IMG/VR virus record: IMGVR_UViG_3300048838_000203
Coordinates: 1-34,684 of that record
Length of the DNA stretch: 34,684 nucleotides
Origin: a virus
Reading direction: 5' to 3' (one strand)
Shown: in pieces, positions 1 to 34,684 of the stretch
How positions within the stretch are numbered: position 1 is the stretch's first letter
Layout of the letters: each line of letters starts with the position of its first letter
Translations under genes and position numbers: made by a program
The notes under the pieces: model-generated
Told to the model about the DNA's origin: nothing
The model's database searches: none
The model's input: the letters and a program-made list of their open reading frames with translations, nothing else

Positions 1-127
1 TTATATCGACGGTCTCCACACGTATGAGGGAGTGATTGATGATATCAAGGCATGGTTGCGGAAGGTGAAGCCTGATGGATGGGTCGGCGGCCATGACTAC
101 GGACATAAGCTATGCCCGGGCGTAAAG
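1..127. repeat. Left copy of 127-bp terminal direct repeat
   Basis: These 127 bases are identical to the last 127 bases of the window. Both copies lie inside one methyltransferase gene that reads in frame through the join. This is what a circular or circularly permuted genome looks like when an assembler leaves a k-mer-sized overlap. It is not a biological long terminal repeat, because it encodes an internal gene fragment and has no flanking structure. The unique circle length is 34,557 bp. Confidence 0.95.
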
Positions 128-214
128 CAGGCAGTTGATGAGCTTCTCGGAGTTCCTGAGAAACGATTTCAGGACACATCATGGGTGATAAAACGTGACA
201 GAATATCCTTATAA
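1..214 (+). CDS. SAM-dependent methyltransferase, C-terminal part (continues from 34202)
   Basis: This is the 3' part of a gene that begins at 34202 and crosses the circular junction. The first base is the third base of a codon, then reading continues YIDGLHTYEGVIDDI, a typical class I methyltransferase segment (Methyltransf_24-like) in which an acidic strand D-x-x-Y-I-D-G is followed by a helix and then KPDGWVGGHDY. The joined protein is about 189 residues. It ends at a TAA at 212-214, overlapping the GTG start of the sialyltransferase-like gene. It belongs to the sugar cassette, so a sugar or glycan is the likely methyl acceptor, but the substrate is not visible in the sequence. Confidence 0.85.
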   Translation, partial: YIDGLHTYEGVIDDIKAWLRKVKPDGWVGGHDYGHKLCPGVKQAVDELLGVPEKRFQDTSWVIKRDRISL

Positions 215-899
215 GCGCCTTATAATGGGTAAGAGGGTGTGCTTTGTAGGGGCATGCCCTAATCTCGTTGGTACAGGTTACGGCAAGGTGATAGACTCCT
301 ATGATACCGTGGTCAGATCAAATAACAGTATTGCTCTGATAGAATCGGAAAAATTTTGTGATGATTACGGTCATCGTTGTCATGTCCTGTACATCAACAG
401 GCAATACTATCGAGAAACTCGGCCGCTACCTATCCTTGAGTACAAAAAGAAGGGTGTGAAGTATTTATGTATGAAAGGTATATCCGGAAGAGATGAACGG
501 AAATGGAGTTTTGATATCAACATCAGAAAGCTGAACAGGACTATATCAGATATAGCAGAGACATTACCTACAGCGACTATGGGATCAATTCTTGCACTCG
601 ATGTATTGAGGTTAAAGCCAAAAGAATTTCACATGTGCGGGATTGATTTCTTTGCCTCCAGAAAAAAGGCGTTCGAGCACGACGTATACAGAGAGTATTT
701 GCCTGGATACCTCACTGACAAGATCAGGGAGCAGGGCAACAGGATCAACGTTGGCAAAATGGCTGACGCTCACGGATTTTATGAGAACGCCGATTTCATG
801 AAGCAACTGTATGATAAATACCCGGCGTTCACGCTTCCGGATTATTTAGAAGAATTGCTCGACAAGATTGTGAATAGGGAGATTGACCAGGGTGATTAA
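195..899 (+). CDS. Sialyltransferase-like (GT29-like) glycosyltransferase
   Basis: The 234-residue product opens with VCFVGACPNLVGTGYG followed by KVIDSYDTVVRSNN. This closely resembles sialylmotif L of GT29 sialyltransferases (VVGNSxNLxGSGYGxxIDxxDxVxRxN). Around residue 130, TATMGSILALDVL followed by a CGIDFF strand resembles sialylmotif S. GT29 enzymes transfer sialic acid from CMP-sialic acid, and CMP-sialate synthetase-like and sialate synthase genes flank it in the same cassette. No signal peptide or membrane segment is seen, so a cytoplasmic protein is expected. GTG at 195 is chosen because GGTGAT lies 4 bases upstream; ATG at 225 is the alternative. The acceptor is unknown. Confidence 0.75.
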   Translation: MTEYPYKRLIMGKRVCFVGACPNLVGTGYGKVIDSYDTVVRSNNSIALIESEKFCDDYGHRCHVLYINRQYYRETRPLPILEYKKKGVKYLCMKGISGRDERKWSFDINIRKLNRTISDIAETLPTATMGSILALDVLRLKPKEFHMCGIDFFASRKKAFEHDVYREYLPGYLTDKIREQGNRINVGKMADAHGFYENADFMKQLYDKYPAFTLPDYLEELLDKIVNREIDQGD

Positions 900-1701
900 G
901 CTCGTCGCCGAAATAGGGATAAACCACAACGGTGATATCGAGATCGCAAAGAAGCTCATTGATATTGCTGCGTTTGCGGGGTTCAATTACGTGAAGTTCC
1001 AGAAACGTACTCCGGAGCTGTGTGTCCCCGATAGCCAGAAAGACGTTATCCGCTCTACTCCATGGGGCGAAATGCGATATATCGATTATAAACATCGAAT
1101 TGAGTTCGGAGGTGTAGAGTATGAAGAGATAGCAGAATACTGTATACAGAAGGGTGTAGGATGGTTTGCGTCCGTATGGGATATCGAAGCAGCGAAGTTC
1201 ATGAGGGAGTTTACCGACATGGTGAAGATCCCTTCCGCAAAGATCACTGATATGGAGTTGATTGCACATTGCAGGAATAATTTTAATCACGTTCAGATAT
1301 CTACAGGAATGAGCACAGAGGATGAGGTTTATTCGGCTGTCAATGAGGCGGGACTTCCGGATGTCATATATCATACAAACAGCAGTTACCCTGCAAAAGT
1401 AAATGAGCTGAACCTTGAATATATAATGCACCTGAAAAGCAGATATGCTACAGAGATCGGTTATTCCGGGCATGAGTGGGGGCTTGCTACAACCTACGCA
1501 GTGGCTCTCCTGGTTGACTGGATAGAAAGGCACGTCACACTTGATCACGATATGTGGGGAAGTGACCAGAAAGCAAGTATTGACCCTGTGGGAATGATAA
1601 AGCTTGTACGCAGTATCAGGGATATTGAGAAGGCAAAAGGTGCGGCGGGGCCCAGGGTATTACATGAGTCAGAAAAAGCAAAGAGGGAGGCGTTGCGGTG
1701 A
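892..1701 (+). CDS. neuB: N-acetylneuraminate (nonulosonate) synthase, catalytic domain only
   Basis: NeuB family enzymes condense phosphoenolpyruvate with N-acetylmannosamine or a related sugar to make sialic acid. Family hallmarks run along the 269 residues: VAEIGINHNGDIEIAKKLI at the start, FNYVKFQKRTPELC, the catalytic-barrel segment MVKIPSAKITDMELI, then STGMSTEDEV, HTNSSYPA, IGYSGHEWG and ERHVTLDHDMWGSDQKASID. The protein ends just after ESEKAKREALR, where normal NeuB continues into a SAF (antifreeze-like) domain of about 60 residues; that domain is missing. GTG at 892 is preferred because AGGGA lies upstream at a workable distance, while TTG at 883 sits almost on it. The gene overlaps both neighbours, so translation is probably coupled. 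Confidence 0.88.
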   Translation: MIKLVAEIGINHNGDIEIAKKLIDIAAFAGFNYVKFQKRTPELCVPDSQKDVIRSTPWGEMRYIDYKHRIEFGGVEYEEIAEYCIQKGVGWFASVWDIEAAKFMREFTDMVKIPSAKITDMELIAHCRNNFNHVQISTGMSTEDEVYSAVNEAGLPDVIYHTNSSYPAKVNELNLEYIMHLKSRYATEIGYSGHEWGLATTYAVALLVDWIERHVTLDHDMWGSDQKASIDPVGMIKLVRSIRDIEKAKGAAGPRVLHESEKAKREALR

Positions 1702-1994
1702 ATATCGGTGTGGATATTGACAACACTCTTTTCAAGTCAGAACTTGTGAACGGTGAGTACAAGATCATTTATGTTAATCATGATCTTATAGAAAAAGTCA
1801 ATGCGGCACATGAAGCAGGGTATGTAATAATAATATGGACCGGGAGACATTGGAACCATCTGAAAATTACAAAGGACCAGCTCGATAAATACGGTGTGAA
1901 ATATGATGGGTTACAAATGGCAAAGCCTCCTATTGATCTTATGGTGGACGATACATCAGTACAGCCTGAAGAGTTTCTGAAGATGAAATTATGA
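1698..1994 (+). CDS. Small HAD-superfamily phosphatase-like protein
   Basis: The 98-residue product carries three HAD hallmarks: motif I as GVDIDNTLF near the N-terminus (D-x-D nucleophile pair), motif II as IIIWTGR in the middle, and a C-terminal KPPIDLMVDD like motif IV with paired aspartates. No cap domain is present, as in the smallest HAD phosphatases. HAD phosphatases remove phosphate from sugar phosphates in sialic acid and KDO pathways, so in this cassette it may act on a nonulosonate 9-phosphate or similar intermediate; that is inference. GTG at 1698 has AGGGAGG a few bases upstream and overlaps the end of neuB by 4 bases. It also overlaps the head closure gene that follows. Confidence 0.75.
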   Translation: MNIGVDIDNTLFKSELVNGEYKIIYVNHDLIEKVNAAHEAGYVIIIWTGRHWNHLKITKDQLDKYGVKYDGLQMAKPPIDLMVDDTSVQPEEFLKMKL

Positions 1995-2323
1995 GACACC
2001 TTTATAACACAACAGTAGAGATACAGCGAAAGGAAAATGTAGGAACAGAATTTCATCCCGTGTGGGACTGGGATATACACCTCACTCCACAGGTGAGAAT
2101 ATCACAGCTTTCTTCGGCAAGAATCGTAAGGGACGAAGGCGGTGTGATTAAGGCAGATCACGAAATGTATCTTGATCCGTGTGACATTAAAATAACTGAT
2201 AGAATTGTCACTACTACTGCGATATATGAGATTTACAGCATCGATGATATTGACGGAATGGGGCATCACTACGAAGTCAAGATGAAAAAACTTGATAACA
2301 GTATGAGCGAGGCCGGAAGTTGA
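1991..2323 (+). CDS. Head-tail adaptor / head closure protein
   Basis: The 110-residue protein starts RHLYNTTVEIQRKE and continues in short beta strands, the pattern of small head closure proteins (SPP1 gp16 / phage head-tail joining type) that cap the connector after packaging. Position supports this: it heads the block head closure, gp10-like, tail completion, tail tube. In ordinary phages it would follow the connector gene directly; here the connector at 31884-32225 is separated from it by the sugar cassette. ATG at 1991 overlaps the stop of the HAD gene. I recognise fold and position rather than a diagnostic motif. Confidence 0.7.
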   Translation: MRHLYNTTVEIQRKENVGTEFHPVWDWDIHLTPQVRISQLSSARIVRDEGGVIKADHEMYLDPCDIKITDRIVTTTAIYEIYSIDDIDGMGHHYEVKMKKLDNSMSEAGS

Positions 2324-2706
2324 TAGATTGGAACTGTGATAAAATAAAGGTACTCATGGAGAAAAAGCAGAAGACGTTTCTCCACAAAGTAGGACAGGCT
2401 ACCGTGAACCAGATGGCAGAGTTTGCTCATGTGAAGACTGGAACATTGAAGAACAGCATGAACTACAGACTGAGTACAGGATCGGCTTCTAACTTCGGGA
2501 CAGAGACAGGGCCAGGGGGGAAGGGCGCCACACCTCCTGAGAGTGCAAAGATGGATAACGCATCAGATAAAGACTATGTGCGGTGCGGTTCTAATCTGGT
2601 ATATGCAGGCCCCCAGGAGAAGCACAATGCCTGGGCCTCAAAGACAAAAGATGAACTCGTAGCCAGTAAAACTATAGTAAGGCTTGCGGAGAACACGTTC
2701 AAATGA
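2320..2706 (+). CDS. HK97 gp10-like neck / tail-joining protein
   Basis: The 128-residue product contains HVKTGTLKNSMNYRL in the first third and YVRCGSNLVYAGPQEKHN towards the end. The VKTGxLRxS and V(G)xxxxYAxxQExG pattern is characteristic of HK97 gp10-like proteins that join head and tail. TTG at 2320 overlaps the previous stop as TTGA and is preceded by a purine-rich stretch; ATG at 2356 is a possible shorter start but would remove an N-terminal helix. It overlaps the next gene by 4 bases, consistent with coupled translation in the head-tail operon. Confidence 0.75.
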   Translation: MIDWNCDKIKVLMEKKQKTFLHKVGQATVNQMAEFAHVKTGTLKNSMNYRLSTGSASNFGTETGPGGKGATPPESAKMDNASDKDYVRCGSNLVYAGPQEKHNAWASKTKDELVASKTIVRLAENTFK

Positions 2707-3074
2707 TTGAAGAGAATATATACAACTTTCTCATAGCCGACTCATCCATAACCGCTCTTGTAGGAAGGCGCATTCACTGGGTAGACGATGAGCAGGGAAC
2801 GGCATACCCGAAGATCACGTTTAAGTGTATGTCGAAGCCGAAGCTTTACCAGGCAACTGATGAATGGAGGCGGTACCGGTTCTTTGTTTACGGAGAAGAC
2901 AAGTTCACCGTACAGAATATTGCAGATACTCTCACATCGAAGCTTCACGGCCTTTACGGTGAAGTTGATGGGGTGTATATAGATTTTATATCAAAGTTGG
3001 ACGAAATCCCGCCAGAGTTGCGGGAAGACAGTATATATGAAATGTACCTGGATTTCCGGGTAAAATACCACTAA
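2703..3074 (+). CDS. Tail completion / terminator protein (gp17-like)
   Basis: The 123-residue protein begins ENIYNFLIADSSITALVGRRIHW and continues to YPKITFKCMS, then alternating strands and helices. The opening with a short helix, x-L-V-G-x-R-I, and a later YP-x-I-x-F is typical of DUF3168 tail completion proteins that stop tail tube growth and bind the head interface. It sits between the gp10-like gene and the tail tube gene, the standard place. The start overlaps the preceding stop by 4 bases. There is a 12-base gap before the tail tube gene, which has its own AGAGGTTAAG ribosome binding site. Confidence 0.78.
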   Translation: MIEENIYNFLIADSSITALVGRRIHWVDDEQGTAYPKITFKCMSKPKLYQATDEWRRYRFFVYGEDKFTVQNIADTLTSKLHGLYGEVDGVYIDFISKLDEIPPELREDSIYEMYLDFRVKYH

Positions 3075-3086
3075 GAGGTTAAGACA

Positions 3087-3629
3087 ATGGCTGATTATCA
3101 AACAATTGTAAACAATCTCAATGTGATGCGCGGTAATGCTCTGGTGGAGATCGCGCCCTACATTGACGGAAGCCCGAACTGGGTAAGCGTTGGAGCAATA
3201 ACCGGGCTTGAAACAGAGCTTGATGCACCGATAGCGAGCGAGGAAAACGACAACGCCGATTCCACAGACCGGTTTAACAAACAGGAGCTGAAAATCAAGT
3301 TCACGCAGATAGAACTATTGAACTTGGATGCGTGGGAAATCCTGTACGGAAATCTCATTGATGTTGAGATGGGGTCTGACTACACAAAGATTTTCGGCGG
3401 CGGTTCAGGATCAATTCCGAACTTCATGTGTCGGCTCACTACCACTGAAGACGAGAAGGTATTCAAGCTCACTGCGTACAAGTGCAACTTGACAAAGATG
3501 TTCTCCATGAAGTACGCGAAAGACGACGACGACGACACCCGAATCAAGATACCGGTTGAACTCGTAGGAAAGACCGATCCATACCGTAATAATTACGTGT
3601 GGGAGCTGGAGGGTCCTTTCAATGGCTGA
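3087..3629 (+). CDS. Major tail tube protein
   Basis: The 180-residue product has the N-terminal run NVMRGNALVEIAPYIDGSPN followed by WVSVGAITGLETELDAP and many short beta strands. This fits major tail proteins of long-tailed siphophages, which form hexameric rings stacked to make the tail tube. Its place, after tail completion and immediately before the tail assembly chaperones and tape measure, is the canonical one. A run of five aspartates near residue 150 (KDDDDDTRIKI) makes an acidic surface patch. It overlaps the next gene by 8 bases. Confidence 0.85.
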   Translation: MADYQTIVNNLNVMRGNALVEIAPYIDGSPNWVSVGAITGLETELDAPIASEENDNADSTDRFNKQELKIKFTQIELLNLDAWEILYGNLIDVEMGSDYTKIFGGGSGSIPNFMCRLTTTEDEKVFKLTAYKCNLTKMFSMKYAKDDDDDTRIKIPVELVGKTDPYRNNYVWELEGPFNG

Positions 3630-4029
3630 AATAGTTGATCTTGAACAACTGTTTCCAGAGGAAGAGAAGATAACCCTGAAGGATAAGGCCGGGAAAAAGT
3701 ACACTATTACAGTGTTTCTCCCGGCTGCCGTCGGGTTTCTAATCCTTGATAATATCGAAACAGTACAGAGCATGTTTCCCGGAACGTCAACGATCCCGAA
3801 GCCCACAAAAGAGGGGCTTGATCTCATGATACGTATTGTAACACTGGTATGCCATGAGCAGCATGAGGAAATTGACGAAACGTGGATAAAGAAGAACGTG
3901 AGTCTCCCGAAGCTTGTATACATACTCTACAAGCTATCTTTGCCGGTATATGAGTTTATTGTGCAATCGGGGTTTCTGGAAGCGGTGAGGCCAGTAAAGA
4001 CGCCGGAAGCTACGCAAGCAGATTCGTAG
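3622..4029 (+). CDS. Tail assembly chaperone, upstream ORF (gpG-like)
   Basis: The 135-residue acidic protein begins EIVDLEQLFPEEEKITLKDK and then has two helical segments (FLILDNIETVQSMF and LVYILYKLSLPVYEFIV). It lies between the tail tube and tape measure genes, where long-tailed phages keep a pair of chaperone ORFs, the second often made by -1 frameshifting. The downstream ORF at 4038 is in the -1 frame relative to this one, and that frame is open from 3954, so a fusion of about 204 residues is possible. A GGGGTTT stretch at 3969-3975 could allow P-site slippage but is not a canonical slippery heptamer. Confidence 0.75.
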   Translation: MAEIVDLEQLFPEEEKITLKDKAGKKYTITVFLPAAVGFLILDNIETVQSMFPGTSTIPKPTKEGLDLMIRIVTLVCHEQHEEIDETWIKKNVSLPKLVYILYKLSLPVYEFIVQSGFLEAVRPVKTPEATQADS

Positions 4030-4037
4030 CAACGATA

Positions 4038-4235
4038 ATGAGCCAGTTTGGGAGTACTCCAGATTACTGGCTCTGGAAAGTGAGTTTCGCACAGTTCTTC
4101 ATCTGGCATGACCGGGCGATAGAGAGAGTTACCGGGAAGCTTATCAACAGGCAGAAAGTAGAGCTGGACGCGAAAGAGATTAAAAAAGGCTGGACGTGGA
4201 CGAAAGAAAAAGGCTGGACGAGAGATAATGGCTGA
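4038..4235 (+). CDS. Tail assembly chaperone, downstream ORF (gpT-like)
   Basis: This 65-residue ORF (GSTPDYWLWKVSFAQFF, then a basic tail with KKGWTWTKEKGW) corresponds to the second tail chaperone segment that normally binds the tape measure. No clear ribosome binding site precedes ATG at 4038, while its frame is open back to 3954 inside the upstream chaperone, in the -1 register. That supports translation as an extension of the upstream protein, although independent initiation cannot be excluded. The near-repeat K-G-W-T-W-T-K-x-K-G-W-T sits at the C-terminus. It overlaps the tape measure start by 8 bases. Confidence 0.65.
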   Translation: MSQFGSTPDYWLWKVSFAQFFIWHDRAIERVTGKLINRQKVELDAKEIKKGWTWTKEKGWTRDNG

Positions 4236-6612
4236 TAGAATCGGTGGCGTATATGTAGAGATTGGCGCAATGATGGACGGTTTCAATCGTGCAATCAATG
4301 AAGCACGTGTGAAATCCGGAAATCTTGATCGTCAGCTCAATGATAACGTAACCAGGACATCTTCTGCATTCTCCGGCATGGGGAAAACCATAGTCGGAGT
4401 GTCCGCACTGATAGGTGCCGCTCTCGGTGTTATGTATGTGAAAATGGCACGACAGGCCATGGACGCAGTAGAGACACAACAGAAGTTCGGCGTTGTGTTC
4501 AGGGATACCCTGGAAGCGGCAAATGCTGCGGTAACCAATCTTGCGGACAACTACGGCCTTGCGACCACAGAAGCGCGTGATATGCTTTCCGCAACAGGAG
4601 ACCTCCTCACGGGTTTTGGCATGACAGGTGAGCAGGCCCTGCAGCTATCTGAGAGAACACAGCAGTTAGCTGTAGACCTTGCATCATTCACTAACTACTC
4701 AGGCGGGGCGAGAGGTGCATCAGAAGCACTCACAAAGGCTATGCTCGGTGAGCGTGAAATGCTGAAATCTCTCGGTATCGTTATTCGAGAAAGCGATATA
4801 AAACAGAGACTCGCGTCAATGGGTATGGCAAATGCTACTGGTGTAGCGAGGATGCAGGCACAGGCACAGGCAACCCTTGCACTGGCGTATGAGCAGTCAA
4901 CAAACGCAATCGGGGACTTCGCACGATCTGCAAACTCTCCGGCGAACGTAATACGCAGGGTACAATCTTCATTACAGAACATATCAGAAGAAATAGGCGA
5001 AACAATGTTGCCGGGTCTTCAGGAGCTTGGTCTGGCTTTTATCGAAGCATCACGTGACGGTGGTGTAATGATACAGGCTGCAAAAGCAATCGGAGACCTA
5101 CTATCAAAAGCCGGTATGTCGATAGCTTATGTTATCCGGATGCTTGACACGATAAACAAAAAGAATGCTCTGCAGGAAAACATGGACAGGGCTGCAACTG
5201 CTACAGGGAATACTCGTGTTCAGATGAACCAACTCGAAGCATCGATGCAGGGCGTGAGAAATACAGGGTTATCGACTGCTACAACCTACAACGCTATGAT
5301 AGCAGACCTTGATAGACTGGCTGCAGGTAGTGGAAGCACGGCACAGGCTGCCAATACGTTATCAAGCACATTGAGAGCACAAAGGGCTGAAATAGAGCGT
5401 TCCGGAGCATCAGCGCAAAGAGCACAGAATGCCGCATCAGGCCAGATAGGACAATACGAAAGGGCATATACTGAGCTTACACGGCTTGGTCAAAGGATAC
5501 GTGGAGTTACGACTAACACAGAAGAACTCGCTGCTCAGCGAGCGAGAGACCGTCAGAGGACACAGGAACAGACTACCGCAACCGGAGACCAAAGCAAGGC
5601 TCTTGCGAAGCTGAAGAAAGACCTTGAATCAGTAATGAACAGCCTTGCTACTTTCGGTATGGGGGAGGGCGAGCAGGCTCAGGCAGACGCGACGAGGAAA
5701 CAGCAGATACTTGATAGAGGACTCGCTGAAAACCTAATTACAAGAGAGCAGTACAATCAAGCAGTTATTCAGCTCGAACGACAGACGGCACAGCAGGTTG
5801 AAGAAATACAGAAAAAATCATTCATGCAGACAACGCAGAATGTACTTGGCACGATTGGTACTGTAGGGAGTTTGGTCTCACAGTTAGGACAGCTTTACTC
5901 GTTATCCGCCAGCAATCAAACGGCAGAGCTTGAAAATCAGCAGACAGAACAAATGGCATTGATAGCAGCAAACTACGATCAGGAGCTTGCTATTATAAAT
6001 AGCTCAATAACCGATAAGACACAGCGAGACGCAGCTCTCAAAGCTCTGGATGAGAAAAGAGCCAGAGAAGAAAAGAAACTGCAGGAGCAGACCGAGAAAG
6101 AGAAGCGGAAAATTGCCAGAGAAGCGGCGAAGAAACAAAAGCAGATTGCAGTATTTGAGACATTAATCAATATCCCTTCAGCTGCTTTCGCGGCTTTCAA
6201 ATCAGCTCAATGGTTACCGTTCCCGGCATCTGCGGTGATTGGTGGTGCTCTGGCAGCAGCTGCTACTGCTCTCGGTTTTGCAAAACTCGCATTGATACAG
6301 CAGACACCACTACCGGCGGCGGCAAAAGGTATTTACGCAGAGTCTCCATATATCGGTGGTGAGGCAGGCCCTGAGCTTGCTTTCCCGCTATCATCAGAGA
6401 GGGGGAGGGCGGCTCTTTCGCTTTTCTCTGAGCAGTTTATCAATAAGCTCGGTGAAGGATCGGCGACAAAGGCACCGGAGGCAACTATCGGAAACAGTGC
6501 CGGTAACATGTTCAGGGTAGTTGTGAATCTTGGCAGTAAAGTTCTTTATGATGACATTACAGAGGCAACGGCGAACGGTGAAATTATGGTGCATGCAAGG
6601 GCTATTGTATAA
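4228..6612 (+). CDS. Tail tape measure protein
   Basis: At 794 residues this is the largest protein here. The N-terminal third is rich in alanine and glutamine helices (residues about 1-250), a hydrophobic segment GKTIVGVSALIGAALGVMYV lies near residue 55, a long coiled-coil region follows, then a strongly charged helix around residues 595-640 and a second hydrophobic segment near 650-690 (PASAVIGGALAAAATALGFA). This is the usual build of tape measures, which set tail length and are released on infection. At roughly 0.15 nm per residue it predicts a tail near 120 nm. It follows the chaperone pair and overlaps the next gene by one base (TAATG). Confidence 0.93.
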   Translation: MADRIGGVYVEIGAMMDGFNRAINEARVKSGNLDRQLNDNVTRTSSAFSGMGKTIVGVSALIGAALGVMYVKMARQAMDAVETQQKFGVVFRDTLEAANAAVTNLADNYGLATTEARDMLSATGDLLTGFGMTGEQALQLSERTQQLAVDLASFTNYSGGARGASEALTKAMLGEREMLKSLGIVIRESDIKQRLASMGMANATGVARMQAQAQATLALAYEQSTNAIGDFARSANSPANVIRRVQSSLQNISEEIGETMLPGLQELGLAFIEASRDGGVMIQAAKAIGDLLSKAGMSIAYVIRMLDTINKKNALQENMDRAATATGNTRVQMNQLEASMQGVRNTGLSTATTYNAMIADLDRLAAGSGSTAQAANTLSSTLRAQRAEIERSGASAQRAQNAASGQIGQYERAYTELTRLGQRIRGVTTNTEELAAQRARDRQRTQEQTTATGDQSKALAKLKKDLESVMNSLATFGMGEGEQAQADATRKQQILDRGLAENLITREQYNQAVIQLERQTAQQVEEIQKKSFMQTTQNVLGTIGTVGSLVSQLGQLYSLSASNQTAELENQQTEQMALIAANYDQELAIINSSITDKTQRDAALKALDEKRAREEKKLQEQTEKEKRKIAREAAKKQKQIAVFETLINIPSAAFAAFKSAQWLPFPASAVIGGALAAAATALGFAKLALIQQTPLPAAAKGIYAESPYIGGEAGPELAFPLSSERGRAALSLFSEQFINKLGEGSATKAPEATIGNSAGNMFRVVVNLGSKVLYDDITEATANGEIMVHARAIV

Positions 6613-7346
6613 TGCAGATACTCTACGATAATAAAGCGCTCTCAGCGGCGGTATCACGTAGTACAGAGAACTCCTACTACCCGGTGACGAATTTACAGGA
6701 TCCACGGCTTTCCCGAAAATTCAGGACGATTGACGCAGCGGGTGAGTATGTGAAGTTCTCTACACGAATAACAGCGTCACGGTTTGCAATTCTCGGTCAC
6801 AATATTTCCGAAGGTTCTACTATCATATTGCAGGGAAACGACACCGATATATGGACAGCTCCCTCATTCGAGGAAACACTGACATGGAAATCAGGAATAA
6901 TACTCCATTCTTTCACCGAGGTAACGTATAACTACTGGCGGCTGTATATGGACGGAGGGAGCAATTCATATTTTGATATCGGTCTTTTGTACCTCGGTAC
7001 GTATTTACAGTTGCCAAACATGAAAGCAGATCAGGAGATCGCAGACGAAACCACAGCAGAGGTTACTATCTCTTCAGGCGGACAGGCTTATGGAGACGAG
7101 GGGTATGATTACAGGGCACCCACTATCAACTTCCCTGGTGTCACGAACGCGCAGAGGGACGGGATCAGGGCGATGTGGAGCACGGTGAAGAACGTAAGGC
7201 CGGTGATATCGGTGGTATGGGCGAACAGAACAGACATGGAGACACCGATCTACGGTATACTGGACCAGAAAGAAATCAAGTTCAAGAAGTCCGACTCTCC
7301 ACTTTACCCGTGGTCAACAACTTTGCAACTCAGAGAGGTATTTTAA
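6612..7346 (+). CDS. Tail tip protein, distal-tail or carbohydrate-binding type
   Basis: The 244-residue protein follows the tape measure, the place of distal tail or minor tail proteins. It is mostly beta: SYYPVTNLQDPRLSRKFRT, then AGEYVKFSTRITASRFAILG and FTEVTYNYWRLYMDGGSN. This alternation resembles jelly-roll domains (galactose-binding or discoidin-like) found in tail tip proteins that contact host glycans. I do not recognise an exact family. ATG at 6612 shares an A with the previous TAA, and the gene ends directly before the next start at 7347. Confidence 0.6.
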   Translation: MQILYDNKALSAAVSRSTENSYYPVTNLQDPRLSRKFRTIDAAGEYVKFSTRITASRFAILGHNISEGSTIILQGNDTDIWTAPSFEETLTWKSGIILHSFTEVTYNYWRLYMDGGSNSYFDIGLLYLGTYLQLPNMKADQEIADETTAEVTISSGGQAYGDEGYDYRAPTINFPGVTNAQRDGIRAMWSTVKNVRPVISVVWANRTDMETPIYGILDQKEIKFKKSDSPLYPWSTTLQLREVF

Positions 7347-8060
7347 ATGGCAGGCTCGCAAATTAACTCATACGGTATCGGTGACGTAAACCTTACATCA
7401 CTCATGGCTTCGGTTGATGCGGAAAGGATCGGGTTCTGTGCGGTATCGCTCACGAATTACGATAATACAAGTGAGCCGGAAATAGCCGAAGGATCGAAGA
7501 TTGAAGTCAATGGGGCATTGTTTAAGTTCGATGCAGATGAAGCAATAGGCGGCTCTCCCTCTGATGGTACGGTATATATAAAGCTCATTCCAGTGAGCAC
7601 ATCGATAACAGCAGAATTTACGAATACAGCCCCCACGTGGGACACCGAGAAACAGGGCTGGTACTCCCCAACACCTGGGGAAGAAAATTACAGATATATT
7701 CCTTTCGAGATGTATAAAGCAGGAACACTTTATTACGACAAGAGAATAATCAACGAGCACACATCATCAATGCTCTCGATGTCGCAGCAGGGACTCGGTA
7801 TATCAGACATGTCAGCAGTAGCAACAATAGCGAAAGTTCAGGGAACTATAGGTGGCGATAATAGCTTCTATACGGATTACCCTGCTGGTTTTACTGCTGG
7901 GAATACAATAATATTGGATGTTGCAATCTCGCAATACGGAGGATGGACGAGCTCCATGACATTGAGTGCCGGGACGAGATCGGCAGATATCTTCGTAACT
8001 TCCACTGTGTCTATTGTCGGAAGCACTGTGAGGGTGATCCTTATGAGGATAGGCGCATAG
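7347..8060 (+). CDS. Tail tip / minor structural protein of unknown fold
   Basis: The 237-residue product begins AGSQINSYGIGDVNLTSLM, then is beta-rich with many glycine, serine and threonine residues and no signal peptide. By position it should be a tail tip component acting with the hub encoded at 8543. It ends in a hydrophobic beta stretch (TVSIVGSTVRVILMRIGA). After its stop at 8060 the late operon is interrupted by the convergent reverse-strand cargo gene. I cannot assign a specific function. Confidence 0.6.
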   Translation: MAGSQINSYGIGDVNLTSLMASVDAERIGFCAVSLTNYDNTSEPEIAEGSKIEVNGALFKFDADEAIGGSPSDGTVYIKLIPVSTSITAEFTNTAPTWDTEKQGWYSPTPGEENYRYIPFEMYKAGTLYYDKRIINEHTSSMLSMSQQGLGISDMSAVATIAKVQGTIGGDNSFYTDYPAGFTAGNTIILDVAISQYGGWTSSMTLSAGTRSADIFVTSTVSIVGSTVRVILMRIGA

Positions 8061-8073
8061 GCAATGGAGATTA

Positions 8074-8487
8074 TTATCTCAGCTCAAACTCATACCCGAT
8101 GCTTACTGTTGATATATCTCCGTTCCAGTAGTCTGCGCTATTTGCACATGTTTGGTCTGCACCAGAAACTACACGGTGGGAGCAATGGTGTTTCGCATGA
8201 ATAAAAACTCCGTTATATCGGAAAAATTGACCAATGGAATAAACGTCATCAAAAGGTTGGCCGTTAATTGCTCCTCTTTGGTAATACGCCCATGTTCTCG
8301 TTCCACAATAAGTTTCGGAAATTATATTCAGGAAGCGTATCCGATACCCTATATTAAAGTCAGTAAAATAGATATTATCGGAAAATGCAAATCCAGCCTC
8401 TACGCGCACAAAAGTGCCGGAATAAGAAACACTACCGGGAAGAAAAAAGGAAAGTACCAAAATAAAATATATTATACACGCCTTCAT
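8074..8487 (-). CDS. Reverse-strand cargo gene (moron): secreted, outer-membrane-like protein
   Basis: This is the only convincing reverse-strand gene. The 137-residue product starts with a signal peptide (KACIIYFILVLSFFLPGSVS, small residues before a likely cut near residue 24). The mature part has alternating strands such as GTFVRVEAGFAFSD and FTDFNIGYRIRF, and ends GDISTVSIGYEFELR, like the last strand of an outer membrane barrel. Four cysteines and a histidine-rich FIHAKHHCSHR lie in the middle. A consensus promoter lies just upstream (8497-8525), so it can be expressed apart from the late operon. Lysogenic conversion or superinfection exclusion are plausible roles; a PagL-like lipid A enzyme is only a thought. 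Two stop codons in a row end it. Confidence 0.72.
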   Translation of the reverse strand: MKACIIYFILVLSFFLPGSVSYSGTFVRVEAGFAFSDNIYFTDFNIGYRIRFLNIISETYCGTRTWAYYQRGAINGQPFDDVYSIGQFFRYNGVFIHAKHHCSHRVVSGADQTCANSADYWNGDISTVSIGYEFELR

Positions 8488-8496
8488 TTTGTTGAA

Positions 8497-8525
8497 AATA
8501 TACTACATGGGGCTATTATCGTCAA
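8497..8525 (-). promoter_or_regulatory. Sigma-70-type promoter for the reverse-strand gene
   Basis: On the reverse strand TTGACG (8525-8520), a spacer of exactly 17 bases and TATATT (8502-8497) match the bacterial consensus at 5 of 6 and 5 of 6 positions. The predicted start of transcription is near 8490, only 2 to 5 bases before the ATG at 8487, and no ribosome binding site fits in between. The transcript may therefore be nearly leaderless. Confidence 0.85.
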
Positions 8526-8542
8526 CCTGATTGGTAAAATAA

Positions 8543-10393
8543 ATGAGTTTTGACACATATAAAAATTTACCAGTATCGAAAAAAATAGTACTTCTTGAAA
8601 TAGACTTACCGATCAAGGAGTCGCAGACATGTGATATATTGATAAACTACGAAGCCGGCATCTGGTATGCAAAACTTACCCCTGGTGTGGTATACGTGTA
8701 TGGGAGTGACGGTCAAATCGGTTATTATACGAATCAGAGCGAGGACGACAATAAAGATGTATCGTCAATAAAGGTTGATGGTATTGATTACGTAAAAATA
8801 ACATCAATCGCTGAACTCCGGCAGCAGCAGGAATCTTTTTACTACGATAAAGACACCACGGAATTATATTTTCACTTCGCAGATTGGAGACAGCCTCTGG
8901 ACTCCAATATTATCATTGGTATAGCTCTCGGTTTTTGCGACACCCTGGACAGCACAAACGGGGCGTATTTCGGCGGCAAGTATTACGAGCCACGGATACT
9001 CAGCGTTCCCGCTATCACGAAGAGTAAAGATCCTTTATTCTTTGGGATACTGCGCTTCCAGGGTGGAGCAGTAAAACTCCTGAATAATGATGGATACTTC
9101 GATAACTTCAGGAGCCTGAACGCATACCGGCAGACGGCGAGAATAAAGCTTGGTTTCGATGGGCTTGATTATGAGGATTACAGGACAGTCTTCACCGGAT
9201 ACGTCCAGAAATATACTCAGGATTTCACTACCTTCTCAATTACGCTTCAGGACTTGCGGAAGGGACTGAGCAGGGAGATACCGAACACCCTATTAACGCT
9301 TGACGATTACCCGTATTTAAGCGAGAACAATGTCAATGCAGTGAAGCCCCTTGCGTATGGGGTTATAAGAGGAGCACCCTGTATTTGTCTGAACGAGGAG
9401 GAGTCGGCGGCATCCTATGAATTTCTCCTGATGGACACCACGTATTACAGCATGTCCTCGGTGTCTGCGGTATATGTCGATGGCGGTGAAATAAGTTCTG
9501 CATACTACACGGTGAATCTTGTAGCTGGTACTATCTCAATAAATGCAGCACAGTGCTCTGACAATTTAGGAGACATAACGTGTGACTTCACGGGAATCAA
9601 TATCCAGAATGGCGTTTCAGTAATTGAGAGTCTGCTCCTGAAGTACAATGGGAAAGCCTTTATCTCCACGAATTACAATATCCGTGAGTGGGGACTTGCA
9701 AAGTCGGTATGCAGAAATGTAGCCGTGTATGAAGACGAGAGCAGGGAGCTGTCAAAGATAATTGAGGAAATATGTGATAGCTGTGATCTTGGGTTTATCG
9801 TACAGGACGATGGAAAGTACACGGCAAGAATTTACAATGAGAATAGAACTGCTGCAACTACTATATACACTGATGAGTATGTAGGTGATCCTGTTCTAAC
9901 CCTTGATGAAGATAAATTCCTTTCAAGCGTCCAGATTAAATACAATAAGAACCAGAACAGTGACACGTTCCTGAAGCATGTAAACACTGATTACGAGGAT
10001 GAGGTATTTGACCGGTATAAATCATATCAGCAAAAGACGTTTGAAACTATTCTCCCAACTCTATCTGATGCGATGGAAAAGTCAGAGTCTGTAATGGCAC
10101 TCTCTAAAAATATTACTGATGTGATTAAAAGAACAGTGAAAACGCAGCACGTTAATCTTGAAATCATGGACTTCGTTATAGCGGCTCCGAACACCAGGGA
10201 GGGAGCTGTAGAGAAGTGGGGCTATCATGAGATAGTAGGAATACAGAAAAACCTGTCAAAAGCAGAAGTGGAATTGTCAATGCGTTTCGTTAAAGTATAT
10301 ACACCGCCTGAATCACTTGATTATGAGCAGGGGTATGCGTGGTTTAACAGATTGTACGGGGATAAACTTTTCAGCACAACGAGGTATTACTGA
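8543..10393 (+). CDS. Central tail tip / hub protein
   Basis: The 616-residue protein lies downstream of the tape measure and tail tip genes. It has beta-rich modules in its first half (KIVLLEIDLPIKESQ and FYYDKDTTELYFHFADWR) and a C-terminal segment with LSSVQIKYNKNQNSD and NLEIMDFVIAAPNTREGA, the kind of architecture seen in siphophage hub or baseplate proteins that anchor fibres and close the tube. There is no recognisable peptidase motif. ATG at 8543 has only a weak upstream purine tract, and the -35 of the divergent promoter lies 18 bases upstream, so the cargo insertion may have disturbed the original leader. It overlaps the next start by one base. Confidence 0.65.
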   Translation: MSFDTYKNLPVSKKIVLLEIDLPIKESQTCDILINYEAGIWYAKLTPGVVYVYGSDGQIGYYTNQSEDDNKDVSSIKVDGIDYVKITSIAELRQQQESFYYDKDTTELYFHFADWRQPLDSNIIIGIALGFCDTLDSTNGAYFGGKYYEPRILSVPAITKSKDPLFFGILRFQGGAVKLLNNDGYFDNFRSLNAYRQTARIKLGFDGLDYEDYRTVFTGYVQKYTQDFTTFSITLQDLRKGLSREIPNTLLTLDDYPYLSENNVNAVKPLAYGVIRGAPCICLNEEESAASYEFLLMDTTYYSMSSVSAVYVDGGEISSAYYTVNLVAGTISINAAQCSDNLGDITCDFTGINIQNGVSVIESLLLKYNGKAFISTNYNIREWGLAKSVCRNVAVYEDESRELSKIIEEICDSCDLGFIVQDDGKYTARIYNENRTAATTIYTDEYVGDPVLTLDEDKFLSSVQIKYNKNQNSDTFLKHVNTDYEDEVFDRYKSYQQKTFETILPTLSDAMEKSESVMALSKNITDVIKRTVKTQHVNLEIMDFVIAAPNTREGAVEKWGYHEIVGIQKNLSKAEVELSMRFVKVYTPPESLDYEQGYAWFNRLYGDKLFSTTRYY

Positions 10394-11496
10394 TGGCACA
10401 CTGGACAACATTTGACATTGATGGAGAAGTAACGGGAAGCGGGCATGTGTCGAAGTCTCGCCTGTTTAACTATAACTCTCAGTTTCCATCACTGATATAT
10501 GATGAGTTGTATGAAGATGTTGGAACTGGCGGGTTTATTCTCGGAGACACGAAACGGGCTTTTCTTGCTACTGATTTTTACATAGAGACTGATGATTCCG
10601 GCGGTACGATACTGGAAGAGGGTACAGATTATCAGCTTATAGATGAAGACTTTAACTACACTGAAGAAGTCGGTGCAACTGTATATACCAGAGTACAAAT
10701 ACTGAATGCAGCATACCAGACAGGACCTCTGTATATATCGTATAAATGCTGTGGAAGTTACACCGATGTTGATGTTATTAATAATATAAACGATAACTTC
10801 AGTGAATACTTGGAGGAGAACTACAGCTGCCTTTTCTACCCATCATACCAAAACCTGACCGCCAAACCCAACACCAGCAACCCAACGTATCAAGTTGATA
10901 TTGCCTGGGATGAACTCAGAATTGAAAACCGGCGCACGACTTCACAAAGTTTTACCCTTGACATTACACAATCCGGCGCACTGGGTCTTGATACCGGCGC
11001 GGAAGCAGTGTCAACGTGGTATTATATCTGGGCAATCTGCAACGACGCGGGAACAACGGTGTCAGTCATTCTGTCAGCCAGCGCAACCAGTCCGACACTT
11101 CCCAGCGGGTACACGAAAAAACGGTTGATTAGTGCGGTGTTCAATTTGGCAACGGGGCATTTTAGAGGGTTTCAGCAAAAAGATGCAAACTACACAATCC
11201 AATCTGTAACTGTTATATCAGCGGGAACTGCTGGGTCATGCACAGCTGTATCATTAGCAGCAATAATACCAATCAATTCACGAGTGGTACACGGCGCACT
11301 CCATAACGATTCCGTAGGGTGGATTACGTACGTATATAATACAAGTAGTTCATACGGGCAAAAGATGTGTGGATCGGGAGGAGGCTCCACCTATGCTAAC
11401 ATATGTATTCCAATTATTGATGCACAAATAATATATTATAATATTTCCGGTGGACATGCATACATATATATTTCCGGTTGTGAATTAAACATCTAA
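10393..11496 (+). CDS. Tail fibre / receptor-binding protein candidate
   Basis: The 367-residue product is last of the large tail genes. The N-terminal part (to about residue 130) carries FILGDTKRAFLATDFYIE and YISYKCCGSYTDVDVI, which may attach to the hub. The middle has SQSFTLDITQSGALG, and the C-terminal third is low-charge and rich in G, S, T, Y and I (YGQKMCGSGGGSTYANICIP, ending HAYIYISGCELNI), as expected for a fibre tip that meets a receptor. A change in codon and base composition around 10850-11170, more GC-rich than the flanks, hints at domain exchange. Assignment rests on position and composition. Confidence 0.6.
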   Translation: MAHWTTFDIDGEVTGSGHVSKSRLFNYNSQFPSLIYDELYEDVGTGGFILGDTKRAFLATDFYIETDDSGGTILEEGTDYQLIDEDFNYTEEVGATVYTRVQILNAAYQTGPLYISYKCCGSYTDVDVINNINDNFSEYLEENYSCLFYPSYQNLTAKPNTSNPTYQVDIAWDELRIENRRTTSQSFTLDITQSGALGLDTGAEAVSTWYYIWAICNDAGTTVSVILSASATSPTLPSGYTKKRLISAVFNLATGHFRGFQQKDANYTIQSVTVISAGTAGSCTAVSLAAIIPINSRVVHGALHNDSVGWITYVYNTSSSYGQKMCGSGGGSTYANICIPIIDAQIIYYNISGGHAYIYISGCELNI

Positions 11497-11509
11497 AGGT
11501 AAATCAATT

Positions 11510-11719
11510 ATGAAACTTCCAAACTTGCTTATACAACAATCAACAGACCGATACAAAACGATCATCAGTTTTGGGTATTGTGAATTTGAACCCGCCGGAA
11601 ATCAGGAACAGGTACAATGTCCAACAGAACAATTGCCAGATCATATCACTCGGTGTTTCTGGGATAGTGAGACCGGCGAAATATGGGTTGATGAAACGAT
11701 AGAGGTGCCTGAACTGTGA
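11510..11719 (+). CDS. Small protein after the tail fibre gene
   Basis: This 69-residue acidic protein (KLPNLLIQQSTDRYKTIIS near the start, CFWDSETGEIWVDETIEVPE near the end) follows the putative fibre gene by 13 bases. Small proteins in this position sometimes help fibre folding, but I do not recognise the family. Its stop overlaps the GTG start of the next gene as GTGA. Confidence 0.6.
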   Translation: MKLPNLLIQQSTDRYKTIISFGYCEFEPAGNQEQVQCPTEQLPDHITRCFWDSETGEIWVDETIEVPEL

Positions 11720-12033
11720 ACATAGATCAAATCCCGGTATCGGTCTGGCTCTTTCTCGCCGGTAACCTGCTCACCGTGGTAGGCACCGGTATAAAGCTCT
11801 ACGTCGACCATATCAGGCTAAAGGACAGGGTTATTGCCATGGAAAAAAACTGCGTGAAGTGTAAAAAGGATAACGAGCACAACATCAGAGATAAAACCGA
11901 TGACCTGAAACACGACATTGACGAAATGAAAACCGAGTTCAAGGAACTCAGGAAGGATTTTCAGGATTTCAGGGTGTCAATGACAGACTCATTCCGGGAG
12001 CTGAAAACAATCATATCGGGGATGCACCCGTGA
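11716..12033 (+). CDS. Small membrane protein with coiled coil, possible holin or lysis accessory
   Basis: The 105-residue protein has one clear transmembrane segment near the N-terminus (VSVWLFLAGNLLTVVGTGI, residues about 8-26), then a CVKC pair near residue 48 and a charged coiled coil to the end (DDLKHDIDEMKTEFKELRKD). This form occurs in phage lysis and tail-adjacent membrane proteins, and it sits at the start of the lysis region. GTG at 11716 overlaps the previous stop. Holin function is inference from topology and context. Confidence 0.6.
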   Translation: MNIDQIPVSVWLFLAGNLLTVVGTGIKLYVDHIRLKDRVIAMEKNCVKCKKDNEHNIRDKTDDLKHDIDEMKTEFKELRKDFQDFRVSMTDSFRELKTIISGMHP

Positions 12034-12218
12034 CACTGAATGCCCGCGAAATATCGCTCCTCCTGAACATCCTCGACCGCGTGAACCTACACGCCGATCC
12101 GGACACGGGCGGGTACAGCGTGAATTTTGCCGGCAGTCTTACCGAGGAGGAGATGCACGCAATACATCATATAATCATAAAACTGGAGGTTGAAAATGAA
12201 ATATTACACGCCGGCTAA
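12030..12218 (+). CDS. Small protein of unknown function in the lysis region
   Basis: The 62-residue product (TLNAREISLLLNILDRVNLH at the start, EEEMHAIHHIIIKLEVENE near the end) is predicted helical with no membrane segment. GTG at 12030 overlaps the previous stop, and its end overlaps the M23 peptidase start at 12196. I do not recognise it. Confidence 0.6.
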   Translation: MTLNAREISLLLNILDRVNLHADPDTGGYSVNFAGSLTEEEMHAIHHIIIKLEVENEILHAG

Positions 12219-12717
12219 TTCAGCTCCGGATATACCAGATGGCAAAATATACCTTCTCCAGCCATGGCCGAAATACCTGTCCGGAAAACAGCATACCGGA
12301 ATCGATATTTATGGGCAGGCATACAAAGATCACTTCCCCCGGACAACCGAGCCGGGGAAAATAATAGAGATATTCACCGGAACACCGAAGCGGGTAGGTC
12401 GGGTTGTTGTTGAAGGTGAAGCCACAGGAAACAGGCTGTACTACAAGCACGTGAAAACCGCTCTCAAGCCGGGGGATGCCGTGAAAGCCGGTGACAGACT
12501 CGGTGTATACGATAACTCCGGACACGCGGCGGGGTGGTGGGACGGATCGCATAATCACTTTGAAGTGCATGATTACGATGACAAAAACATCGATCCGGTA
12601 CTGTATCTCATAGAGCTGATACCGGACATTGTAATCGTGATGTCGGACCGCGTGAAGGCGATATATTCAGAACGCGATTACTATAATATGATGAATGTGG
12701 AGGCAGCACCATGGTAA
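12196..12717 (+). CDS. M23-family metallopeptidase (endolysin)
   Basis: The 173-residue protein has the zinc-binding signature of M23 peptidases: H-x3-D in KQHTGIDIYG (residues about 32-41) and H-x-H in GSHNHFEVHD (around residues 115-124), with RVVVEGEATGNRLYYKHV as the strand between them and a KPGDAVKAGDRLGVY turn typical of the family. M23 enzymes cut peptide cross-links in peptidoglycan, so this is the likely lysis enzyme. There is no signal peptide, so a holin should release it. ATG at 12196 is chosen because GGAGG ends 6 bases upstream; TTG at 12190 is immediately after that site and unlikely. Confidence 0.85.
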   Translation: MKYYTPANSAPDIPDGKIYLLQPWPKYLSGKQHTGIDIYGQAYKDHFPRTTEPGKIIEIFTGTPKRVGRVVVEGEATGNRLYYKHVKTALKPGDAVKAGDRLGVYDNSGHAAGWWDGSHNHFEVHDYDDKNIDPVLYLIELIPDIVIVMSDRVKAIYSERDYYNMMNVEAAPW

Positions 12718-12902
12718 AAGCACCAGAACCGAAGGGCAAACTCGAAATTGTGAAGGATATCCTGAACAGCAAGAAAATGCTGAAAAATCTTATATGGGCG
12801 GCTCTCGCTCTCGGTCTCGTTGCCCTTATCCTCGCCCCGAAATCATGCCCTACGCCGTGGGGTGAGTACAAGCAGGGCCCTATCTGGTCAGGTAGCAAAT
12901 GA
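12711..12902 (+). CDS. Small single-span membrane protein, candidate holin
   Basis: The 63-residue protein has a charged N-terminus (VKAPEPKGKLEIVKDIL), then one hydrophobic span (NLIWAALALGLVALILAP, residues about 26-43) and a short tail with a single cysteine just after the span. It follows the endolysin gene, overlapping its end, and has GGAGGCAGC upstream of its ATG. Size, topology and position fit a single-span holin; no sequence signature proves it. Confidence 0.65.
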   Translation: MVKAPEPKGKLEIVKDILNSKKMLKNLIWAALALGLVALILAPKSCPTPWGEYKQGPIWSGSK

Positions 12903-13288
12903 ACCTCCTGTACAAAACAACGCTCTCGCTCCTGCTCATGGGTATCGCGTTCCTCGGCGGCTGGTTCGCCCACATGAAAACGCAGTCTCCGGAAATACGC
13001 ATTGATACACGGAAAGAGATCGTGTGGCGTGATAGGGTGGTGTACCGTGATTACCAGTCCATAACGAGAGAAGACTGTATTACTCAATTACAGTGCTACG
13101 ATACCGCAAAACCTACGCTTGATATTGCTCCCATGAGAGATAACGAGTTCCGGCTGTCGGCTGGACTCTGCGAGCGCATCTGGACACGGGACGTATCTTT
13201 ATCTGTCGGAGAATCCGGAAACTGGAAATACTACATAGGCGCTGGCGTTATTGTCGGGGCCGGACTATCATATATGCTATTACGCTAA
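12899..13288 (+). CDS. Membrane protein with two spans, last gene of the lysis block
   Basis: The 129-residue product has an N-terminal span (LSLLLMGIAFLGGWFAHM, residues about 9-26), a soluble middle part with a charged IVWRDRVVYRDY strand and three cysteines, and a C-terminal span (YYIGAGVIVGAGLSYMLL). It overlaps the previous gene by 4 bases and is followed by the operon terminator. A spanin-like or holin-accessory role is possible, but no lipobox or long periplasmic coiled coil is present, so I leave it open. Confidence 0.65.
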   Translation: MNLLYKTTLSLLLMGIAFLGGWFAHMKTQSPEIRIDTRKEIVWRDRVVYRDYQSITREDCITQLQCYDTAKPTLDIAPMRDNEFRLSAGLCERIWTRDVSLSVGESGNWKYYIGAGVIVGAGLSYMLLR

Positions 13289-13317
13289 TTCCTCCTTAAT
13301 GTTACTCCCCCTATTGT

Positions 13318-13343
13318 CCCCGGTTACAGCCGGGGTTTTTTTT
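13318..13343 (+). terminator. Intrinsic terminator of the late operon
   Basis: CCCCGG (13318-13323), a 6-base loop and CCGGGG (13330-13335) form a GC-only stem directly followed by eight T residues. It ends the rightward structural and lysis operon 30 bases after the last stop codon. Confidence 0.95.
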
Positions 13344-13422
13344 GACACTTCTCTGGGAAACTGCCGGAAAATAAAAAAGTGAATTTTTTTCCAAAAAAAC
13401 GCAAAAAAACATTTGTTTAGTA

Positions 13423-13451
13423 TTGACATCTTGATTGCTTTGATATATATT
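13423..13451 (+). promoter_or_regulatory. Early promoter P1
   Basis: TTGACA (13423-13428, perfect), a 17-base spacer and TATATT (13446-13451) form a strong sigma-70-type promoter. It follows the late terminator and faces the first early gene at 13493, which has a GAGGTGAAGGG ribosome binding site. The -10 lies inside a perfect palindrome, so the promoter is probably repressible. Confidence 0.92.
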
Positions 13452-13460
13452 GTATATATC
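13442..13460 (+). promoter_or_regulatory. Palindromic operator overlapping the -10 of P1
   Basis: GATATATA and TATATATC are exact inverted repeats around a TTG centre (19 bp). The site covers the -10 element and the bases just after it, so a bound dimer would block RNA polymerase. The RHH proteins encoded at 13713 and 14065 are the nearest candidate ligands; which one binds, if either, is inference. Confidence 0.75.
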
Positions 13461-13492
13461 AGTTGAGATTAAAAAACAAGAGGTGAAGGGAC

Positions 13493-13657
13493 ATGACAAT
13501 ATCACAGACAAGAAAACTTGAATCAATAAAGAAGATTCACAAAGAAAACATAATCAACGTAAGCCAAAACACAAAAGGTGACATGCTGGTTGATGTAAAA
13601 ATAGACGGCATAATTATAACCAAACGTGTCGGAAAACGAGGACACGTATACAGATAA
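13493..13657 (+). CDS. Small early protein of unknown function
   Basis: This 54-residue basic protein (SQTRKLESIKKIHKENIINV, then DMLVDVKIDGIIITKRVGKR) is the first gene after P1 and has a good ribosome binding site (AGAGGTGAAGGG). The N-terminal helix and following strands could form a small nucleic-acid-binding fold, but no family is recognised. An inverted repeat ACGTGTC/GACACGT lies inside its 3' end (13624-13647) and may be part of the mRNA fold. Confidence 0.6.
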   Translation: MTISQTRKLESIKKIHKENIINVSQNTKGDMLVDVKIDGIIITKRVGKRGHVYR

Positions 13658-13670
13658 GCCCTTCACTCCC

Positions 13671-13684
13671 CGGCTTGCGAGCCG
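13671..13684 (+). other. Short hairpin between two early genes
   Basis: CGGCT, a TGCG loop and AGCCG form a 5-bp hairpin 13 bases after the stop of the first early gene. It is not followed by a T run, so it is more likely an mRNA processing or stability element than a terminator. Confidence 0.4.
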
Positions 13685-13712
13685 TGGATAATTTAAAAAC
13701 AGGAGAATCGAA

Positions 13713-13871
13713 ATGGCGAACACAGAGACCGGATCAATGATAATCCGCAAAGTGCCGGATGATGTGCGTAGAGCGTTTAAGTCTCGCTGTGCTGCAGAGG
13801 GAGTAAGCCAGCAGGATAAAGTAATTGAGTTGATGAGACAATATGTGTGTAGTGAGATCAGCGATAAATAA
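13713..13871 (+). CDS. Ribbon-helix-helix (Arc/MetJ-type) DNA-binding protein 1
   Basis: The 52-residue product has the RHH layout: a short strand (SMIIRKVPDDVRRAF), helix 1 (RRAFKSRCAAEG) and helix 2 (SQQDKVIELMRQYV). RHH proteins bind palindromic or direct repeat operators as dimers through the strand. It has AGGAGAA upstream of ATG. It lies just downstream of P1 and its AT palindrome, which suggests autoregulation. With three other RHH genes in the genome and no CI-type repressor, RHH proteins seem to be the main regulators here. Confidence 0.85.
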   Translation: MANTETGSMIIRKVPDDVRRAFKSRCAAEGVSQQDKVIELMRQYVCSEISDK

Positions 13872-13882
13872 ATGGGGATATT

Positions 13883-13954
13883 GTGGACACAATAAAAATT
13901 GAAAACGATGGATCATTTTCCCTTGCTGCAATGTCTAAGATCAAATCTAAATAA
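13883..13954 (+). CDS. Possible 23-residue peptide
   Basis: A GTG-started ORF (MDTIKIENDGSFSLAAMSKI and three more residues) follows RHH 1 by 11 bases, with GGGG 6 to 9 bases upstream. It ends before promoter P2. It is too short to judge by composition and may be chance. Confidence 0.25.
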   Translation: MDTIKIENDGSFSLAAMSKIKSK

Positions 13955-13992
13955 ATATTAACAGAAATATGAAAAAAAAATCGTATTTATGG

Positions 13993-14021
13993 TTGACAAA
14001 TAAGTAAGTAAATACTATATT
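13993..14021 (+). promoter_or_regulatory. Early promoter P2 (upstream of RHH 2)
   Basis: TTGACA (13993-13998), a 17-base spacer and TATATT (14016-14021) repeat the layout of P1. It drives the RHH gene at 14065 and probably the recombination and SSB genes after it. Confidence 0.92.
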
Positions 14022-14045
14022 CAATTATATCAAGTAATTAAGTAA
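14002..14045 (+). repeat. Four AAGTAA operator-like repeats at P2
   Basis: AAGTAA occurs at 14002, 14006, 14032 and 14040. The first pair lies between the -35 and -10, and the second pair lies just after the expected transcription start. Paired direct repeats are the usual binding pattern of RHH dimers, and the RHH gene follows 20 bases later, so autorepression is likely. Confidence 0.65.
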
Positions 14046-14064
14046 TAATATCTTAAGAGGAGAA

Positions 14065-14223
14065 ATGGAAAAGAAAATATTACAAATTTGGATCCCACGC
14101 GAACTTCACAAAGAGTTCCATGCGGCATGTATCCTCAATGGCGAGTCGATGAACTCTGCGGTAGTACGATGGGTGCGCGGGTATATCGAAAAAAGAAACG
14201 GAAACAGCAAAAAAAGCGCGTAG
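14065..14223 (+). CDS. Ribbon-helix-helix DNA-binding protein 2
   Basis: The 52-residue protein starts EKKILQIWIPRELHKEFH, a strand plus start of helix 1 with the RHH pattern, followed by CILNGESMNSAVVRWVRGYI as helix 2 and a lysine-rich tail. It has AAGAGGAG upstream of ATG. It sits directly behind P2 and the AAGTAA repeats, the classical position for an autoregulated Arc-like protein. Sequence divergence from RHH 1 suggests a different operator. Confidence 0.82.
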   Translation: MEKKILQIWIPRELHKEFHAACILNGESMNSAVVRWVRGYIEKRNGNSKKSA

Positions 14224-14272
14224 AGGCGTTGTTTTATGTCCCATAGGTAAATGTATACCGTGGCTCATAAAA

Positions 14273-14306
14273 GCCCGTACAGGGCAAAATAAGGCCGTCT
14301 CAGGCC
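14273..14306 (+). other. Two tandem short hairpins
   Basis: GCCC-GTACA-GGGC (14273-14285) and GGCC-GTCTCA-GGCC (14293-14306) lie in the 100-base gap between RHH 2 and the next gene; ATTTTA follows. They could be a weak attenuator or protein-binding RNA; no long T run is present. Confidence 0.4.
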
Positions 14307-14323
14307 ATTTTAGGGGGTGTGAC

Positions 14324-14512
14324 ATGATAATAGCAACAAACGACAGTATGACACAGGGCCGTTTCGTTGGCGCGATGGGCTCTAATTTTGGCGGCGACAA
14401 CCGCAGCGTGTATTTTTTGGAGCTTCCGGACATTGAGGCAGACGCGCTTATACGCAAGGGCATTGCGAGAAAGCTAAACAGCCGTGAATCAATTATATTA
14501 CGGGGGGCGTGA
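14324..14512 (+). CDS. Small early protein of unknown function
   Basis: The 62-residue protein (IATNDSMTQGRFVGAMGSNF, then SVYFLELPDIEADALIRKGI) has GGGGGTGTGAC before its ATG and overlaps the ERF gene start by one base (TGATG). No family is recognised. Confidence 0.6.
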   Translation: MIIATNDSMTQGRFVGAMGSNFGGDNRSVYFLELPDIEADALIRKGIARKLNSRESIILRGA

Positions 14513-15165
14513 TGGACAACAGCGAATCAAAAAAAATCTATCCTGCAATGATTGCAGTATTGAGAGATACGGGAGCAATCACCAAGGATAAAAAAAACCA
14601 GCAGCAGGGATATAGCTTCCGCGGAATAGATGATGTGTATAATACGCTTCACCCGCTGTTCGCAAAACACGGCATTTTCGTGTCAACTGAAGTGTCGAAC
14701 GTGTCCAGGGAGGAGCGGTCAGCGAAGTCAGGGGGCGTTCTCCTGTACACAACCCTTGATCTCAAAGTATCGTTTTACGCAGATGACGGAAGTAGCGTAT
14801 CTACTATTACACGCGGGGAAGCGATGGACTCCGCAGACAAGTCTACAAATAAGGCCATGAGTGCGGCGCTGAAATACGCGATCATGCAAACGTTCCTCGT
14901 ACCAACAGAAGAGCTGCAGGACGCAGACGCAACAACGCCTGATCCGGCGCCGAAACCAGAGCAGCCAAAAAGCCAGCCTCAAAAACAAGACATTCCGGCA
15001 GGCGACATGAAGTTTTTTGTCAATGCTCTCAACACGGCAAAGGACATGGCTGAGCTGATGTCGCTGTGGCAGCAGCACCTGAAGTTTGCCTGGTCTCCTG
15101 CTCAGGAAGAGGAAATCAAGGCGAAATTTGGCATACGCAAAAACGAGATGAAGGGGGCGGCATAA
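14512..15165 (+). CDS. erf: ERF-family single-strand annealing protein
   Basis: The 217-residue product carries the ERF signature: KIYPAMIAVLRDTGAI and GYSFRGIDDVYNTLHPLFAK in the first 60 residues, EVSNVSREERSAKSGGVLLY in the middle, and STNKAMSAALKYAIMQTFLV followed by an acidic EELQDAD. ERF proteins anneal complementary DNA strands in phage recombination and often circularise or concatemerise the genome. A proline/glutamine linker (PKPEQPKSQPQKQ) joins a C-terminal helical domain of about 50 residues. ATG at 14512 has GGGGGG upstream; GTG at 14509 is adjacent. SSB lies downstream in the same early operon. Confidence 0.88.
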   Translation: MDNSESKKIYPAMIAVLRDTGAITKDKKNQQQGYSFRGIDDVYNTLHPLFAKHGIFVSTEVSNVSREERSAKSGGVLLYTTLDLKVSFYADDGSSVSTITRGEAMDSADKSTNKAMSAALKYAIMQTFLVPTEELQDADATTPDPAPKPEQPKSQPQKQDIPAGDMKFFVNALNTAKDMAELMSLWQQHLKFAWSPAQEEEIKAKFGIRKNEMKGAA

Positions 15166-15683
15166 TGTATACTGAGAAAATTAACGCAAATATGCGGCAC
15201 CTGGGAACAGAGATTGCGGAGTGGAGTGCGGGAACTGCGTTCTGCGACAAGGAAAGCGGGGAAGTGCGCTTCGGAATCCCGGAGGACTATACACACGCAA
15301 AGACGCTGTATAACACAGACGCAACCTGTGAGCTATGCGGGCACAAAATCAAGCACGGCTATGTGATAACCCATGAGGGAAAAAAGCTGTGGATGATAGT
15401 TGGATCGGAGTGTGTTACTCATTTTTCTGATAAATCAGGGAAGCAGATTGAGGAGGAGGCAATTCTCGAAGTTACGCGGGACTACTACAATACCGTGCTG
15501 GAAGCGATACGGGATATGCCCATGGGTTCCCCCGAAGGCAGTGAGCTGAGAAAGTATATCAAGCGCCGCCTGTACGTGCGGGAACAGCCGAAGACTCACT
15601 ATTTCCATGCCTGGAACAACAGGGAGCAGATCAACAAAATATTAATTACTGTAAGGAGGACGCATGACACAGAAGGAAAATGA
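15165..15683 (+). CDS. Early protein with zinc-finger-like cysteines
   Basis: The 172-residue protein has CELCGHKIKHGYVI around residues 53-66 and IVGSECVTHF about 15 residues later, which could bind a metal. The rest is charged and helical (KYIKRRLYVREQPKTHYFHA). ATG at 15165 overlaps the ERF stop and follows GGGGGCGG. A longer upstream start would lie entirely inside the ERF gene and is rejected. Its position after ERF suggests DNA metabolism, but the function is unknown. Confidence 0.7.
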   Translation: MYTEKINANMRHLGTEIAEWSAGTAFCDKESGEVRFGIPEDYTHAKTLYNTDATCELCGHKIKHGYVITHEGKKLWMIVGSECVTHFSDKSGKQIEEEAILEVTRDYYNTVLEAIRDMPMGSPEGSELRKYIKRRLYVREQPKTHYFHAWNNREQINKILITVRRTHDTEGK

Positions 15684-15930
15684 AGTTAAAGCGTGTTTTA
15701 ATTGTCAGCACAGGCACCCCTGTGCTGTTAAGTACGCATTAAAAGAGTTCGGGAGGATTGCTGGACACGTAACCGGTGATTTGCGTATCACCTCTAAAAT
15801 CGGTGATGTGATCGCTGATAACTGTGTGATGTACGAGAAAATGGAGCACGATATGGAGCACGATGCAGAAAGCTCTATTGAGATGCGGGAGCGGGAAGCC
15901 ATTGAGGACAGACTCGCGGGGGGTATGTGA
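15664..15930 (+). CDS. Small cysteine-containing early protein
   Basis: The 88-residue product starts [20 protein letters not shown], with a CxxC plus HxxC set that could hold a metal, and ends in a very acidic and methionine-rich helix ([20 protein letters not shown]). AAGGAGGA lies directly upstream of ATG. It overlaps both neighbours. No known family is recognised. Confidence 0.65.
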
Positions 15931-16475
15931 TGCATATCGAAATCAAAAACAGATATACTTGCACTATCATTTTTGCCGGCGAATATGAATCCGTTAAAGA
16001 TGCCGTCACAGGCGCTTATCTCGCAGGCGCTAATCTCACAGACGCTGATCTCACAGACGCTGATCTCATAGGCGCTGATCTCAGATACGCTGATCTCAGA
16101 TACGCTGATCTCAGAGACGCTAATCTCAGATACGCTAATCTCAGAGGCGCTAATCTCAGAGACGCTGATCTCGCAGACGCTGATCTCAGAGGCGCTAATC
16201 TCATAGGCGCTGATCTCGCAGACGCTGATCTCAGAGGCGCTATCGGAGCACCATATACAATATTTATATGTGGGTCACGACATGATGTGTGGACTGATGG
16301 TGATATTATCAAGATAGGATGTGAGGTATATAATGTCGATGAGTGGGTAAATCAATATTGCGAGATCGGAAGAGCTAACGGGTATTCTCCCGATGAGATA
16401 TCAGAGTACAAAGCCTATATCGATCTGTGTTCGCAATTTGTGCCGAAAAAAGCAACCGATAGTGAGGTAGCGTGA
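15930..16475 (+). CDS. Pentapeptide-repeat protein
   Basis: The 181-residue protein has a short N-terminal domain ([20 protein letters not shown]), then fifteen repeats of A(D/N)LxxA-type pentapeptides (residues about 29-103) and a C-terminal domain ([20 protein letters not shown], then [12 protein letters not shown]). Such repeats fold into a right-handed square beta-helix; some members mimic DNA and protect gyrase, others have unknown roles. The C-terminal domain is of a type seen in other phage pentapeptide proteins. The start ATG overlaps the preceding stop. Confidence 0.88.
16014..16238 (+). repeat. Fifteen tandem 15-bp repeats within the pentapeptide gene
   Basis: The unit is GCT(G/A)ATCTC followed by six variable bases such as AGAGAC, AGATAC, ATAGGC or GCAGAC. 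The first nine bases are nearly invariant although synonymous codons would be allowed, so the repeats spread by recent slippage or recombination. Repeat number is likely to vary between relatives. Confidence 0.95.
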
Positions 16476-16756
16476 TGATATACACATGCAAGAATGAACA
16501 TGTATTTAATCGGAAATTTGACGCATGCCCGATATGCGGAGAGAGAGCAGTGCTCACCGTTGCGGAAATGATGGAGCAGAAGATTGAACAGGCCATAGCA
16601 GATGAAGAGGCGAAACGCCCCTATGAAGAGCTTCCCTGTGATGATCTTCCAGATCCTATAGAGCTTGAAGATGGTACTGTGGTGTACCCACCGAAGAACA
16701 GGTGGGATTGGGAGCGGTTCGTACTCAGAAAACGCCGTGAACTGGAGGCCGTGTAA
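16475..16756 (+). CDS. Small zinc-ribbon-like protein
   Basis: The 93-residue protein starts IYTCKNEHVFNRKFDACPIC, giving C, H and a CxxC pair, as in a rubredoxin-like zinc ribbon. The middle is an acidic helix and loop (EELPCDDLPDPIELEDG) and the end is basic (WERFVLRKRRELEAV). ATG at 16475 overlaps the previous stop as TGATG. The function is unknown. Confidence 0.65.
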   Translation: MIYTCKNEHVFNRKFDACPICGERAVLTVAEMMEQKIEQAIADEEAKRPYEELPCDDLPDPIELEDGTVVYPPKNRWDWERFVLRKRRELEAV

Positions 16757-16938
16757 TGGCGAAGGTATATTTGCGGAATGTTCCACATCATAGTTTTGTG
16801 AATTGTTGTCATGATAAAGATATGAATCCATGCTACTTCTACGGAAGCGCGCCACTAAAGTGTCCCAGGGATAAAACTGGATCGTTGTTATGTGGAGAAA
16901 AAGATACAGTTTATAAATTTGTGAAACGTGAGGAATAA
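16756..16938 (+). CDS. Small cysteine-rich protein
   Basis: The 60-residue product (AKVYLRNVPHHSFVNCCHDK, then CPRDKTGSLLCGEKD) has five cysteines and a cluster of histidines, suggesting metal binding. It starts at the end of the previous gene (GTAATGG) and ends just before SSB. No family is recognised. Confidence 0.6.
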   Translation: MAKVYLRNVPHHSFVNCCHDKDMNPCYFYGSAPLKCPRDKTGSLLCGEKDTVYKFVKREE

Positions 16939-16939
16939 T

Positions 16940-17338
16940 ATGGCTAACGATATCAATAGGGTAATACTCATAGGGAGACTCACTAAAGACCCCGAACTGA
17001 AGTACACACAAAACGGCTCATCAGTGGTAAACTTCACCATCGCAAACGGACGGACTTACACTGTTTCCGGCGACAAGAAAGAGTACACTTCGTTTTTCAA
17101 CTGTATCGCATGGAGTAAACTCGGTGAAGCTATTGCACAGTATTGCAAGAAAGGTCAGCGTGTAGGGCTGGAAGGCAGATTGCAGCAGCGCACCTGGGAC
17201 GACAAGGACGGCAACAAGCGTTCAGCGGTAGAAGTGGTTGTGGACACGTTCCAATTTCTTGACGCGAAGAAGAGCGGGGAAGGGAAAGAGCCGGAAGTTC
17301 CGGATAATCCTTTCTCGAGTGACAATATACCATTTTAA
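16940..17338 (+). CDS. ssb: Single-stranded DNA-binding protein
   Basis: The 132-residue protein is a clear bacterial-type SSB: INRVILIGRLTKDPELKYTQ, then SSVVNFTIANGR, TSFFNCIAWSKLGEAIAQY, KKGQRVGLEGRLQQRTW and EVVVDTFQFLDAK form the OB fold. The C-terminal tail ends SSDNIPF, close to the DDDIPF tip through which SSB recruits partner proteins. It coats single strands during replication and annealing by the ERF protein. GAGGA lies 5 bases before ATG. Confidence 0.96.
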   Translation: MANDINRVILIGRLTKDPELKYTQNGSSVVNFTIANGRTYTVSGDKKEYTSFFNCIAWSKLGEAIAQYCKKGQRVGLEGRLQQRTWDDKDGNKRSAVEVVVDTFQFLDAKKSGEGKEPEVPDNPFSSDNIPF

Positions 17339-17353
17339 AGATGAGGATACCAC

Positions 17354-17836
17354 ATGAAGGATTTCAAAATATGCAGAGAGTGTAACGAGAGAAAGACGAT
17401 AGACGAGTTCTATGCAAATAGTGGGATGAAAGACGGGCACCTTAACAAGTGTAAAGAGTGTGTTAAAAAGAATGTCCGAGAAAACTACTATAAAAACCAT
17501 GAATATTATCAAGAATACGAGAAAAGTAGACGTGACGATCCAGAACGACTAAAGGCGAGAAGGGAGCACTCAAGATATTTAAGGAAAAACGAGCCGGATA
17601 GATATAAACTGTACCAAGATAAATATTGTCATGAGAAGAGGGCAGCTACCAATATGGTTAATAACGCAATCAGGGATGGTAGACTACAAAAACAACCGTG
17701 TGCGATATGTGGTGATAAAAAGGTAGAGGCTCACCACTATGATTACAGTAAACCACTTGATGTAATATGGCTTTGTAAAAAGCATCATTCTATGATCCAT
17801 CGGAAGGATGACAGTATAGTACAAGAAATAGCATAA
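17354..17836 (+). CDS. HNH endonuclease-like protein with N-terminal zinc finger
   Basis: The 160-residue product has an N-terminal CxxC...CxxC finger (ICRECNERKTIDEFY then NKCKECVKKN), a basic helical middle, and a C-terminal HNH-type module: PCAICGDKKVEAHHYDYSKP followed by VIWLCKKHHSMIH. The paired CxxC and CxxHH cysteines hold a structural zinc and the AHHYD histidines would be catalytic. Such genes are often free-standing homing endonucleases in phage genomes or serve in packaging; here it follows SSB, far from terminase, so a homing role is more likely. Confidence 0.82.
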   Translation: MKDFKICRECNERKTIDEFYANSGMKDGHLNKCKECVKKNVRENYYKNHEYYQEYEKSRRDDPERLKARREHSRYLRKNEPDRYKLYQDKYCHEKRAATNMVNNAIRDGRLQKQPCAICGDKKVEAHHYDYSKPLDVIWLCKKHHSMIHRKDDSIVQEIA

Positions 17837-17845
17837 GGAGGACAC

Positions 17846-18193
17846 ATGTTTCACGAGAAAGTAAGACTTGAAAGCTTAAAAGATGGTGCAGTTTTAGAAG
17901 TTGGCAATAAAATACTTCCGGAGATCATAGAAAACTTCTACGATGAAGAAACAGATTTTTACGAAAAAAGAGAGTTGATCCTCAAAATAGAATTCAAGGC
18001 CAGCAAGGTCGTTGAAAACCTCATCCACGTCAGCGTAAAAGCCGACAGAAAACTCGCTCCGAAGATTGTCGATGGCGGTGTGTGCCGAAGAGGTACAGAA
18101 GATGGTGAACTCGGGTTGTTTAGTGAGACCGGGGAACAGCTCGATATGCTTAATGACAAAGTTCGCAGTATAAGGATAGAAGGCCAGGCATAG
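17846..18193 (+). CDS. Early protein of unknown function
   Basis: The 115-residue acidic protein (FHEKVRLESLKDGAVLEVGN near the start, KIEFKASKVVENLIHVSVKA in the middle) has a strong AAGGAGGAC ribosome binding site shared in style with the HNH gene before it. Beta strands dominate. It is the last protein gene before the tRNA. I recognise no family. Confidence 0.65.
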   Translation: MFHEKVRLESLKDGAVLEVGNKILPEIIENFYDEETDFYEKRELILKIEFKASKVVENLIHVSVKADRKLAPKIVDGGVCRRGTEDGELGLFSETGEQLDMLNDKVRSIRIEGQA

Positions 18194-18247
18194 CTATCAT
18201 GCACCCTCCTGCGCTGTTGGCCGGATCAGCGTTAAAATTCGGCCCAT

Positions 18248-18319
18248 GCCGGTGTAGCTCAGTGGTAGAGCGGCTGTCCTGTAAACAGCTTGTCAGGGGT
18301 TCGACTCCCTTCTCCGGCT
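18248..18319 (+). tRNA. tRNA-Thr (anticodon TGT)
   Basis: A complete cloverleaf: 7-bp acceptor GCCGGTG/CTCCGGC, D arm GCTC-AGTGGTA-GAGC, anticodon stem GCTGT/ACAGC with loop CCTGTAA (anticodon TGT at 18280-18282, reading ACA), T arm AGGGG-TTCGACT-CCCTT. Two oddities are seen: base 33 is C rather than the near-universal U, and acceptor pair 6:67 is U-U. CCA is not encoded. It would supply threonine tRNA for the ACA codon in phage genes. Confidence 0.88.
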
Positions 18320-18324
18320 CATAG

Positions 18325-18422
18325 CCCCGAACAGATGCCTTGCACTCATCGGGGACACCGCGAAAGCGGAATCATATTAACAATCTATTTGTTTGGTTAT
18401 AGAAATAGTAACAGCTTGTTAA
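18325..18422 (+). ncRNA. Structured RNA segment between tRNA-Thr and terminator
   Basis: Three nested or sequential stems lie in this 98-base non-coding stretch: CCCCGA/TCGGGG (18325-18330 with 18349-18354), CCGC-GAAA-GCGG (18358-18369, a GNRA tetraloop), and TTAACAA/TTGTTAA (18377-18383 with 18416-18422) enclosing CTATTT/AAATAG (18385-18390 with 18403-18408). It is probably co-transcribed with the tRNA and ends at the following terminator. No known RNA class is recognised; it could be a processed small RNA or a spacer between tRNA and terminator. Confidence 0.5.
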
Positions 18423-18423
18423 A

Positions 18424-18465
18424 CCCGGCGGGGGCGCTCAACCCGTTCCTGCCGGGACACTTTTT
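18424..18465 (+). terminator. Terminator of the early operon
   Basis: CCCGGCGGG (18424-18432) pairs with CCTGCCGGG (18448-18456), allowing one G-U pair, around a 15-base loop; ACAC and five T residues follow. It closes the early operon after the tRNA and precedes promoter P3. Confidence 0.75.
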
Positions 18466-18494
18466 AGAATTATTTCGACATGGAAATAAAAAAG

Positions 18495-18523
18495 TTGACG
18501 ATATGAAGAAAATATATTATATT
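18495..18523 (+). promoter_or_regulatory. Promoter P3, upstream of the pseudoknotted RNA
   Basis: TTGACG (18495-18500), a 17-base spacer and TATATT (18518-18523). Transcription should start near 18530, producing the structured RNA and, on read-through, the replication operon. I see no other promoter between here and 24630. Confidence 0.92.
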
Positions 18524-18529
18524 AAATTA

Positions 18530-18636
18530 TCATTGAGAATAGGCGCAACACCTGAACTTGCGCGTGATTTCAATCACAAGCCTTTTGTTGGTAGCGTTCA
18601 GGCCGGGAAACCGGGCTACCGGCAAAAGGCTTTTTT
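18530..18636 (+). ncRNA. Candidate structured RNA with pseudoknot (small RNA or leader)
   Basis: From the predicted start to the T run this transcript is about 107 bases. Stem P1 GCGCAA/TTGCGC (18543-18548, 18558-18563) has a 9-base loop. Stem P2 GTGAT-TTCA-ATCAC (18564-18577) follows with no gap. Stem P3 is composite: AAGCCTTTTG/CAAAAGGCTT, a 2x2 internal loop, GGTAGC/GCTACC, a 7-base one-sided bulge and CCGG-GAAA-CCGG with a GNRA loop. The bulge GTTCAGG (18596-18602) is an exact complement of CCTGAAC (18551-18557) in the P1 loop, giving a 7-bp pseudoknot. The ATG of the next gene lies 7 bases after the T run. I recognise no known family. Confidence 0.75.
18578..18636 (+). terminator. Terminator at the end of the pseudoknotted RNA
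   Basis: The 10-bp stem AAGCCTTTTG (18578-18587) with CAAAAGGCTT (18623-18632) runs into six T residues (18631-18636). It stands between P3 and the replication operon, so that operon should depend on read-through or antitermination. Confidence 0.85.
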
Positions 18637-18642
18637 ATTTCC

Positions 18643-18756
18643 ATGAAATGTCCATTGTGTAAATCTGATCTTCAGGAAGTACCGAGCAAAACACACATTA
18701 TCTTTAAATGCGTGAAGTGCTCATATACCGAAAGCAAGAGGAGAGAAAAGGAATGA
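18643..18756 (+). CDS. Zinc-ribbon miniprotein
   Basis: The 37-residue product has two CxxC knuckles (MKCPLCKSDL and FKCVKCSYTE) separated by about 14 residues, a classic zinc ribbon, then a basic tail. It lies immediately after the terminator with no clear ribosome binding site, so its translation may depend on the folded leader. It overlaps the next gene as ATGA. Confidence 0.65.
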   Translation: MKCPLCKSDLQEVPSKTHIIFKCVKCSYTESKRREKE

Positions 18757-18989
18757 TAATGAGATTATTGGGAGCACTTAAAGCATTACATGGCGATATT
18801 GCTAACGCAGAAAAAAAGTTTACAGACTCGAAATATGAACTATCGGGACGGGGATTTGCAAATCTCTGCAGCAGCTACAACGGGAAAACGAATCTTGCAT
18901 ATTACCTGAAGAAAGTAAGGCAGTCCAGAAATCAGTCAAAGAAATATCCGGATTGGAAAACCAGAACACCGAAGAGGGCAACTGCATGA
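18753..18989 (+). CDS. Small basic protein upstream of the replisome organizer
   Basis: The 78-residue protein (RLLGALKALHGDIANAEKKF, then LAYYLKKVRQSRNQSKKYPD) is basic and helical. ATG at 18753 follows AGGAGAG with 7 bases between. A longer upstream start (18708) would overlap the zinc-ribbon gene and is unlikely. It overlaps the replisome organizer by 4 bases. The function is unknown. Confidence 0.65.
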   Translation: MIMRLLGALKALHGDIANAEKKFTDSKYELSGRGFANLCSSYNGKTNLAYYLKKVRQSRNQSKKYPDWKTRTPKRATA

Positions 18990-19813
18990 AAAAGTATTAC
19001 TGGCTTAAAATTGGAGAACACTTTTTTGAGGACGATAGAATAATATATCTCGAATCACTCGAAAACGGTGAGAAGTACGTTCTTGTGTGGATCAAACTTT
19101 TGTTAAAATGCCTGAAAGACAAAGATAACGGGGAGTACGGTCTTCTCAGGTTCAGCGATAAAATACCGTATGATGATACCCTTCTTTCGAAAGTACTTAA
19201 ATGTGATATAGATACTCTCCGTGTAGCAATGAAAATATTTGCAGAACTCGACATGATAACGATACTGGAAGACAAAACAATATACATTGAGTGTGTCCAG
19301 AAGCTTATCGGCAAGGAATCCAACAGCGCAGAACGTGTAAGAATACACCGAGAACGGAAAAAACTCATAGAAAACCGTAACAAAGTAACAAAGTGTAACG
19401 TTACATGTAATGCCAATAAAGAAGAAGAGATAGAAGTAGAAGAAGAGATAGAGAAAGAGCTGCGCAAAGACGCCTCTGTAAATGAACTCGTTAATCACTT
19501 CTATGATCTCATAAAAGAGAAAGTGCAACCACCATCATTCAAAAACAAAAAACCGAATCTTAATAGCTGGTATGATGATATTGAAAAGCTCCACAGGATA
19601 GATGGTGCAACCATTGAAGACATCCGATGTGTCATGGAGTATGTAGTGACTGATGAATTCTGGAAGAATAATGTATTATCTGGTGATAAGCTTCGGAAGC
19701 ACTATGACCGGCTATTTCTTCAGTACAAGAAAAACAAGCCTGAACCAGAGGAAACCATGGAAGAGCGCCTCGCCCGTATCGACAGAATGAAAGCGGAGGG
19801 TACCTGGCTATGA
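18986..19813 (+). CDS. Replisome organizer (phage replication initiator)
   Basis: The 275-residue product starts KKYYWLKIGEHFFEDDRIIY and continues EKYVLVWIKLLLKCLKDKDN and GEYGLLRFSDKIPYDD, the signature of the phage replisome organizer N-terminal domain, a winged-helix origin-binding module (residues about 1-120). A glutamate-rich linker (EEEIEVEEEIEKEL) follows, then a C-terminal helical domain (residues about 165-255) that may contact the helicase loader. ATG at 18986 overlaps the previous stop and follows GAGGG. Origins for such proteins often lie inside or beside the gene; I see no clear iteron array here. Confidence 0.85.
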   Translation: MKKYYWLKIGEHFFEDDRIIYLESLENGEKYVLVWIKLLLKCLKDKDNGEYGLLRFSDKIPYDDTLLSKVLKCDIDTLRVAMKIFAELDMITILEDKTIYIECVQKLIGKESNSAERVRIHRERKKLIENRNKVTKCNVTCNANKEEEIEVEEEIEKELRKDASVNELVNHFYDLIKEKVQPPSFKNKKPNLNSWYDDIEKLHRIDGATIEDIRCVMEYVVTDEFWKNNVLSGDKLRKHYDRLFLQYKKNKPEPEETMEERLARIDRMKAEGTWL

Positions 19814-20370
19814 ACGTAAATGAATTTCTCATAAAGATTGAAAACCGATATGGTAAGCCGAAGAATGATTTCTTCCTCGATGATATCCGGGACTACCTGA
19901 ACAGTATCAATGTCGATCTCGAAAGGCTCTATGATGCTATCAGGGACAATCACGAGTATGAATCAATCCCGAACCGATACCGGATAAAAGAAATTTGCGA
20001 GAAGCACTTAACGTCACGCCCCCACGGGGAAGCCCGCCCCACATGGGACGAAATGAAGCGGGAAGTCATGAATATTACCAGGGGGAAAAGCATACCGGAA
20101 ATTGTCAGGCTAATTGTCAGGATTAAAGACAATTTTCACTCGGTAACCCCTCGTCAAATGGTGTTTCTGGACACGTATGATCTTCTCGCGTACCATTATC
20201 ACAGGATGATAGATGATACAGGAGACGAGCAGAGAGCAATACAGTATTGCAGGGCGATAAGGGAACAGATAGATGCAGGGCAGCCTGTGGACTTAGGCCC
20301 TGCTGTGAATATACCAGTAAGTAGTCAAAGGCATGGAAGGACGGTATTGGCGAGTGAGCTTTTCTCATAA
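19810..20370 (+). CDS. Replication-associated protein of unknown type
   Basis: The 186-residue product follows the replisome organizer with a 4-base overlap, where phages usually have a helicase loader. It is helical (VNEFLIKIENRYGKPKNDFF, then PEIVRLIVRIKDNFHSVTPR) but has no Walker A motif, so it is not a DnaC-like ATPase. It could be a non-ATPase loader or a helicase-binding protein. The stop codon TCATAAC coincides with the left box of attC-like site A. Confidence 0.65.
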   Translation: MNVNEFLIKIENRYGKPKNDFFLDDIRDYLNSINVDLERLYDAIRDNHEYESIPNRYRIKEICEKHLTSRPHGEARPTWDEMKREVMNITRGKSIPEIVRLIVRIKDNFHSVTPRQMVFLDTYDLLAYHYHRMIDDTGDEQRAIQYCRAIREQIDAGQPVDLGPAVNIPVSSQRHGRTVLASELFS

Positions 20371-20431
20371 CTGAACAGGGTAAGCGACGTGCGATAGCAT
20401 GTGCGAAGCGAACGCCTGACCGTTGTTATAT
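20365..20431 (+). other. attC-like integron site A
   Basis: The arrangement is 7-base box TCATAAC, 6-base spacer, 9-base arm GGGTAAGCG, a central region with GACGTGCG, arm CGCCTGACC (7 of 9 pair with the left arm, counting a G-U), 3-base spacer and box GTTATAT. The order R''-spacer-L''-core-L'-spacer-R' and the asymmetric 6/3 spacers are those of integron attC sites and are shared exactly with site B. The stop codon of the gene at 19810 lies in the left box. Confidence 0.65.
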
Positions 20432-20496
20432 GCTGTGCCGGGCATGACAGAATAAAGGCGGTGGAGGCCACGGATGGCCGGAACCGATGGAGACAG

Positions 20497-21348
20497 ATGA
20501 AGTTAATAAGAGTATTTCCACGAAAAACAAATGCCACTCCGGACGATGAGAATGTCAGATTTTCAGAGCCGGGATTATTTGATGAGGCGGACGAGGTGCG
20601 TGTTTCTGTAACGTGGACGTGGGATAAACAGAGAGGCGAAGAATTGGCCGAGGCGTGGAGAGGGTTGACAAGCAAGGTTTCAATCGGAGGCCCTGCGTAT
20701 GATGATCCGGGCGGGGAGTTTGAGCCGGGGATGTATGTCAAGCATGGATATGTTATGACGAGCCGAGGGTGTCCGAATAAATGCTGGTTCTGTTCTGTAC
20801 CGAAAAGAGAAGGAGGTATTCGTGAACTTAAAATTAGAGAGGGGTTCAATATTCTTGATAGTAATTTACTTGCTTGCAGTCGGGATCATATTGAGAGGGT
20901 GTTCAATATGCTTGATCGACAACATGAAAAAGCACGATTCACGGGTGGACTTGAAGCGGCGAGGATGAAACCGTGGATTGCCGAGCGGTTGAGGGAGTTG
21001 AGGCCGCACGTTGCATATTTTGCATACGATACACCGGATGATTATGAGCCGCTTGTGGATGCCGTTAAGATGTTGAGGGATGCCGGAGCTTTATATGATC
21101 GTGTTTATTCGTGCTATGTTTTAATTGGATATAAAGGTGACACGATTGAGAAAGCAGAACGCAGATTGCAACAGGTATTAAAGCTGGATGTTATGCCGAT
21201 GGCCATGCTATTTAATAAAGCAGAAGGTAAAGATGATCGGAGTCAATGGATTAAATTCCAGAGGGAATATGCTAACCGGATTATTGTTGGTTCTAAATTA
21301 ACAGCCGCCAGGACGGCGGCTCAACAAGAGGCCCGGCATTGCATATAA
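20497..21348 (+). CDS. Radical SAM enzyme, in an integron-like cassette
   Basis: The 283-residue protein has the radical SAM cluster motif CX3CX2C in MTSRGCPNKCWFCSVPKR near residue 95, preceded by VSIGGPAYDDPGGEFEPGMY and followed by LDSNLLACSRDHIERVF and FTGGLEAARMKPWIA, then YVLIGYKGDTIEKAERRL. These enzymes use a 4Fe-4S cluster and SAM to start radical chemistry; the substrate here is unknown. ATG at 20497 has GGAG 4 bases upstream; the longer frame back to 20401 crosses the attC-like site and is rejected. The gene fills the interval between attC-like sites A and B and its stop lies in ATATAAC of site B, as in integron gene cassettes. Confidence 0.82.
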   Translation: MKLIRVFPRKTNATPDDENVRFSEPGLFDEADEVRVSVTWTWDKQRGEELAEAWRGLTSKVSIGGPAYDDPGGEFEPGMYVKHGYVMTSRGCPNKCWFCSVPKREGGIRELKIREGFNILDSNLLACSRDHIERVFNMLDRQHEKARFTGGLEAARMKPWIAERLRELRPHVAYFAYDTPDDYEPLVDAVKMLRDAGALYDRVYSCYVLIGYKGDTIEKAERRLQQVLKLDVMPMAMLFNKAEGKDDRSQWIKFQREYANRIIVGSKLTAARTAAQQEARHCI

Positions 21349-21425
21349 CGTGGTTGCTTATGTGACGTGCCGTTAGGCATGTGGCGTAGCCCGGAGCAAA
21401 GCGGAGCACATAAGCTCAGTTATAT
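21343..21425 (+). other. attC-like integron site B
   Basis: ATATAAC (21343-21349), 6-base spacer, GCTTATGTG (21356-21364), 42 bases, CACATAAGC (21407-21415), 3-base spacer, GTTATAT (21419-21425). Both arm pairs are perfect complements, 7 and 9 bp. GACGTGC begins 21 bases after the box start, exactly as in site A. The boxes differ from the textbook RYYYAAC/GTTRRRY at one position. The radical SAM stop codon lies in the left box. Confidence 0.75.
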
Positions 21426-21477
21426 ATCGTTGTTGGCATCGTAGTACAAGAGAGTGAAAACAGGAGGTTGTAACGAC

Positions 21478-21852
21478 ATGAGAGAGATTAAGTTCCGTGC
21501 GTGGAATAAGAATGAAGATTGTTTTTTTTATTGGAATACATCATTTGCTTTTGGCGGTATCGGTAAAGTATGGGGAGAGATAGAACAATTCACAGGCATG
21601 TATGATAAGAACGGGAAAGAAATTTATGAGGGTGATATTTGCAAAGTTGATGATGGGGATAATATCTATGAAGTTATTTTTTACATGGGCGGTTTTAGGC
21701 TCGCTGTTTTACCTCGGAAAATAAGAGTTTATGATATAGGAAGTGGTTTTTTAAAAAATATTGAAGTTATCGAGACCACTTATAAGTTTATGGACACAGC
21801 GAAGCAGGACGCTGAGCGCAAATCTGAAGAGTTAGCCAACAATGGTATATAA
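21478..21852 (+). CDS. YopX-family phage protein
   Basis: The 124-residue product opens REIKFRAWNKNEDCFFYWNT and contains QFTGMYDKNGKEIYEGDICK, the two hallmark segments of YopX proteins common in phages of many hosts; their function is not established. ATG at 21478 has AGGAGGT 9 bases upstream. The gene begins after attC-like site B and its stop TAA lies in another ATATAAC box (half site C), so it looks like a second captured cassette with a damaged right end. Confidence 0.85.
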   Translation: MREIKFRAWNKNEDCFFYWNTSFAFGGIGKVWGEIEQFTGMYDKNGKEIYEGDICKVDDGDNIYEVIFYMGGFRLAVLPRKIRVYDIGSGFLKNIEVIETTYKFMDTAKQDAERKSEELANNGI

Positions 21853-21876
21853 CAGGGTTTACACGAAGTACGTCAC
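21847..21876 (+). other. Truncated attC-like half site C
   Basis: ATATAAC (21847-21853) again carries the stop codon of the preceding gene. A 6-base gap, TACACGAAG and TACGTCAC follow, the last resembling the GACGTGC core of sites A and B at a similar offset. No matching right arm or GTTATAT box is found downstream, so only the left half seems to remain. Confidence 0.4.
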
Positions 21877-21904
21877 AATATATCCTCAAAAGGAGCATAC
21901 ACGA

Positions 21905-22153
21905 ATGATTACAGAACTACCACCCGTAGACAGCAAAGTATCAAAGATGGCGCTTGATCTCCTGAACAAAGGTAAGCGCAAATTCGAGAGGGAGAGCTCT
22001 ACCTGCTACCGCTGCAAACAGCAAGTAATTACCCGTGACATGGTGGTAGTGGAGCGTATTTCCAGAGGATCCCGGCGCCGGTATTCTGTCAGGTGCTGCA
22101 GGGAGTGCGCGTGTGTGCTTCACAACTCCGGAATATGGGGATCCATAGCATGA
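21905..22153 (+). CDS. Zinc-finger miniprotein
   Basis: The 82-residue protein has a CxxC pair in TCYRCKQQVITRD and a second CCRECAC set near residue 65, with a basic ISRGSRRRYSVR strand between, typical of small zinc ribbons that bind nucleic acid. ATG at 21905 has AAGGAG about 10 bases upstream. It ends at TGA overlapping the next ATG. Confidence 0.68.
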   Translation: MITELPPVDSKVSKMALDLLNKGKRKFERESSTCYRCKQQVITRDMVVVERISRGSRRRYSVRCCRECACVLHNSGIWGSIA

Positions 22154-22590
22154 AAGCCACGGTGGTTAAGAAATCAGGAGGACTCTTCCCCGTTGCACCT
22201 TCAGACATCGATAAGCTCAATAAATACGCGAACGGGGAAATAATCGAAGTCAGTCACAGGAAAGCCAGGTTCTACCCGCTTTTGCAGAAATATTGGGCGC
22301 TCTGTAATATGATCGCACAGAATGCGAAGGCACACGAAGACTTTGAGTGCCTGAATACCAGGGAGCTGGTAAGTGAGTATATTAAGCTGAAAGTCGGACA
22401 CATTGACAGCCGGATAGTGATACGTGACCATGTTCACATAATCACAAAGTCAATCAGCTATTCAGCGATGGATCAGGATGAGTTCAGCGAGTTTTTCGAT
22501 AAGGCGGTAGATGTAATGTCAGCACTATCCGGAATACCGGTTCATGATTTACTGCTGAACTGGGCTGAATATGAGTGCGGCGTACAATAA
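22150..22590 (+). CDS. DUF1367-like phage protein
   Basis: The 146-residue product contains LFPVAPSDIDKLNKYANGEI followed by VSHRKARFYPLLQKYWALCN, the pattern of DUF1367 proteins (a handful of basic residues, then FxxLLxxYW). These occur next to RusA and Nin-type recombination genes in many phages; their role is unclear. Here RusA follows two genes downstream, in agreement. ATG overlaps the previous stop (ATGA). The upstream start at 22093 would lie inside the preceding gene and is rejected. Confidence 0.75.
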   Translation: MKATVVKKSGGLFPVAPSDIDKLNKYANGEIIEVSHRKARFYPLLQKYWALCNMIAQNAKAHEDFECLNTRELVSEYIKLKVGHIDSRIVIRDHVHIITKSISYSAMDQDEFSEFFDKAVDVMSALSGIPVHDLLLNWAEYECGVQ

Positions 22591-22607
22591 AACACCGGAG
22601 GTAAAAT

Positions 22608-22718
22608 ATGCTTAAAAAAATCAAATCACTTCTCTGTATCTGGATCACAGGACTCACTCCTACAGAGATTGAGTGTAACTACCAGAGCAGGGAGTATTAC
22701 CGTGCAAAAGGTAATTGA
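22608..22718 (+). CDS. 36-residue protein before rusA
   Basis: The short ORF (MLKKIKSLLCIWITGLTPTE, then NYQSREYYRAK) has CCGGAGGTAAAAT upstream of its ATG, a strong ribosome binding site, which supports translation. Its end overlaps the rusA start by 17 bases, so it may couple rusA translation. No function is recognised. Confidence 0.5.
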   Translation: MLKKIKSLLCIWITGLTPTEIECNYQSREYYRAKGN

Positions 22719-23046
22719 TATCGACAATATACTTCTTGCTTCGATCAACAGGAAGTACCGGGTTTCTCAGGCAGGCGGGAAGTGGATACTCACACGGCAA
22801 TACCGTGACATGAAAAAACTGCTCACCATGGTGTCAAAGAAAGGGAGACTGGACCCGCCGTACAGGATCGATATTCAAATGCAGACGTTTATAGATATCG
22901 ATAACCCGGTGAAGTGCATACAGGACTCACTACAGGCGGCGGGAATTATTGACGATGACATGAATGTGCTTCAGCTCAATGTAACGAAACATCCGCTCCC
23001 GAAAGGAAAACCAGGAAGGCTCGTTGTGTATGTGGGGACGGTATGA
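22702..23046 (+). CDS. rusA: RusA-family Holliday junction resolvase
   Basis: The 114-residue protein ends with the RusA signature: DIDNPVKCIQDSLQAAGIID followed by DDMNVLQLNVTKHPLPKG and a final strand RLVVYVG. The conserved aspartates (D-x-D-N and the IIDDD set) bind magnesium for cleavage of four-way junctions made by recombination or replication. GTG at 22702 has GGGAG 7 bases upstream and is the best start; the frame from 22669 lacks one. It overlaps the next gene by 4 bases. Confidence 0.85.
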   Translation: MQKVIDIDNILLASINRKYRVSQAGGKWILTRQYRDMKKLLTMVSKKGRLDPPYRIDIQMQTFIDIDNPVKCIQDSLQAAGIIDDDMNVLQLNVTKHPLPKGKPGRLVVYVGTV

Positions 23047-23324
23047 AGGTCCAGCTCTGCGAAATGTGCCACTATAGGTTAGCAGAACACTTTCACCACC
23101 TGTTCCCGCAGACGAAACGGAATAAGGCATTGTATCCTGAATACATTCACCACCGGGACAATGGGCAATTTCTCTGTTCAATTTGTCACTTAAATAAGTC
23201 AGTAAAGCATTGGAGTGAATTGGAATTTTGCAAGCACTTTGGAATAAAGCCGCGATCAAAAGAACTACTCTTTAAGGTCTCGCAGGGTAGGGTAGAAAAA
23301 TTCTGGCAAGAGGTGATACTATGA
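23043..23324 (+). CDS. HNH-like zinc protein
   Basis: The 93-residue product has VQLCEMCHYRLAEHFHHLFP at the start and DNGQFLCSICHLNKSVKHW in the middle: two CxxC pairs framing an HH-x-F-P, like the His-Cys core of HNH nucleases. The typical catalytic asparagine step is not obvious, so nuclease activity is uncertain. It directly follows rusA with a 4-base overlap and is likely part of the recombination group. Confidence 0.65.
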   Translation: MKVQLCEMCHYRLAEHFHHLFPQTKRNKALYPEYIHHRDNGQFLCSICHLNKSVKHWSELEFCKHFGIKPRSKELLFKVSQGRVEKFWQEVIL

Positions 23325-23473
23325 ATGATTTACTCGTTTTATTACTGCTGTTTGTCGTTTTAGCTGGAACCGCTGAATACATGGAGCGGAAACGTGCGAA
23401 GCGTGAAGAGGTTTTCAAGCAATACCGTGAACACGTCCAGGCAAAGATGATCCGCAAGCGGGGCCGGTCATGA
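23321..23473 (+). CDS. Small membrane protein
   Basis: The 50-residue protein has an N-terminal span (LLVLLLLFVVLAGTAEY) and a basic helical tail (RKRAKREEVFKQYREH). AAGAGGTG lies upstream of ATG. It overlaps the next small membrane gene by 4 bases. The function is unknown. Confidence 0.55.
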   Translation: MNDLLVLLLLFVVLAGTAEYMERKRAKREEVFKQYREHVQAKMIRKRGRS

Positions 23474-23604
23474 CTTCTTACGAAGCTGTGATATGCGGTG
23501 ATATGCTCATGAGGTATATTCTGGTAGATGTCGCCATGATACTGTGTATGGTTGCCGGGTTTATCGGTTTCATCGCAGGAATAGTACTTTTGAAAAGAAC
23601 ATAA
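23470..23604 (+). CDS. Small membrane protein
   Basis: The 44-residue protein has one long hydrophobic span (LVDVAMILCMVAGFIGFIAG) near its C-terminus and overlaps the previous small membrane gene as ATGA. The two may act as a pair. The function is unknown. Confidence 0.5.
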   Translation: MTSYEAVICGDMLMRYILVDVAMILCMVAGFIGFIAGIVLLKRT

Positions 23605-23608
23605 AGAG

Positions 23609-23854
23609 ATGGGTCTAATGGCGAGATTACACGATATACCGAAAAACGATAGAGAGCAAGCGAAGAAAGAAAGAAGACGTGTATATGATTATTATTTGGG
23701 ATATTCTAAAAGAGGTAGCAGGAGGGGAACGAAAAAAATAGCGATGTCGATTGTATTAATATCTTATGATCTCGGAAAATTTAAAAATAATTCAATTGAT
23801 GAATCCATGAAAATTATAAAACGAGGCTTAAATGGGCAGAAAAAAGGGTTATGA
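23609..23854 (+). CDS. Small basic protein of unknown function
   Basis: The 81-residue product (RLHDIPKNDREQAKKERRRV, then SKRGSRRGTKKIAMSIVLIS) is strongly basic and helical, and could bind nucleic acid. ATG at 23609 or 23618 are both possible. It overlaps the following zinc protein by 23 bases. It is more AT-rich in its second half than its neighbours. Confidence 0.55.
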   Translation: MGLMARLHDIPKNDREQAKKERRRVYDYYLGYSKRGSRRGTKKIAMSIVLISYDLGKFKNNSIDESMKIIKRGLNGQKKGL

Positions 23855-24029
23855 ATCAGGACGTATCAGGGCTATCATCTTCGATTGCGGGTGTGGCCAG
23901 ACCGTCACAGTCCCCATGGAGGAGCTGGAATTCTGCCTGGAGGACGGCTTCGCGGTTATTCCTGATCGCTTCACCTGTAATGATTGTATTATCGCAGAGA
24001 AGAGATCGGAGAAGGGGGTGAGCGCGTGA
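23832..24029 (+). CDS. Zinc-finger miniprotein
   Basis: The 65-residue product has FDCGCGQTVTVPMEELEF and FTCNDCIIAEKRS, giving CxC and CxxC cysteine pairs about 27 residues apart, a likely zinc site. It overlaps both neighbours. It is one of several such miniproteins in the replication operon. Confidence 0.6.
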   Translation: MGRKKGYESGRIRAIIFDCGCGQTVTVPMEELEFCLEDGFAVIPDRFTCNDCIIAEKRSEKGVSA

Positions 24030-24202
24030 TGTTTGGAAATAGAGGTTCCTCGATGTTGTGTCCAGAATGCATATCACACATGATTGAACTCATATCAGAT
24101 GAACATATTGAGGTTTACCAGTGTAGACTGTGCCATATTCTGGCAATCAAAAACATTGAGATAGCAGAAGATGTAAGACTCTATAGACCAGCAGACGAGT
24201 GA
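24029..24202 (+). CDS. Zinc-finger miniprotein
   Basis: The 57-residue protein carries SSMLCPECISHMIELI and VYQCRLCHILAIKN, two CxxC knuckles about 25 residues apart. ATG at 24029 overlaps the previous stop and follows GAAGGGGGTG. The function is unknown. Confidence 0.6.
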   Translation: MFGNRGSSMLCPECISHMIELISDEHIEVYQCRLCHILAIKNIEIAEDVRLYRPADE

Positions 24203-24210
24203 GGATAAAA

Positions 24211-24495
24211 GTGAATACAATCTACAACCACAATGTCGAAAAAATTATTTCCGATCTCTACACTATATACAATCACTTCGGTAAAGAGAACCAGATCAAT
24301 AAGCTCGCTGAAGAATGTGTGGAGTATCTGGAAAGCTATATCACGAACAGAAAAGAGAGTTATGATCCTGAAGAGGTTGCAGATGTGCTTGTGGTGGCGT
24401 TACAGTTGGCTTTTAATGATCCTGAGGTAGCGCAGGCGGTGAAAGACAAGATTGCGCGGACCATTACAAGGATAGGGGAGGGGTACTATGAATAA
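24211..24495 (+). CDS. MazG-like NTP pyrophosphohydrolase
   Basis: The 94-residue helical protein has the metal-binding motif EExxE...ExxD of MazG-type enzymes: KLAEECVEYLES followed 20 residues later by DPEEVADVLVVALQLAF. These enzymes hydrolyse nucleoside triphosphates to monophosphates, either cleaning odd nucleotides or lowering alarmone signals during infection. GTG at 24211 has GAGGA 6 bases upstream and is preferred over GTG at 24199. It overlaps the next gene by 8 bases. Confidence 0.75.
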   Translation: MNTIYNHNVEKIISDLYTIYNHFGKENQINKLAEECVEYLESYITNRKESYDPEEVADVLVVALQLAFNDPEVAQAVKDKIARTITRIGEGYYE

Positions 24496-24640
24496 GCAGG
24501 TACCGGTGGAGTGTTATTCCCGTGTAGTGGGGTTCTATCGTCCTTTGAGTCAGTGGAATCCCGGGAAGAAAGAGGAGTACAGGGAAAGAGTTGAGTATGA
24601 TGTAATAGAATCAATGAGACATAATATTGTTGACGCTTAA
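24488..24640 (+). CDS. Stand-alone glycyl-radical C-terminal domain of anaerobic ribonucleotide reductase (NrdD-like)
   Basis: The 50-residue product reads VECYSRVVGFYRPLSQWNPG then KKEEYRERVEY. This matches the extreme C-terminus of class III ribonucleotide reductases (R-V-x-G-Y/F followed by W-N-x-G-K-x-x-E), which bears the glycyl radical; here Gly15 would be the radical site. No catalytic barrel is present. A replacement radical domain, like YfiD for pyruvate formate-lyase, would be one idea. The -35 of promoter P5 overlaps its last codons. Confidence 0.75.
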   Translation: MNKQVPVECYSRVVGFYRPLSQWNPGKKEEYRERVEYDVIESMRHNIVDA

Positions 24641-24658
24641 ACATGCGTGTAGTACATT
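24630..24658 (+). promoter_or_regulatory. Late promoter P5, head and packaging genes
   Basis: TTGACG (24630-24635), a 17-base spacer and TACATT (24653-24658). It is preceded by G and has the same -35, spacer and -10 as P6 at 30152, a shared variant that marks both units leading into head genes. It overlaps the end of the NrdD-like ORF. Confidence 0.8.
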
Positions 24659-24687
24659 TGAATAGAGGGAAAATGAAGGAAATTAAG

Positions 24688-24711
24688 ATTACATGATATG
24701 GAATATGTAAT
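24688..24711 (+). promoter_or_regulatory. Inverted repeat in the P5 leader
   Basis: ATTACAT (24688-24694) and ATGTAAT (24705-24711) are perfect complements around a 10-base spacer, about 25-50 bases after the expected transcription start of P5. It could be an operator roadblock or an mRNA hairpin. The rest of the 139-base gap (24641-24779) shows only the AGGAGGAAG ribosome binding site for the next gene. Confidence 0.5.
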
Positions 24712-24779
24712 ATATTTTACGTACAGCGTGGAAGAAAAATCTACGCGCGAATAAAATTAAATCCTGAATAGGAGGAAGT

Positions 24780-25559
24780 ATGAGCGTAATCTATGAACCA
24801 CGCGGGAAGGCCCGCGAATATTCACCGCTTGCATGTAATATTTACATGGGGTGTAATCATGGCTGTAAGTATTGTTATGCACCGAATATCAGATTTCAAA
24901 AAAGGGAAGAATATCTTACGGTAAAACCGAGAAGGAACATTGTGCAGGAGTTCGAGAGGGATTGCAAGAAAAACACCGGTACTGATAAGCAGGTTCTGTT
25001 CTGTTTTATGTCAGACCCTTACAACTCCCTTGAGTCAGAGCTCAGGCTAACAAGAGAATGTCTCAAACTTGCTTTGAAGTATGATATACCTGTAGCAATA
25101 CTTACGAAGAGTAAAACAGTGCTTAATGATATTGACGTAATAAAGCAATTTGGTAGCAAAATACAGGTAGGAATGACTCTTACCATGAATAGCACTGATA
25201 AAAGTATAGAGTGGGAGCCAGAAGCAGCAACGCCAGATGAAAGGATTGAAACTCTCTCAGCTCTTAAAAAAGATGGAGTGAGGACATGGGCTTCTTTTGA
25301 GCCGGTAATATTTCCTGAAGAATCTCTTGCTATTATGGAGAGGTCAATCCCGCATGTTGATATTTACAAAGTTGGGAAGCTTAATAATTTCCAGGGGCTT
25401 GATAAAAATGTTGATTGGGCTGAATTTCTAAGAAAATCCACTGAAATTCTACGGAAAAATGGAAAGCCATTTTACGTTAAAAAGGATTTGAGGGAGGCTG
25501 CTCAATCTATCAAGCTGTATGGAAATGAAGTGTATATGGACGAATTTAACGTAGCGTAA
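24780..25559 (+). CDS. SplB-like radical SAM enzyme
   Basis: The 259-residue protein has the radical SAM motif CX3CX2C in NIYMGCNHGCKYCYAPNIRF (around residues 21-40), then LFCFMSDPYNSLESELRLTR, IPVAILTKSKTVLNDI and VGMTLTMNSTD. This pattern belongs to the COG1533 group that includes spore photoproduct lyase, though members here often have other or unknown roles. It is the first gene behind P5 and has a strong AGGAGGAAG site. Repair of DNA lesions or a modification step before packaging are both possible; the substrate is not visible. Confidence 0.83.
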   Translation: MSVIYEPRGKAREYSPLACNIYMGCNHGCKYCYAPNIRFQKREEYLTVKPRRNIVQEFERDCKKNTGTDKQVLFCFMSDPYNSLESELRLTRECLKLALKYDIPVAILTKSKTVLNDIDVIKQFGSKIQVGMTLTMNSTDKSIEWEPEAATPDERIETLSALKKDGVRTWASFEPVIFPEESLAIMERSIPHVDIYKVGKLNNFQGLDKNVDWAEFLRKSTEILRKNGKPFYVKKDLREAAQSIKLYGNEVYMDEFNVA

Positions 25560-25576
25560 AACGGAAAGCAATCGGT

Positions 25577-25954
25577 ATGCCAGCACCTAAAGGTGGAAAT
25601 AAGGGAAGTTTCAAGAAGGGTAACGGGGGCGGCGGTAGAAAGCCGCTTCCTCCGGAAGTCCGTGAAATATCCAACGCAACGAAACCAGCCATCATTGATG
25701 CATACTGGAAGATCAGCAACCTTCCAGTGTCGGAGATTCAGGCATTTAAACCGGCAACGCTCCTTGAGGCCGGCATCCTTCGCTGCCTTGCCGCATTTGC
25801 AAAAGATGGGAAGACAGATCAGATATCAAGGATATGGGCAGAATGCCATGGGAAGCCGAAAGAGAGCATTGACTTAAATCAAACCGGAGATATGAGCGTT
25901 AAGGTAACGATTGAGAGCGCAGGTACAGGACATAAGGATAAGCCTACCGGATAA
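25577..25954 (+). CDS. terS: Small terminase subunit-like protein
   Basis: The 125-residue protein has a glycine- and lysine-rich N-terminus (GGNKGSFKKGNGGGGRKPLP), then helices (TKPAIIDAYWKISNLPVSEI and ATLLEAGILRCLAAFAKDGK) and an acidic end. It precedes and overlaps the large terminase by 44 bases, the normal place of the DNA-recognition subunit. The basic glycine-rich leader recalls HNH- or DUF5681-type DNA-binding leaders. No helix-turn-helix is certain. Confidence 0.7.
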   Translation: MPAPKGGNKGSFKKGNGGGGRKPLPPEVREISNATKPAIIDAYWKISNLPVSEIQAFKPATLLEAGILRCLAAFAKDGKTDQISRIWAECHGKPKESIDLNQTGDMSVKVTIESAGTGHKDKPTG

Positions 25955-27131
25955 GGTTATTCCGGCGGTCAATACCGACAAAAGATATGTGGTACTCTAC
26001 GGCGGGAGAGGTTCCTCAAAGTCGTGGAGCGTTGCTGATATATTCCTTCTCAGAGGTTTAGAGTTTCCCCGGAGGATGCTTTGTACCAGGGAGATACAGT
26101 CAACTATCAAAGATTCCGTTCACAAGCTTCTTGCTGATACAATAGAGCGCAGAGGGCTTGGATGGTTTTATAACGTCCAGAGGGATGCTATAATCGGGAA
26201 GAACGGCTCTCTGTTTATCTTTAAGGGGCTTCGCCATAACGTAACAGAGGTAAAGTCCACAGAGGGGATTGACCTCTGCTGGGTAGAAGAGGCACAGAGC
26301 GTATCACAGGACTCCTGGGACATCCTGAAGCCGACAATCCGGAAGTCTGACAGTCAGATATATATTACCTATAATCCAGAAAACGAGGAAGACCCCACTG
26401 ATATAGAGTTCAGGCAGAAAGAGCGGGAAGATGCACTCGTTATAAATATGAATTACTGGGACAATCCTTTCTTCCCGGAAGTTCTACGGTCAGAGATGGA
26501 GTATGACAGGCGGACTGATTATGACAAGTACCTGTGGGTGTGGGAGGGGCAGTATCGGAAAGTTTCCGAGGCACAGGTGTTCAAAGGGAAATATCGTGTA
26601 GATGAATTTGAGGCCCCGAAAGGTGCGGAGTTCTATTACGGTGCTGACTGGGGGTTTTCGCAGGACCCTACTGCATTGATACGGTGTTATGTGGAGAACA
26701 CTAAACTATATATAGATTATGAAGCCTATGGAGTAGGGGTTGATATTGACGAGACACCACAAATGTTTGATTCGGTGCCAGGTGCAAGGGATAACATTAT
26801 CACCGCTGATTCCGCAAGGCCAGAGACTATCAGCTATATGCAGAAAAACGGATACTCCAGGATGAGGTCAGCTAAAAAGGGGAAGAACAGCGTTACTGAT
26901 GGAGTAGCCCTGATTAGGTCTTTTGAGGAGATAGTCATTCACCCACGGTGTCGACACACAATAGAAGAGTTTAAGTTATACTCACACAAAAAGGACAGGA
27001 TCACCGGAGAGATATTGCCGGTGTTGATAGATAAGCATAATCACTGCATAGATGCGCTACGGTATGCGTTAGAAAGCGTGAATAAAATACTCAAGGCGTC
27101 AAATGTATCTTTAGGAGCGTTAGGACTATGA
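25911..27131 (+). CDS. terL: Large terminase subunit
   Basis: The 406-residue protein has Walker A GGRGSSKS at residues 31-38, Walker B in TEGIDLCWVEEAQ near residue 125, a coupling motif YITYNPENEEDPTD near 160, and the nuclease entry FYYGADWGFSQDPTALIRCY near residue 242 with later acidic residues ITADSARPETI and DKHNHCIDALRYA. It translocates DNA into the capsid and cuts it (Terminase_3 / PBSX type). TTG at 25911 has AAGG upstream; no ATG or GTG lies in frame before Walker A. Headful cutting would fit the circularly permuted map, but this is inference. Confidence 0.93.
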   Translation: MRAQVQDIRISLPDKVIPAVNTDKRYVVLYGGRGSSKSWSVADIFLLRGLEFPRRMLCTREIQSTIKDSVHKLLADTIERRGLGWFYNVQRDAIIGKNGSLFIFKGLRHNVTEVKSTEGIDLCWVEEAQSVSQDSWDILKPTIRKSDSQIYITYNPENEEDPTDIEFRQKEREDALVINMNYWDNPFFPEVLRSEMEYDRRTDYDKYLWVWEGQYRKVSEAQVFKGKYRVDEFEAPKGAEFYYGADWGFSQDPTALIRCYVENTKLYIDYEAYGVGVDIDETPQMFDSVPGARDNIITADSARPETISYMQKNGYSRMRSAKKGKNSVTDGVALIRSFEEIVIHPRCRHTIEEFKLYSHKKDRITGEILPVLIDKHNHCIDALRYALESVNKILKASNVSLGALGL

Positions 27132-28513
27132 TTAAAGCAATACTCACAAACGGCGAACTCACAGAAACCGAGATAACGGACCTCATTAACTCGCACGACA
27201 CCACAGGATACGAGGAGAATGAGCACTATTTCAAGGGGAATAACCCTACTATTCTTGCAACTAACGACAAGGACAACAGTGAGATCACCCCGAACAATAA
27301 GATACCAGTTCCATACGGCAGAAAAATAGCACTGACAACGAAAAATTATCTCTTCTCAAGGCCTGTCAACTACTCCTCAGACGATAAAGACTATATGGAG
27401 CAGGTTCTTGATGTGTTCTATATCAACAAGAACATGCAGAAGACCGCTGACATAGGACTTGACTTAATCGTCCACGGTGTAGCGTATAAGCTCTTTTATA
27501 CAGATGTGGTAGCAGGGGCCCTCACTCCTCTCTACGCGGTGATTTACCAGAATGAAATGATTACCGTGTATGACTACTCGGTTGAGCCGCAGCTGATAGC
27601 TGCTATACGGTACTACGACCAGACTGATACCGCCGATGTTACGACAACGAAAGTTGAAGTGTACTACTCTGATAAGATCGTCAAATACGATATGAGCGGA
27701 TCAGCACTGAGCAGCCGGAAAGATGTAAAACACGATTTCGGGCGGGTCCCTGTTATCGAATACGGTGATGATTACCAGATAGGCGTGTTTGATTCCGTCA
27801 AGAAAATTATAGATGCTCTTGATGTAGTGGTGACAACGGACGTGAACGAGGTTCAGCGGTTCGAGATGCTGTACATGATACTCATAGGAGACAAGCTACC
27901 GAGTAATCCCGATGAAGTGAAAGCAATGGTACAGCGGCGTATATTCGAGCTTTCCCCAGGGGCACAGATGAGCTATCTGGAAAAGCACATTGACGCTGAT
28001 TTCAATATGCAGTTGTGGGATCGGCTGGAAAAGCTCATACACACCATGAGCGGTGTCCCGGACTTCGACAGTAAGGACTTCGCCGCTGAATCAGGAGTAG
28101 CGTTACTGTATAAACTCCTGGGGTTTGAAAATATTGCTTCTCAGTATGAATCACAGTTCATTCAGGGTGAGTATGAATCAATAGATTGTATCAATGCAAT
28201 TCTATTCAGGCAGAAAAGCGTGTTTGATAAATTCAAGTTCTGGAAGGCAAATAAGGCGAAGCAGGTAGAGATAACTCTACAGAGAAACCTCCCTGAAGAC
28301 GTTTCACAGAGGCTTACCGAGGCGAAGCTGATGAAAGACCTTGGTGTGAGTGATGAGACAGTATTTGATTACATACCAACCGTTAAAGACGTAAAAGAGG
28401 AGCTGAAGCGGTCAGAGGAGCAGTCACAGAGGAATTTCGACCGCTTCCAGGCAAACATGACCGCAAAAACCGAAGAGGAAACAGAGGAAGTTGACGGAGA
28501 AGATGTTGCATGA
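27128..28513 (+). CDS. Portal protein
   Basis: The 461-residue product follows terL with a 4-base overlap and shows portal features: an N-terminal domain with NNKIPVPYGRKIALTTKNYL and YLFSRPVNYSSDDKDY, a mixed wing region, VVVTTDVNEVQRFEMLYMIL near the stem helix, and LLYKLLGFENIASQYESQF in the crown-side helix, then an acidic tail (KTEEETEEVDGEDV). It fits the SPP1 gp6-like portal family, dodecamers through which DNA enters. Confidence 0.9.
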   Translation: MIKAILTNGELTETEITDLINSHDTTGYEENEHYFKGNNPTILATNDKDNSEITPNNKIPVPYGRKIALTTKNYLFSRPVNYSSDDKDYMEQVLDVFYINKNMQKTADIGLDLIVHGVAYKLFYTDVVAGALTPLYAVIYQNEMITVYDYSVEPQLIAAIRYYDQTDTADVTTTKVEVYYSDKIVKYDMSGSALSSRKDVKHDFGRVPVIEYGDDYQIGVFDSVKKIIDALDVVVTTDVNEVQRFEMLYMILIGDKLPSNPDEVKAMVQRRIFELSPGAQMSYLEKHIDADFNMQLWDRLEKLIHTMSGVPDFDSKDFAAESGVALLYKLLGFENIASQYESQFIQGEYESIDCINAILFRQKSVFDKFKFWKANKAKQVEITLQRNLPEDVSQRLTEAKLMKDLGVSDETVFDYIPTVKDVKEELKRSEEQSQRNFDRFQANMTAKTEEETEEVDGEDVA

Positions 28514-29505
28514 GCTTTGTAGCTGATGAAAGAGGGGTATTTAATTCTGCCCTGCAGGCAATAGCACAGCGTAAAAGGAACCTGGTGAAGGTTTACGCAG
28601 AGAGCCGGGAACGGATACTCCTGAAGATAGCAAAGTACCGCATGGATGCCGAAGCTGGCCTGAAGACTCCTGAATTTGAAGAGGCACGGCTGGCTTCCCT
28701 CTTACAGCAGATAGACGCAGAAGTAGCACAGACACAGGATGTGATCGGTACCATTATTCAAGACGGTTTCTCCGAAATATCACAAAAGACGTATTACGCA
28801 GAAGCGTATTCCGTGGAGAAGGCTATCAATGTGGATATCCCTACCGGGGCCAATTACTCCCTGAACTTCCCTGCTCTTGATACAGGGGCGGTAGATGCTG
28901 CTTTCTCAGAGCGTATTGCGGGCCACACCTTCCTTGACCGCATGGCTCATGATAAGGTTGTAATGCAGTACAGGCTCAGGCAGGCAGTAGCAGAAAACAT
29001 AATTGAGGGTCTGCCAGTACAGGAGCTTAAAAAGCGCTTAATGCTGATAGACGATGTGTACGCACAGAACGAGGCGAAAGCCCTCATGACAGCCCGTACA
29101 GAGCTTCTGAGGGCCTACAGCTACGGACAGGAGAGAATGGCGTTTGAAGCCGAAGAGTCCGGGGTAGAGTTCATATATTACTGGTCTTCAGCTCTCGACG
29201 GCAAAACGAGGCCCACGCACCGGGAAGCAGACAGGCAGAAAGCGAAGATCATTAACGGTACACCCGCTTTCTCGGTGGGGGGCGTTTTGTTCAGCTCTCC
29301 ACGTATCGTTCACCCTTCGAACACGTCACTGAAGACTGCAAAGGAAGTTGTGAATTGCAGATGCCGGAGAATCAACGCTCCCGATGGTATAACACCGACA
29401 AGAAGGGTTGCGGTAATGCCGGACGGAGCATGGAAGAAAGTAGACTGGAACGTAAGTGCAAAAGATTGGTACGATCACCATTACGGGGGAAATTTGTTTG
29501 AGTAA
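28510..29505 (+). CDS. MuF-like head morphogenesis protein
   Basis: The 331-residue protein follows portal with a 4-base overlap. Its N-terminal half is helical and charged; the C-terminal half has the MuF (SPP1 gp7) pattern: TARTELLRAYSYGQERMAF, SALDGKTRPTHREADRQKAK near residue 230 and KEVVNCRCRRIN near 290. Such minor head proteins bind portal and are packaged in small numbers, sometimes entering the host with DNA. No toxin-like extension is present after the MuF domain. Confidence 0.85.
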   Translation: MSFVADERGVFNSALQAIAQRKRNLVKVYAESRERILLKIAKYRMDAEAGLKTPEFEEARLASLLQQIDAEVAQTQDVIGTIIQDGFSEISQKTYYAEAYSVEKAINVDIPTGANYSLNFPALDTGAVDAAFSERIAGHTFLDRMAHDKVVMQYRLRQAVAENIIEGLPVQELKKRLMLIDDVYAQNEAKALMTARTELLRAYSYGQERMAFEAEESGVEFIYYWSSALDGKTRPTHREADRQKAKIINGTPAFSVGGVLFSSPRIVHPSNTSLKTAKEVVNCRCRRINAPDGITPTRRVAVMPDGAWKKVDWNVSAKDWYDHHYGGNLFE

Positions 29506-29526
29506 ATAAATATTACGGAGGAAGAT

Positions 29527-29727
29527 ATGGCAAAAAAACCTACATCCGCGAGACTTTCGGACGAAAGTATAAAAATGATTGAGGAAATGTCGGAAGCATT
29601 AAGCATATCGCAGTCGGAGCTTCTTAATCTTGGAGTTAAGGTCGCTCATGATTTATACATTAGTAAAAACGTGAAAACAAAATACGAAATGATTGTAGCT
29701 GTATTTAATAATTGTAGGAAAGTGTAA
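29527..29727 (+). CDS. Ribbon-helix-helix protein 3, in the head operon
   Basis: The 66-residue protein starts AKKPTSARLSDESIKMIEEM, a strand and helix 1 of RHH type, and SQSELLNLGVKVAHDLYI as helix 2, with a short extension. It has CGGAGGAAG upstream of ATG. Its location between MuF and scaffold genes is unusual for a regulator. It may control promoter P6 or be cargo. Confidence 0.75.
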   Translation: MAKKPTSARLSDESIKMIEEMSEALSISQSELLNLGVKVAHDLYISKNVKTKYEMIVAVFNNCRKV

Positions 29728-29777
29728 TGAGACAGGTATCAACAGGAATACGCTTATAAAAAGAAGGTAGGTAGACT

Positions 29778-30110
29778 ATGCGAGACACAACTATTACAAT
29801 TCGTCTTTCAAGTGCGACAATAAAAAATATTGACGAGGCTGCTTCATTAACAGGGGTAACACGTTCACACCTTGCAGCTGCAATATTAACTGTATCTGTT
29901 CACAATATGAAGGCACGTGCAAAGGAAAACGATTTAATCAGCTTTCTAAAAAAATACCAGCAGGAAAATGGCGGTAATATCAATATCGATCAAGCTCTTG
30001 CGGTATTCAAGAAACAACAGCGCAGTGACGGTGTATTGCTCTACGATGGGTACACTAAGGCAGTTATAGAGCACGGGTTTAACATACCGGAATGGATGGA
30101 GGATAAATAA
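29778..30110 (+). CDS. Ribbon-helix-helix protein 4 with C-terminal extension
   Basis: The 110-residue product begins RDTTITIRLSSATIKNIDEA (strand and helix 1) and GVTRSHLAAAILTVSVHNM (helix 2), an RHH domain, then a helical and loop extension of about 60 residues (ISFLKKYQQENGGNINIDQA, ending HGFNIPEWMEDK) that may sense a ligand or partner. It lies directly upstream of promoter P6, so it could repress or tune scaffold and capsid expression. Genes 3 and 4 appear to be related but not identical copies. Confidence 0.75.
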   Translation: MRDTTITIRLSSATIKNIDEAASLTGVTRSHLAAAILTVSVHNMKARAKENDLISFLKKYQQENGGNINIDQALAVFKKQQRSDGVLLYDGYTKAVIEHGFNIPEWMEDK

Positions 30111-30151
30111 CACAGATTTTTTTAATTTCTAATGAGACATATTTTTTTTTG

Positions 30152-30180
30152 TTGACGAAAATTGCACTTAATATTACATT
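30152..30180 (+). promoter_or_regulatory. Late promoter P6, scaffold and capsid genes
   Basis: TTGACG (30152-30157), a 17-base spacer and TACATT (30175-30180), as in P5. AAAGGAGAA follows as the ribosome binding site for the scaffold gene. A T-rich stretch lies just upstream (30116-30150), possibly an UP element. Confidence 0.78.
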
Positions 30181-30195
30181 TAAAGGAGAACTAAG

Positions 30196-30828
30196 ATGGC
30201 AGACGAAATAACCACTCCGGGCGTGAGCACAGAGGGGACTACCGCACAGGATCAAACACAGACGCAAGTGGGTGATACTCCGCAGACAATCAGCAAAGAA
30301 GAGCATGAGAAAGCTATTGCTGATTACCAGAACCAGATCAGTCAAATCAAGAAGTCACAGGCAGGAGCTGACAAGATCGTAACCGAGCTAAAGACGCAAC
30401 TGGAAGAGCTGAAGAAATCGAAGATGTCAGACCAGGATCGGGCAGAGTACGAAAAACAGCTATTCGAGCAGGAAAAGCTCAATTTCGAGAGAGAGAAGAA
30501 AGAGCTTGAGGTCAAAGGACTTCGATCAGACTTTATTGCAGAAAACAAGCTCGATATCAGGATAAAGGATTTTCTCTCGGCGACTGATGCCGAAGGACTG
30601 AAGGAGCAGGTCGATACTTTCAACTCAATAGTAGCAGATGCAGTGAAGCCGGTACAGGAAGAACTCGACAAGCTGAAGGCTGAGATGGGAAGGCCCGGAG
30701 GTGGGGCAGGAGATGCGAGGTTAGAGAACCCATTCGAAACGGATAATATTGAAATGCAAAATAAGCTATTTCTGGAAAACCGGCCGCTATACGACAAACT
30801 ACTTAAAGAATACAGAGGTAAACAATAA
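30196..30828 (+). CDS. Capsid scaffolding protein
   Basis: The 210-residue protein is acidic and mostly coiled coil: a disordered T/Q-rich N-terminus (GVSTEGTTAQDQTQTQ), a long coil (KIVTELKTQLEELKKSK, then EKQLFEQEKLNFEREKKELE) and a conserved C-terminal helix-turn (NKLFLENRPLYDKLLKEYRG) that should touch the capsid protein. Its position immediately before the major capsid gene is canonical. It is normally removed before maturation; no protease gene is apparent in the window. Confidence 0.85.
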   Translation: MADEITTPGVSTEGTTAQDQTQTQVGDTPQTISKEEHEKAIADYQNQISQIKKSQAGADKIVTELKTQLEELKKSKMSDQDRAEYEKQLFEQEKLNFEREKKELEVKGLRSDFIAENKLDIRIKDFLSATDAEGLKEQVDTFNSIVADAVKPVQEELDKLKAEMGRPGGGAGDARLENPFETDNIEMQNKLFLENRPLYDKLLKEYRGKQ

Positions 30829-31817
30829 TGGCAAGTGAAGTAACAAGACTTACAGATGTGATAGTACCGGAGGTATTTGCTCGGTATCTTATCGAAGATT
30901 CGGTAAAAAAGAGCGCACTATATAAATCCGGTATTCTCATCACAGACGAGAAGATCAACGGTTTTCTGGCTGGTGGAGGCTCCACTTTTAACATGCCTTT
31001 TTTCCAGAGGCTGTCCGGTGAACCGCAGGCAATTCAATCAGATACTACGATTGAAACGAAAAAAGTAAGTACTTCGAAAATGGTAGCCAGAAGGTTGATG
31101 TTTGGCCGTGGATGGGCAAGCGAGGAACTCGCTGCTGCTCTTTCCGGATCAAACCCGATGGAAGCCATAAAAAGCATGGTGACAGATTACTGGAATAATT
31201 TCCTGCAGAAATGTCTTATATCAACGATCAAGGGAGTTATCGCTGACAATATCGAAAATGACAGCGGTGATTTGGTCAAAGACATTACTACTCCGGCAAC
31301 TCCTGCTGCTAAAAATAAAATATCAGCATCTGCTGTTATTCAAACTGCATCTCTATTCGGTGATAAAAGTAATATCCTTTCGGCTATTGCGATGCACTCT
31401 GTAGTTCATGCGACTCTTCAGGAGGCAAACCTTATATCCTATGTCCCAACAAACGTTCAGGACTTGGGTTGGGGTACTTATCTCAATAAGTCAGTGATTG
31501 TTGATGACGGCCTTACCCCTGATACCGATGGAGCAAACAAAGAGTACTGGACAATACTTTTCAAGCCAAGCGCTTTAGCGTTCGGAGAAAGCGGGCAGGG
31601 TATTACTACTGTAGAAACTGGGAGAAATGCCGCGAAGAGCGAAGACCAGCTGTTTACCCGCAGGCAGTTCTGTATGCACCCGCAGGGGTTCAAGTGGGTC
31701 GAAAATTCAGTGGCGGACGATATGCCTACTCGGAGCGAAATTGAAGAGGCTGGAAACTGGGATCGTGTCATGGAAAAGAAGAACTGTGGTTTTGCAGTCC
31801 TTATTTCTAACGGATAG
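30828..31817 (+). CDS. Major capsid protein
   Basis: The 329-residue product starts ASEVTRLTDVIVPEVFARYL and includes FNMPFFQRLSGEPQAIQSDT, VARRLMFGRGWASEELAAAL, MHSVVHATLQEANLISYVPT and RRQFCMHPQGFKWVENSV. These segments occur in HK97-fold coat proteins (P22/SPP1-like coat group) that follow a separate scaffold gene. It overlaps the scaffold stop by one base (TAATG). High expression is expected from P6. Confidence 0.9.
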   Translation: MASEVTRLTDVIVPEVFARYLIEDSVKKSALYKSGILITDEKINGFLAGGGSTFNMPFFQRLSGEPQAIQSDTTIETKKVSTSKMVARRLMFGRGWASEELAAALSGSNPMEAIKSMVTDYWNNFLQKCLISTIKGVIADNIENDSGDLVKDITTPATPAAKNKISASAVIQTASLFGDKSNILSAIAMHSVVHATLQEANLISYVPTNVQDLGWGTYLNKSVIVDDGLTPDTDGANKEYWTILFKPSALAFGESGQGITTVETGRNAAKSEDQLFTRRQFCMHPQGFKWVENSVADDMPTRSEIEEAGNWDRVMEKKNCGFAVLISNG

Positions 31818-31846
31818 TCTCACTTAGCAAGAATAAAAGGAATTCG

Positions 31847-31865
31847 GCCCTCGTTATGCGGGGGC
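31847..31865 (+). other. Hairpin after the capsid gene
   Basis: GCCCTCG (31847-31853) and CGGGGGC (31859-31865) form a 7-bp stem with one G-U around a 5-base loop. No T run follows, so it is probably an mRNA stabiliser or partial attenuator that keeps capsid output above the genes that follow. Confidence 0.55.
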
Positions 31866-31883
31866 TGTAATGCAATTATAATT

Positions 31884-32225
31884 ATGGCAATAATAACAAG
31901 AGCAAAAGCAAAGACGTTCCTGCAGATAACTGATACATCGAAGGATGATCTTATAGACGCTCTTATTCCGCAGGTAGAGGCTGATTATCTACTGATCCGG
32001 AATAGGGCTTTTGATGAAGATTCCAACGATGAAATTGAGTATCCGGATAACGCTGAACTTGTCGCTGCCCAGATGATCGGGTTTCTGATATCTGATATCG
32101 CAAGGTCAGGCGGTGCTTTCAAGAGTGAGTCTATTGGTAAGTACAGTTATACTGTAGCTGATATGGTCGCTGGATACCCGACAACAATCACCAGCAGAAT
32201 TGACAAATACGTTGGTAGCAAGTGA
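31884..32225 (+). CDS. Head-tail connector protein (gp6-like)
   Basis: The 113-residue protein starts AIITRAKAKTFLQITDTSKD and continues LIDALIPQVEADYLLIRN and NAELVAAQMIGFLISDIARS, an all-helical pattern typical of gp6/gp15-type connectors that form a ring below portal. There is no good ribosome binding site before ATG at 31884, which follows an AT-rich stretch. Its end overlaps the GTG start of the first sugar cassette gene, so the cassette is translationally joined to the connector. Confidence 0.8.
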   Translation: MAIITRAKAKTFLQITDTSKDDLIDALIPQVEADYLLIRNRAFDEDSNDEIEYPDNAELVAAQMIGFLISDIARSGGAFKSESIGKYSYTVADMVAGYPTTITSRIDKYVGSK

Positions 32226-32866
32226 AAAGAAAGGGAGCGCAAATACGTGGAATGCTGGAAGGACGGGCGGCGTGGCTTCTCGGAGGAGGGACTTCACTTT
32301 CTGGTATTGATTTCACGAAGCTTGACAACGAGTTTACCATAGCGGTCAATCACACAATAGAGCACTACCCGAACGCAGACGCCCTACTGTTCGGTGATAA
32401 AATATTCCTGCATAAAACCAATTTCGATATTAAGAGTTACAAGGGGCTCATTTTCTGCTCAGAGAAATGCACGAAGTCAAAGCCTATAGACGAGATGCTT
32501 GATAACGATAATCTCTTCATCTTCGATGACAGGCGGGATGAGCCGACACTCAATCCGAGAGTAGGACTGTTTCACCCTGGGTCTTCCGGGATTCTGGCGC
32601 TTAATCTCGCTATACAGATGAAGGCGAAGAAAATATATCTGCTCGGGTACGATTACCACTACAGTAACGGCAAAATACATTACTATCCTGACATGGAGCA
32701 TCACCTGAAATACCCTGCTGAAAGACTTCCACGTAAGGCCGCGAAGTTTGTGTATTTCGAGAAGTGGAAGGATAAAATTATCAATCTGAGTCCTACCTCT
32801 GTAATCCAGACTTTCCAAAAACGCGACTGGAGGGAGTATGATATATTACGTAATACCAGCGCGTAA
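32222..32866 (+). CDS. Rossmann-like glycosyltransferase (GT29 / DUF115-like)
   Basis: The 214-residue product has AAWLLGGGTSLSGIDF near the N-terminus, then FTIAVNHTIEHYPNADALLF, and PGSSGILALNLAIQMKAKKI followed by YLLGYDYHY near residue 125. The order, a GGG-x-S loop, an IAVN strand and a GSSGILALxLA motif, resembles sialyltransferase motifs L and S and the related DUF115/MptE fold. It is the first gene of the cassette and a distant partner of the gene at 195. GTG at 32222 overlaps the connector stop; ATG at 32252 is an alternative. The substrate is not visible. Confidence 0.65.
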   Translation: MKRKGAQIRGMLEGRAAWLLGGGTSLSGIDFTKLDNEFTIAVNHTIEHYPNADALLFGDKIFLHKTNFDIKSYKGLIFCSEKCTKSKPIDEMLDNDNLFIFDDRRDEPTLNPRVGLFHPGSSGILALNLAIQMKAKKIYLLGYDYHYSNGKIHYYPDMEHHLKYPAERLPRKAAKFVYFEKWKDKIINLSPTSVIQTFQKRDWREYDILRNTSA

Positions 32867-33509
32867 GGGAAGCAAGGGGCTTCCGGGGAAAAACAGGACA
32901 CTGTTTTTAAAGACTTTTGATATATTCCCGCATGATGTATATAGCAATGTAATAGTTACCACTGACGATGAAGAGATAAAGCGTCAAATTGCCTGCTACC
33001 GGAAAACTCTATCTGCTTTCCGGTCAACCGGGGTAAGCTGTGTTATACACGACAGAAAGCCTGAACACGCAACCGATGAAGCCAGCATGAGGGCGGTACT
33101 CCTGGACATCAGAGAAGAGCACAAAATGAAAGCAGATGATATTATTGTGCTCCTATACCTCACATATCCTGAAAGAACGTATCAGCTCGTAAAAGACACT
33201 TTGGAATATTTCATAGCGATCAACGGGAATAGCCTTTTGTGTGCTATCCCCGCGAAAGACAGCCCGTGTCAGATGGTATATATTGACGGTGCCCCTGTAG
33301 TGGAGAATAACCTGTACCGCAGACAGGATTACCCTGTGGTGTACGTGAGAAGTCACTGCGTAGCGATTATGAGAGCCGGAGAGCTCGATCACCTCTCAGA
33401 GAACCTGTACAACGATGATACTATATATTTCCCGATTGATCCTATTGTTGATGTCGATACCGAGGAGGACTTGAAAGCGTATGAAAACAGCTCTTACAAC
33501 AATGCTTGA
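32838..33509 (+). CDS. neuA: CMP-N-acetylneuraminate synthetase-like (acylneuraminate cytidylyltransferase)
   Basis: The 223-residue protein opens with the nucleotide-binding loop IPARKGSKGLPGKN, the defining motif of CMP-sialate and CMP-KDO synthetases, then VIVTTDDEEI, HATDEASMRAVLLDI, LLYLTYPERT (a variant of the usual QPTSPLR) and VDVDTEEDLKAYE, the C-terminal DIDTxED. It would activate a nonulosonic acid with CTP to make the donor for the sialyltransferase-like proteins. AGGGAG lies just before ATG. It overlaps both neighbours. Confidence 0.88.
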   Translation: MIYYVIPARKGSKGLPGKNRTLFLKTFDIFPHDVYSNVIVTTDDEEIKRQIACYRKTLSAFRSTGVSCVIHDRKPEHATDEASMRAVLLDIREEHKMKADDIIVLLYLTYPERTYQLVKDTLEYFIAINGNSLLCAIPAKDSPCQMVYIDGAPVVENNLYRRQDYPVVYVRSHCVAIMRAGELDHLSENLYNDDTIYFPIDPIVDVDTEEDLKAYENSSYNNA

Positions 33510-34212
33510 TGATAATTTTGTCATCGGATATGTAGCGTTTATCAAGTCCTTTCTTCACTTCAATCATGATTTCTCTGATGATTTCGTGATTATAGATGTG
33601 GGCCTTAGTGAGGAAAGCAAAGAGAAGATTGAAAGCTATTACCAGAATGTAGTGTACAAACAGCCGAACCGGGACAGGTACCGCAGTGTCGATATGTCGA
33701 AGACAGCGGATAAGCTGAAGAACACGTATTACACCCTTGATGTGTTCAGTTACACGGAGTATGACAGGATCGTGTTTATAGACATGGATACAATTGTGCT
33801 CGCTCCTTTGGATGAACTGTTTAATTGTCCAGAACCTTTCGCTGCGGTGAAGGGATACAATGCAAAGCTTGACGAATTGCGGGGTGATATCAATTCTGGT
33901 GTGTTCGTTGTGAATAAACCGCTTATTGGTGAAGAAACATATTCAGATATGATCAGATACGCTTCACGCGGCCATTCGATGCCGGATCAGAAAACAATAA
34001 ACGGCGTTCTTCGTAATAAAATAGCATACTTTAACAAATCGTACAATGTAGAAAAGCGCATGTTGCACACTCGGAAGTATAAGAGAGTGCTGGAAAATAT
34101 TAAAATACTCCACTTCGTAGCCTCCAAACCGTGGGAGGATGTAAAACCGAACGCAGTAGAGGAGAGTTACGGAGAATTTGAAAAGATATGGTGGGAATGG
34201 TATGAAAGATAA
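33481..34212 (+). CDS. GT8-family glycosyltransferase
   Basis: The 243-residue protein has GT8 features: KTALTTMLDDNFVIGYVAFI at the start, YTLDVFSYTEYDRIVFIDMD with the D-x-D metal motif near residue 100 followed by TIVLAPLDEL, FAAVKGYNAKLDELRGDINS with GVFVVNKPL, and a late KILHFVASKPWED typical of glycogenin-like enzymes. It transfers a sugar from a nucleotide sugar with retention. It overlaps neuA by 29 bases and the methyltransferase by 11, so it is an integral part of the cassette. Confidence 0.87.
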   Translation: MKTALTTMLDDNFVIGYVAFIKSFLHFNHDFSDDFVIIDVGLSEESKEKIESYYQNVVYKQPNRDRYRSVDMSKTADKLKNTYYTLDVFSYTEYDRIVFIDMDTIVLAPLDELFNCPEPFAAVKGYNAKLDELRGDINSGVFVVNKPLIGEETYSDMIRYASRGHSMPDQKTINGVLRNKIAYFNKSYNVEKRMLHTRKYKRVLENIKILHFVASKPWEDVKPNAVEESYGEFEKIWWEWYER

Positions 34213-34684
34213 GATTTCAATCAGGAATGCTCCGACAGCGATACCGGGGCTTCAGGACATGATAATGTACATCCAGAAGAAAGGCTGCGTACACTTCTCA
34301 AAGTTCGTAATGGCAGAGATAGGGTCCTATGTCGGAGACTCCACACAAGTGTTCGCCGTTGCGTGTAAAGAGATACACTGCGTTGATCCATGGCAGAACG
34401 GGTATGACGAGAACGACTTTTTAAGTTATAAGTACGACATGAAGATCATAGAAGCGCAATTCGATGAGGTTTGTGAGCGCTTTCACAACGTTATTAAGCA
34501 CAAGATGACTTCCGTGGAAGGTGCTGAAGAGTTCGAGGATGAAAGCCTTGATTTTATTTATATCGACGGTCTCCACACGTATGAGGGAGTGATTGATGAT
34601 ATCAAGGCATGGTTGCGGAAGGTGAAGCCTGATGGATGGGTCGGCGGCCATGACTACGGACATAAGCTATGCCCGGGCGTAAAG
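34202..34684 (+). CDS. SAM-dependent methyltransferase, N-terminal part (continues at the left end)
   Basis: The frame opens at ATG 34202 and is uninterrupted to the window end (161 codons), then continues in frame to 214 across the circular join. Motif I is AEIGSYVGDSTQVFA near residue 43, followed by the acidic strand end HCVDPWQNG; DFIYIDGLHTYEGVI lies at the join. This is a class I Rossmann methyltransferase, Methyltransf_24-like, of about 189 residues. In a sugar cassette it may O-methylate a glycan. GTGGGA precedes ATG and the start overlaps the GT8 stop. Confidence 0.85.
   Translation, partial: MKDKISIRNAPTAIPGLQDMIMYIQKKGCVHFSKFVMAEIGSYVGDSTQVFAVACKEIHCVDPWQNGYDENDFLSYKYDMKIIEAQFDEVCERFHNVIKHKMTSVEGAEEFEDESLDFIYIDGLHTYEGVIDDIKAWLRKVKPDGWVGGHDYGHKLCPGVK
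34558..34684. repeat. Right copy of 127-bp terminal direct repeat
   Basis: Exact copy of bases 1-127. See the left copy: it marks closure of a circular assembly, and only one copy belongs to the genome. Confidence 0.95.

Follow-up and report, generated by a model that had tools for sequence, protein, structure and literature searches.

A 482-bp unit on the reverse strand of a phage genome is, on balance and with modest confidence, interpreted as a self-contained foreign moron with its own sigma70-type promoter, an mRNA leader of 0–5 nt and an outer-membrane barrel as the product, which would change the surface of the infected cell. The unit consists of one gene and its predicted promoter and sits as a backward insert between two tail genes. 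It would provide a compact and testable case of an envelope-cargo gene which carries its own expression signal, needs no ribosome binding site and runs against the late operon.

The analysed window is an IMG/VR virus record of 34,684 nt (IMGVR_UViG_3300048838_000203). The first and last 127 bases of the window (1-127 and 34558-34684) are identical, and on this basis the record is taken to be a complete phage genome, circularly permuted, with 34,557 bp of unique sequence. The genes assigned in the phage included those of the tape measure, tail, capsid (PF20036), portal, MuF, terminase and replication. All the other assigned genes are located on the plus strand, and the ORF at 8487-8074 is the only minus-strand ORF with homolog support.

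Antisense gene and its insertion site

The gene (8074-8487, minus strand, ATG at 8487) encodes a predicted secreted outer-membrane beta-barrel protein of 137 aa. An in-frame TAG is positioned 15 nt upstream of the ATG, therefore the N-terminus is fixed and no longer form is available. A full-length homolog with 44% identity was detected in G001 (virus contig IMGVR_UViG_3300005917_000032). The identity between the two genes by codon position was 50/72/37%, which argues for protein-level selection in the minus frame. A distant homolog, about 20% identical, was found in G002 (IMGVR_UViG_3300028840_002452) with an E value of 4e-5 within that record; among 1,778 ORFs including reversed decoys, the G002 member was the top non-self match (E 1.5e-4). 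The core common to the three homologs comprises the signal peptide, F-T, T, Y, F, H-x-C-x-H, W and, near the C-terminus, S-x-G. Computationally, the ORF was confirmed as a real gene. The plus-strand frame at 8152-8553 was rejected as a real gene, since it is the minus frame that shows protein-type conservation with G001; the plus frame was also ruled out by the stops which interrupt the antisense of the G001 homolog.

No family was found for the ORF in the Pfam, PHROGs or PDB sequence searches, and tblastn of its protein against phages and plasmids gave no credible match. Additional scans of viral contigs with single and aligned queries returned the same loci only, and a genome scan with the barrel family resulted in no match. 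The codon usage of the ORF was not phage-like and failed to separate the gene from its shadow frames. The GC3 was 0.34 compared with 0.40–0.60 in the structural genes tested. The codon usage and GC3 are consistent with a foreign gene.

The inserted unit occupies the space between the stop codon of a tail gene and the start codon of the following one (8061-8542). It is flanked by an upstream tail-region gene (7347-8060, plus strand; homolog of L003:4269-4994 in G002) and a downstream tail gene (8543-10393, plus strand; homolog of L003:4995-6785 in G002). The tail block is kept in G002, where the homologs of 6612-7346, 7347-8060 and 8543-10393 are found in the same order with 27–37% identity. 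In this relative, the one from which the empty-site evidence is derived, the homologs of the two flanking genes abut between L003 4994 and 4995 (TAAATG) and the site is empty. The barrel gene of G002 is located at 36.1 kb instead, in an operon-like row and co-oriented with its neighbours. The G001 homolog stands alone and is opposed to the flanking genes, a tail-fibre-like gene and an outer-membrane phospholipase gene. Such presence/absence variation among the relatives is as expected of a moron.

The first-pass annotation had proposed a reverse-strand moron which interrupts the tail genes and is transcribed against the tail operon, and had named conserved absence in relatives as an argument against it. 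The empty site in G002, the orientation of the G001 homolog and the minus-strand gene between plus-strand tail genes agree with this proposal, and the presence of the gene varies among the relatives instead of being uniformly lost. The unit is classed here as a moron, i.e. a putatively foreign, reverse-strand piece inserted at a site which is empty in a relative. The GC content of the insert was 38% versus 45% in the window, a moderate deviation that places it near the 12th percentile of equally long windows. No flanking repeats pointing to an insertion mechanism were detected at the insert.

Two observations were made on the surroundings of the homologs. The phospholipase gene of G001 (16373-17137; L002 4102-4866) encodes an outer-membrane phospholipase A (PF02253, E 6e-38) with an intact H-x-S...N motif. 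In G002, a solute-binding protein (PF01547, E 6.5e-23) and two ABC permeases (PF00528) are encoded beside the barrel gene (31667-36458; L013 12667-17458), and the same row holds a signal-peptide protein without a Pfam match; the ends of G002 are identical over 144 bp. The row is an apparent phage-encoded sugar importer. The sugar permease had only 24–34% matches, in Bacillota, which are uninformative on the host.

Predicted barrel fold and the H-x-C-x-H motif

The signal peptide, read by eye, covers residues 1-23 (MKACIIYFILVLSFFLPGSVSYS; 8419-8487, minus strand) with the predicted cleavage before Gly24. It has Lys2 in the n-region, a hydrophobic core and the cleavage pattern SYS/G, which corresponds to AYS/G in the G001 homolog. 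The beta-signal-like C-terminal stretch SIGYEFEL, read from the sequence, is formed by residues 129-136 (8080-8103, minus strand); its counterparts are SAGFEFNM in G001 and SAGVQW in G002.

The mature protein was modelled with AlphaFold2 using the three homologs. The model, of medium confidence, had a pLDDT of 70, a pTM of 0.56 and six strands. Natural outer-membrane barrels have at least eight strands, more than in the model, so the modelled topology is tentative. The structure comparison was performed with VIA-align 2 on Foldseek's top 1000 chains, and outer-membrane barrels made up most of the 50 best PDB rows. The Lom family is absent from the pdb_via listing, which counts neither for nor against it. 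The Z scores were 9.7 for NspA and a Legionella porin, 8.7–9.0 for OmpA, 8.9 for OprF, 8.4 for Ail, 8.0 for PagL and 7.7 for OmpX. A first model, based on two sequences with the signal peptide kept (pLDDT 64), matched a mixture of barrels, fluorescent proteins among them, and was replaced. The product is predicted to belong to the outer-membrane beta-barrel class of fold, and we infer an outer-membrane location in vivo. The signal peptide and the barrel, both suggested in the first-pass annotation, were thereby recovered: the former by its sequence features common with G001, the latter by the fold matches together with the agreeing beta-signal.

Lambda Lom and the Ail/OmpX proteins resemble the product as small outer-membrane barrels with a signal peptide, lom being likewise an accessory gene among tail genes, and Ail and OmpX are included in the fold matches. 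However, there is no sequence similarity, and none of the three barrel members had a Pfam match with Ail_Lom (PF06316). Lambda lom runs with the late genes, whereas the gene studied here is antisense and has a near-leaderless promoter. By analogy, the best reading of the unit is a Lom-like outer-membrane surface moron.

The conserved H100-x-C102-x-H104 motif (8176-8190, minus strand) lies where the penultimate strand ends and is invariant in 3/3 homologs. In all three members, H100, C102 and H104 are on the same strand side as V/F, I/L and A/I, so the motif apparently faces the lipid. In PagL and OMPLA, the H-x-S centres are located outside the barrel near the outer leaflet, and the catalytic triad of PagL is His-Ser-Glu. 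One reading, considered quite improbable, is accordingly that the barrel acts enzymatically on lipids of the outer leaflet, like PagL/OMPLA but with a cysteine centre, H100-x-C102(-x-H104) lying at the extracellular end of the strand. The invariance of H, C and H despite the low identity of the G002 member, their alternation onto the hydrophobic strand side and the presence of PagL among the fold matches speak for an enzyme, as does the true OMPLA, with its motif intact, next to the G001 copy. The lipid A 3-O-deacylase PagL and OMPLA (PldA) are similarly outer-membrane barrels with an H-x-(nucleophile) near the outer leaflet. In contrast to these enzymes, the barrel family has H-x-C-x-H instead of H-x-S-N, i.e. 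Cys for Ser and an extra His two residues on, and thus lacks the PagL triad; no Glu/Asn partner, including an equivalent of PagL Glu140, was recognised. At a cutoff of E 10, the PagL profile PF09411 matched nothing in G000-G003, and PagL ranks below non-enzymatic barrels in the fold matches. The motif could also be metal-binding or structural, and its conservation is that of three sequences.

Still less probable is the broader proposal of an undescribed phage outer-membrane barrel family in which a lipid-facing His-x-Cys-x-His modifies outer-leaflet lipids and whose gene travels as an antisense moron equipped for leaderless expression. The invariant H-x-C-x-H nevertheless points to a specific activity and is the point most worth testing.

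Predicted promoter and near-leaderless start

The -35 hexamer TTGACG (8520-8525, minus strand) and the -10 hexamer TATATT (8497-8502, minus strand) are separated by a 17-nt spacer, and the latter ends 9 nt before the ATG. The nine bases between the -10 hexamer and the ATG are TTCAACAAA. Assuming the standard 6-nt discriminator, transcription would start from the A at 8490 (minus strand), giving a 3-nt leader, AAA. No Shine-Dalgarno (SD) sequence precedes the ATG at 8487: its best anti-SD duplex, +0.6 kcal/mol, was the weakest of the 46 window starts, the majority of which pair well with anti-SD. The first-pass description of TTGACG-17-TATATT next to the ATG, with no room for a ribosome binding site, holds on both counts. 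The own promoter expected of a moron is this TTGACG-17-TATATT, judged by sequence only.

Two other promoters of the phage, TTGACA-17-TATATT ending at 13451 and 14021, precede small regulator-like genes; the distances from the -10 to the ATG are 41–43 nt, good SDs included. Due to this difference, the near-leaderless layout stands out in its own genome. The position of the -10 hexamer, the missing SD and the contrast with these two promoters lead to a predicted mRNA leader of 0–5 nt, allowing for drift, most likely 5'-AAA-AUG. The G001 homolog has an ordinary leader with AGGAG shortly before the ATG; leaderlessness is therefore a local trait of this insert and dispensable for the barrel cargo.

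The placement of the promoter is not readily obtained by chance. A site of at least 10/12 with the -10 ending 5–14 nt before the start codon was found in 0.1–0.4% of the Markov-simulated upstream regions, and a site of at least 10/12 anywhere within 120 nt in 0.9–4%. The start at 8543 is the only one of 45 on the plus strand to have a site scoring at least 10/12 within 120 nt, and that site overlaps the moron promoter. The 2.5-kb scan, on the other hand, resulted in 8 promoter-like sites compared with 5.6 expected from shuffles, i.e. no excess. It is conceivable, though unlikely, that the same barrel moron is expressed with a long leader from a promoter further upstream, with an SD-less start in an A/T-rich region and TTGACG/TATATT being fortuitous. 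Other minus-strand promoter-like sites are indeed present at 8751-8724 and 9239-9210, and such sites are no commoner in the region than in shuffles. Both upstream sites, however, fall inside the tail gene and outside the inserted unit, whereas the near site has TTGAC and TATATT in common with the two other phage promoters and its placement is the improbable one described above.

The near-leaderless start preferred here is comparable with known cases. An AUG at the mRNA 5' end or at most 3 nt from it has been classed as potentially leaderless, and most of the tested 5'-terminal upstream ORFs were translated, some on par with leaderless lambda cI (PMC4965119). Expression from a -10 element directly in front of the ORF is common in Deinococcus-Thermus (PMC12340547). 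As with lambda cI transcribed from PRM and other leaderless mRNAs, the promoter abuts the start codon and no SD is present. In contrast to cI, the barrel gene is not a repressor and its predicted leader is 3 nt, not a strictly leaderless AUG.

The divergent promoter-like site TTGAAA-16-TATTAT (10/12; 8492-8519, plus strand) faces the downstream tail gene. Speculatively, it might partly restore the expression of this gene, whose own SD is weak. The divergent site and the moron promoter overlap and could exclude each other.

Expected surface effect, expression timing and other cargo

According to the preferred reading as a Lom-like surface moron, the promoter would yield an mRNA with the short leader, whose translation would begin without a leader or independently of an SD. 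The signal peptide would export the product, and a small beta-barrel would assemble in the host outer membrane, reaching it independently of the late programme. There, the barrel would alter the surface of the infected cell in the manner of lambda Lom and other outer-membrane morons. The likeliest benefit would be blocked or altered phage adsorption, e.g. against competing phages, or another envelope modification; a part in phage resistance or in changing the envelope would be plausible. Three phages carry the barrel family, two of them (G001 and G002) beside other envelope genes.

Leaderless expression had earlier been linked with translation outside the late phase. The near-leaderless promoter was found, but the link itself is only partly supported: neither a tyrosine or serine recombinase nor an HTH_3-type repressor was detected in the complete phage genome, although G001 carries an integrase, and the G001 homolog is SD-led. 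The regulators found in the phage were of the Arc/FitA-like ribbon-helix-helix type only. With this gene content, lysogeny of this phage, and with it expression of the moron in a lysogen, is hypothetical. In a phi24B lysogen, lom was expressed similarly with or without induction, uncoupled from phage regulation (PMC3342100).

After the ORF, only chance-level terminator-like sites were found, none of them convincing, and the nearest downstream ones on the minus strand (7672-7657 and 7598-7583) are inside the tail gene. With no convincing terminator behind the ORF, the transcript could continue as antisense RNA into the tail genes. Comparable loci are known from Salmonella prophages, in which an accessory gene or an RNA runs antisense to structural or lytic genes. 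STMMW_20121 of ST64B is a moron of this kind and, as predicted here, is driven by its own promoter; STnc6030 lies antisense to genes for BTP1 structural proteins and confers superinfection exclusion (PMC7067206). These loci differ in their products, and the present phage has no recognised integration module. The least probable of the readings considered is that antisense RNA is the main product, transcription from 8490 into the tail genes hampering their expression (superinfection exclusion or timing) and the protein being secondary, since the missing terminator and the STnc6030 precedent are countered by the clear protein-level conservation of the reading frame and by the G001 and G002 homologs, which occur in other contexts without the same antisense target.

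Other genes of the phage were also noted. The tail-tip-region protein encoded at 10393-11496 had a weak match with the second domain of Mtd; no reverse transcriptase was noticed among the ORFs. A stand-alone protein of 50 aa (24488-24640, plus strand; PF13597, E 2e-8) with the motif R-V-V-G-F/Y resembles the C-terminal glycyl-radical end of anaerobic ribonucleotide reductase and has a counterpart in G001 (2296-2448, minus strand); it is possibly a spare part for damaged NrdD. A surface-sugar cassette spans the contig junction (32222-34212 and 195-1994) and is placed among the head-tail connector genes. It contains NeuB (PF03102, E 1e-56), GT8, a HAD-like phosphatase and a methyltransferase-like frame, with weak matches to a cytidylyltransferase and a GT29-like protein. 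This nonulosonic-acid/glycosyltransferase cassette is another surface-modifying load of the same phage.

Follow-up and report, generated by a model that had tools for sequence, protein, structure and literature searches.

What is made from the short segment at positions 18495-18642 of this phage, and does it have a say in the expression of the genes that follow? The window, i.e. the whole 34,684-nt stretch of DNA analysed here, is a 34.7-kb virus record (IMGVR_UViG_3300048838_000203) of an unclassified bacterial virus, in which the identified genes all lie on the + strand, as do the features described below unless stated otherwise. The gene content comprises packaging, capsid and tail genes, an M23 endolysin, ERF, SSB, a replisome organiser (Phage_rep_org_N), NinB and a RusA-like protein. 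When a near-identical fragment (L005) is set aside, the closest terminase relatives are at most 59% identical, and the phage is therefore isolated in the searched collections. The capsid protein had no match in the sampled Spirochaetota or Desulfobacterota genomes. The product encoded after the M23 endolysin (12899-13288) seems to have a membrane segment at each terminus, and its location, reminiscent of a spanin, suggests that the host has an outer membrane. The genome, although small, also encodes two radical-SAM-type proteins (20401-21348 and 24780-25559), and the early operon a pentapeptide-repeat protein (15927-16475) whose DNA repeats also align to L007.

The segment is bounded on its upstream side by two features that the preliminary description had overlooked. 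The first is a tRNA-Thr gene (TGT; 18248-18320), recognised both by ARAGORN and by the Rfam tRNA model (63.5 bits), which is the final gene of the upstream operon. The second, T1 (18424-18456), is a hairpin of 13 bp and -24.1 kcal/mol that resembles an intrinsic terminator with a displaced T-run, and by this prediction T1 closes the upstream (ssb...tRNA) operon, i.e. the first early operon. The tRNA gene does not encode CCA (TCA comes next); the SSB/HNH genes precede it and the replication operon follows. A similarity of 17 nt between T1 and the terminator T2 described below was seen, and was judged compatible with chance.

Thirty-nine bp past T1 lies a sigma-70 promoter (18495-18523) with the -35 box TTGACG (18495-18500), a 17-bp spacer and the -10 box TATATT (18518-18523), for which the start site is predicted at about 18529-18532. 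Its designation as a consensus promoter is borne out by the sigma-70 weight matrix, which over the whole window ranks it third among all sites of the + strand. The top two, at 13423 and 13993, are both TTGACA-17-TATATT and stand at the head of the first early operon, and the promoter at 18495 is of the same class as these early promoters. It had also been stated that no other promoter is visible for the operon at 18643-24640, and our counts are consistent with this, the sigma-70-like sites there being weak and no commoner than expected (17 found against 22.8 expected over 15000-26000). Two further sites may be mentioned: a weaker promoter-like site on the minus strand (TTCTCA-17-TATATT, 18539-18511), facing in the direction opposite to the main promoter from inside the repeat-bounded unit described below, and a TTGACG-17-TACATT promoter ahead of the capsid genes (30152-30180), which is of the same type as one at 24630.

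The predicted RNA extends from the start site to the U-run (18529-18636, about 105-108 nt) and is the strongest fold of the window. Its MFE is -51.5 with a shuffle z of -5.5, a value equalled by none of 200 shuffles, and a residual z of -5.25 makes it the most structured 110 nt on either strand of the window, the runner-up having -3.31. The fold consists of two hairpins with a mean pair probability of 0.97. P1 (18532-18574) has a stem of 15 pairs in three segments and a 9-nt loop, CACCTGAAC, at 18549-18557. T2 (18578-18632) has an 18-bp outer stem, an energy of -34.1 kcal/mol and an inner hairpin CCGG-GAAA-CCGG (18603-18614), and its 3' end runs into the T6 run of the terminator (18631-18636). 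The composite terminator hairpin with a GAAA tetraloop that had been proposed is thus present together with its U-run. The two hairpins had been described as abutting, and while both are there, a 3-nt linker (CAC) between P1 and T2 makes them near-abutting. Judged by these folding models, the predicted structured, promoter-driven and terminated RNA is real and well above chance. With Rfam 15 nothing but the tRNA was found at the gathering threshold; matches obtained at relaxed thresholds (mir-208 and others) were rejected as sub-threshold chance matches to the long stem.

A further element of this RNA is a possible contact between its two hairpins. T2 has a single bulge, on its 5' side, with the sequence GTTCAGG (18596-18602), and this was said to be the full 7-base complement of CCTGAAC in the loop of P1 (18551-18557); the complementarity is indeed exact over 7 bp. 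Loop and bulge are each unpaired with a probability of at least 0.94, and the complementarity ends exactly at the edges of the bulge, where the next pairs would be A.C and T.C. Since the pairing stops at the bulge boundaries, the pseudoknot can coexist with both stems, as expected of a kissing pseudoknot. For a 9-nt loop and a 7-nt bulge of random sequence, a perfect 7-bp match would arise with a probability of 1.7e-4 if G-U pairs are disallowed and 2.7e-3 if they are counted. When phage and prophage DNA (1.67 Mb) was scanned with a descriptor blind to sequence, not one of 122 terminator-like hairpins with a bulge showed another loop-bulge match of at least 7 bp, nor did a Markov control contain any. 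On these grounds a kissing pseudoknot between the P1 loop and the T2 bulge is plausible.

The placement of the RNA directly ahead of a replication operon agrees with the gene content downstream, which as judged from sequence is of replication type, with Phage_rep_org_N, NinB and RusA-like genes. The key gene is that of the replisome organiser (18986-19813; Pfam PF09681, 1.8e-26; PHROG 4880, 3.5e-53). The first ORF (18643-18756) encodes a Zn-ribbon-like protein of 37 aa (CPLC...CVKC) which had no match in Pfam or PHROG; there is no good Shine-Dalgarno sequence in front of it and its stop overlaps the next start (ATGA). Its ATG at 18643 follows the T-run by 6 nt, and not by 7 as had been counted, so any read-through transcript would carry the RNA as its 5' leader. 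Moreover, as no strong promoter was seen within 18643-24640 itself, the operon's transcripts most likely start at 18495 and continue through T2.

The best explanation, which we hold tentatively and with somewhat less than even confidence, is that the segment specifies a stable terminated leader RNA and that the replication operon lives on read-through past T2. A terminated leader would be recognised by a strong promoter, an intrinsic terminator close by and an operon beyond that has no promoter of its own, and all three are found in the sequence. The strong early sigma-70 promoter at 18495 would produce a compact RNA of about 105 nt, folding into P1 and T2, in which the single bulge of T2 could kiss the P1 loop. 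The majority of transcripts would end at T2 and persist as a stable short RNA, and those polymerases that pass T2, by passive leakage or with the help of a putative antitermination factor, would transcribe the operon at 18643-24640. The kissing contact would presumably render the short RNA compact and resistant, or tune the speed at which T2 forms, with no ligand switch involved. The PR'-tR' region of lambda has such an arrangement of promoter, terminator and read-through-dependent operon. No candidate for an antitermination protein was recognised among the annotated proteins, nor was a binding site identified. As the first ORF has no good Shine-Dalgarno sequence, the promoter at 18495 may not be its natural source, and the terminated-leader model leaves unexplained the 16-bp inverted repeat that encloses the unit.

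The preliminary description left it at either a stable small RNA or a leader that decides on transcription of the replication genes. A promoter-driven, structured RNA with its own terminator is retained here as the predicted product, and the proposed roles in attenuation, ligand sensing or put-type antitermination find little favour in the sequence and folding models. If the segment worked as a riboswitch or conditional attenuator, ligand binding or the pseudoknot would block T2 and so turn on the replication genes. A pseudoknot beside a terminator ahead of an operon is what one would look for, and fluoride riboswitches are described as using an aptamer with a pseudoknot to control a terminator further downstream (PMC11077080). 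However, the pseudoknot of the present RNA is compatible with T2 and not exclusive of it, nothing besides the tRNA reached the Rfam gathering level, and a strong alternative antiterminator helix is missing: when the 3' arm of T2 was barred from pairing, the best alternative fold had -21.4 as against -49.7 kcal/mol and only short, weak helices. Folding in steps of 5 nt likewise gave P1 first and then T2, with nothing strong in competition. The lack of a strong competing antiterminator makes both a ligand switch and attenuation of the classical kind unlikely, and we consider this explanation improbable to a marked degree.

Still less can be said for a put-type element that, as in HK022, brings about processive antitermination by RNA alone; we regard this as scarcely probable at all. 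Two neighbouring hairpins right after an early promoter do recall putL, and the putRNA is about 70 nt long, has two stem-loops and acts on later terminators (PMC9378689). In the present RNA the terminator with its U-run is the second hairpin itself, and it is on this point that the put-like reading fails. In addition, put requires a specific triplex-containing fold that is bound to the beta' zinc-binding domain (PMC9378689), and neither Rfam nor BLAST showed any similarity.

The main rival to the terminated leader is that the segment is an independent small RNA gene, a moron-like unit with its own promoter and terminator that entered, together with the tRNA, at the junction of two early operons and acts in trans, with no control of the replication genes. 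We consider this possible but rather unlikely. T1, promoter, RNA and T2 together form a self-contained unit, and the RNA resembles stable sRNAs in that its predicted 5' end lies only a few nucleotides from P1 and its 3' end is a terminator. It is also in line with this that the recombination/SSB and replication-initiation genes form one continuous run, with no such unit between them, in Enterococcus phage VEsP-1, whose replisome protein marks it as a distant relative. On the other hand, an independent gene would leave the replication operon with no promoter, and the kissing pair would use up the accessible loop and bulge, so that little single-stranded seed remains for any trans activity. Moreover, no homologue was found elsewhere in the phage blastn, the IMG/VR scans or the replisome-organiser loci.

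These searches were as follows. With blastn no homologue was found in phage records, and in plasmids only the tRNA region was matched. Exact matches in IMG/VR numbered 0 for the core 21-mer, 0 for the core 18-mer and 0 for the left-junction 21-mer, and the 4 matches to a gapped loop-plus-bulge pattern were rejected, none of them being this RNA by the model R1 or by fold. The loci of TerL relatives (80 loci, with 46 of their whole virus records searched with R1) yielded nothing, nor did 61 loci of replisome-organiser relatives or 395 Desulfobacterota genomes (787 genomes together with Spirochaetota), and R1, built from a single sequence, could miss distant relatives. The 392 Spirochaetota genomes gave a single match, L096, with an E value of 7e-5 per genome (about 0.03 over the search), which covers the terminator stem only, has neither bulge nor pseudoknot and was set aside as chance or terminator resemblance. 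Across phage records, plasmids, the IMG/VR loci and scans and the 787 genomes no homologue was found in which compensatory changes in the pseudoknot could be sought.

The enclosing repeat, which had also been overlooked, is a perfect 16-bp inverted repeat that brackets the promoter and the RNA exactly. The left arm, CATGGAAATAAAAAAG (18479-18494), abuts the -35 box, and the right arm, CTTTTTTATTTCCATG (18630-18645), spans the U-run and the next start codon, with 135 nt between the arms. No other exact inverted repeat in the window reaches 13 bp with arms less than 400 nt apart, and none of 1000 Markov sequences of the region had one of at least 14 bp. A near-copy of the arm, GGAAAATAAAAAAG, is found at 13366-13379, upstream of the early promoter at 13423, and it is possible that this is a regulatory site shared with the repeat arm; the motif GGA(2-5)TA(4-8)G, chosen after the arms had been seen, occurs 3 times against 0.28 expected. 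Several roles can be envisaged for the arms: they could bind a protein, serve in recombination, pair into an RNA stem confined to transcripts that enter from upstream, or represent a UP element (a possible role of the left arm, CATGGAAATAAAAAAG) and a terminator tract.

One explanation built on this repeat is that it discriminates between transcripts by their origin. Both arms would pair in RNAs coming from the upstream operon, closing off the entire unit, burying the U-run and the start codon and possibly making an RNase III site, for which lambda sib offers a comparison, while RNAs begun at 18495 would lack the left arm and keep the start free. The repeat is perfect and unique in the window, and folding predicts that the enclosing stem does form in the long transcript. 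However, the left arm fits an A-rich UP element as well, the right arm is partly the terminator T-run, transcripts from upstream must pass T1 first, and there is no good Shine-Dalgarno sequence to mask, which makes this explanation improbable. A second explanation is that the repeat bounds an invertible promoter/terminator cassette switched by a recombinase, as for CwpV of Clostridioides difficile, whose imperfect 21-bp repeats lie 195 bp apart and are accompanied by an intrinsic terminator (PMC2784873). A perfect inverted repeat with arms 135 nt apart does flank promoter and terminator, and the weaker minus-strand site (18539 to 18511) would face the operon once inverted. We nevertheless consider inversion highly improbable, since tyrosine and serine recombinases (PF00589 and PF00239) were not detected in the 34.7-kb record, so that a host enzyme would be needed, and the sequence of the second orientation was not found in IMG/VR (left-junction 21-mer, 0 matches).

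Returning to the terminated leader, a more far-reaching form of it would be a switch in which kissing between the loop and the terminator bulge sets the passage through the terminator with neither antiterminator helix nor ligand, and in which the flanking repeat adds a dependence on transcript origin or on DNA inversion. We think such a switch improbable. Control of the replication operon by the leader, if true, would amount to a simple phage switch whose control point is a tertiary contact inside a terminator, and one reporter construct would suffice to test so small an RNA. Were it no more than an ordinary terminated small RNA, this unclassified phage would still contribute an undescribed structured RNA. 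The finding rests on one sequence at present and its general importance is unproven.

The segment can in several respects be compared with known systems. It shares with transcriptional riboswitches that contain a pseudoknot, as described for fluoride (PMC11077080), the placing of a pseudoknot beside an intrinsic terminator with a gene beyond, but differs in having no strong mutually exclusive antiterminator helix and no Rfam match. As with HK022 putL/putR (PMC9378689), the early leader of a phage operon contains two hairpins side by side, whereas here the second hairpin is a U-run terminator and no sequence similarity was found. As in the CwpV switch (PMC2784873), inverted repeats bracket a short regulatory segment that has a terminator, with the gene beyond, but in the present case the promoter is inside the segment, no phage recombinase was found and inversion was not observed. 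In Stx phages, constitutive transcription and termination of PR'-tR' come about as a side effect of late antitermination, and processing then yields the stable sRNA StxS (PMC7873438). This lambdoid PR'-tR'/StxS system is like the present one in its phage promoter, the terminator shortly after it, the short RNA and the downstream operon that depends on read-through (PMC7873438). It differs in that here no Q-type antiterminator or binding site was recognised, replication genes follow in place of late genes, and the RNA of about 105 nt has a predicted loop-bulge pseudoknot.

Follow-up and report, generated by a model that had tools for sequence, protein, structure and literature searches.

The closest described counterparts of the locus analysed here are the phage CALINs, 17 of which were identified in 10,705 phage genomes by Qi et al. 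2023 (PMC9892861), where IntI1 was also found to recombine five of the six phage attC sites tested. These CALINs, with that of Tetrasphaera phage TJE1 as an example, combine attC-like sites and co-oriented genes with the lack of an integrase (PMC9892861), and as the same combination is found in our locus, it would belong by its anatomy to the same kind; methyltransferase cassettes likewise occur both in the phage CALINs and in the arrays related to ours. However, our covariance model (see below) has no match in TJE1 or MW202573, the spacers of TJE1 attC1 are 3 and 3 whereas those of our sites are 6 and 3, and, unlike in the phage CALINs of PMC9892861, one cassette and one hairpin are each found in different arrays and some of the related sites hold the start of the next gene. 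The earlier phage CALINs were rare and described genome by genome, whereas here exchange appears to have been caught across arrays. What would be new, going by sequence comparison, is the site family itself, which is distinct, together with direct evidence that cassettes are exchanged box to box, and hairpins with gene starts inside them.

A second comparison is offered by the chromosomal integrons of Treponema (PMC3607928), in which attC sites are either short (63–68 bp) or long (115–132 bp) and AAC and GTT are invariant. Our site family also has short and long members with invariant AAC and GTT, a likeness that is by description only, but the Treponema integrons are chromosomal with IntI present or recently lost, whereas our sites are in a phage without IntI.

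The window, by which we mean the whole stretch of DNA analysed, is a virus contig from IMG/VR, 34,684 bases long, with identical direct repeats of 127 bases at its ends (1–127 and 34558–34684), and because of these repeats the record is probably complete. It encodes Terminase_3, SPP1-type portal, Gp13-like capsid, replisome organiser, ERF and NinB/Orf-like proteins. A nucleotide search against phage records with the window gave no match, and searches for phages without the cassettes by terminase, by the 186-aa protein preceding the first site and by the NinB-like protein found distant relatives at most; a further locus (L049) is 99.98% identical to window 24243–29962 and ends short of the cassettes. 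A tRNA-Thr (TGT) gene is found at 18248–18320, upstream of the genes for replication. Outside the cassettes we also note another radical-SAM protein (24780–25559), assigned to a different family (phrog_13321), and a set of glycan genes (195–1701 and 32222–34212; sialyltransferase-like (GT29, weak), NeuB, cytidylyltransferase-like and GT8) that takes up a large share of a 35-kb phage.

Anatomy of the sites and cassettes

Two complete sites are found on the plus strand. Site A (20365–20431) consists of the left box TCATAAC (20365–20371), a 6-nt spacer, the 9-nt left arm GGGTAAGCG (20378–20386), GACGTGC at offset 21, the right arm CGCCTGACC (20413–20421), a 3-nt spacer and the right box GTTATAT (20425–20431), and has a near-identical copy in a related contig (L156 3093–3159). 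Site B (21343–21425) has the left box ATATAAC (21343–21349), the spacer GTGGTT, the left arm GCTTATGTG (21356–21364), GACGTGC again at offset 21, the right arm CACATAAGC (21407–21415), the spacer TCA and the right box GTTATAT (21419–21425). This common plan of boxes, spacers, arms and core offset is as laid out in the original prediction, which also correctly placed TAA stops inside the left boxes (20368–20370 for A, 21346–21348 for B and 21850–21852 for the third box, C). It had further claimed that the bases following the two right boxes are alike, but this holds only loosely, and these bases recur in other arrays (GTTNNNNGANGT...).

The sites lie within a run of plus-strand genes. Directly 5' of site A is a gene for a 186-aa protein of unassigned function (19810–20370) which stops inside the left box of A. 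The first cassette body (20425–21349) extends from the right box of A to the left box of B and contains a leader and the gene for a 283-aa radical-SAM protein (20497–21348; phrog_9298), with ends that are complementary at 9/10 bases. The second (21419–21853) extends from the right box of B to box C and contains a leader and the gene for a 124-aa YopX-family protein (21478–21852; PF09643 and phrog_98). Box C itself (21847–21853, plus strand) is the ATATAAC box with a stop that had been predicted 3' of the YopX gene; no right half was found for it, 9/10 bases are complementary between it and the start of the YopX unit that it closes, and it most likely represents a cassette end lacking its hairpin. 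(A grouping of C with other half sites was dropped, as several of the related ones are long sites with the right half within the next gene.) Box C is followed by a phage gene (21905–22153, plus strand), and with the NinB/Orf-like gene (22093–22590) the phage backbone continues.

Taken alone, the two sites differ in quality. Site B is near-perfect, with a score of 16 in a box-plus-arm scan in which the highest score among 60 shuffles of the window, on both strands, was 15 (0/60 reached 16), and it folds with a z of -3.0 and a stable plus strand. Site A is imperfect, with boxes matching at 5/7 positions and arms with six Watson-Crick pairs and one G-T pair of nine, and folds no better than shuffles. 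In both, the spacers are unequal (6 and 3). Extra unpaired bases are on the left arm, as they are in TJE1 attC1. The box GTTATAT is one position off GTTRRRY (the attC box consensus is RYYYAAC / GTTRRRY), while other sites of the family fit the consensus exactly (GTTAGGC and GTTAAGT, and the pair GCCTAAC/GTTAGGC in the phage record G003). We consider that A and B are probably attC sites of integron type and the radical-SAM and YopX genes captured cassettes, and integron-type cassettes with no integrase would make the locus a CALIN.

The site family in related arrays

The same site family was found in three further IMG/VR phage records, in a phage-like fragment and in a contig. A radical-SAM protein search led to G001, a 36.2 kb phage (87% protein identity), and to L156, a contig of 5.5 kb assigned by binning to a Bacteroidota MAG, and searches by pattern brought up L145 (in G004, a 22 kb phage), the fragment L153 (2.5 kb) and L220 (in G003, an 89 kb phage); it should be noted that one of the site patterns used for scanning does not fit site A. 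Further site-pattern matches were put down to chance, except for L220 and the records already known. No structural protein was found by BLASTP to be common to the window and G001, G003 or G004; G001 is related to G004. The window, G001, L156, G003 and G004 all have one site per gene boundary and co-oriented genes, and stop codons lie in or near the box at the array gene boundaries, with a few units containing several small ORFs. Several long related sites enclose the start codon of the next gene. In G003 the array has a GC content of 36.6% compared with 26.8% for the genome, which points to import, and the strong AGGAGG ribosome-binding sites of the arrays suggest that L156 may have been mis-binned in the Bacteroidota MAG. 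An HNH-type protein of the window (23043–23324) has relatives near the arrays of G001 (44%) and G004 (49%).

We built a covariance model from 13 aligned sites from other arrays, with A, B and close copies left out, and this had exactly two matches in the 34.7 kb window, which were A (47.2 bits, E 2.5e-9) and B (33.3 bits, E 7e-6). Changes on both sides of a pair were seen in 10/16 pairs, with 31 cells showing such changes compared with 10 in shuffles, and 89.9% of cells were paired compared with 43% or less in slid-partner controls. The sites vary in length but keep the stem structure, and the AAC and GTT of the boxes are invariant in all 13, and in all 17 of a larger alignment. The related model based on the 17 sites detected, in the G003 array, one more site that was not in its training set and had no matches in 1.06 Mb of other fetched loci or in 370 kb. 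An Rfam scan of the window gave a tRNA as the sole match and none for the site family. The gene-sense strand was the more stable in 23/26 phage sites by folding energy, but known attC controls showed almost no strand difference, so this was not used for polarity.

We also compared the 10 bases at the start with those at the end of each of 23 gene units. The two ends of a unit were complementary at 8.8/10 bases on average (about 9.1 when the box C unit is shifted by one base), compared with 7.0/10 between the left and right box of a hairpin and 6.4/10 for permuted pairs, and 0/20,000 permutations were as high as the observed own-end pairing. Since units pair with their own ends more than the boxes of a hairpin pair with each other, this argues for units closing into circles and not for terminators. 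Ordinary intergenic RNA hairpins, such as terminators or processing sites resembling attC by chance, would account for sites between co-oriented genes and for the stable plus-strand fold of B, but not for box pairing that follows the gene's own ends, for the start codons in the long related sites, or for hairpins and genes being found in new combinations, and we regard this as a very improbable explanation. If A and B are attC sites, as we prefer to think, each unit could circularise, with its two ends pairing with each other to give the box stem around one hairpin. Such circles would be inserted and excised at the GTT/AAC boxes while the site DNA is single-stranded and, because all of the genes are co-oriented, transcription of the array would be provided by the phage itself.

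Apparent exchange of cassettes at the boxes

The radical-SAM cassette is found in the window (20369–21349) and in L156 with 978/981 bases identical (99.7%, three mismatches). The match is bounded by the AAC of the left box of A and the AAC of the left box of B, and outside it the flanks are unrelated, with other genes before and another continuation after. G001 is 81% identical to the window over 20424–21352. Site B recurs in L153 (2121–2202, 92.6%) from box to box with other genes on both sides, and G001 and G003 have the two ends of one cassette in common (77 and 64 bases) around a gene that differs. The comparisons of the window with L156 and L153 are what would be expected of attC sites and CALINs, that is, cassettes exchanged at boxes, and cassettes appear to be common to different phages. 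This exchange looks recent because one cassette is 99.7% identical in two arrays and one hairpin lies between different genes. At the contig end of G001 (L130) there is a perfect repeat of 99 bases (16091–16189 and 14451–14549, 100%) in which the end of a radical-SAM cassette is joined to the start of a methyltransferase cassette; it may be an excised circle or loop, a tandem copy or an assembly artefact.

Homologous recombination over the hairpins as short shared sequence, by the ERF and NinB/Orf-like proteins encoded in the window and with no site-specific enzyme, might also produce such mosaics. Site A does look hybrid, with a left arm like that of another hairpin type (GGGTAAGCG, as at L156 1809) and a right arm that agrees with L156 3093. 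However, the exchanges end at 7-base boxes where the hairpins wholly differ (B compared with the half site of L156), and complementarity of a unit's own ends is not predicted by this explanation, which we therefore judge to be unlikely.

In standard integrons exchange takes place at the right box and the hairpin stays with the upstream gene. In contrast, the comparison of the window with L156, in which the hairpin travels with the downstream gene, points to exchange at left boxes, although in G003, L156, G001 and G004 there are proteins whose C-terminal modules are alike but whose N-termini differ, with the join at the right box (VL-x-D/E), and these spliced reading frames point to exchange there. 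Hairpin B has been exchanged at both boxes. Perhaps the cassette pool circulates mainly among diverse phages with a site family of its own, in which either box exchanges and start-bearing hairpins splice N-termini onto C-terminal modules, but we hold this only tentatively and think it doubtful.

The small-ORF loci (L223 on the minus strand of G003, reverse-complement about 51800–52060; L156 216–748; L130 14068–14453; L145 4254–4502) have different N-termini and C-terminal modules that begin at the right box (S|LLAEVRAL, T|VLAEVRAL, S|LLADVRA, A|VLGDAAEL, A|VLCDTAEL and A|VLCDIDRN). For several of the small ORFs a long attC-like hairpin contains both the ATG and the ribosome-binding site, and one G003 ORF has two right-box joins. 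These joins suggest protein shuffling at the boxes.

Integrase and source of the cassettes

The phage record was predicted to lack an integrase gene, and this proved to be so: the window has no match to TIGR02249, and no tyrosine recombinase was found in Pfam scans of nearly all plus-strand proteins of at least 175 aa (a 182-aa repeat protein at 15927 was left out). PF00589 has no match in the G001, G003, G004 or L153 records, and none of the phage records searched has intI beside its array as a complete integron does. Exchange would then depend on a tyrosine recombinase supplied in trans, the most likely one being an integron integrase of the cell. If so, phages could draw on and spread cassettes, the cargo of which includes methyltransferases, YopX, radical-SAM and small modular proteins, and the question of which cells and enzymes supply phage cassettes is opened to testing.

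Searches of cellular genomes produced one lead. A strict site-pattern scan of genome_contigs gave no matches, and the covariance model gave none in 297 genomes of the phylum of L175, in eight radical-SAM genomes or in 11 genomes of one order, but matched in 1/285 genomes of the Omnitrophota (the phylum of L181). This genome, G479, has one strong site on a 13.5 kb contig and no IntI above the cut-off. IntI (TIGR02249) was above the cut-off in 18/384 Omnitrophota genomes, and the site family was absent from 20 fetched IntI loci of this phylum (L260–L279). The one Omnitrophota genome that shares the site family has an array in which gene direction is the reverse of the hairpin orientation found in phages. 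A recombinase in G002 adjoins an IS91-like transposase and was not accepted as an integron integrase.

The original prediction that the genes may have been delivered by a host integron stands in part, in that they have the character of movable integron-type cassettes, but the searches found no integron that carries this site family, and another phage is just as plausible as the immediate donor. Against the attC reading stand the unequal spacers, a GTTATAT box that is off consensus, the lack of an integrase and of any attI seen in these records, the failure to find a host integron with the family, and a hairpin that stays with the downstream gene between the window and L156, the reverse of standard integrons. 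The sites might instead serve a different, undescribed recombinase outside the IntI family, as the unequal spacers, the own-end repeats of up to 10 bases, the exchange at either box and the failure to link any IntI to the family would allow. We think this improbable, given that several related-array boxes are exactly RYYYAAC/GTTRRRY (GCCTAAC/GTTAGGC in G003) and the overall plan is that of attC, and we continue to favour attC sites of integron type.

Two further observations concern the Omnitrophota lead. The 20 IntI loci (L260–L279) have few attC-like sites by a scan that allows no bulges. The Omnitrophota-binned contig of G479 carries a dense cassette array (L233, G479:C5:2500-13522, and L234) and may itself be phage because of a holin-like ORF, and one long site of this array overlaps the 3' end of its gene.

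Follow-up and report, generated by a model that had tools for sequence, protein, structure and literature searches.

Organization of the locus

The window, that is, the whole 34,684-nt stretch that was analyzed, carries seven overlapping genes between the head-tail connector and head closure genes, and this cassette runs through the circular join of the sequence (Table 1). The order of genes around it is TerL, portal, minor head, scaffold, major head protein (SPP1 gp13-type), connector, cassette, head closure, gp10-like and tape measure. Overlaps of 4, 29, 29, 35, 20, 17, 4, 4 and 4 nt were found at nine consecutive junctions from the connector to gp10. An earlier note on this sequence had described the seven genes, and the ORF coordinates agree with its order and overlaps; the coordinates 32222-34684 quoted there stop at the join, and the continuation to 1994 given in its text holds.

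Table 1. Features of the cassette and its flanks
Feature	Position	Strand	Evidence and remarks
Head-tail connector (SPP1 gp15 / gp6-like), left flank	31884..32225	+	PF05135 3e-4; phrog_1161 head-tail adaptor 7e-7
Gene 1, PF01973 (DUF115/MptE-like), Maf/CstII-like transferase	32222..32866	+	GTG start; 4-nt overlap with connector; profiles and fold
Gene 2, NeuA, CMP-nonulosonate synthetase	32838..33509	+	Family profile against PDB; PseF model 2.8e-8; PF02348
Gene 3, GT8 glycosyltransferase	33481..34212	+	PF01501 1.6e-19; DxD motif in IVFIDMDTIVL
Gene 4, SAM methyltransferase, first part (to window end)	34178..34684	+	PF13578 4e-19 on joined 197-aa protein
Gene 4, methyltransferase, last part	1..214	+	127-bp terminal repeat; joined ORF
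Gene 5, GT29-fold sialyltransferase	195..899	+	PF00777 1.8e-4; profile against PDB ST3Gal1 1.8e-20; model
Gene 6, NeuB, nonulosonate (probably 9-phosphate) synthase without SAF domain	883..1701	+	PF03102 1.3e-56; TIGR03569 8.7e-55
Gene 7, small HAD phosphatase, proposed 9-phosphatase	1698..1994	+	TIGR01689 EcbF-BcbF 1.4e-6; motifs DxDNT, K76, VDD
Head closure protein (SPP1 gp16-like), right flank	1991..2323	+	phrog_1059 connector 1e-5
HK97 gp10 / Neck1-like, context	2320..2706	+	PF04883 0.012; phrog_5
Probable tail tube protein, candidate acceptor	3087..3629	+	Position before tape measure gene (4228-6612); conserved in 5 species

The two ends of the window share an exact 127-bp direct repeat (bases 1-127 are identical to 34558-34684), which gives a circle of 34,557 bp. 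The methyltransferase reading frame is open across the join, and residues 12-192 of its 197 align at 67% identity with an uninterrupted homologue located inside contig L060. This end-to-end match demonstrates that the join is not chimeric. In addition, a single cassette-bearing species was assembled from three different metagenomes (L008, L010 and L098), the sequences being 99.4-100% identical over 4-7 kb. A chimeric assembly join, which the earlier note had named as a possible flaw, was rejected on the evidence of the repeat, the joined ORF, the uncut homologue and the independent assemblies.

No internal promoters or terminators separating the cassette from its neighbors were found above chance level. 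Base composition gave no sign of recent acquisition: GC content and codon fit of the cassette resemble those of neighboring genes. The major head protein is SPP1-like, and its best named matches (36-39%) are in phages of Terrisporobacter, Streptococcus, Vibrio and Listeria. No family match was found for the probable tail tube protein. A 15-bp tandem repeat at 15961-16287 was considered as a glycan acceptor and rejected; its product is a protein of the pentapeptide-repeat kind (A[DN]Lxx) with no Ser/Thr-rich tract.

Enzymes encoded by the cassette

The TIM-barrel synthase domain of NeuB scores 192 bits with PF03102 against a cut-off of 22.1. Alignment with meningococcal NeuB (NmNeuB) showed that equivalents of E25, K53, Q55, K129, S132, S154, Y186, S213, H215, H236 and D247 are retained. 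E25, K53, K129, S132, S154, H215, H236 and D247, which we take to be the PEP- and metal-site residues, are invariant across the 38-member phage NeuB set. The protein stops at 272 aa and the C-terminal SAF domain is absent; moreover, K120 and S167 occupy the positions of E134 and N184 that are canonical in Neu5Ac synthases. These replacements, together with the absence of SAF, make the acceptor sugar of the enzyme uncertain. Phage NeuBs form a virus clade separate from cellular NeuBs and share an SA-x-x-T motif with their cellular relatives. The nearest of the latter are found in Streptomyces and others, and cellular relatives adjoin HADs of the KdsC type or an ORF with NeuA and such a HAD.

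For NeuA, the family profile matched CMP-Neu5Ac synthetases in the PDB with E-values from 9.5e-41 to 1.7e-33, the best match spanning positions 3-209, and the nucleotide-binding loop IPARxGSKG...KN is present. PF02348 is matched by 35 of the 37 family members; the protein of this phage taken alone scores 18.2, below the cut-off of 22.6, and the assignment is based on the family profile. Kdo synthetases were matched only at about 1e-11, some 29 orders of magnitude worse, and a Kdo pathway was therefore rejected for NeuA. Thus NeuA and NeuB both stay inside nonulosonate families in the profile searches, an outcome on which the earlier note had made its proposal depend.

The product of gene 5 has a sialylmotif-L-like VGxCPNxxGxxxGxxIDSYDxVVRxN, a motif-S-like segment and an invariant H193 for the catalytic His. 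Taken alone it scores 21.5, just short of the Pfam cut-off of 23, and the GT29 assignment relies on the family profile and the fold: the AlphaFold model (pLDDT 92.9) has sialyltransferases as all of its top 31 PDB fold matches. A natural NeuA-GT29 fusion in phage L004 ties activation to transfer. GT8 and GT29 enzymes are mostly sugar-to-sugar transferases, so envelope glycans fit them as well.

Gene 1 matches phrog_4603, 'alpha-2,3-sialyltransferase' (5e-22), and 17 of the 18 members of its family match PF01973. Its product alone falls short of the Pfam cut-off (18.9 versus 34.6), and its assignment relies on family profiles and fold. The AlphaFold model (pLDDT 90.8) matched CstII at 4e-5 and Maf (5mu5) at 6e-4 in Foldseek. 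The gene 1 family thus has the central PF01973 domain with a CstII-like fold that is a trait of Maf; however, the 214-aa protein consists of one domain, without the N-terminal Rossmann-like and C-terminal helical domains of Maf. It may act like Maf, yet we do not class it as a Maf.

The HAD family profile matched a capsule biosynthesis protein in the PDB (9iqw, 5e-24). The gene is adjacent to the synthase and conserved, but the protein is of the EcbF/BcbF type and cellular relatives use the KdsC type; it could act on a different sugar phosphate. Overall, profiles, PDB profile searches and the two AlphaFold models uphold the families named before: NeuB, NeuA, GT29, DUF115/PF01973, GT8, methyltransferase and HAD.

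Distribution and inheritance of the cassette

The cassette is present at the same neck junction in every relative seen with this connector clade, namely six phage species, in all of which the connector is conserved; the head closure gene adjoins the HAD gene in the relatives too. In L101, L259 and Bacillus phage 000TH010, which are more distantly related, the connector and head closure genes are adjacent with no cassette between them, in agreement with the earlier statement that these genes normally adjoin. A search for the same gene order elsewhere, suggested in the note, revealed a second phage lineage in which an identical seven-gene order lies beside tail genes. Among about 92 loci, mostly recruited via NeuB, NeuA was found in 82 and HAD in 72. 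Cassette and neck proteins show similar divergence (about 30-65% identity) and like GC, which indicates that they have traveled together for a long time. Many large phages carry NeuA/NeuB amid nucleotide-sugar, epimerase and glycosyltransferase genes that resemble surface-polysaccharide clusters.

Proposed pathway and its acceptor

Sequence, profile or fold show which families the enzymes belong to, that their catalytic motifs are intact, that they share a position in the operon, and that they are conserved and inherited together. Judged from the gene products, the cassette very probably directs both the formation and the transfer of a CMP-nonulosonate. The earlier idea of a late-expressed route for synthesis and transfer is supported, with activity being predicted.

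In the route that we infer, with its substrate, phosphatase step, order of transfers and virion acceptor, NeuB would condense PEP and a hexose phosphate taken from the host; mannose-6-phosphate, which would give Kdn-9-P, is the likeliest, and ManNAc-6-P is the alternative. The small HAD would strip the 9-phosphate, and NeuA with CTP would form the CMP-sugar. The Maf/CstII-like gene 1 product would then, in the cytoplasm, put the sugar on Ser/Thr of a protein, most probably a virion component from the same operon; the glycan would be lengthened or capped by GT8 and the GT29-fold enzyme and methylated by the methyltransferase. It is known that Maf enzymes attach nonulosonic acids to flagellin Ser/Thr in the cytoplasm (PMC11339370, PMC7591256). 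The likeness of gene 1 to the catalytic domain of Maf, a direct protein transferase, makes a virion protein a more specific acceptor, and we consider such an acceptor somewhat favored. On balance, we lean towards a pathway of the phage's own, dedicated to making a nonulosonic acid in the late phase and transferring it, most probably to a virion protein.

It is less probable, at perhaps a modest chance, that infection places the nonulosonate on the host envelope, be it wall polymer, capsule or LPS, where it might, for instance, mask receptors, exclude other phages or keep progeny from sticking to debris. GT8 and GT29 normally act on sugars, large phages have NeuA/NeuB in what look like surface-polysaccharide clusters, and the nearest cellular NeuBs include those of Streptomyces, where the wall polymer teichulosonic acid is a Kdn polymer (PMC11481543). 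However, the seven proteins include no lipid-carrier priming transferase, flippase, polymerase or membrane anchor, the overlapping genes have a late placement in the neck or tail operon in two lineages, and gene 1 resembles a protein transferase. Furthermore, no unassigned ORF of at least 250 aa, i.e. of integrase size, is left in the window, which counts against lysogenic conversion.

With regard to the substrate, a 9-phosphate rather than a free-sugar route is probable. A Kdn-like route is favored by the SAF-less NeuB subfamily, by its KdsC-coupled cellular members and by its occurrence in Streptomyces with a Kdn wall polymer; for the same reasons the N-acetylmannosamine precursor named in the earlier note is probably not the one used. 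Production of ordinary N-acetylneuraminic acid with free ManNAc drawn from the host, which would be compatible with either acceptor, is unlikely, although the NeuB and NeuA profiles match Neu5Ac enzymes. No enzyme giving ManNAc or ManNAc-6-P (NeuC, NanE) was found among the seven cassette proteins, NeuB has neither a SAF domain nor equivalents of E134 and N184, cellular NeuB relatives are coupled to KdsC-like phosphatases, and free ManNAc is an uncommon bacterial metabolite.

It is very improbable that the sugar hypermodifies phage DNA or a nucleotide. Diverse glycans on phage DNA are known (Pyle 2024, as cited in PMC12619734), and the methyltransferase matches phrog_2675, named DNA methyltransferase. 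On the other hand, Pfam places this protein in Methyltransf_24 and in no DNA methylase family, the cassette belongs with the late structural genes and not with those for replication, and GT29, GT42 and Maf folds work on sugars or proteins. That the cassette is an assembly artefact or a set of passenger genes without function is hardly credible: it does cross the join of the record, but the independent assemblies are almost identical, the order is kept in six species at deep divergence, and every ORF and motif is intact.

Relation to known systems

In Maf flagellin systems with CMP-Pse/CMP-Leg pathways, and also in Caulobacter FlmG, the CMP-nonulosonate is made by NeuB/NeuA homologues, as would be the case for the cassette. 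Maf/FlmG systems attach it in the cytoplasm to Ser/Thr of a self-assembling protein, as proposed for the phage acceptor, and a PF01973/CstII-like transferase is in common. In contrast to Maf systems, the cassette is phage-encoded, the gene 1 product has a single domain, a GT29-fold transferase, GT8 and a methyltransferase are added, and Pse/Leg-specific dehydratase and aminotransferase genes are absent. Mycobacteriophage capsid and tail tube are glycosylated by the phage (Freeman 2023, as cited in PMC12619734); compared with what is cited there, the phage described here would also encode synthesis and activation of the nine-carbon sugar, as read from its genes.

Virion glycosylation by phages and nonulosonate modification of bacterial flagella are thus known already, and a compact cassette for synthesis, activation and transfer among particle genes would join the two. 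If this is true, phages build and wear a sialic-acid-type sugar from their own genes. The particles of tailed phages would then be expected to bear negatively charged glycans of the phage's own making, with effects on adsorption, aggregation and recognition. More tentatively, an old phage-specific pathway might be shared by several tailed-phage lineages: while particles assemble, a Maf-like reaction would couple the sugar directly to the phage's virion proteins, and the resulting sialic-acid-coated particles would not depend on a host sialic acid pathway.

The Streptomyces systems for Kdn and teichulosonic acid have NeuBs among the nearest cellular ones, with NeuA, a KdsC-like HAD and GT29 nearby. 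Bacteroides thetaiotaomicron and Prymnesium have a Kdn-9-P route with the succession of steps proposed here, through a synthase, a HAD phosphatase and a CMP-synthetase. They differ from the phage in that its NeuB belongs to a separate clade, its HAD is smaller and EcbF/BcbF-like, not KdsC-like, and the genes are located in a neck operon. No description of phage NeuB/NeuA modules was found in the literature searched. Large marine and huge phages have homologous NeuB, NeuA and HAD, with NeuB of the same virus clade; theirs are big variable glycan clusters in phages of up to about 480 kb, whereas the 34.6-kb siphophage described here has its seven genes as a compact set with a fixed place between neck genes. 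The proposed pathway offers a testable function for this virus-specific NeuB clade, which is present in at least 460 viral contigs. Useful biochemical tools would be gained as well, in the form of the NeuA-GT29 fusion and of the compact enzymes that resemble Maf and GT29.

Gene order and conservation

Joining the window, a single virus record of 34,684 bp with a 127-bp exact repeat at both ends (34,557 bp as an assembled circle), placed seven ORFs between the connector and head closure genes, with overlaps of 4 to 35 nt between neighbours. Ahead of them, in this order, come TerL, portal, minor head, scaffold, major head protein and connector; head closure, gp10-like, small, probable tail tube and tape measure genes follow. 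The methyltransferase ORF (gene 4) runs open across the join, and residues 12 to 192 of 197 were aligned at 67% identity with the uncut homologue in the related contig L060. This demonstrated that the circular join is real. Another cassette-bearing species was assembled in three metagenomes (L008, L010 and L098; 99.4-100% identity over 4-7 kb).

The statement in the earlier note that the two neck genes normally adjoin was borne out by Bacillus phage 000TH010, which is annotated and has a related major head protein: only 1 bp separates its head-tail adaptor gene from its head closure gene. L002, L008, L060 and L068 likewise carry the cassette between the two neck genes, and L097, a partial contig, shows the left half of it, so that six species have it, the window's included. 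Between species, identity is about 37-67% for cassette proteins and about 25-63% for neck and tail proteins, and GC is similar in cassette and neck genes, which suggests that the two sets of proteins evolved together for long. In more distant relatives the neck genes are adjacent (10-nt overlap in L101, 21 nt apart in L259). Taken with the joint evolution, this points to an old gain in one branch of these phages.

A search of open-access literature turned up no account of a nonulosonate cassette lying among the neck genes of a phage. NeuB was matched by only three GenBank phage records, namely a Moritella entry, a marine Kyanoviridae virus and an uncultured phage of 484 kb; NeuA was matched by one record and the cassette GT29 protein by none. 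GT29 enzymes encoded by viruses are in themselves not new, with entries for herpesvirus, poxvirus, mimivirus and uncultured phages.

Enzymes of the cassette

Family searches identified NeuB (PF03102, 1.3e-56; TIGR03569, 8.7e-55), and its family profile matches solved sialic and pseudaminic acid synthases. The protein stops short of the SAF domain. It retains E25, K53, Q55, K129, S132, S154, Y186, S213, H215, H236 and D247 of meningococcal NeuB; K replaces E134 and S replaces N184. NeuA is weak as a single sequence (PF02348, 0.0024); its family profile fits CMP-Neu5Ac synthetases (9.5e-41) far better than Kdo synthetases (about 7e-12). Gene 7 encodes a small HAD protein related to EcbF/BcbF capsule phosphatases, gene 3 a GT8 and gene 4 a Methyltransf_24 protein.

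Gene 5 matched GT29 at 1.8e-4 as a single sequence and ST3Gal1 at 1.8e-20 as a family profile. All of the best 31 PDB fold matches of its model (pLDDT 92.9) are sialyltransferases; in its family, segments resembling sialylmotifs L and S are present and one histidine, H193, is invariant. PF01973 was found in 17 of 18 members of the gene 1 family; the first fold match of the gene 1 model (pLDDT 90.8) is CstII and the second the Maf glycosyltransferase 5mu5.

Distribution of related cassettes

Cassette-type NeuB is encoded by at least 460 viral contigs. About 92 loci, mostly pulled in by NeuB, contained NeuA (82), HAD (72), gene 1 homologues (54), methyltransferase (42), GT29-like (42) and GT8 (21) genes; the gene 1 and GT29 counts have 16 proteins in common, as the two folds are related. 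A tree of 83 NeuBs, its cellular sequences drawn from the best 80 among the matches listed, put 39 of 42 viral sequences with two metagenome-bin contigs into one group, apart from the other cellular sequences with 98-100% SH-aLRT. Neck-cassette NeuBs and those of L003, L004 and L036 form one supported set. The remaining three viral sequences are long-branch second paralogues of unsure placement. A viral-type NeuB and the small HAD also occur on one contig of a Flavobacteriales MAG, probably a phage contig binned with that MAG.

A second lineage (L261, L262, L263 and L268) shares the window's gene order, with variable genes added: DUF115, NeuA, GT8, methyltransferase, variable genes, GT29, NeuB, HAD; L003 and L004 are partial or altered cases. 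Its cassette lies directly upstream of short genes and then, where the contig extends far enough, the tape measure gene. Flank roles (terminator-, tube-like) were assigned mostly by position, family matches being limited to tape measure and, in L261, also terminator-like and virion proteins. Among the variable genes are methyltransferase-like ones, a gene for a 350-aa protein of no assigned family and one for a second NeuB, a NeuB-cupin protein of 490 aa; the one tested of three, from L263, matched PF03102 (5e-42) and, C-terminally, Cupin_2 (2e-9). Proteins of 340-360 aa and no known family recur in the cassettes' variable middle and are possibly glycosidase-like enzymes. In L004 NeuA and GT29 are naturally fused in one 445-aa phage protein, whose GT29 domain exceeds the Pfam cut-off (30.8 versus 23 bits). 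This fusion is strong evidence that CMP-sugar synthetase and sialyltransferase act in sequence.

A third group, of larger genomes with shared gene context (L065, L067, L071, L073, L075, L082, L085 and L086), has DUF115 (or GT29), NeuA, GT8, then NeuB and HAD.

Sugar and acceptor

KdsC-like HAD genes occur beside NeuB in the nearest cellular relatives (Chlorobi, Bacteroidota, Ignavibacteria); in Chloroflexi and Streptomyces the HAD is on an adjoining ORF that also carries NeuA. About 50 of 80 cellular loci (the best 80 among the matches listed) have one, mostly <250 bp from NeuB, and 10 Streptomyces NeuB loci include a GT29 gene. Cellular loci with SAF-less NeuB and KdsC-like HAD are likely Kdn-type. 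E134 and N184 of meningococcal NeuB are located at the acceptor sugar, and their loss is consistent with a different one. Streptomyces walls contain Kdn polymer (PMC11481543, PMC7831098), and in Bacteroides and Prymnesium mannose-6-phosphate is known to be the starting point of a Kdn-9-P route (PMC6200933). For these reasons the product is probably Kdn-like and made by way of a 9-phosphate, which the small HAD would remove; ManNAc-6-P is the alternative NeuB substrate.

As to the acceptor, we lean towards virion proteins. The central PF01973 domain of Maf enzymes, which attach nonulosonates to flagellin Ser/Thr, resembles CstII (PMC11339370), and gene 1 is like this catalytic domain of an enzyme modifying protein directly in the cytoplasm. 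Transfer to the host envelope is less likely: this likeness argues against it, as do the late-operon position of the cassette in both lineages, the absence of a membrane anchor gene, priming transferase, flippase or polymerase from the window's cassette (family search of the seven proteins) and the absence from the window of an unassigned ORF big enough for a usual integrase. If virion protein is the acceptor, the role of GT8 and GT29, which are sugar-to-sugar enzymes, would be to extend the first sugar.

Other observations

Further features are listed below; one of the two radical-SAM genes of this 34.6-kb phage is just upstream of the terminase genes.

Coordinates of additional features in the window and related loci
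Locus	Position	Feature
Window	24780-25559	Radical-SAM protein
Window	20401-21348	Radical-SAM protein
Window	15927-16475	Pentapeptide-repeat protein
Window	15961-16287	15-bp tandem repeat encoding it
L004	2128-3465	NeuA-GT29 fusion
L261	7916-9379	Second NeuB-like protein
L263	7472-8950	Second NeuB-like protein
L268	7871-9340	Second NeuB-like protein
L262	4563-5633	340-360-aa protein (similar genes elsewhere)
L002	6297-7319	340-360-aa protein
L005 (484-kb huge phage)	LR756508.1:307763-338578	NeuB, NeuA, HAD, four GT29-like proteins in one region
L176 (Flavobacteriales MAG)	8364-9512	Viral-type NeuB, small HAD
L181 (cellular)	9295-9813	KdsC-like HAD gene, regularly preceding SAF-less NeuB genes (similar positions in L178-L247)
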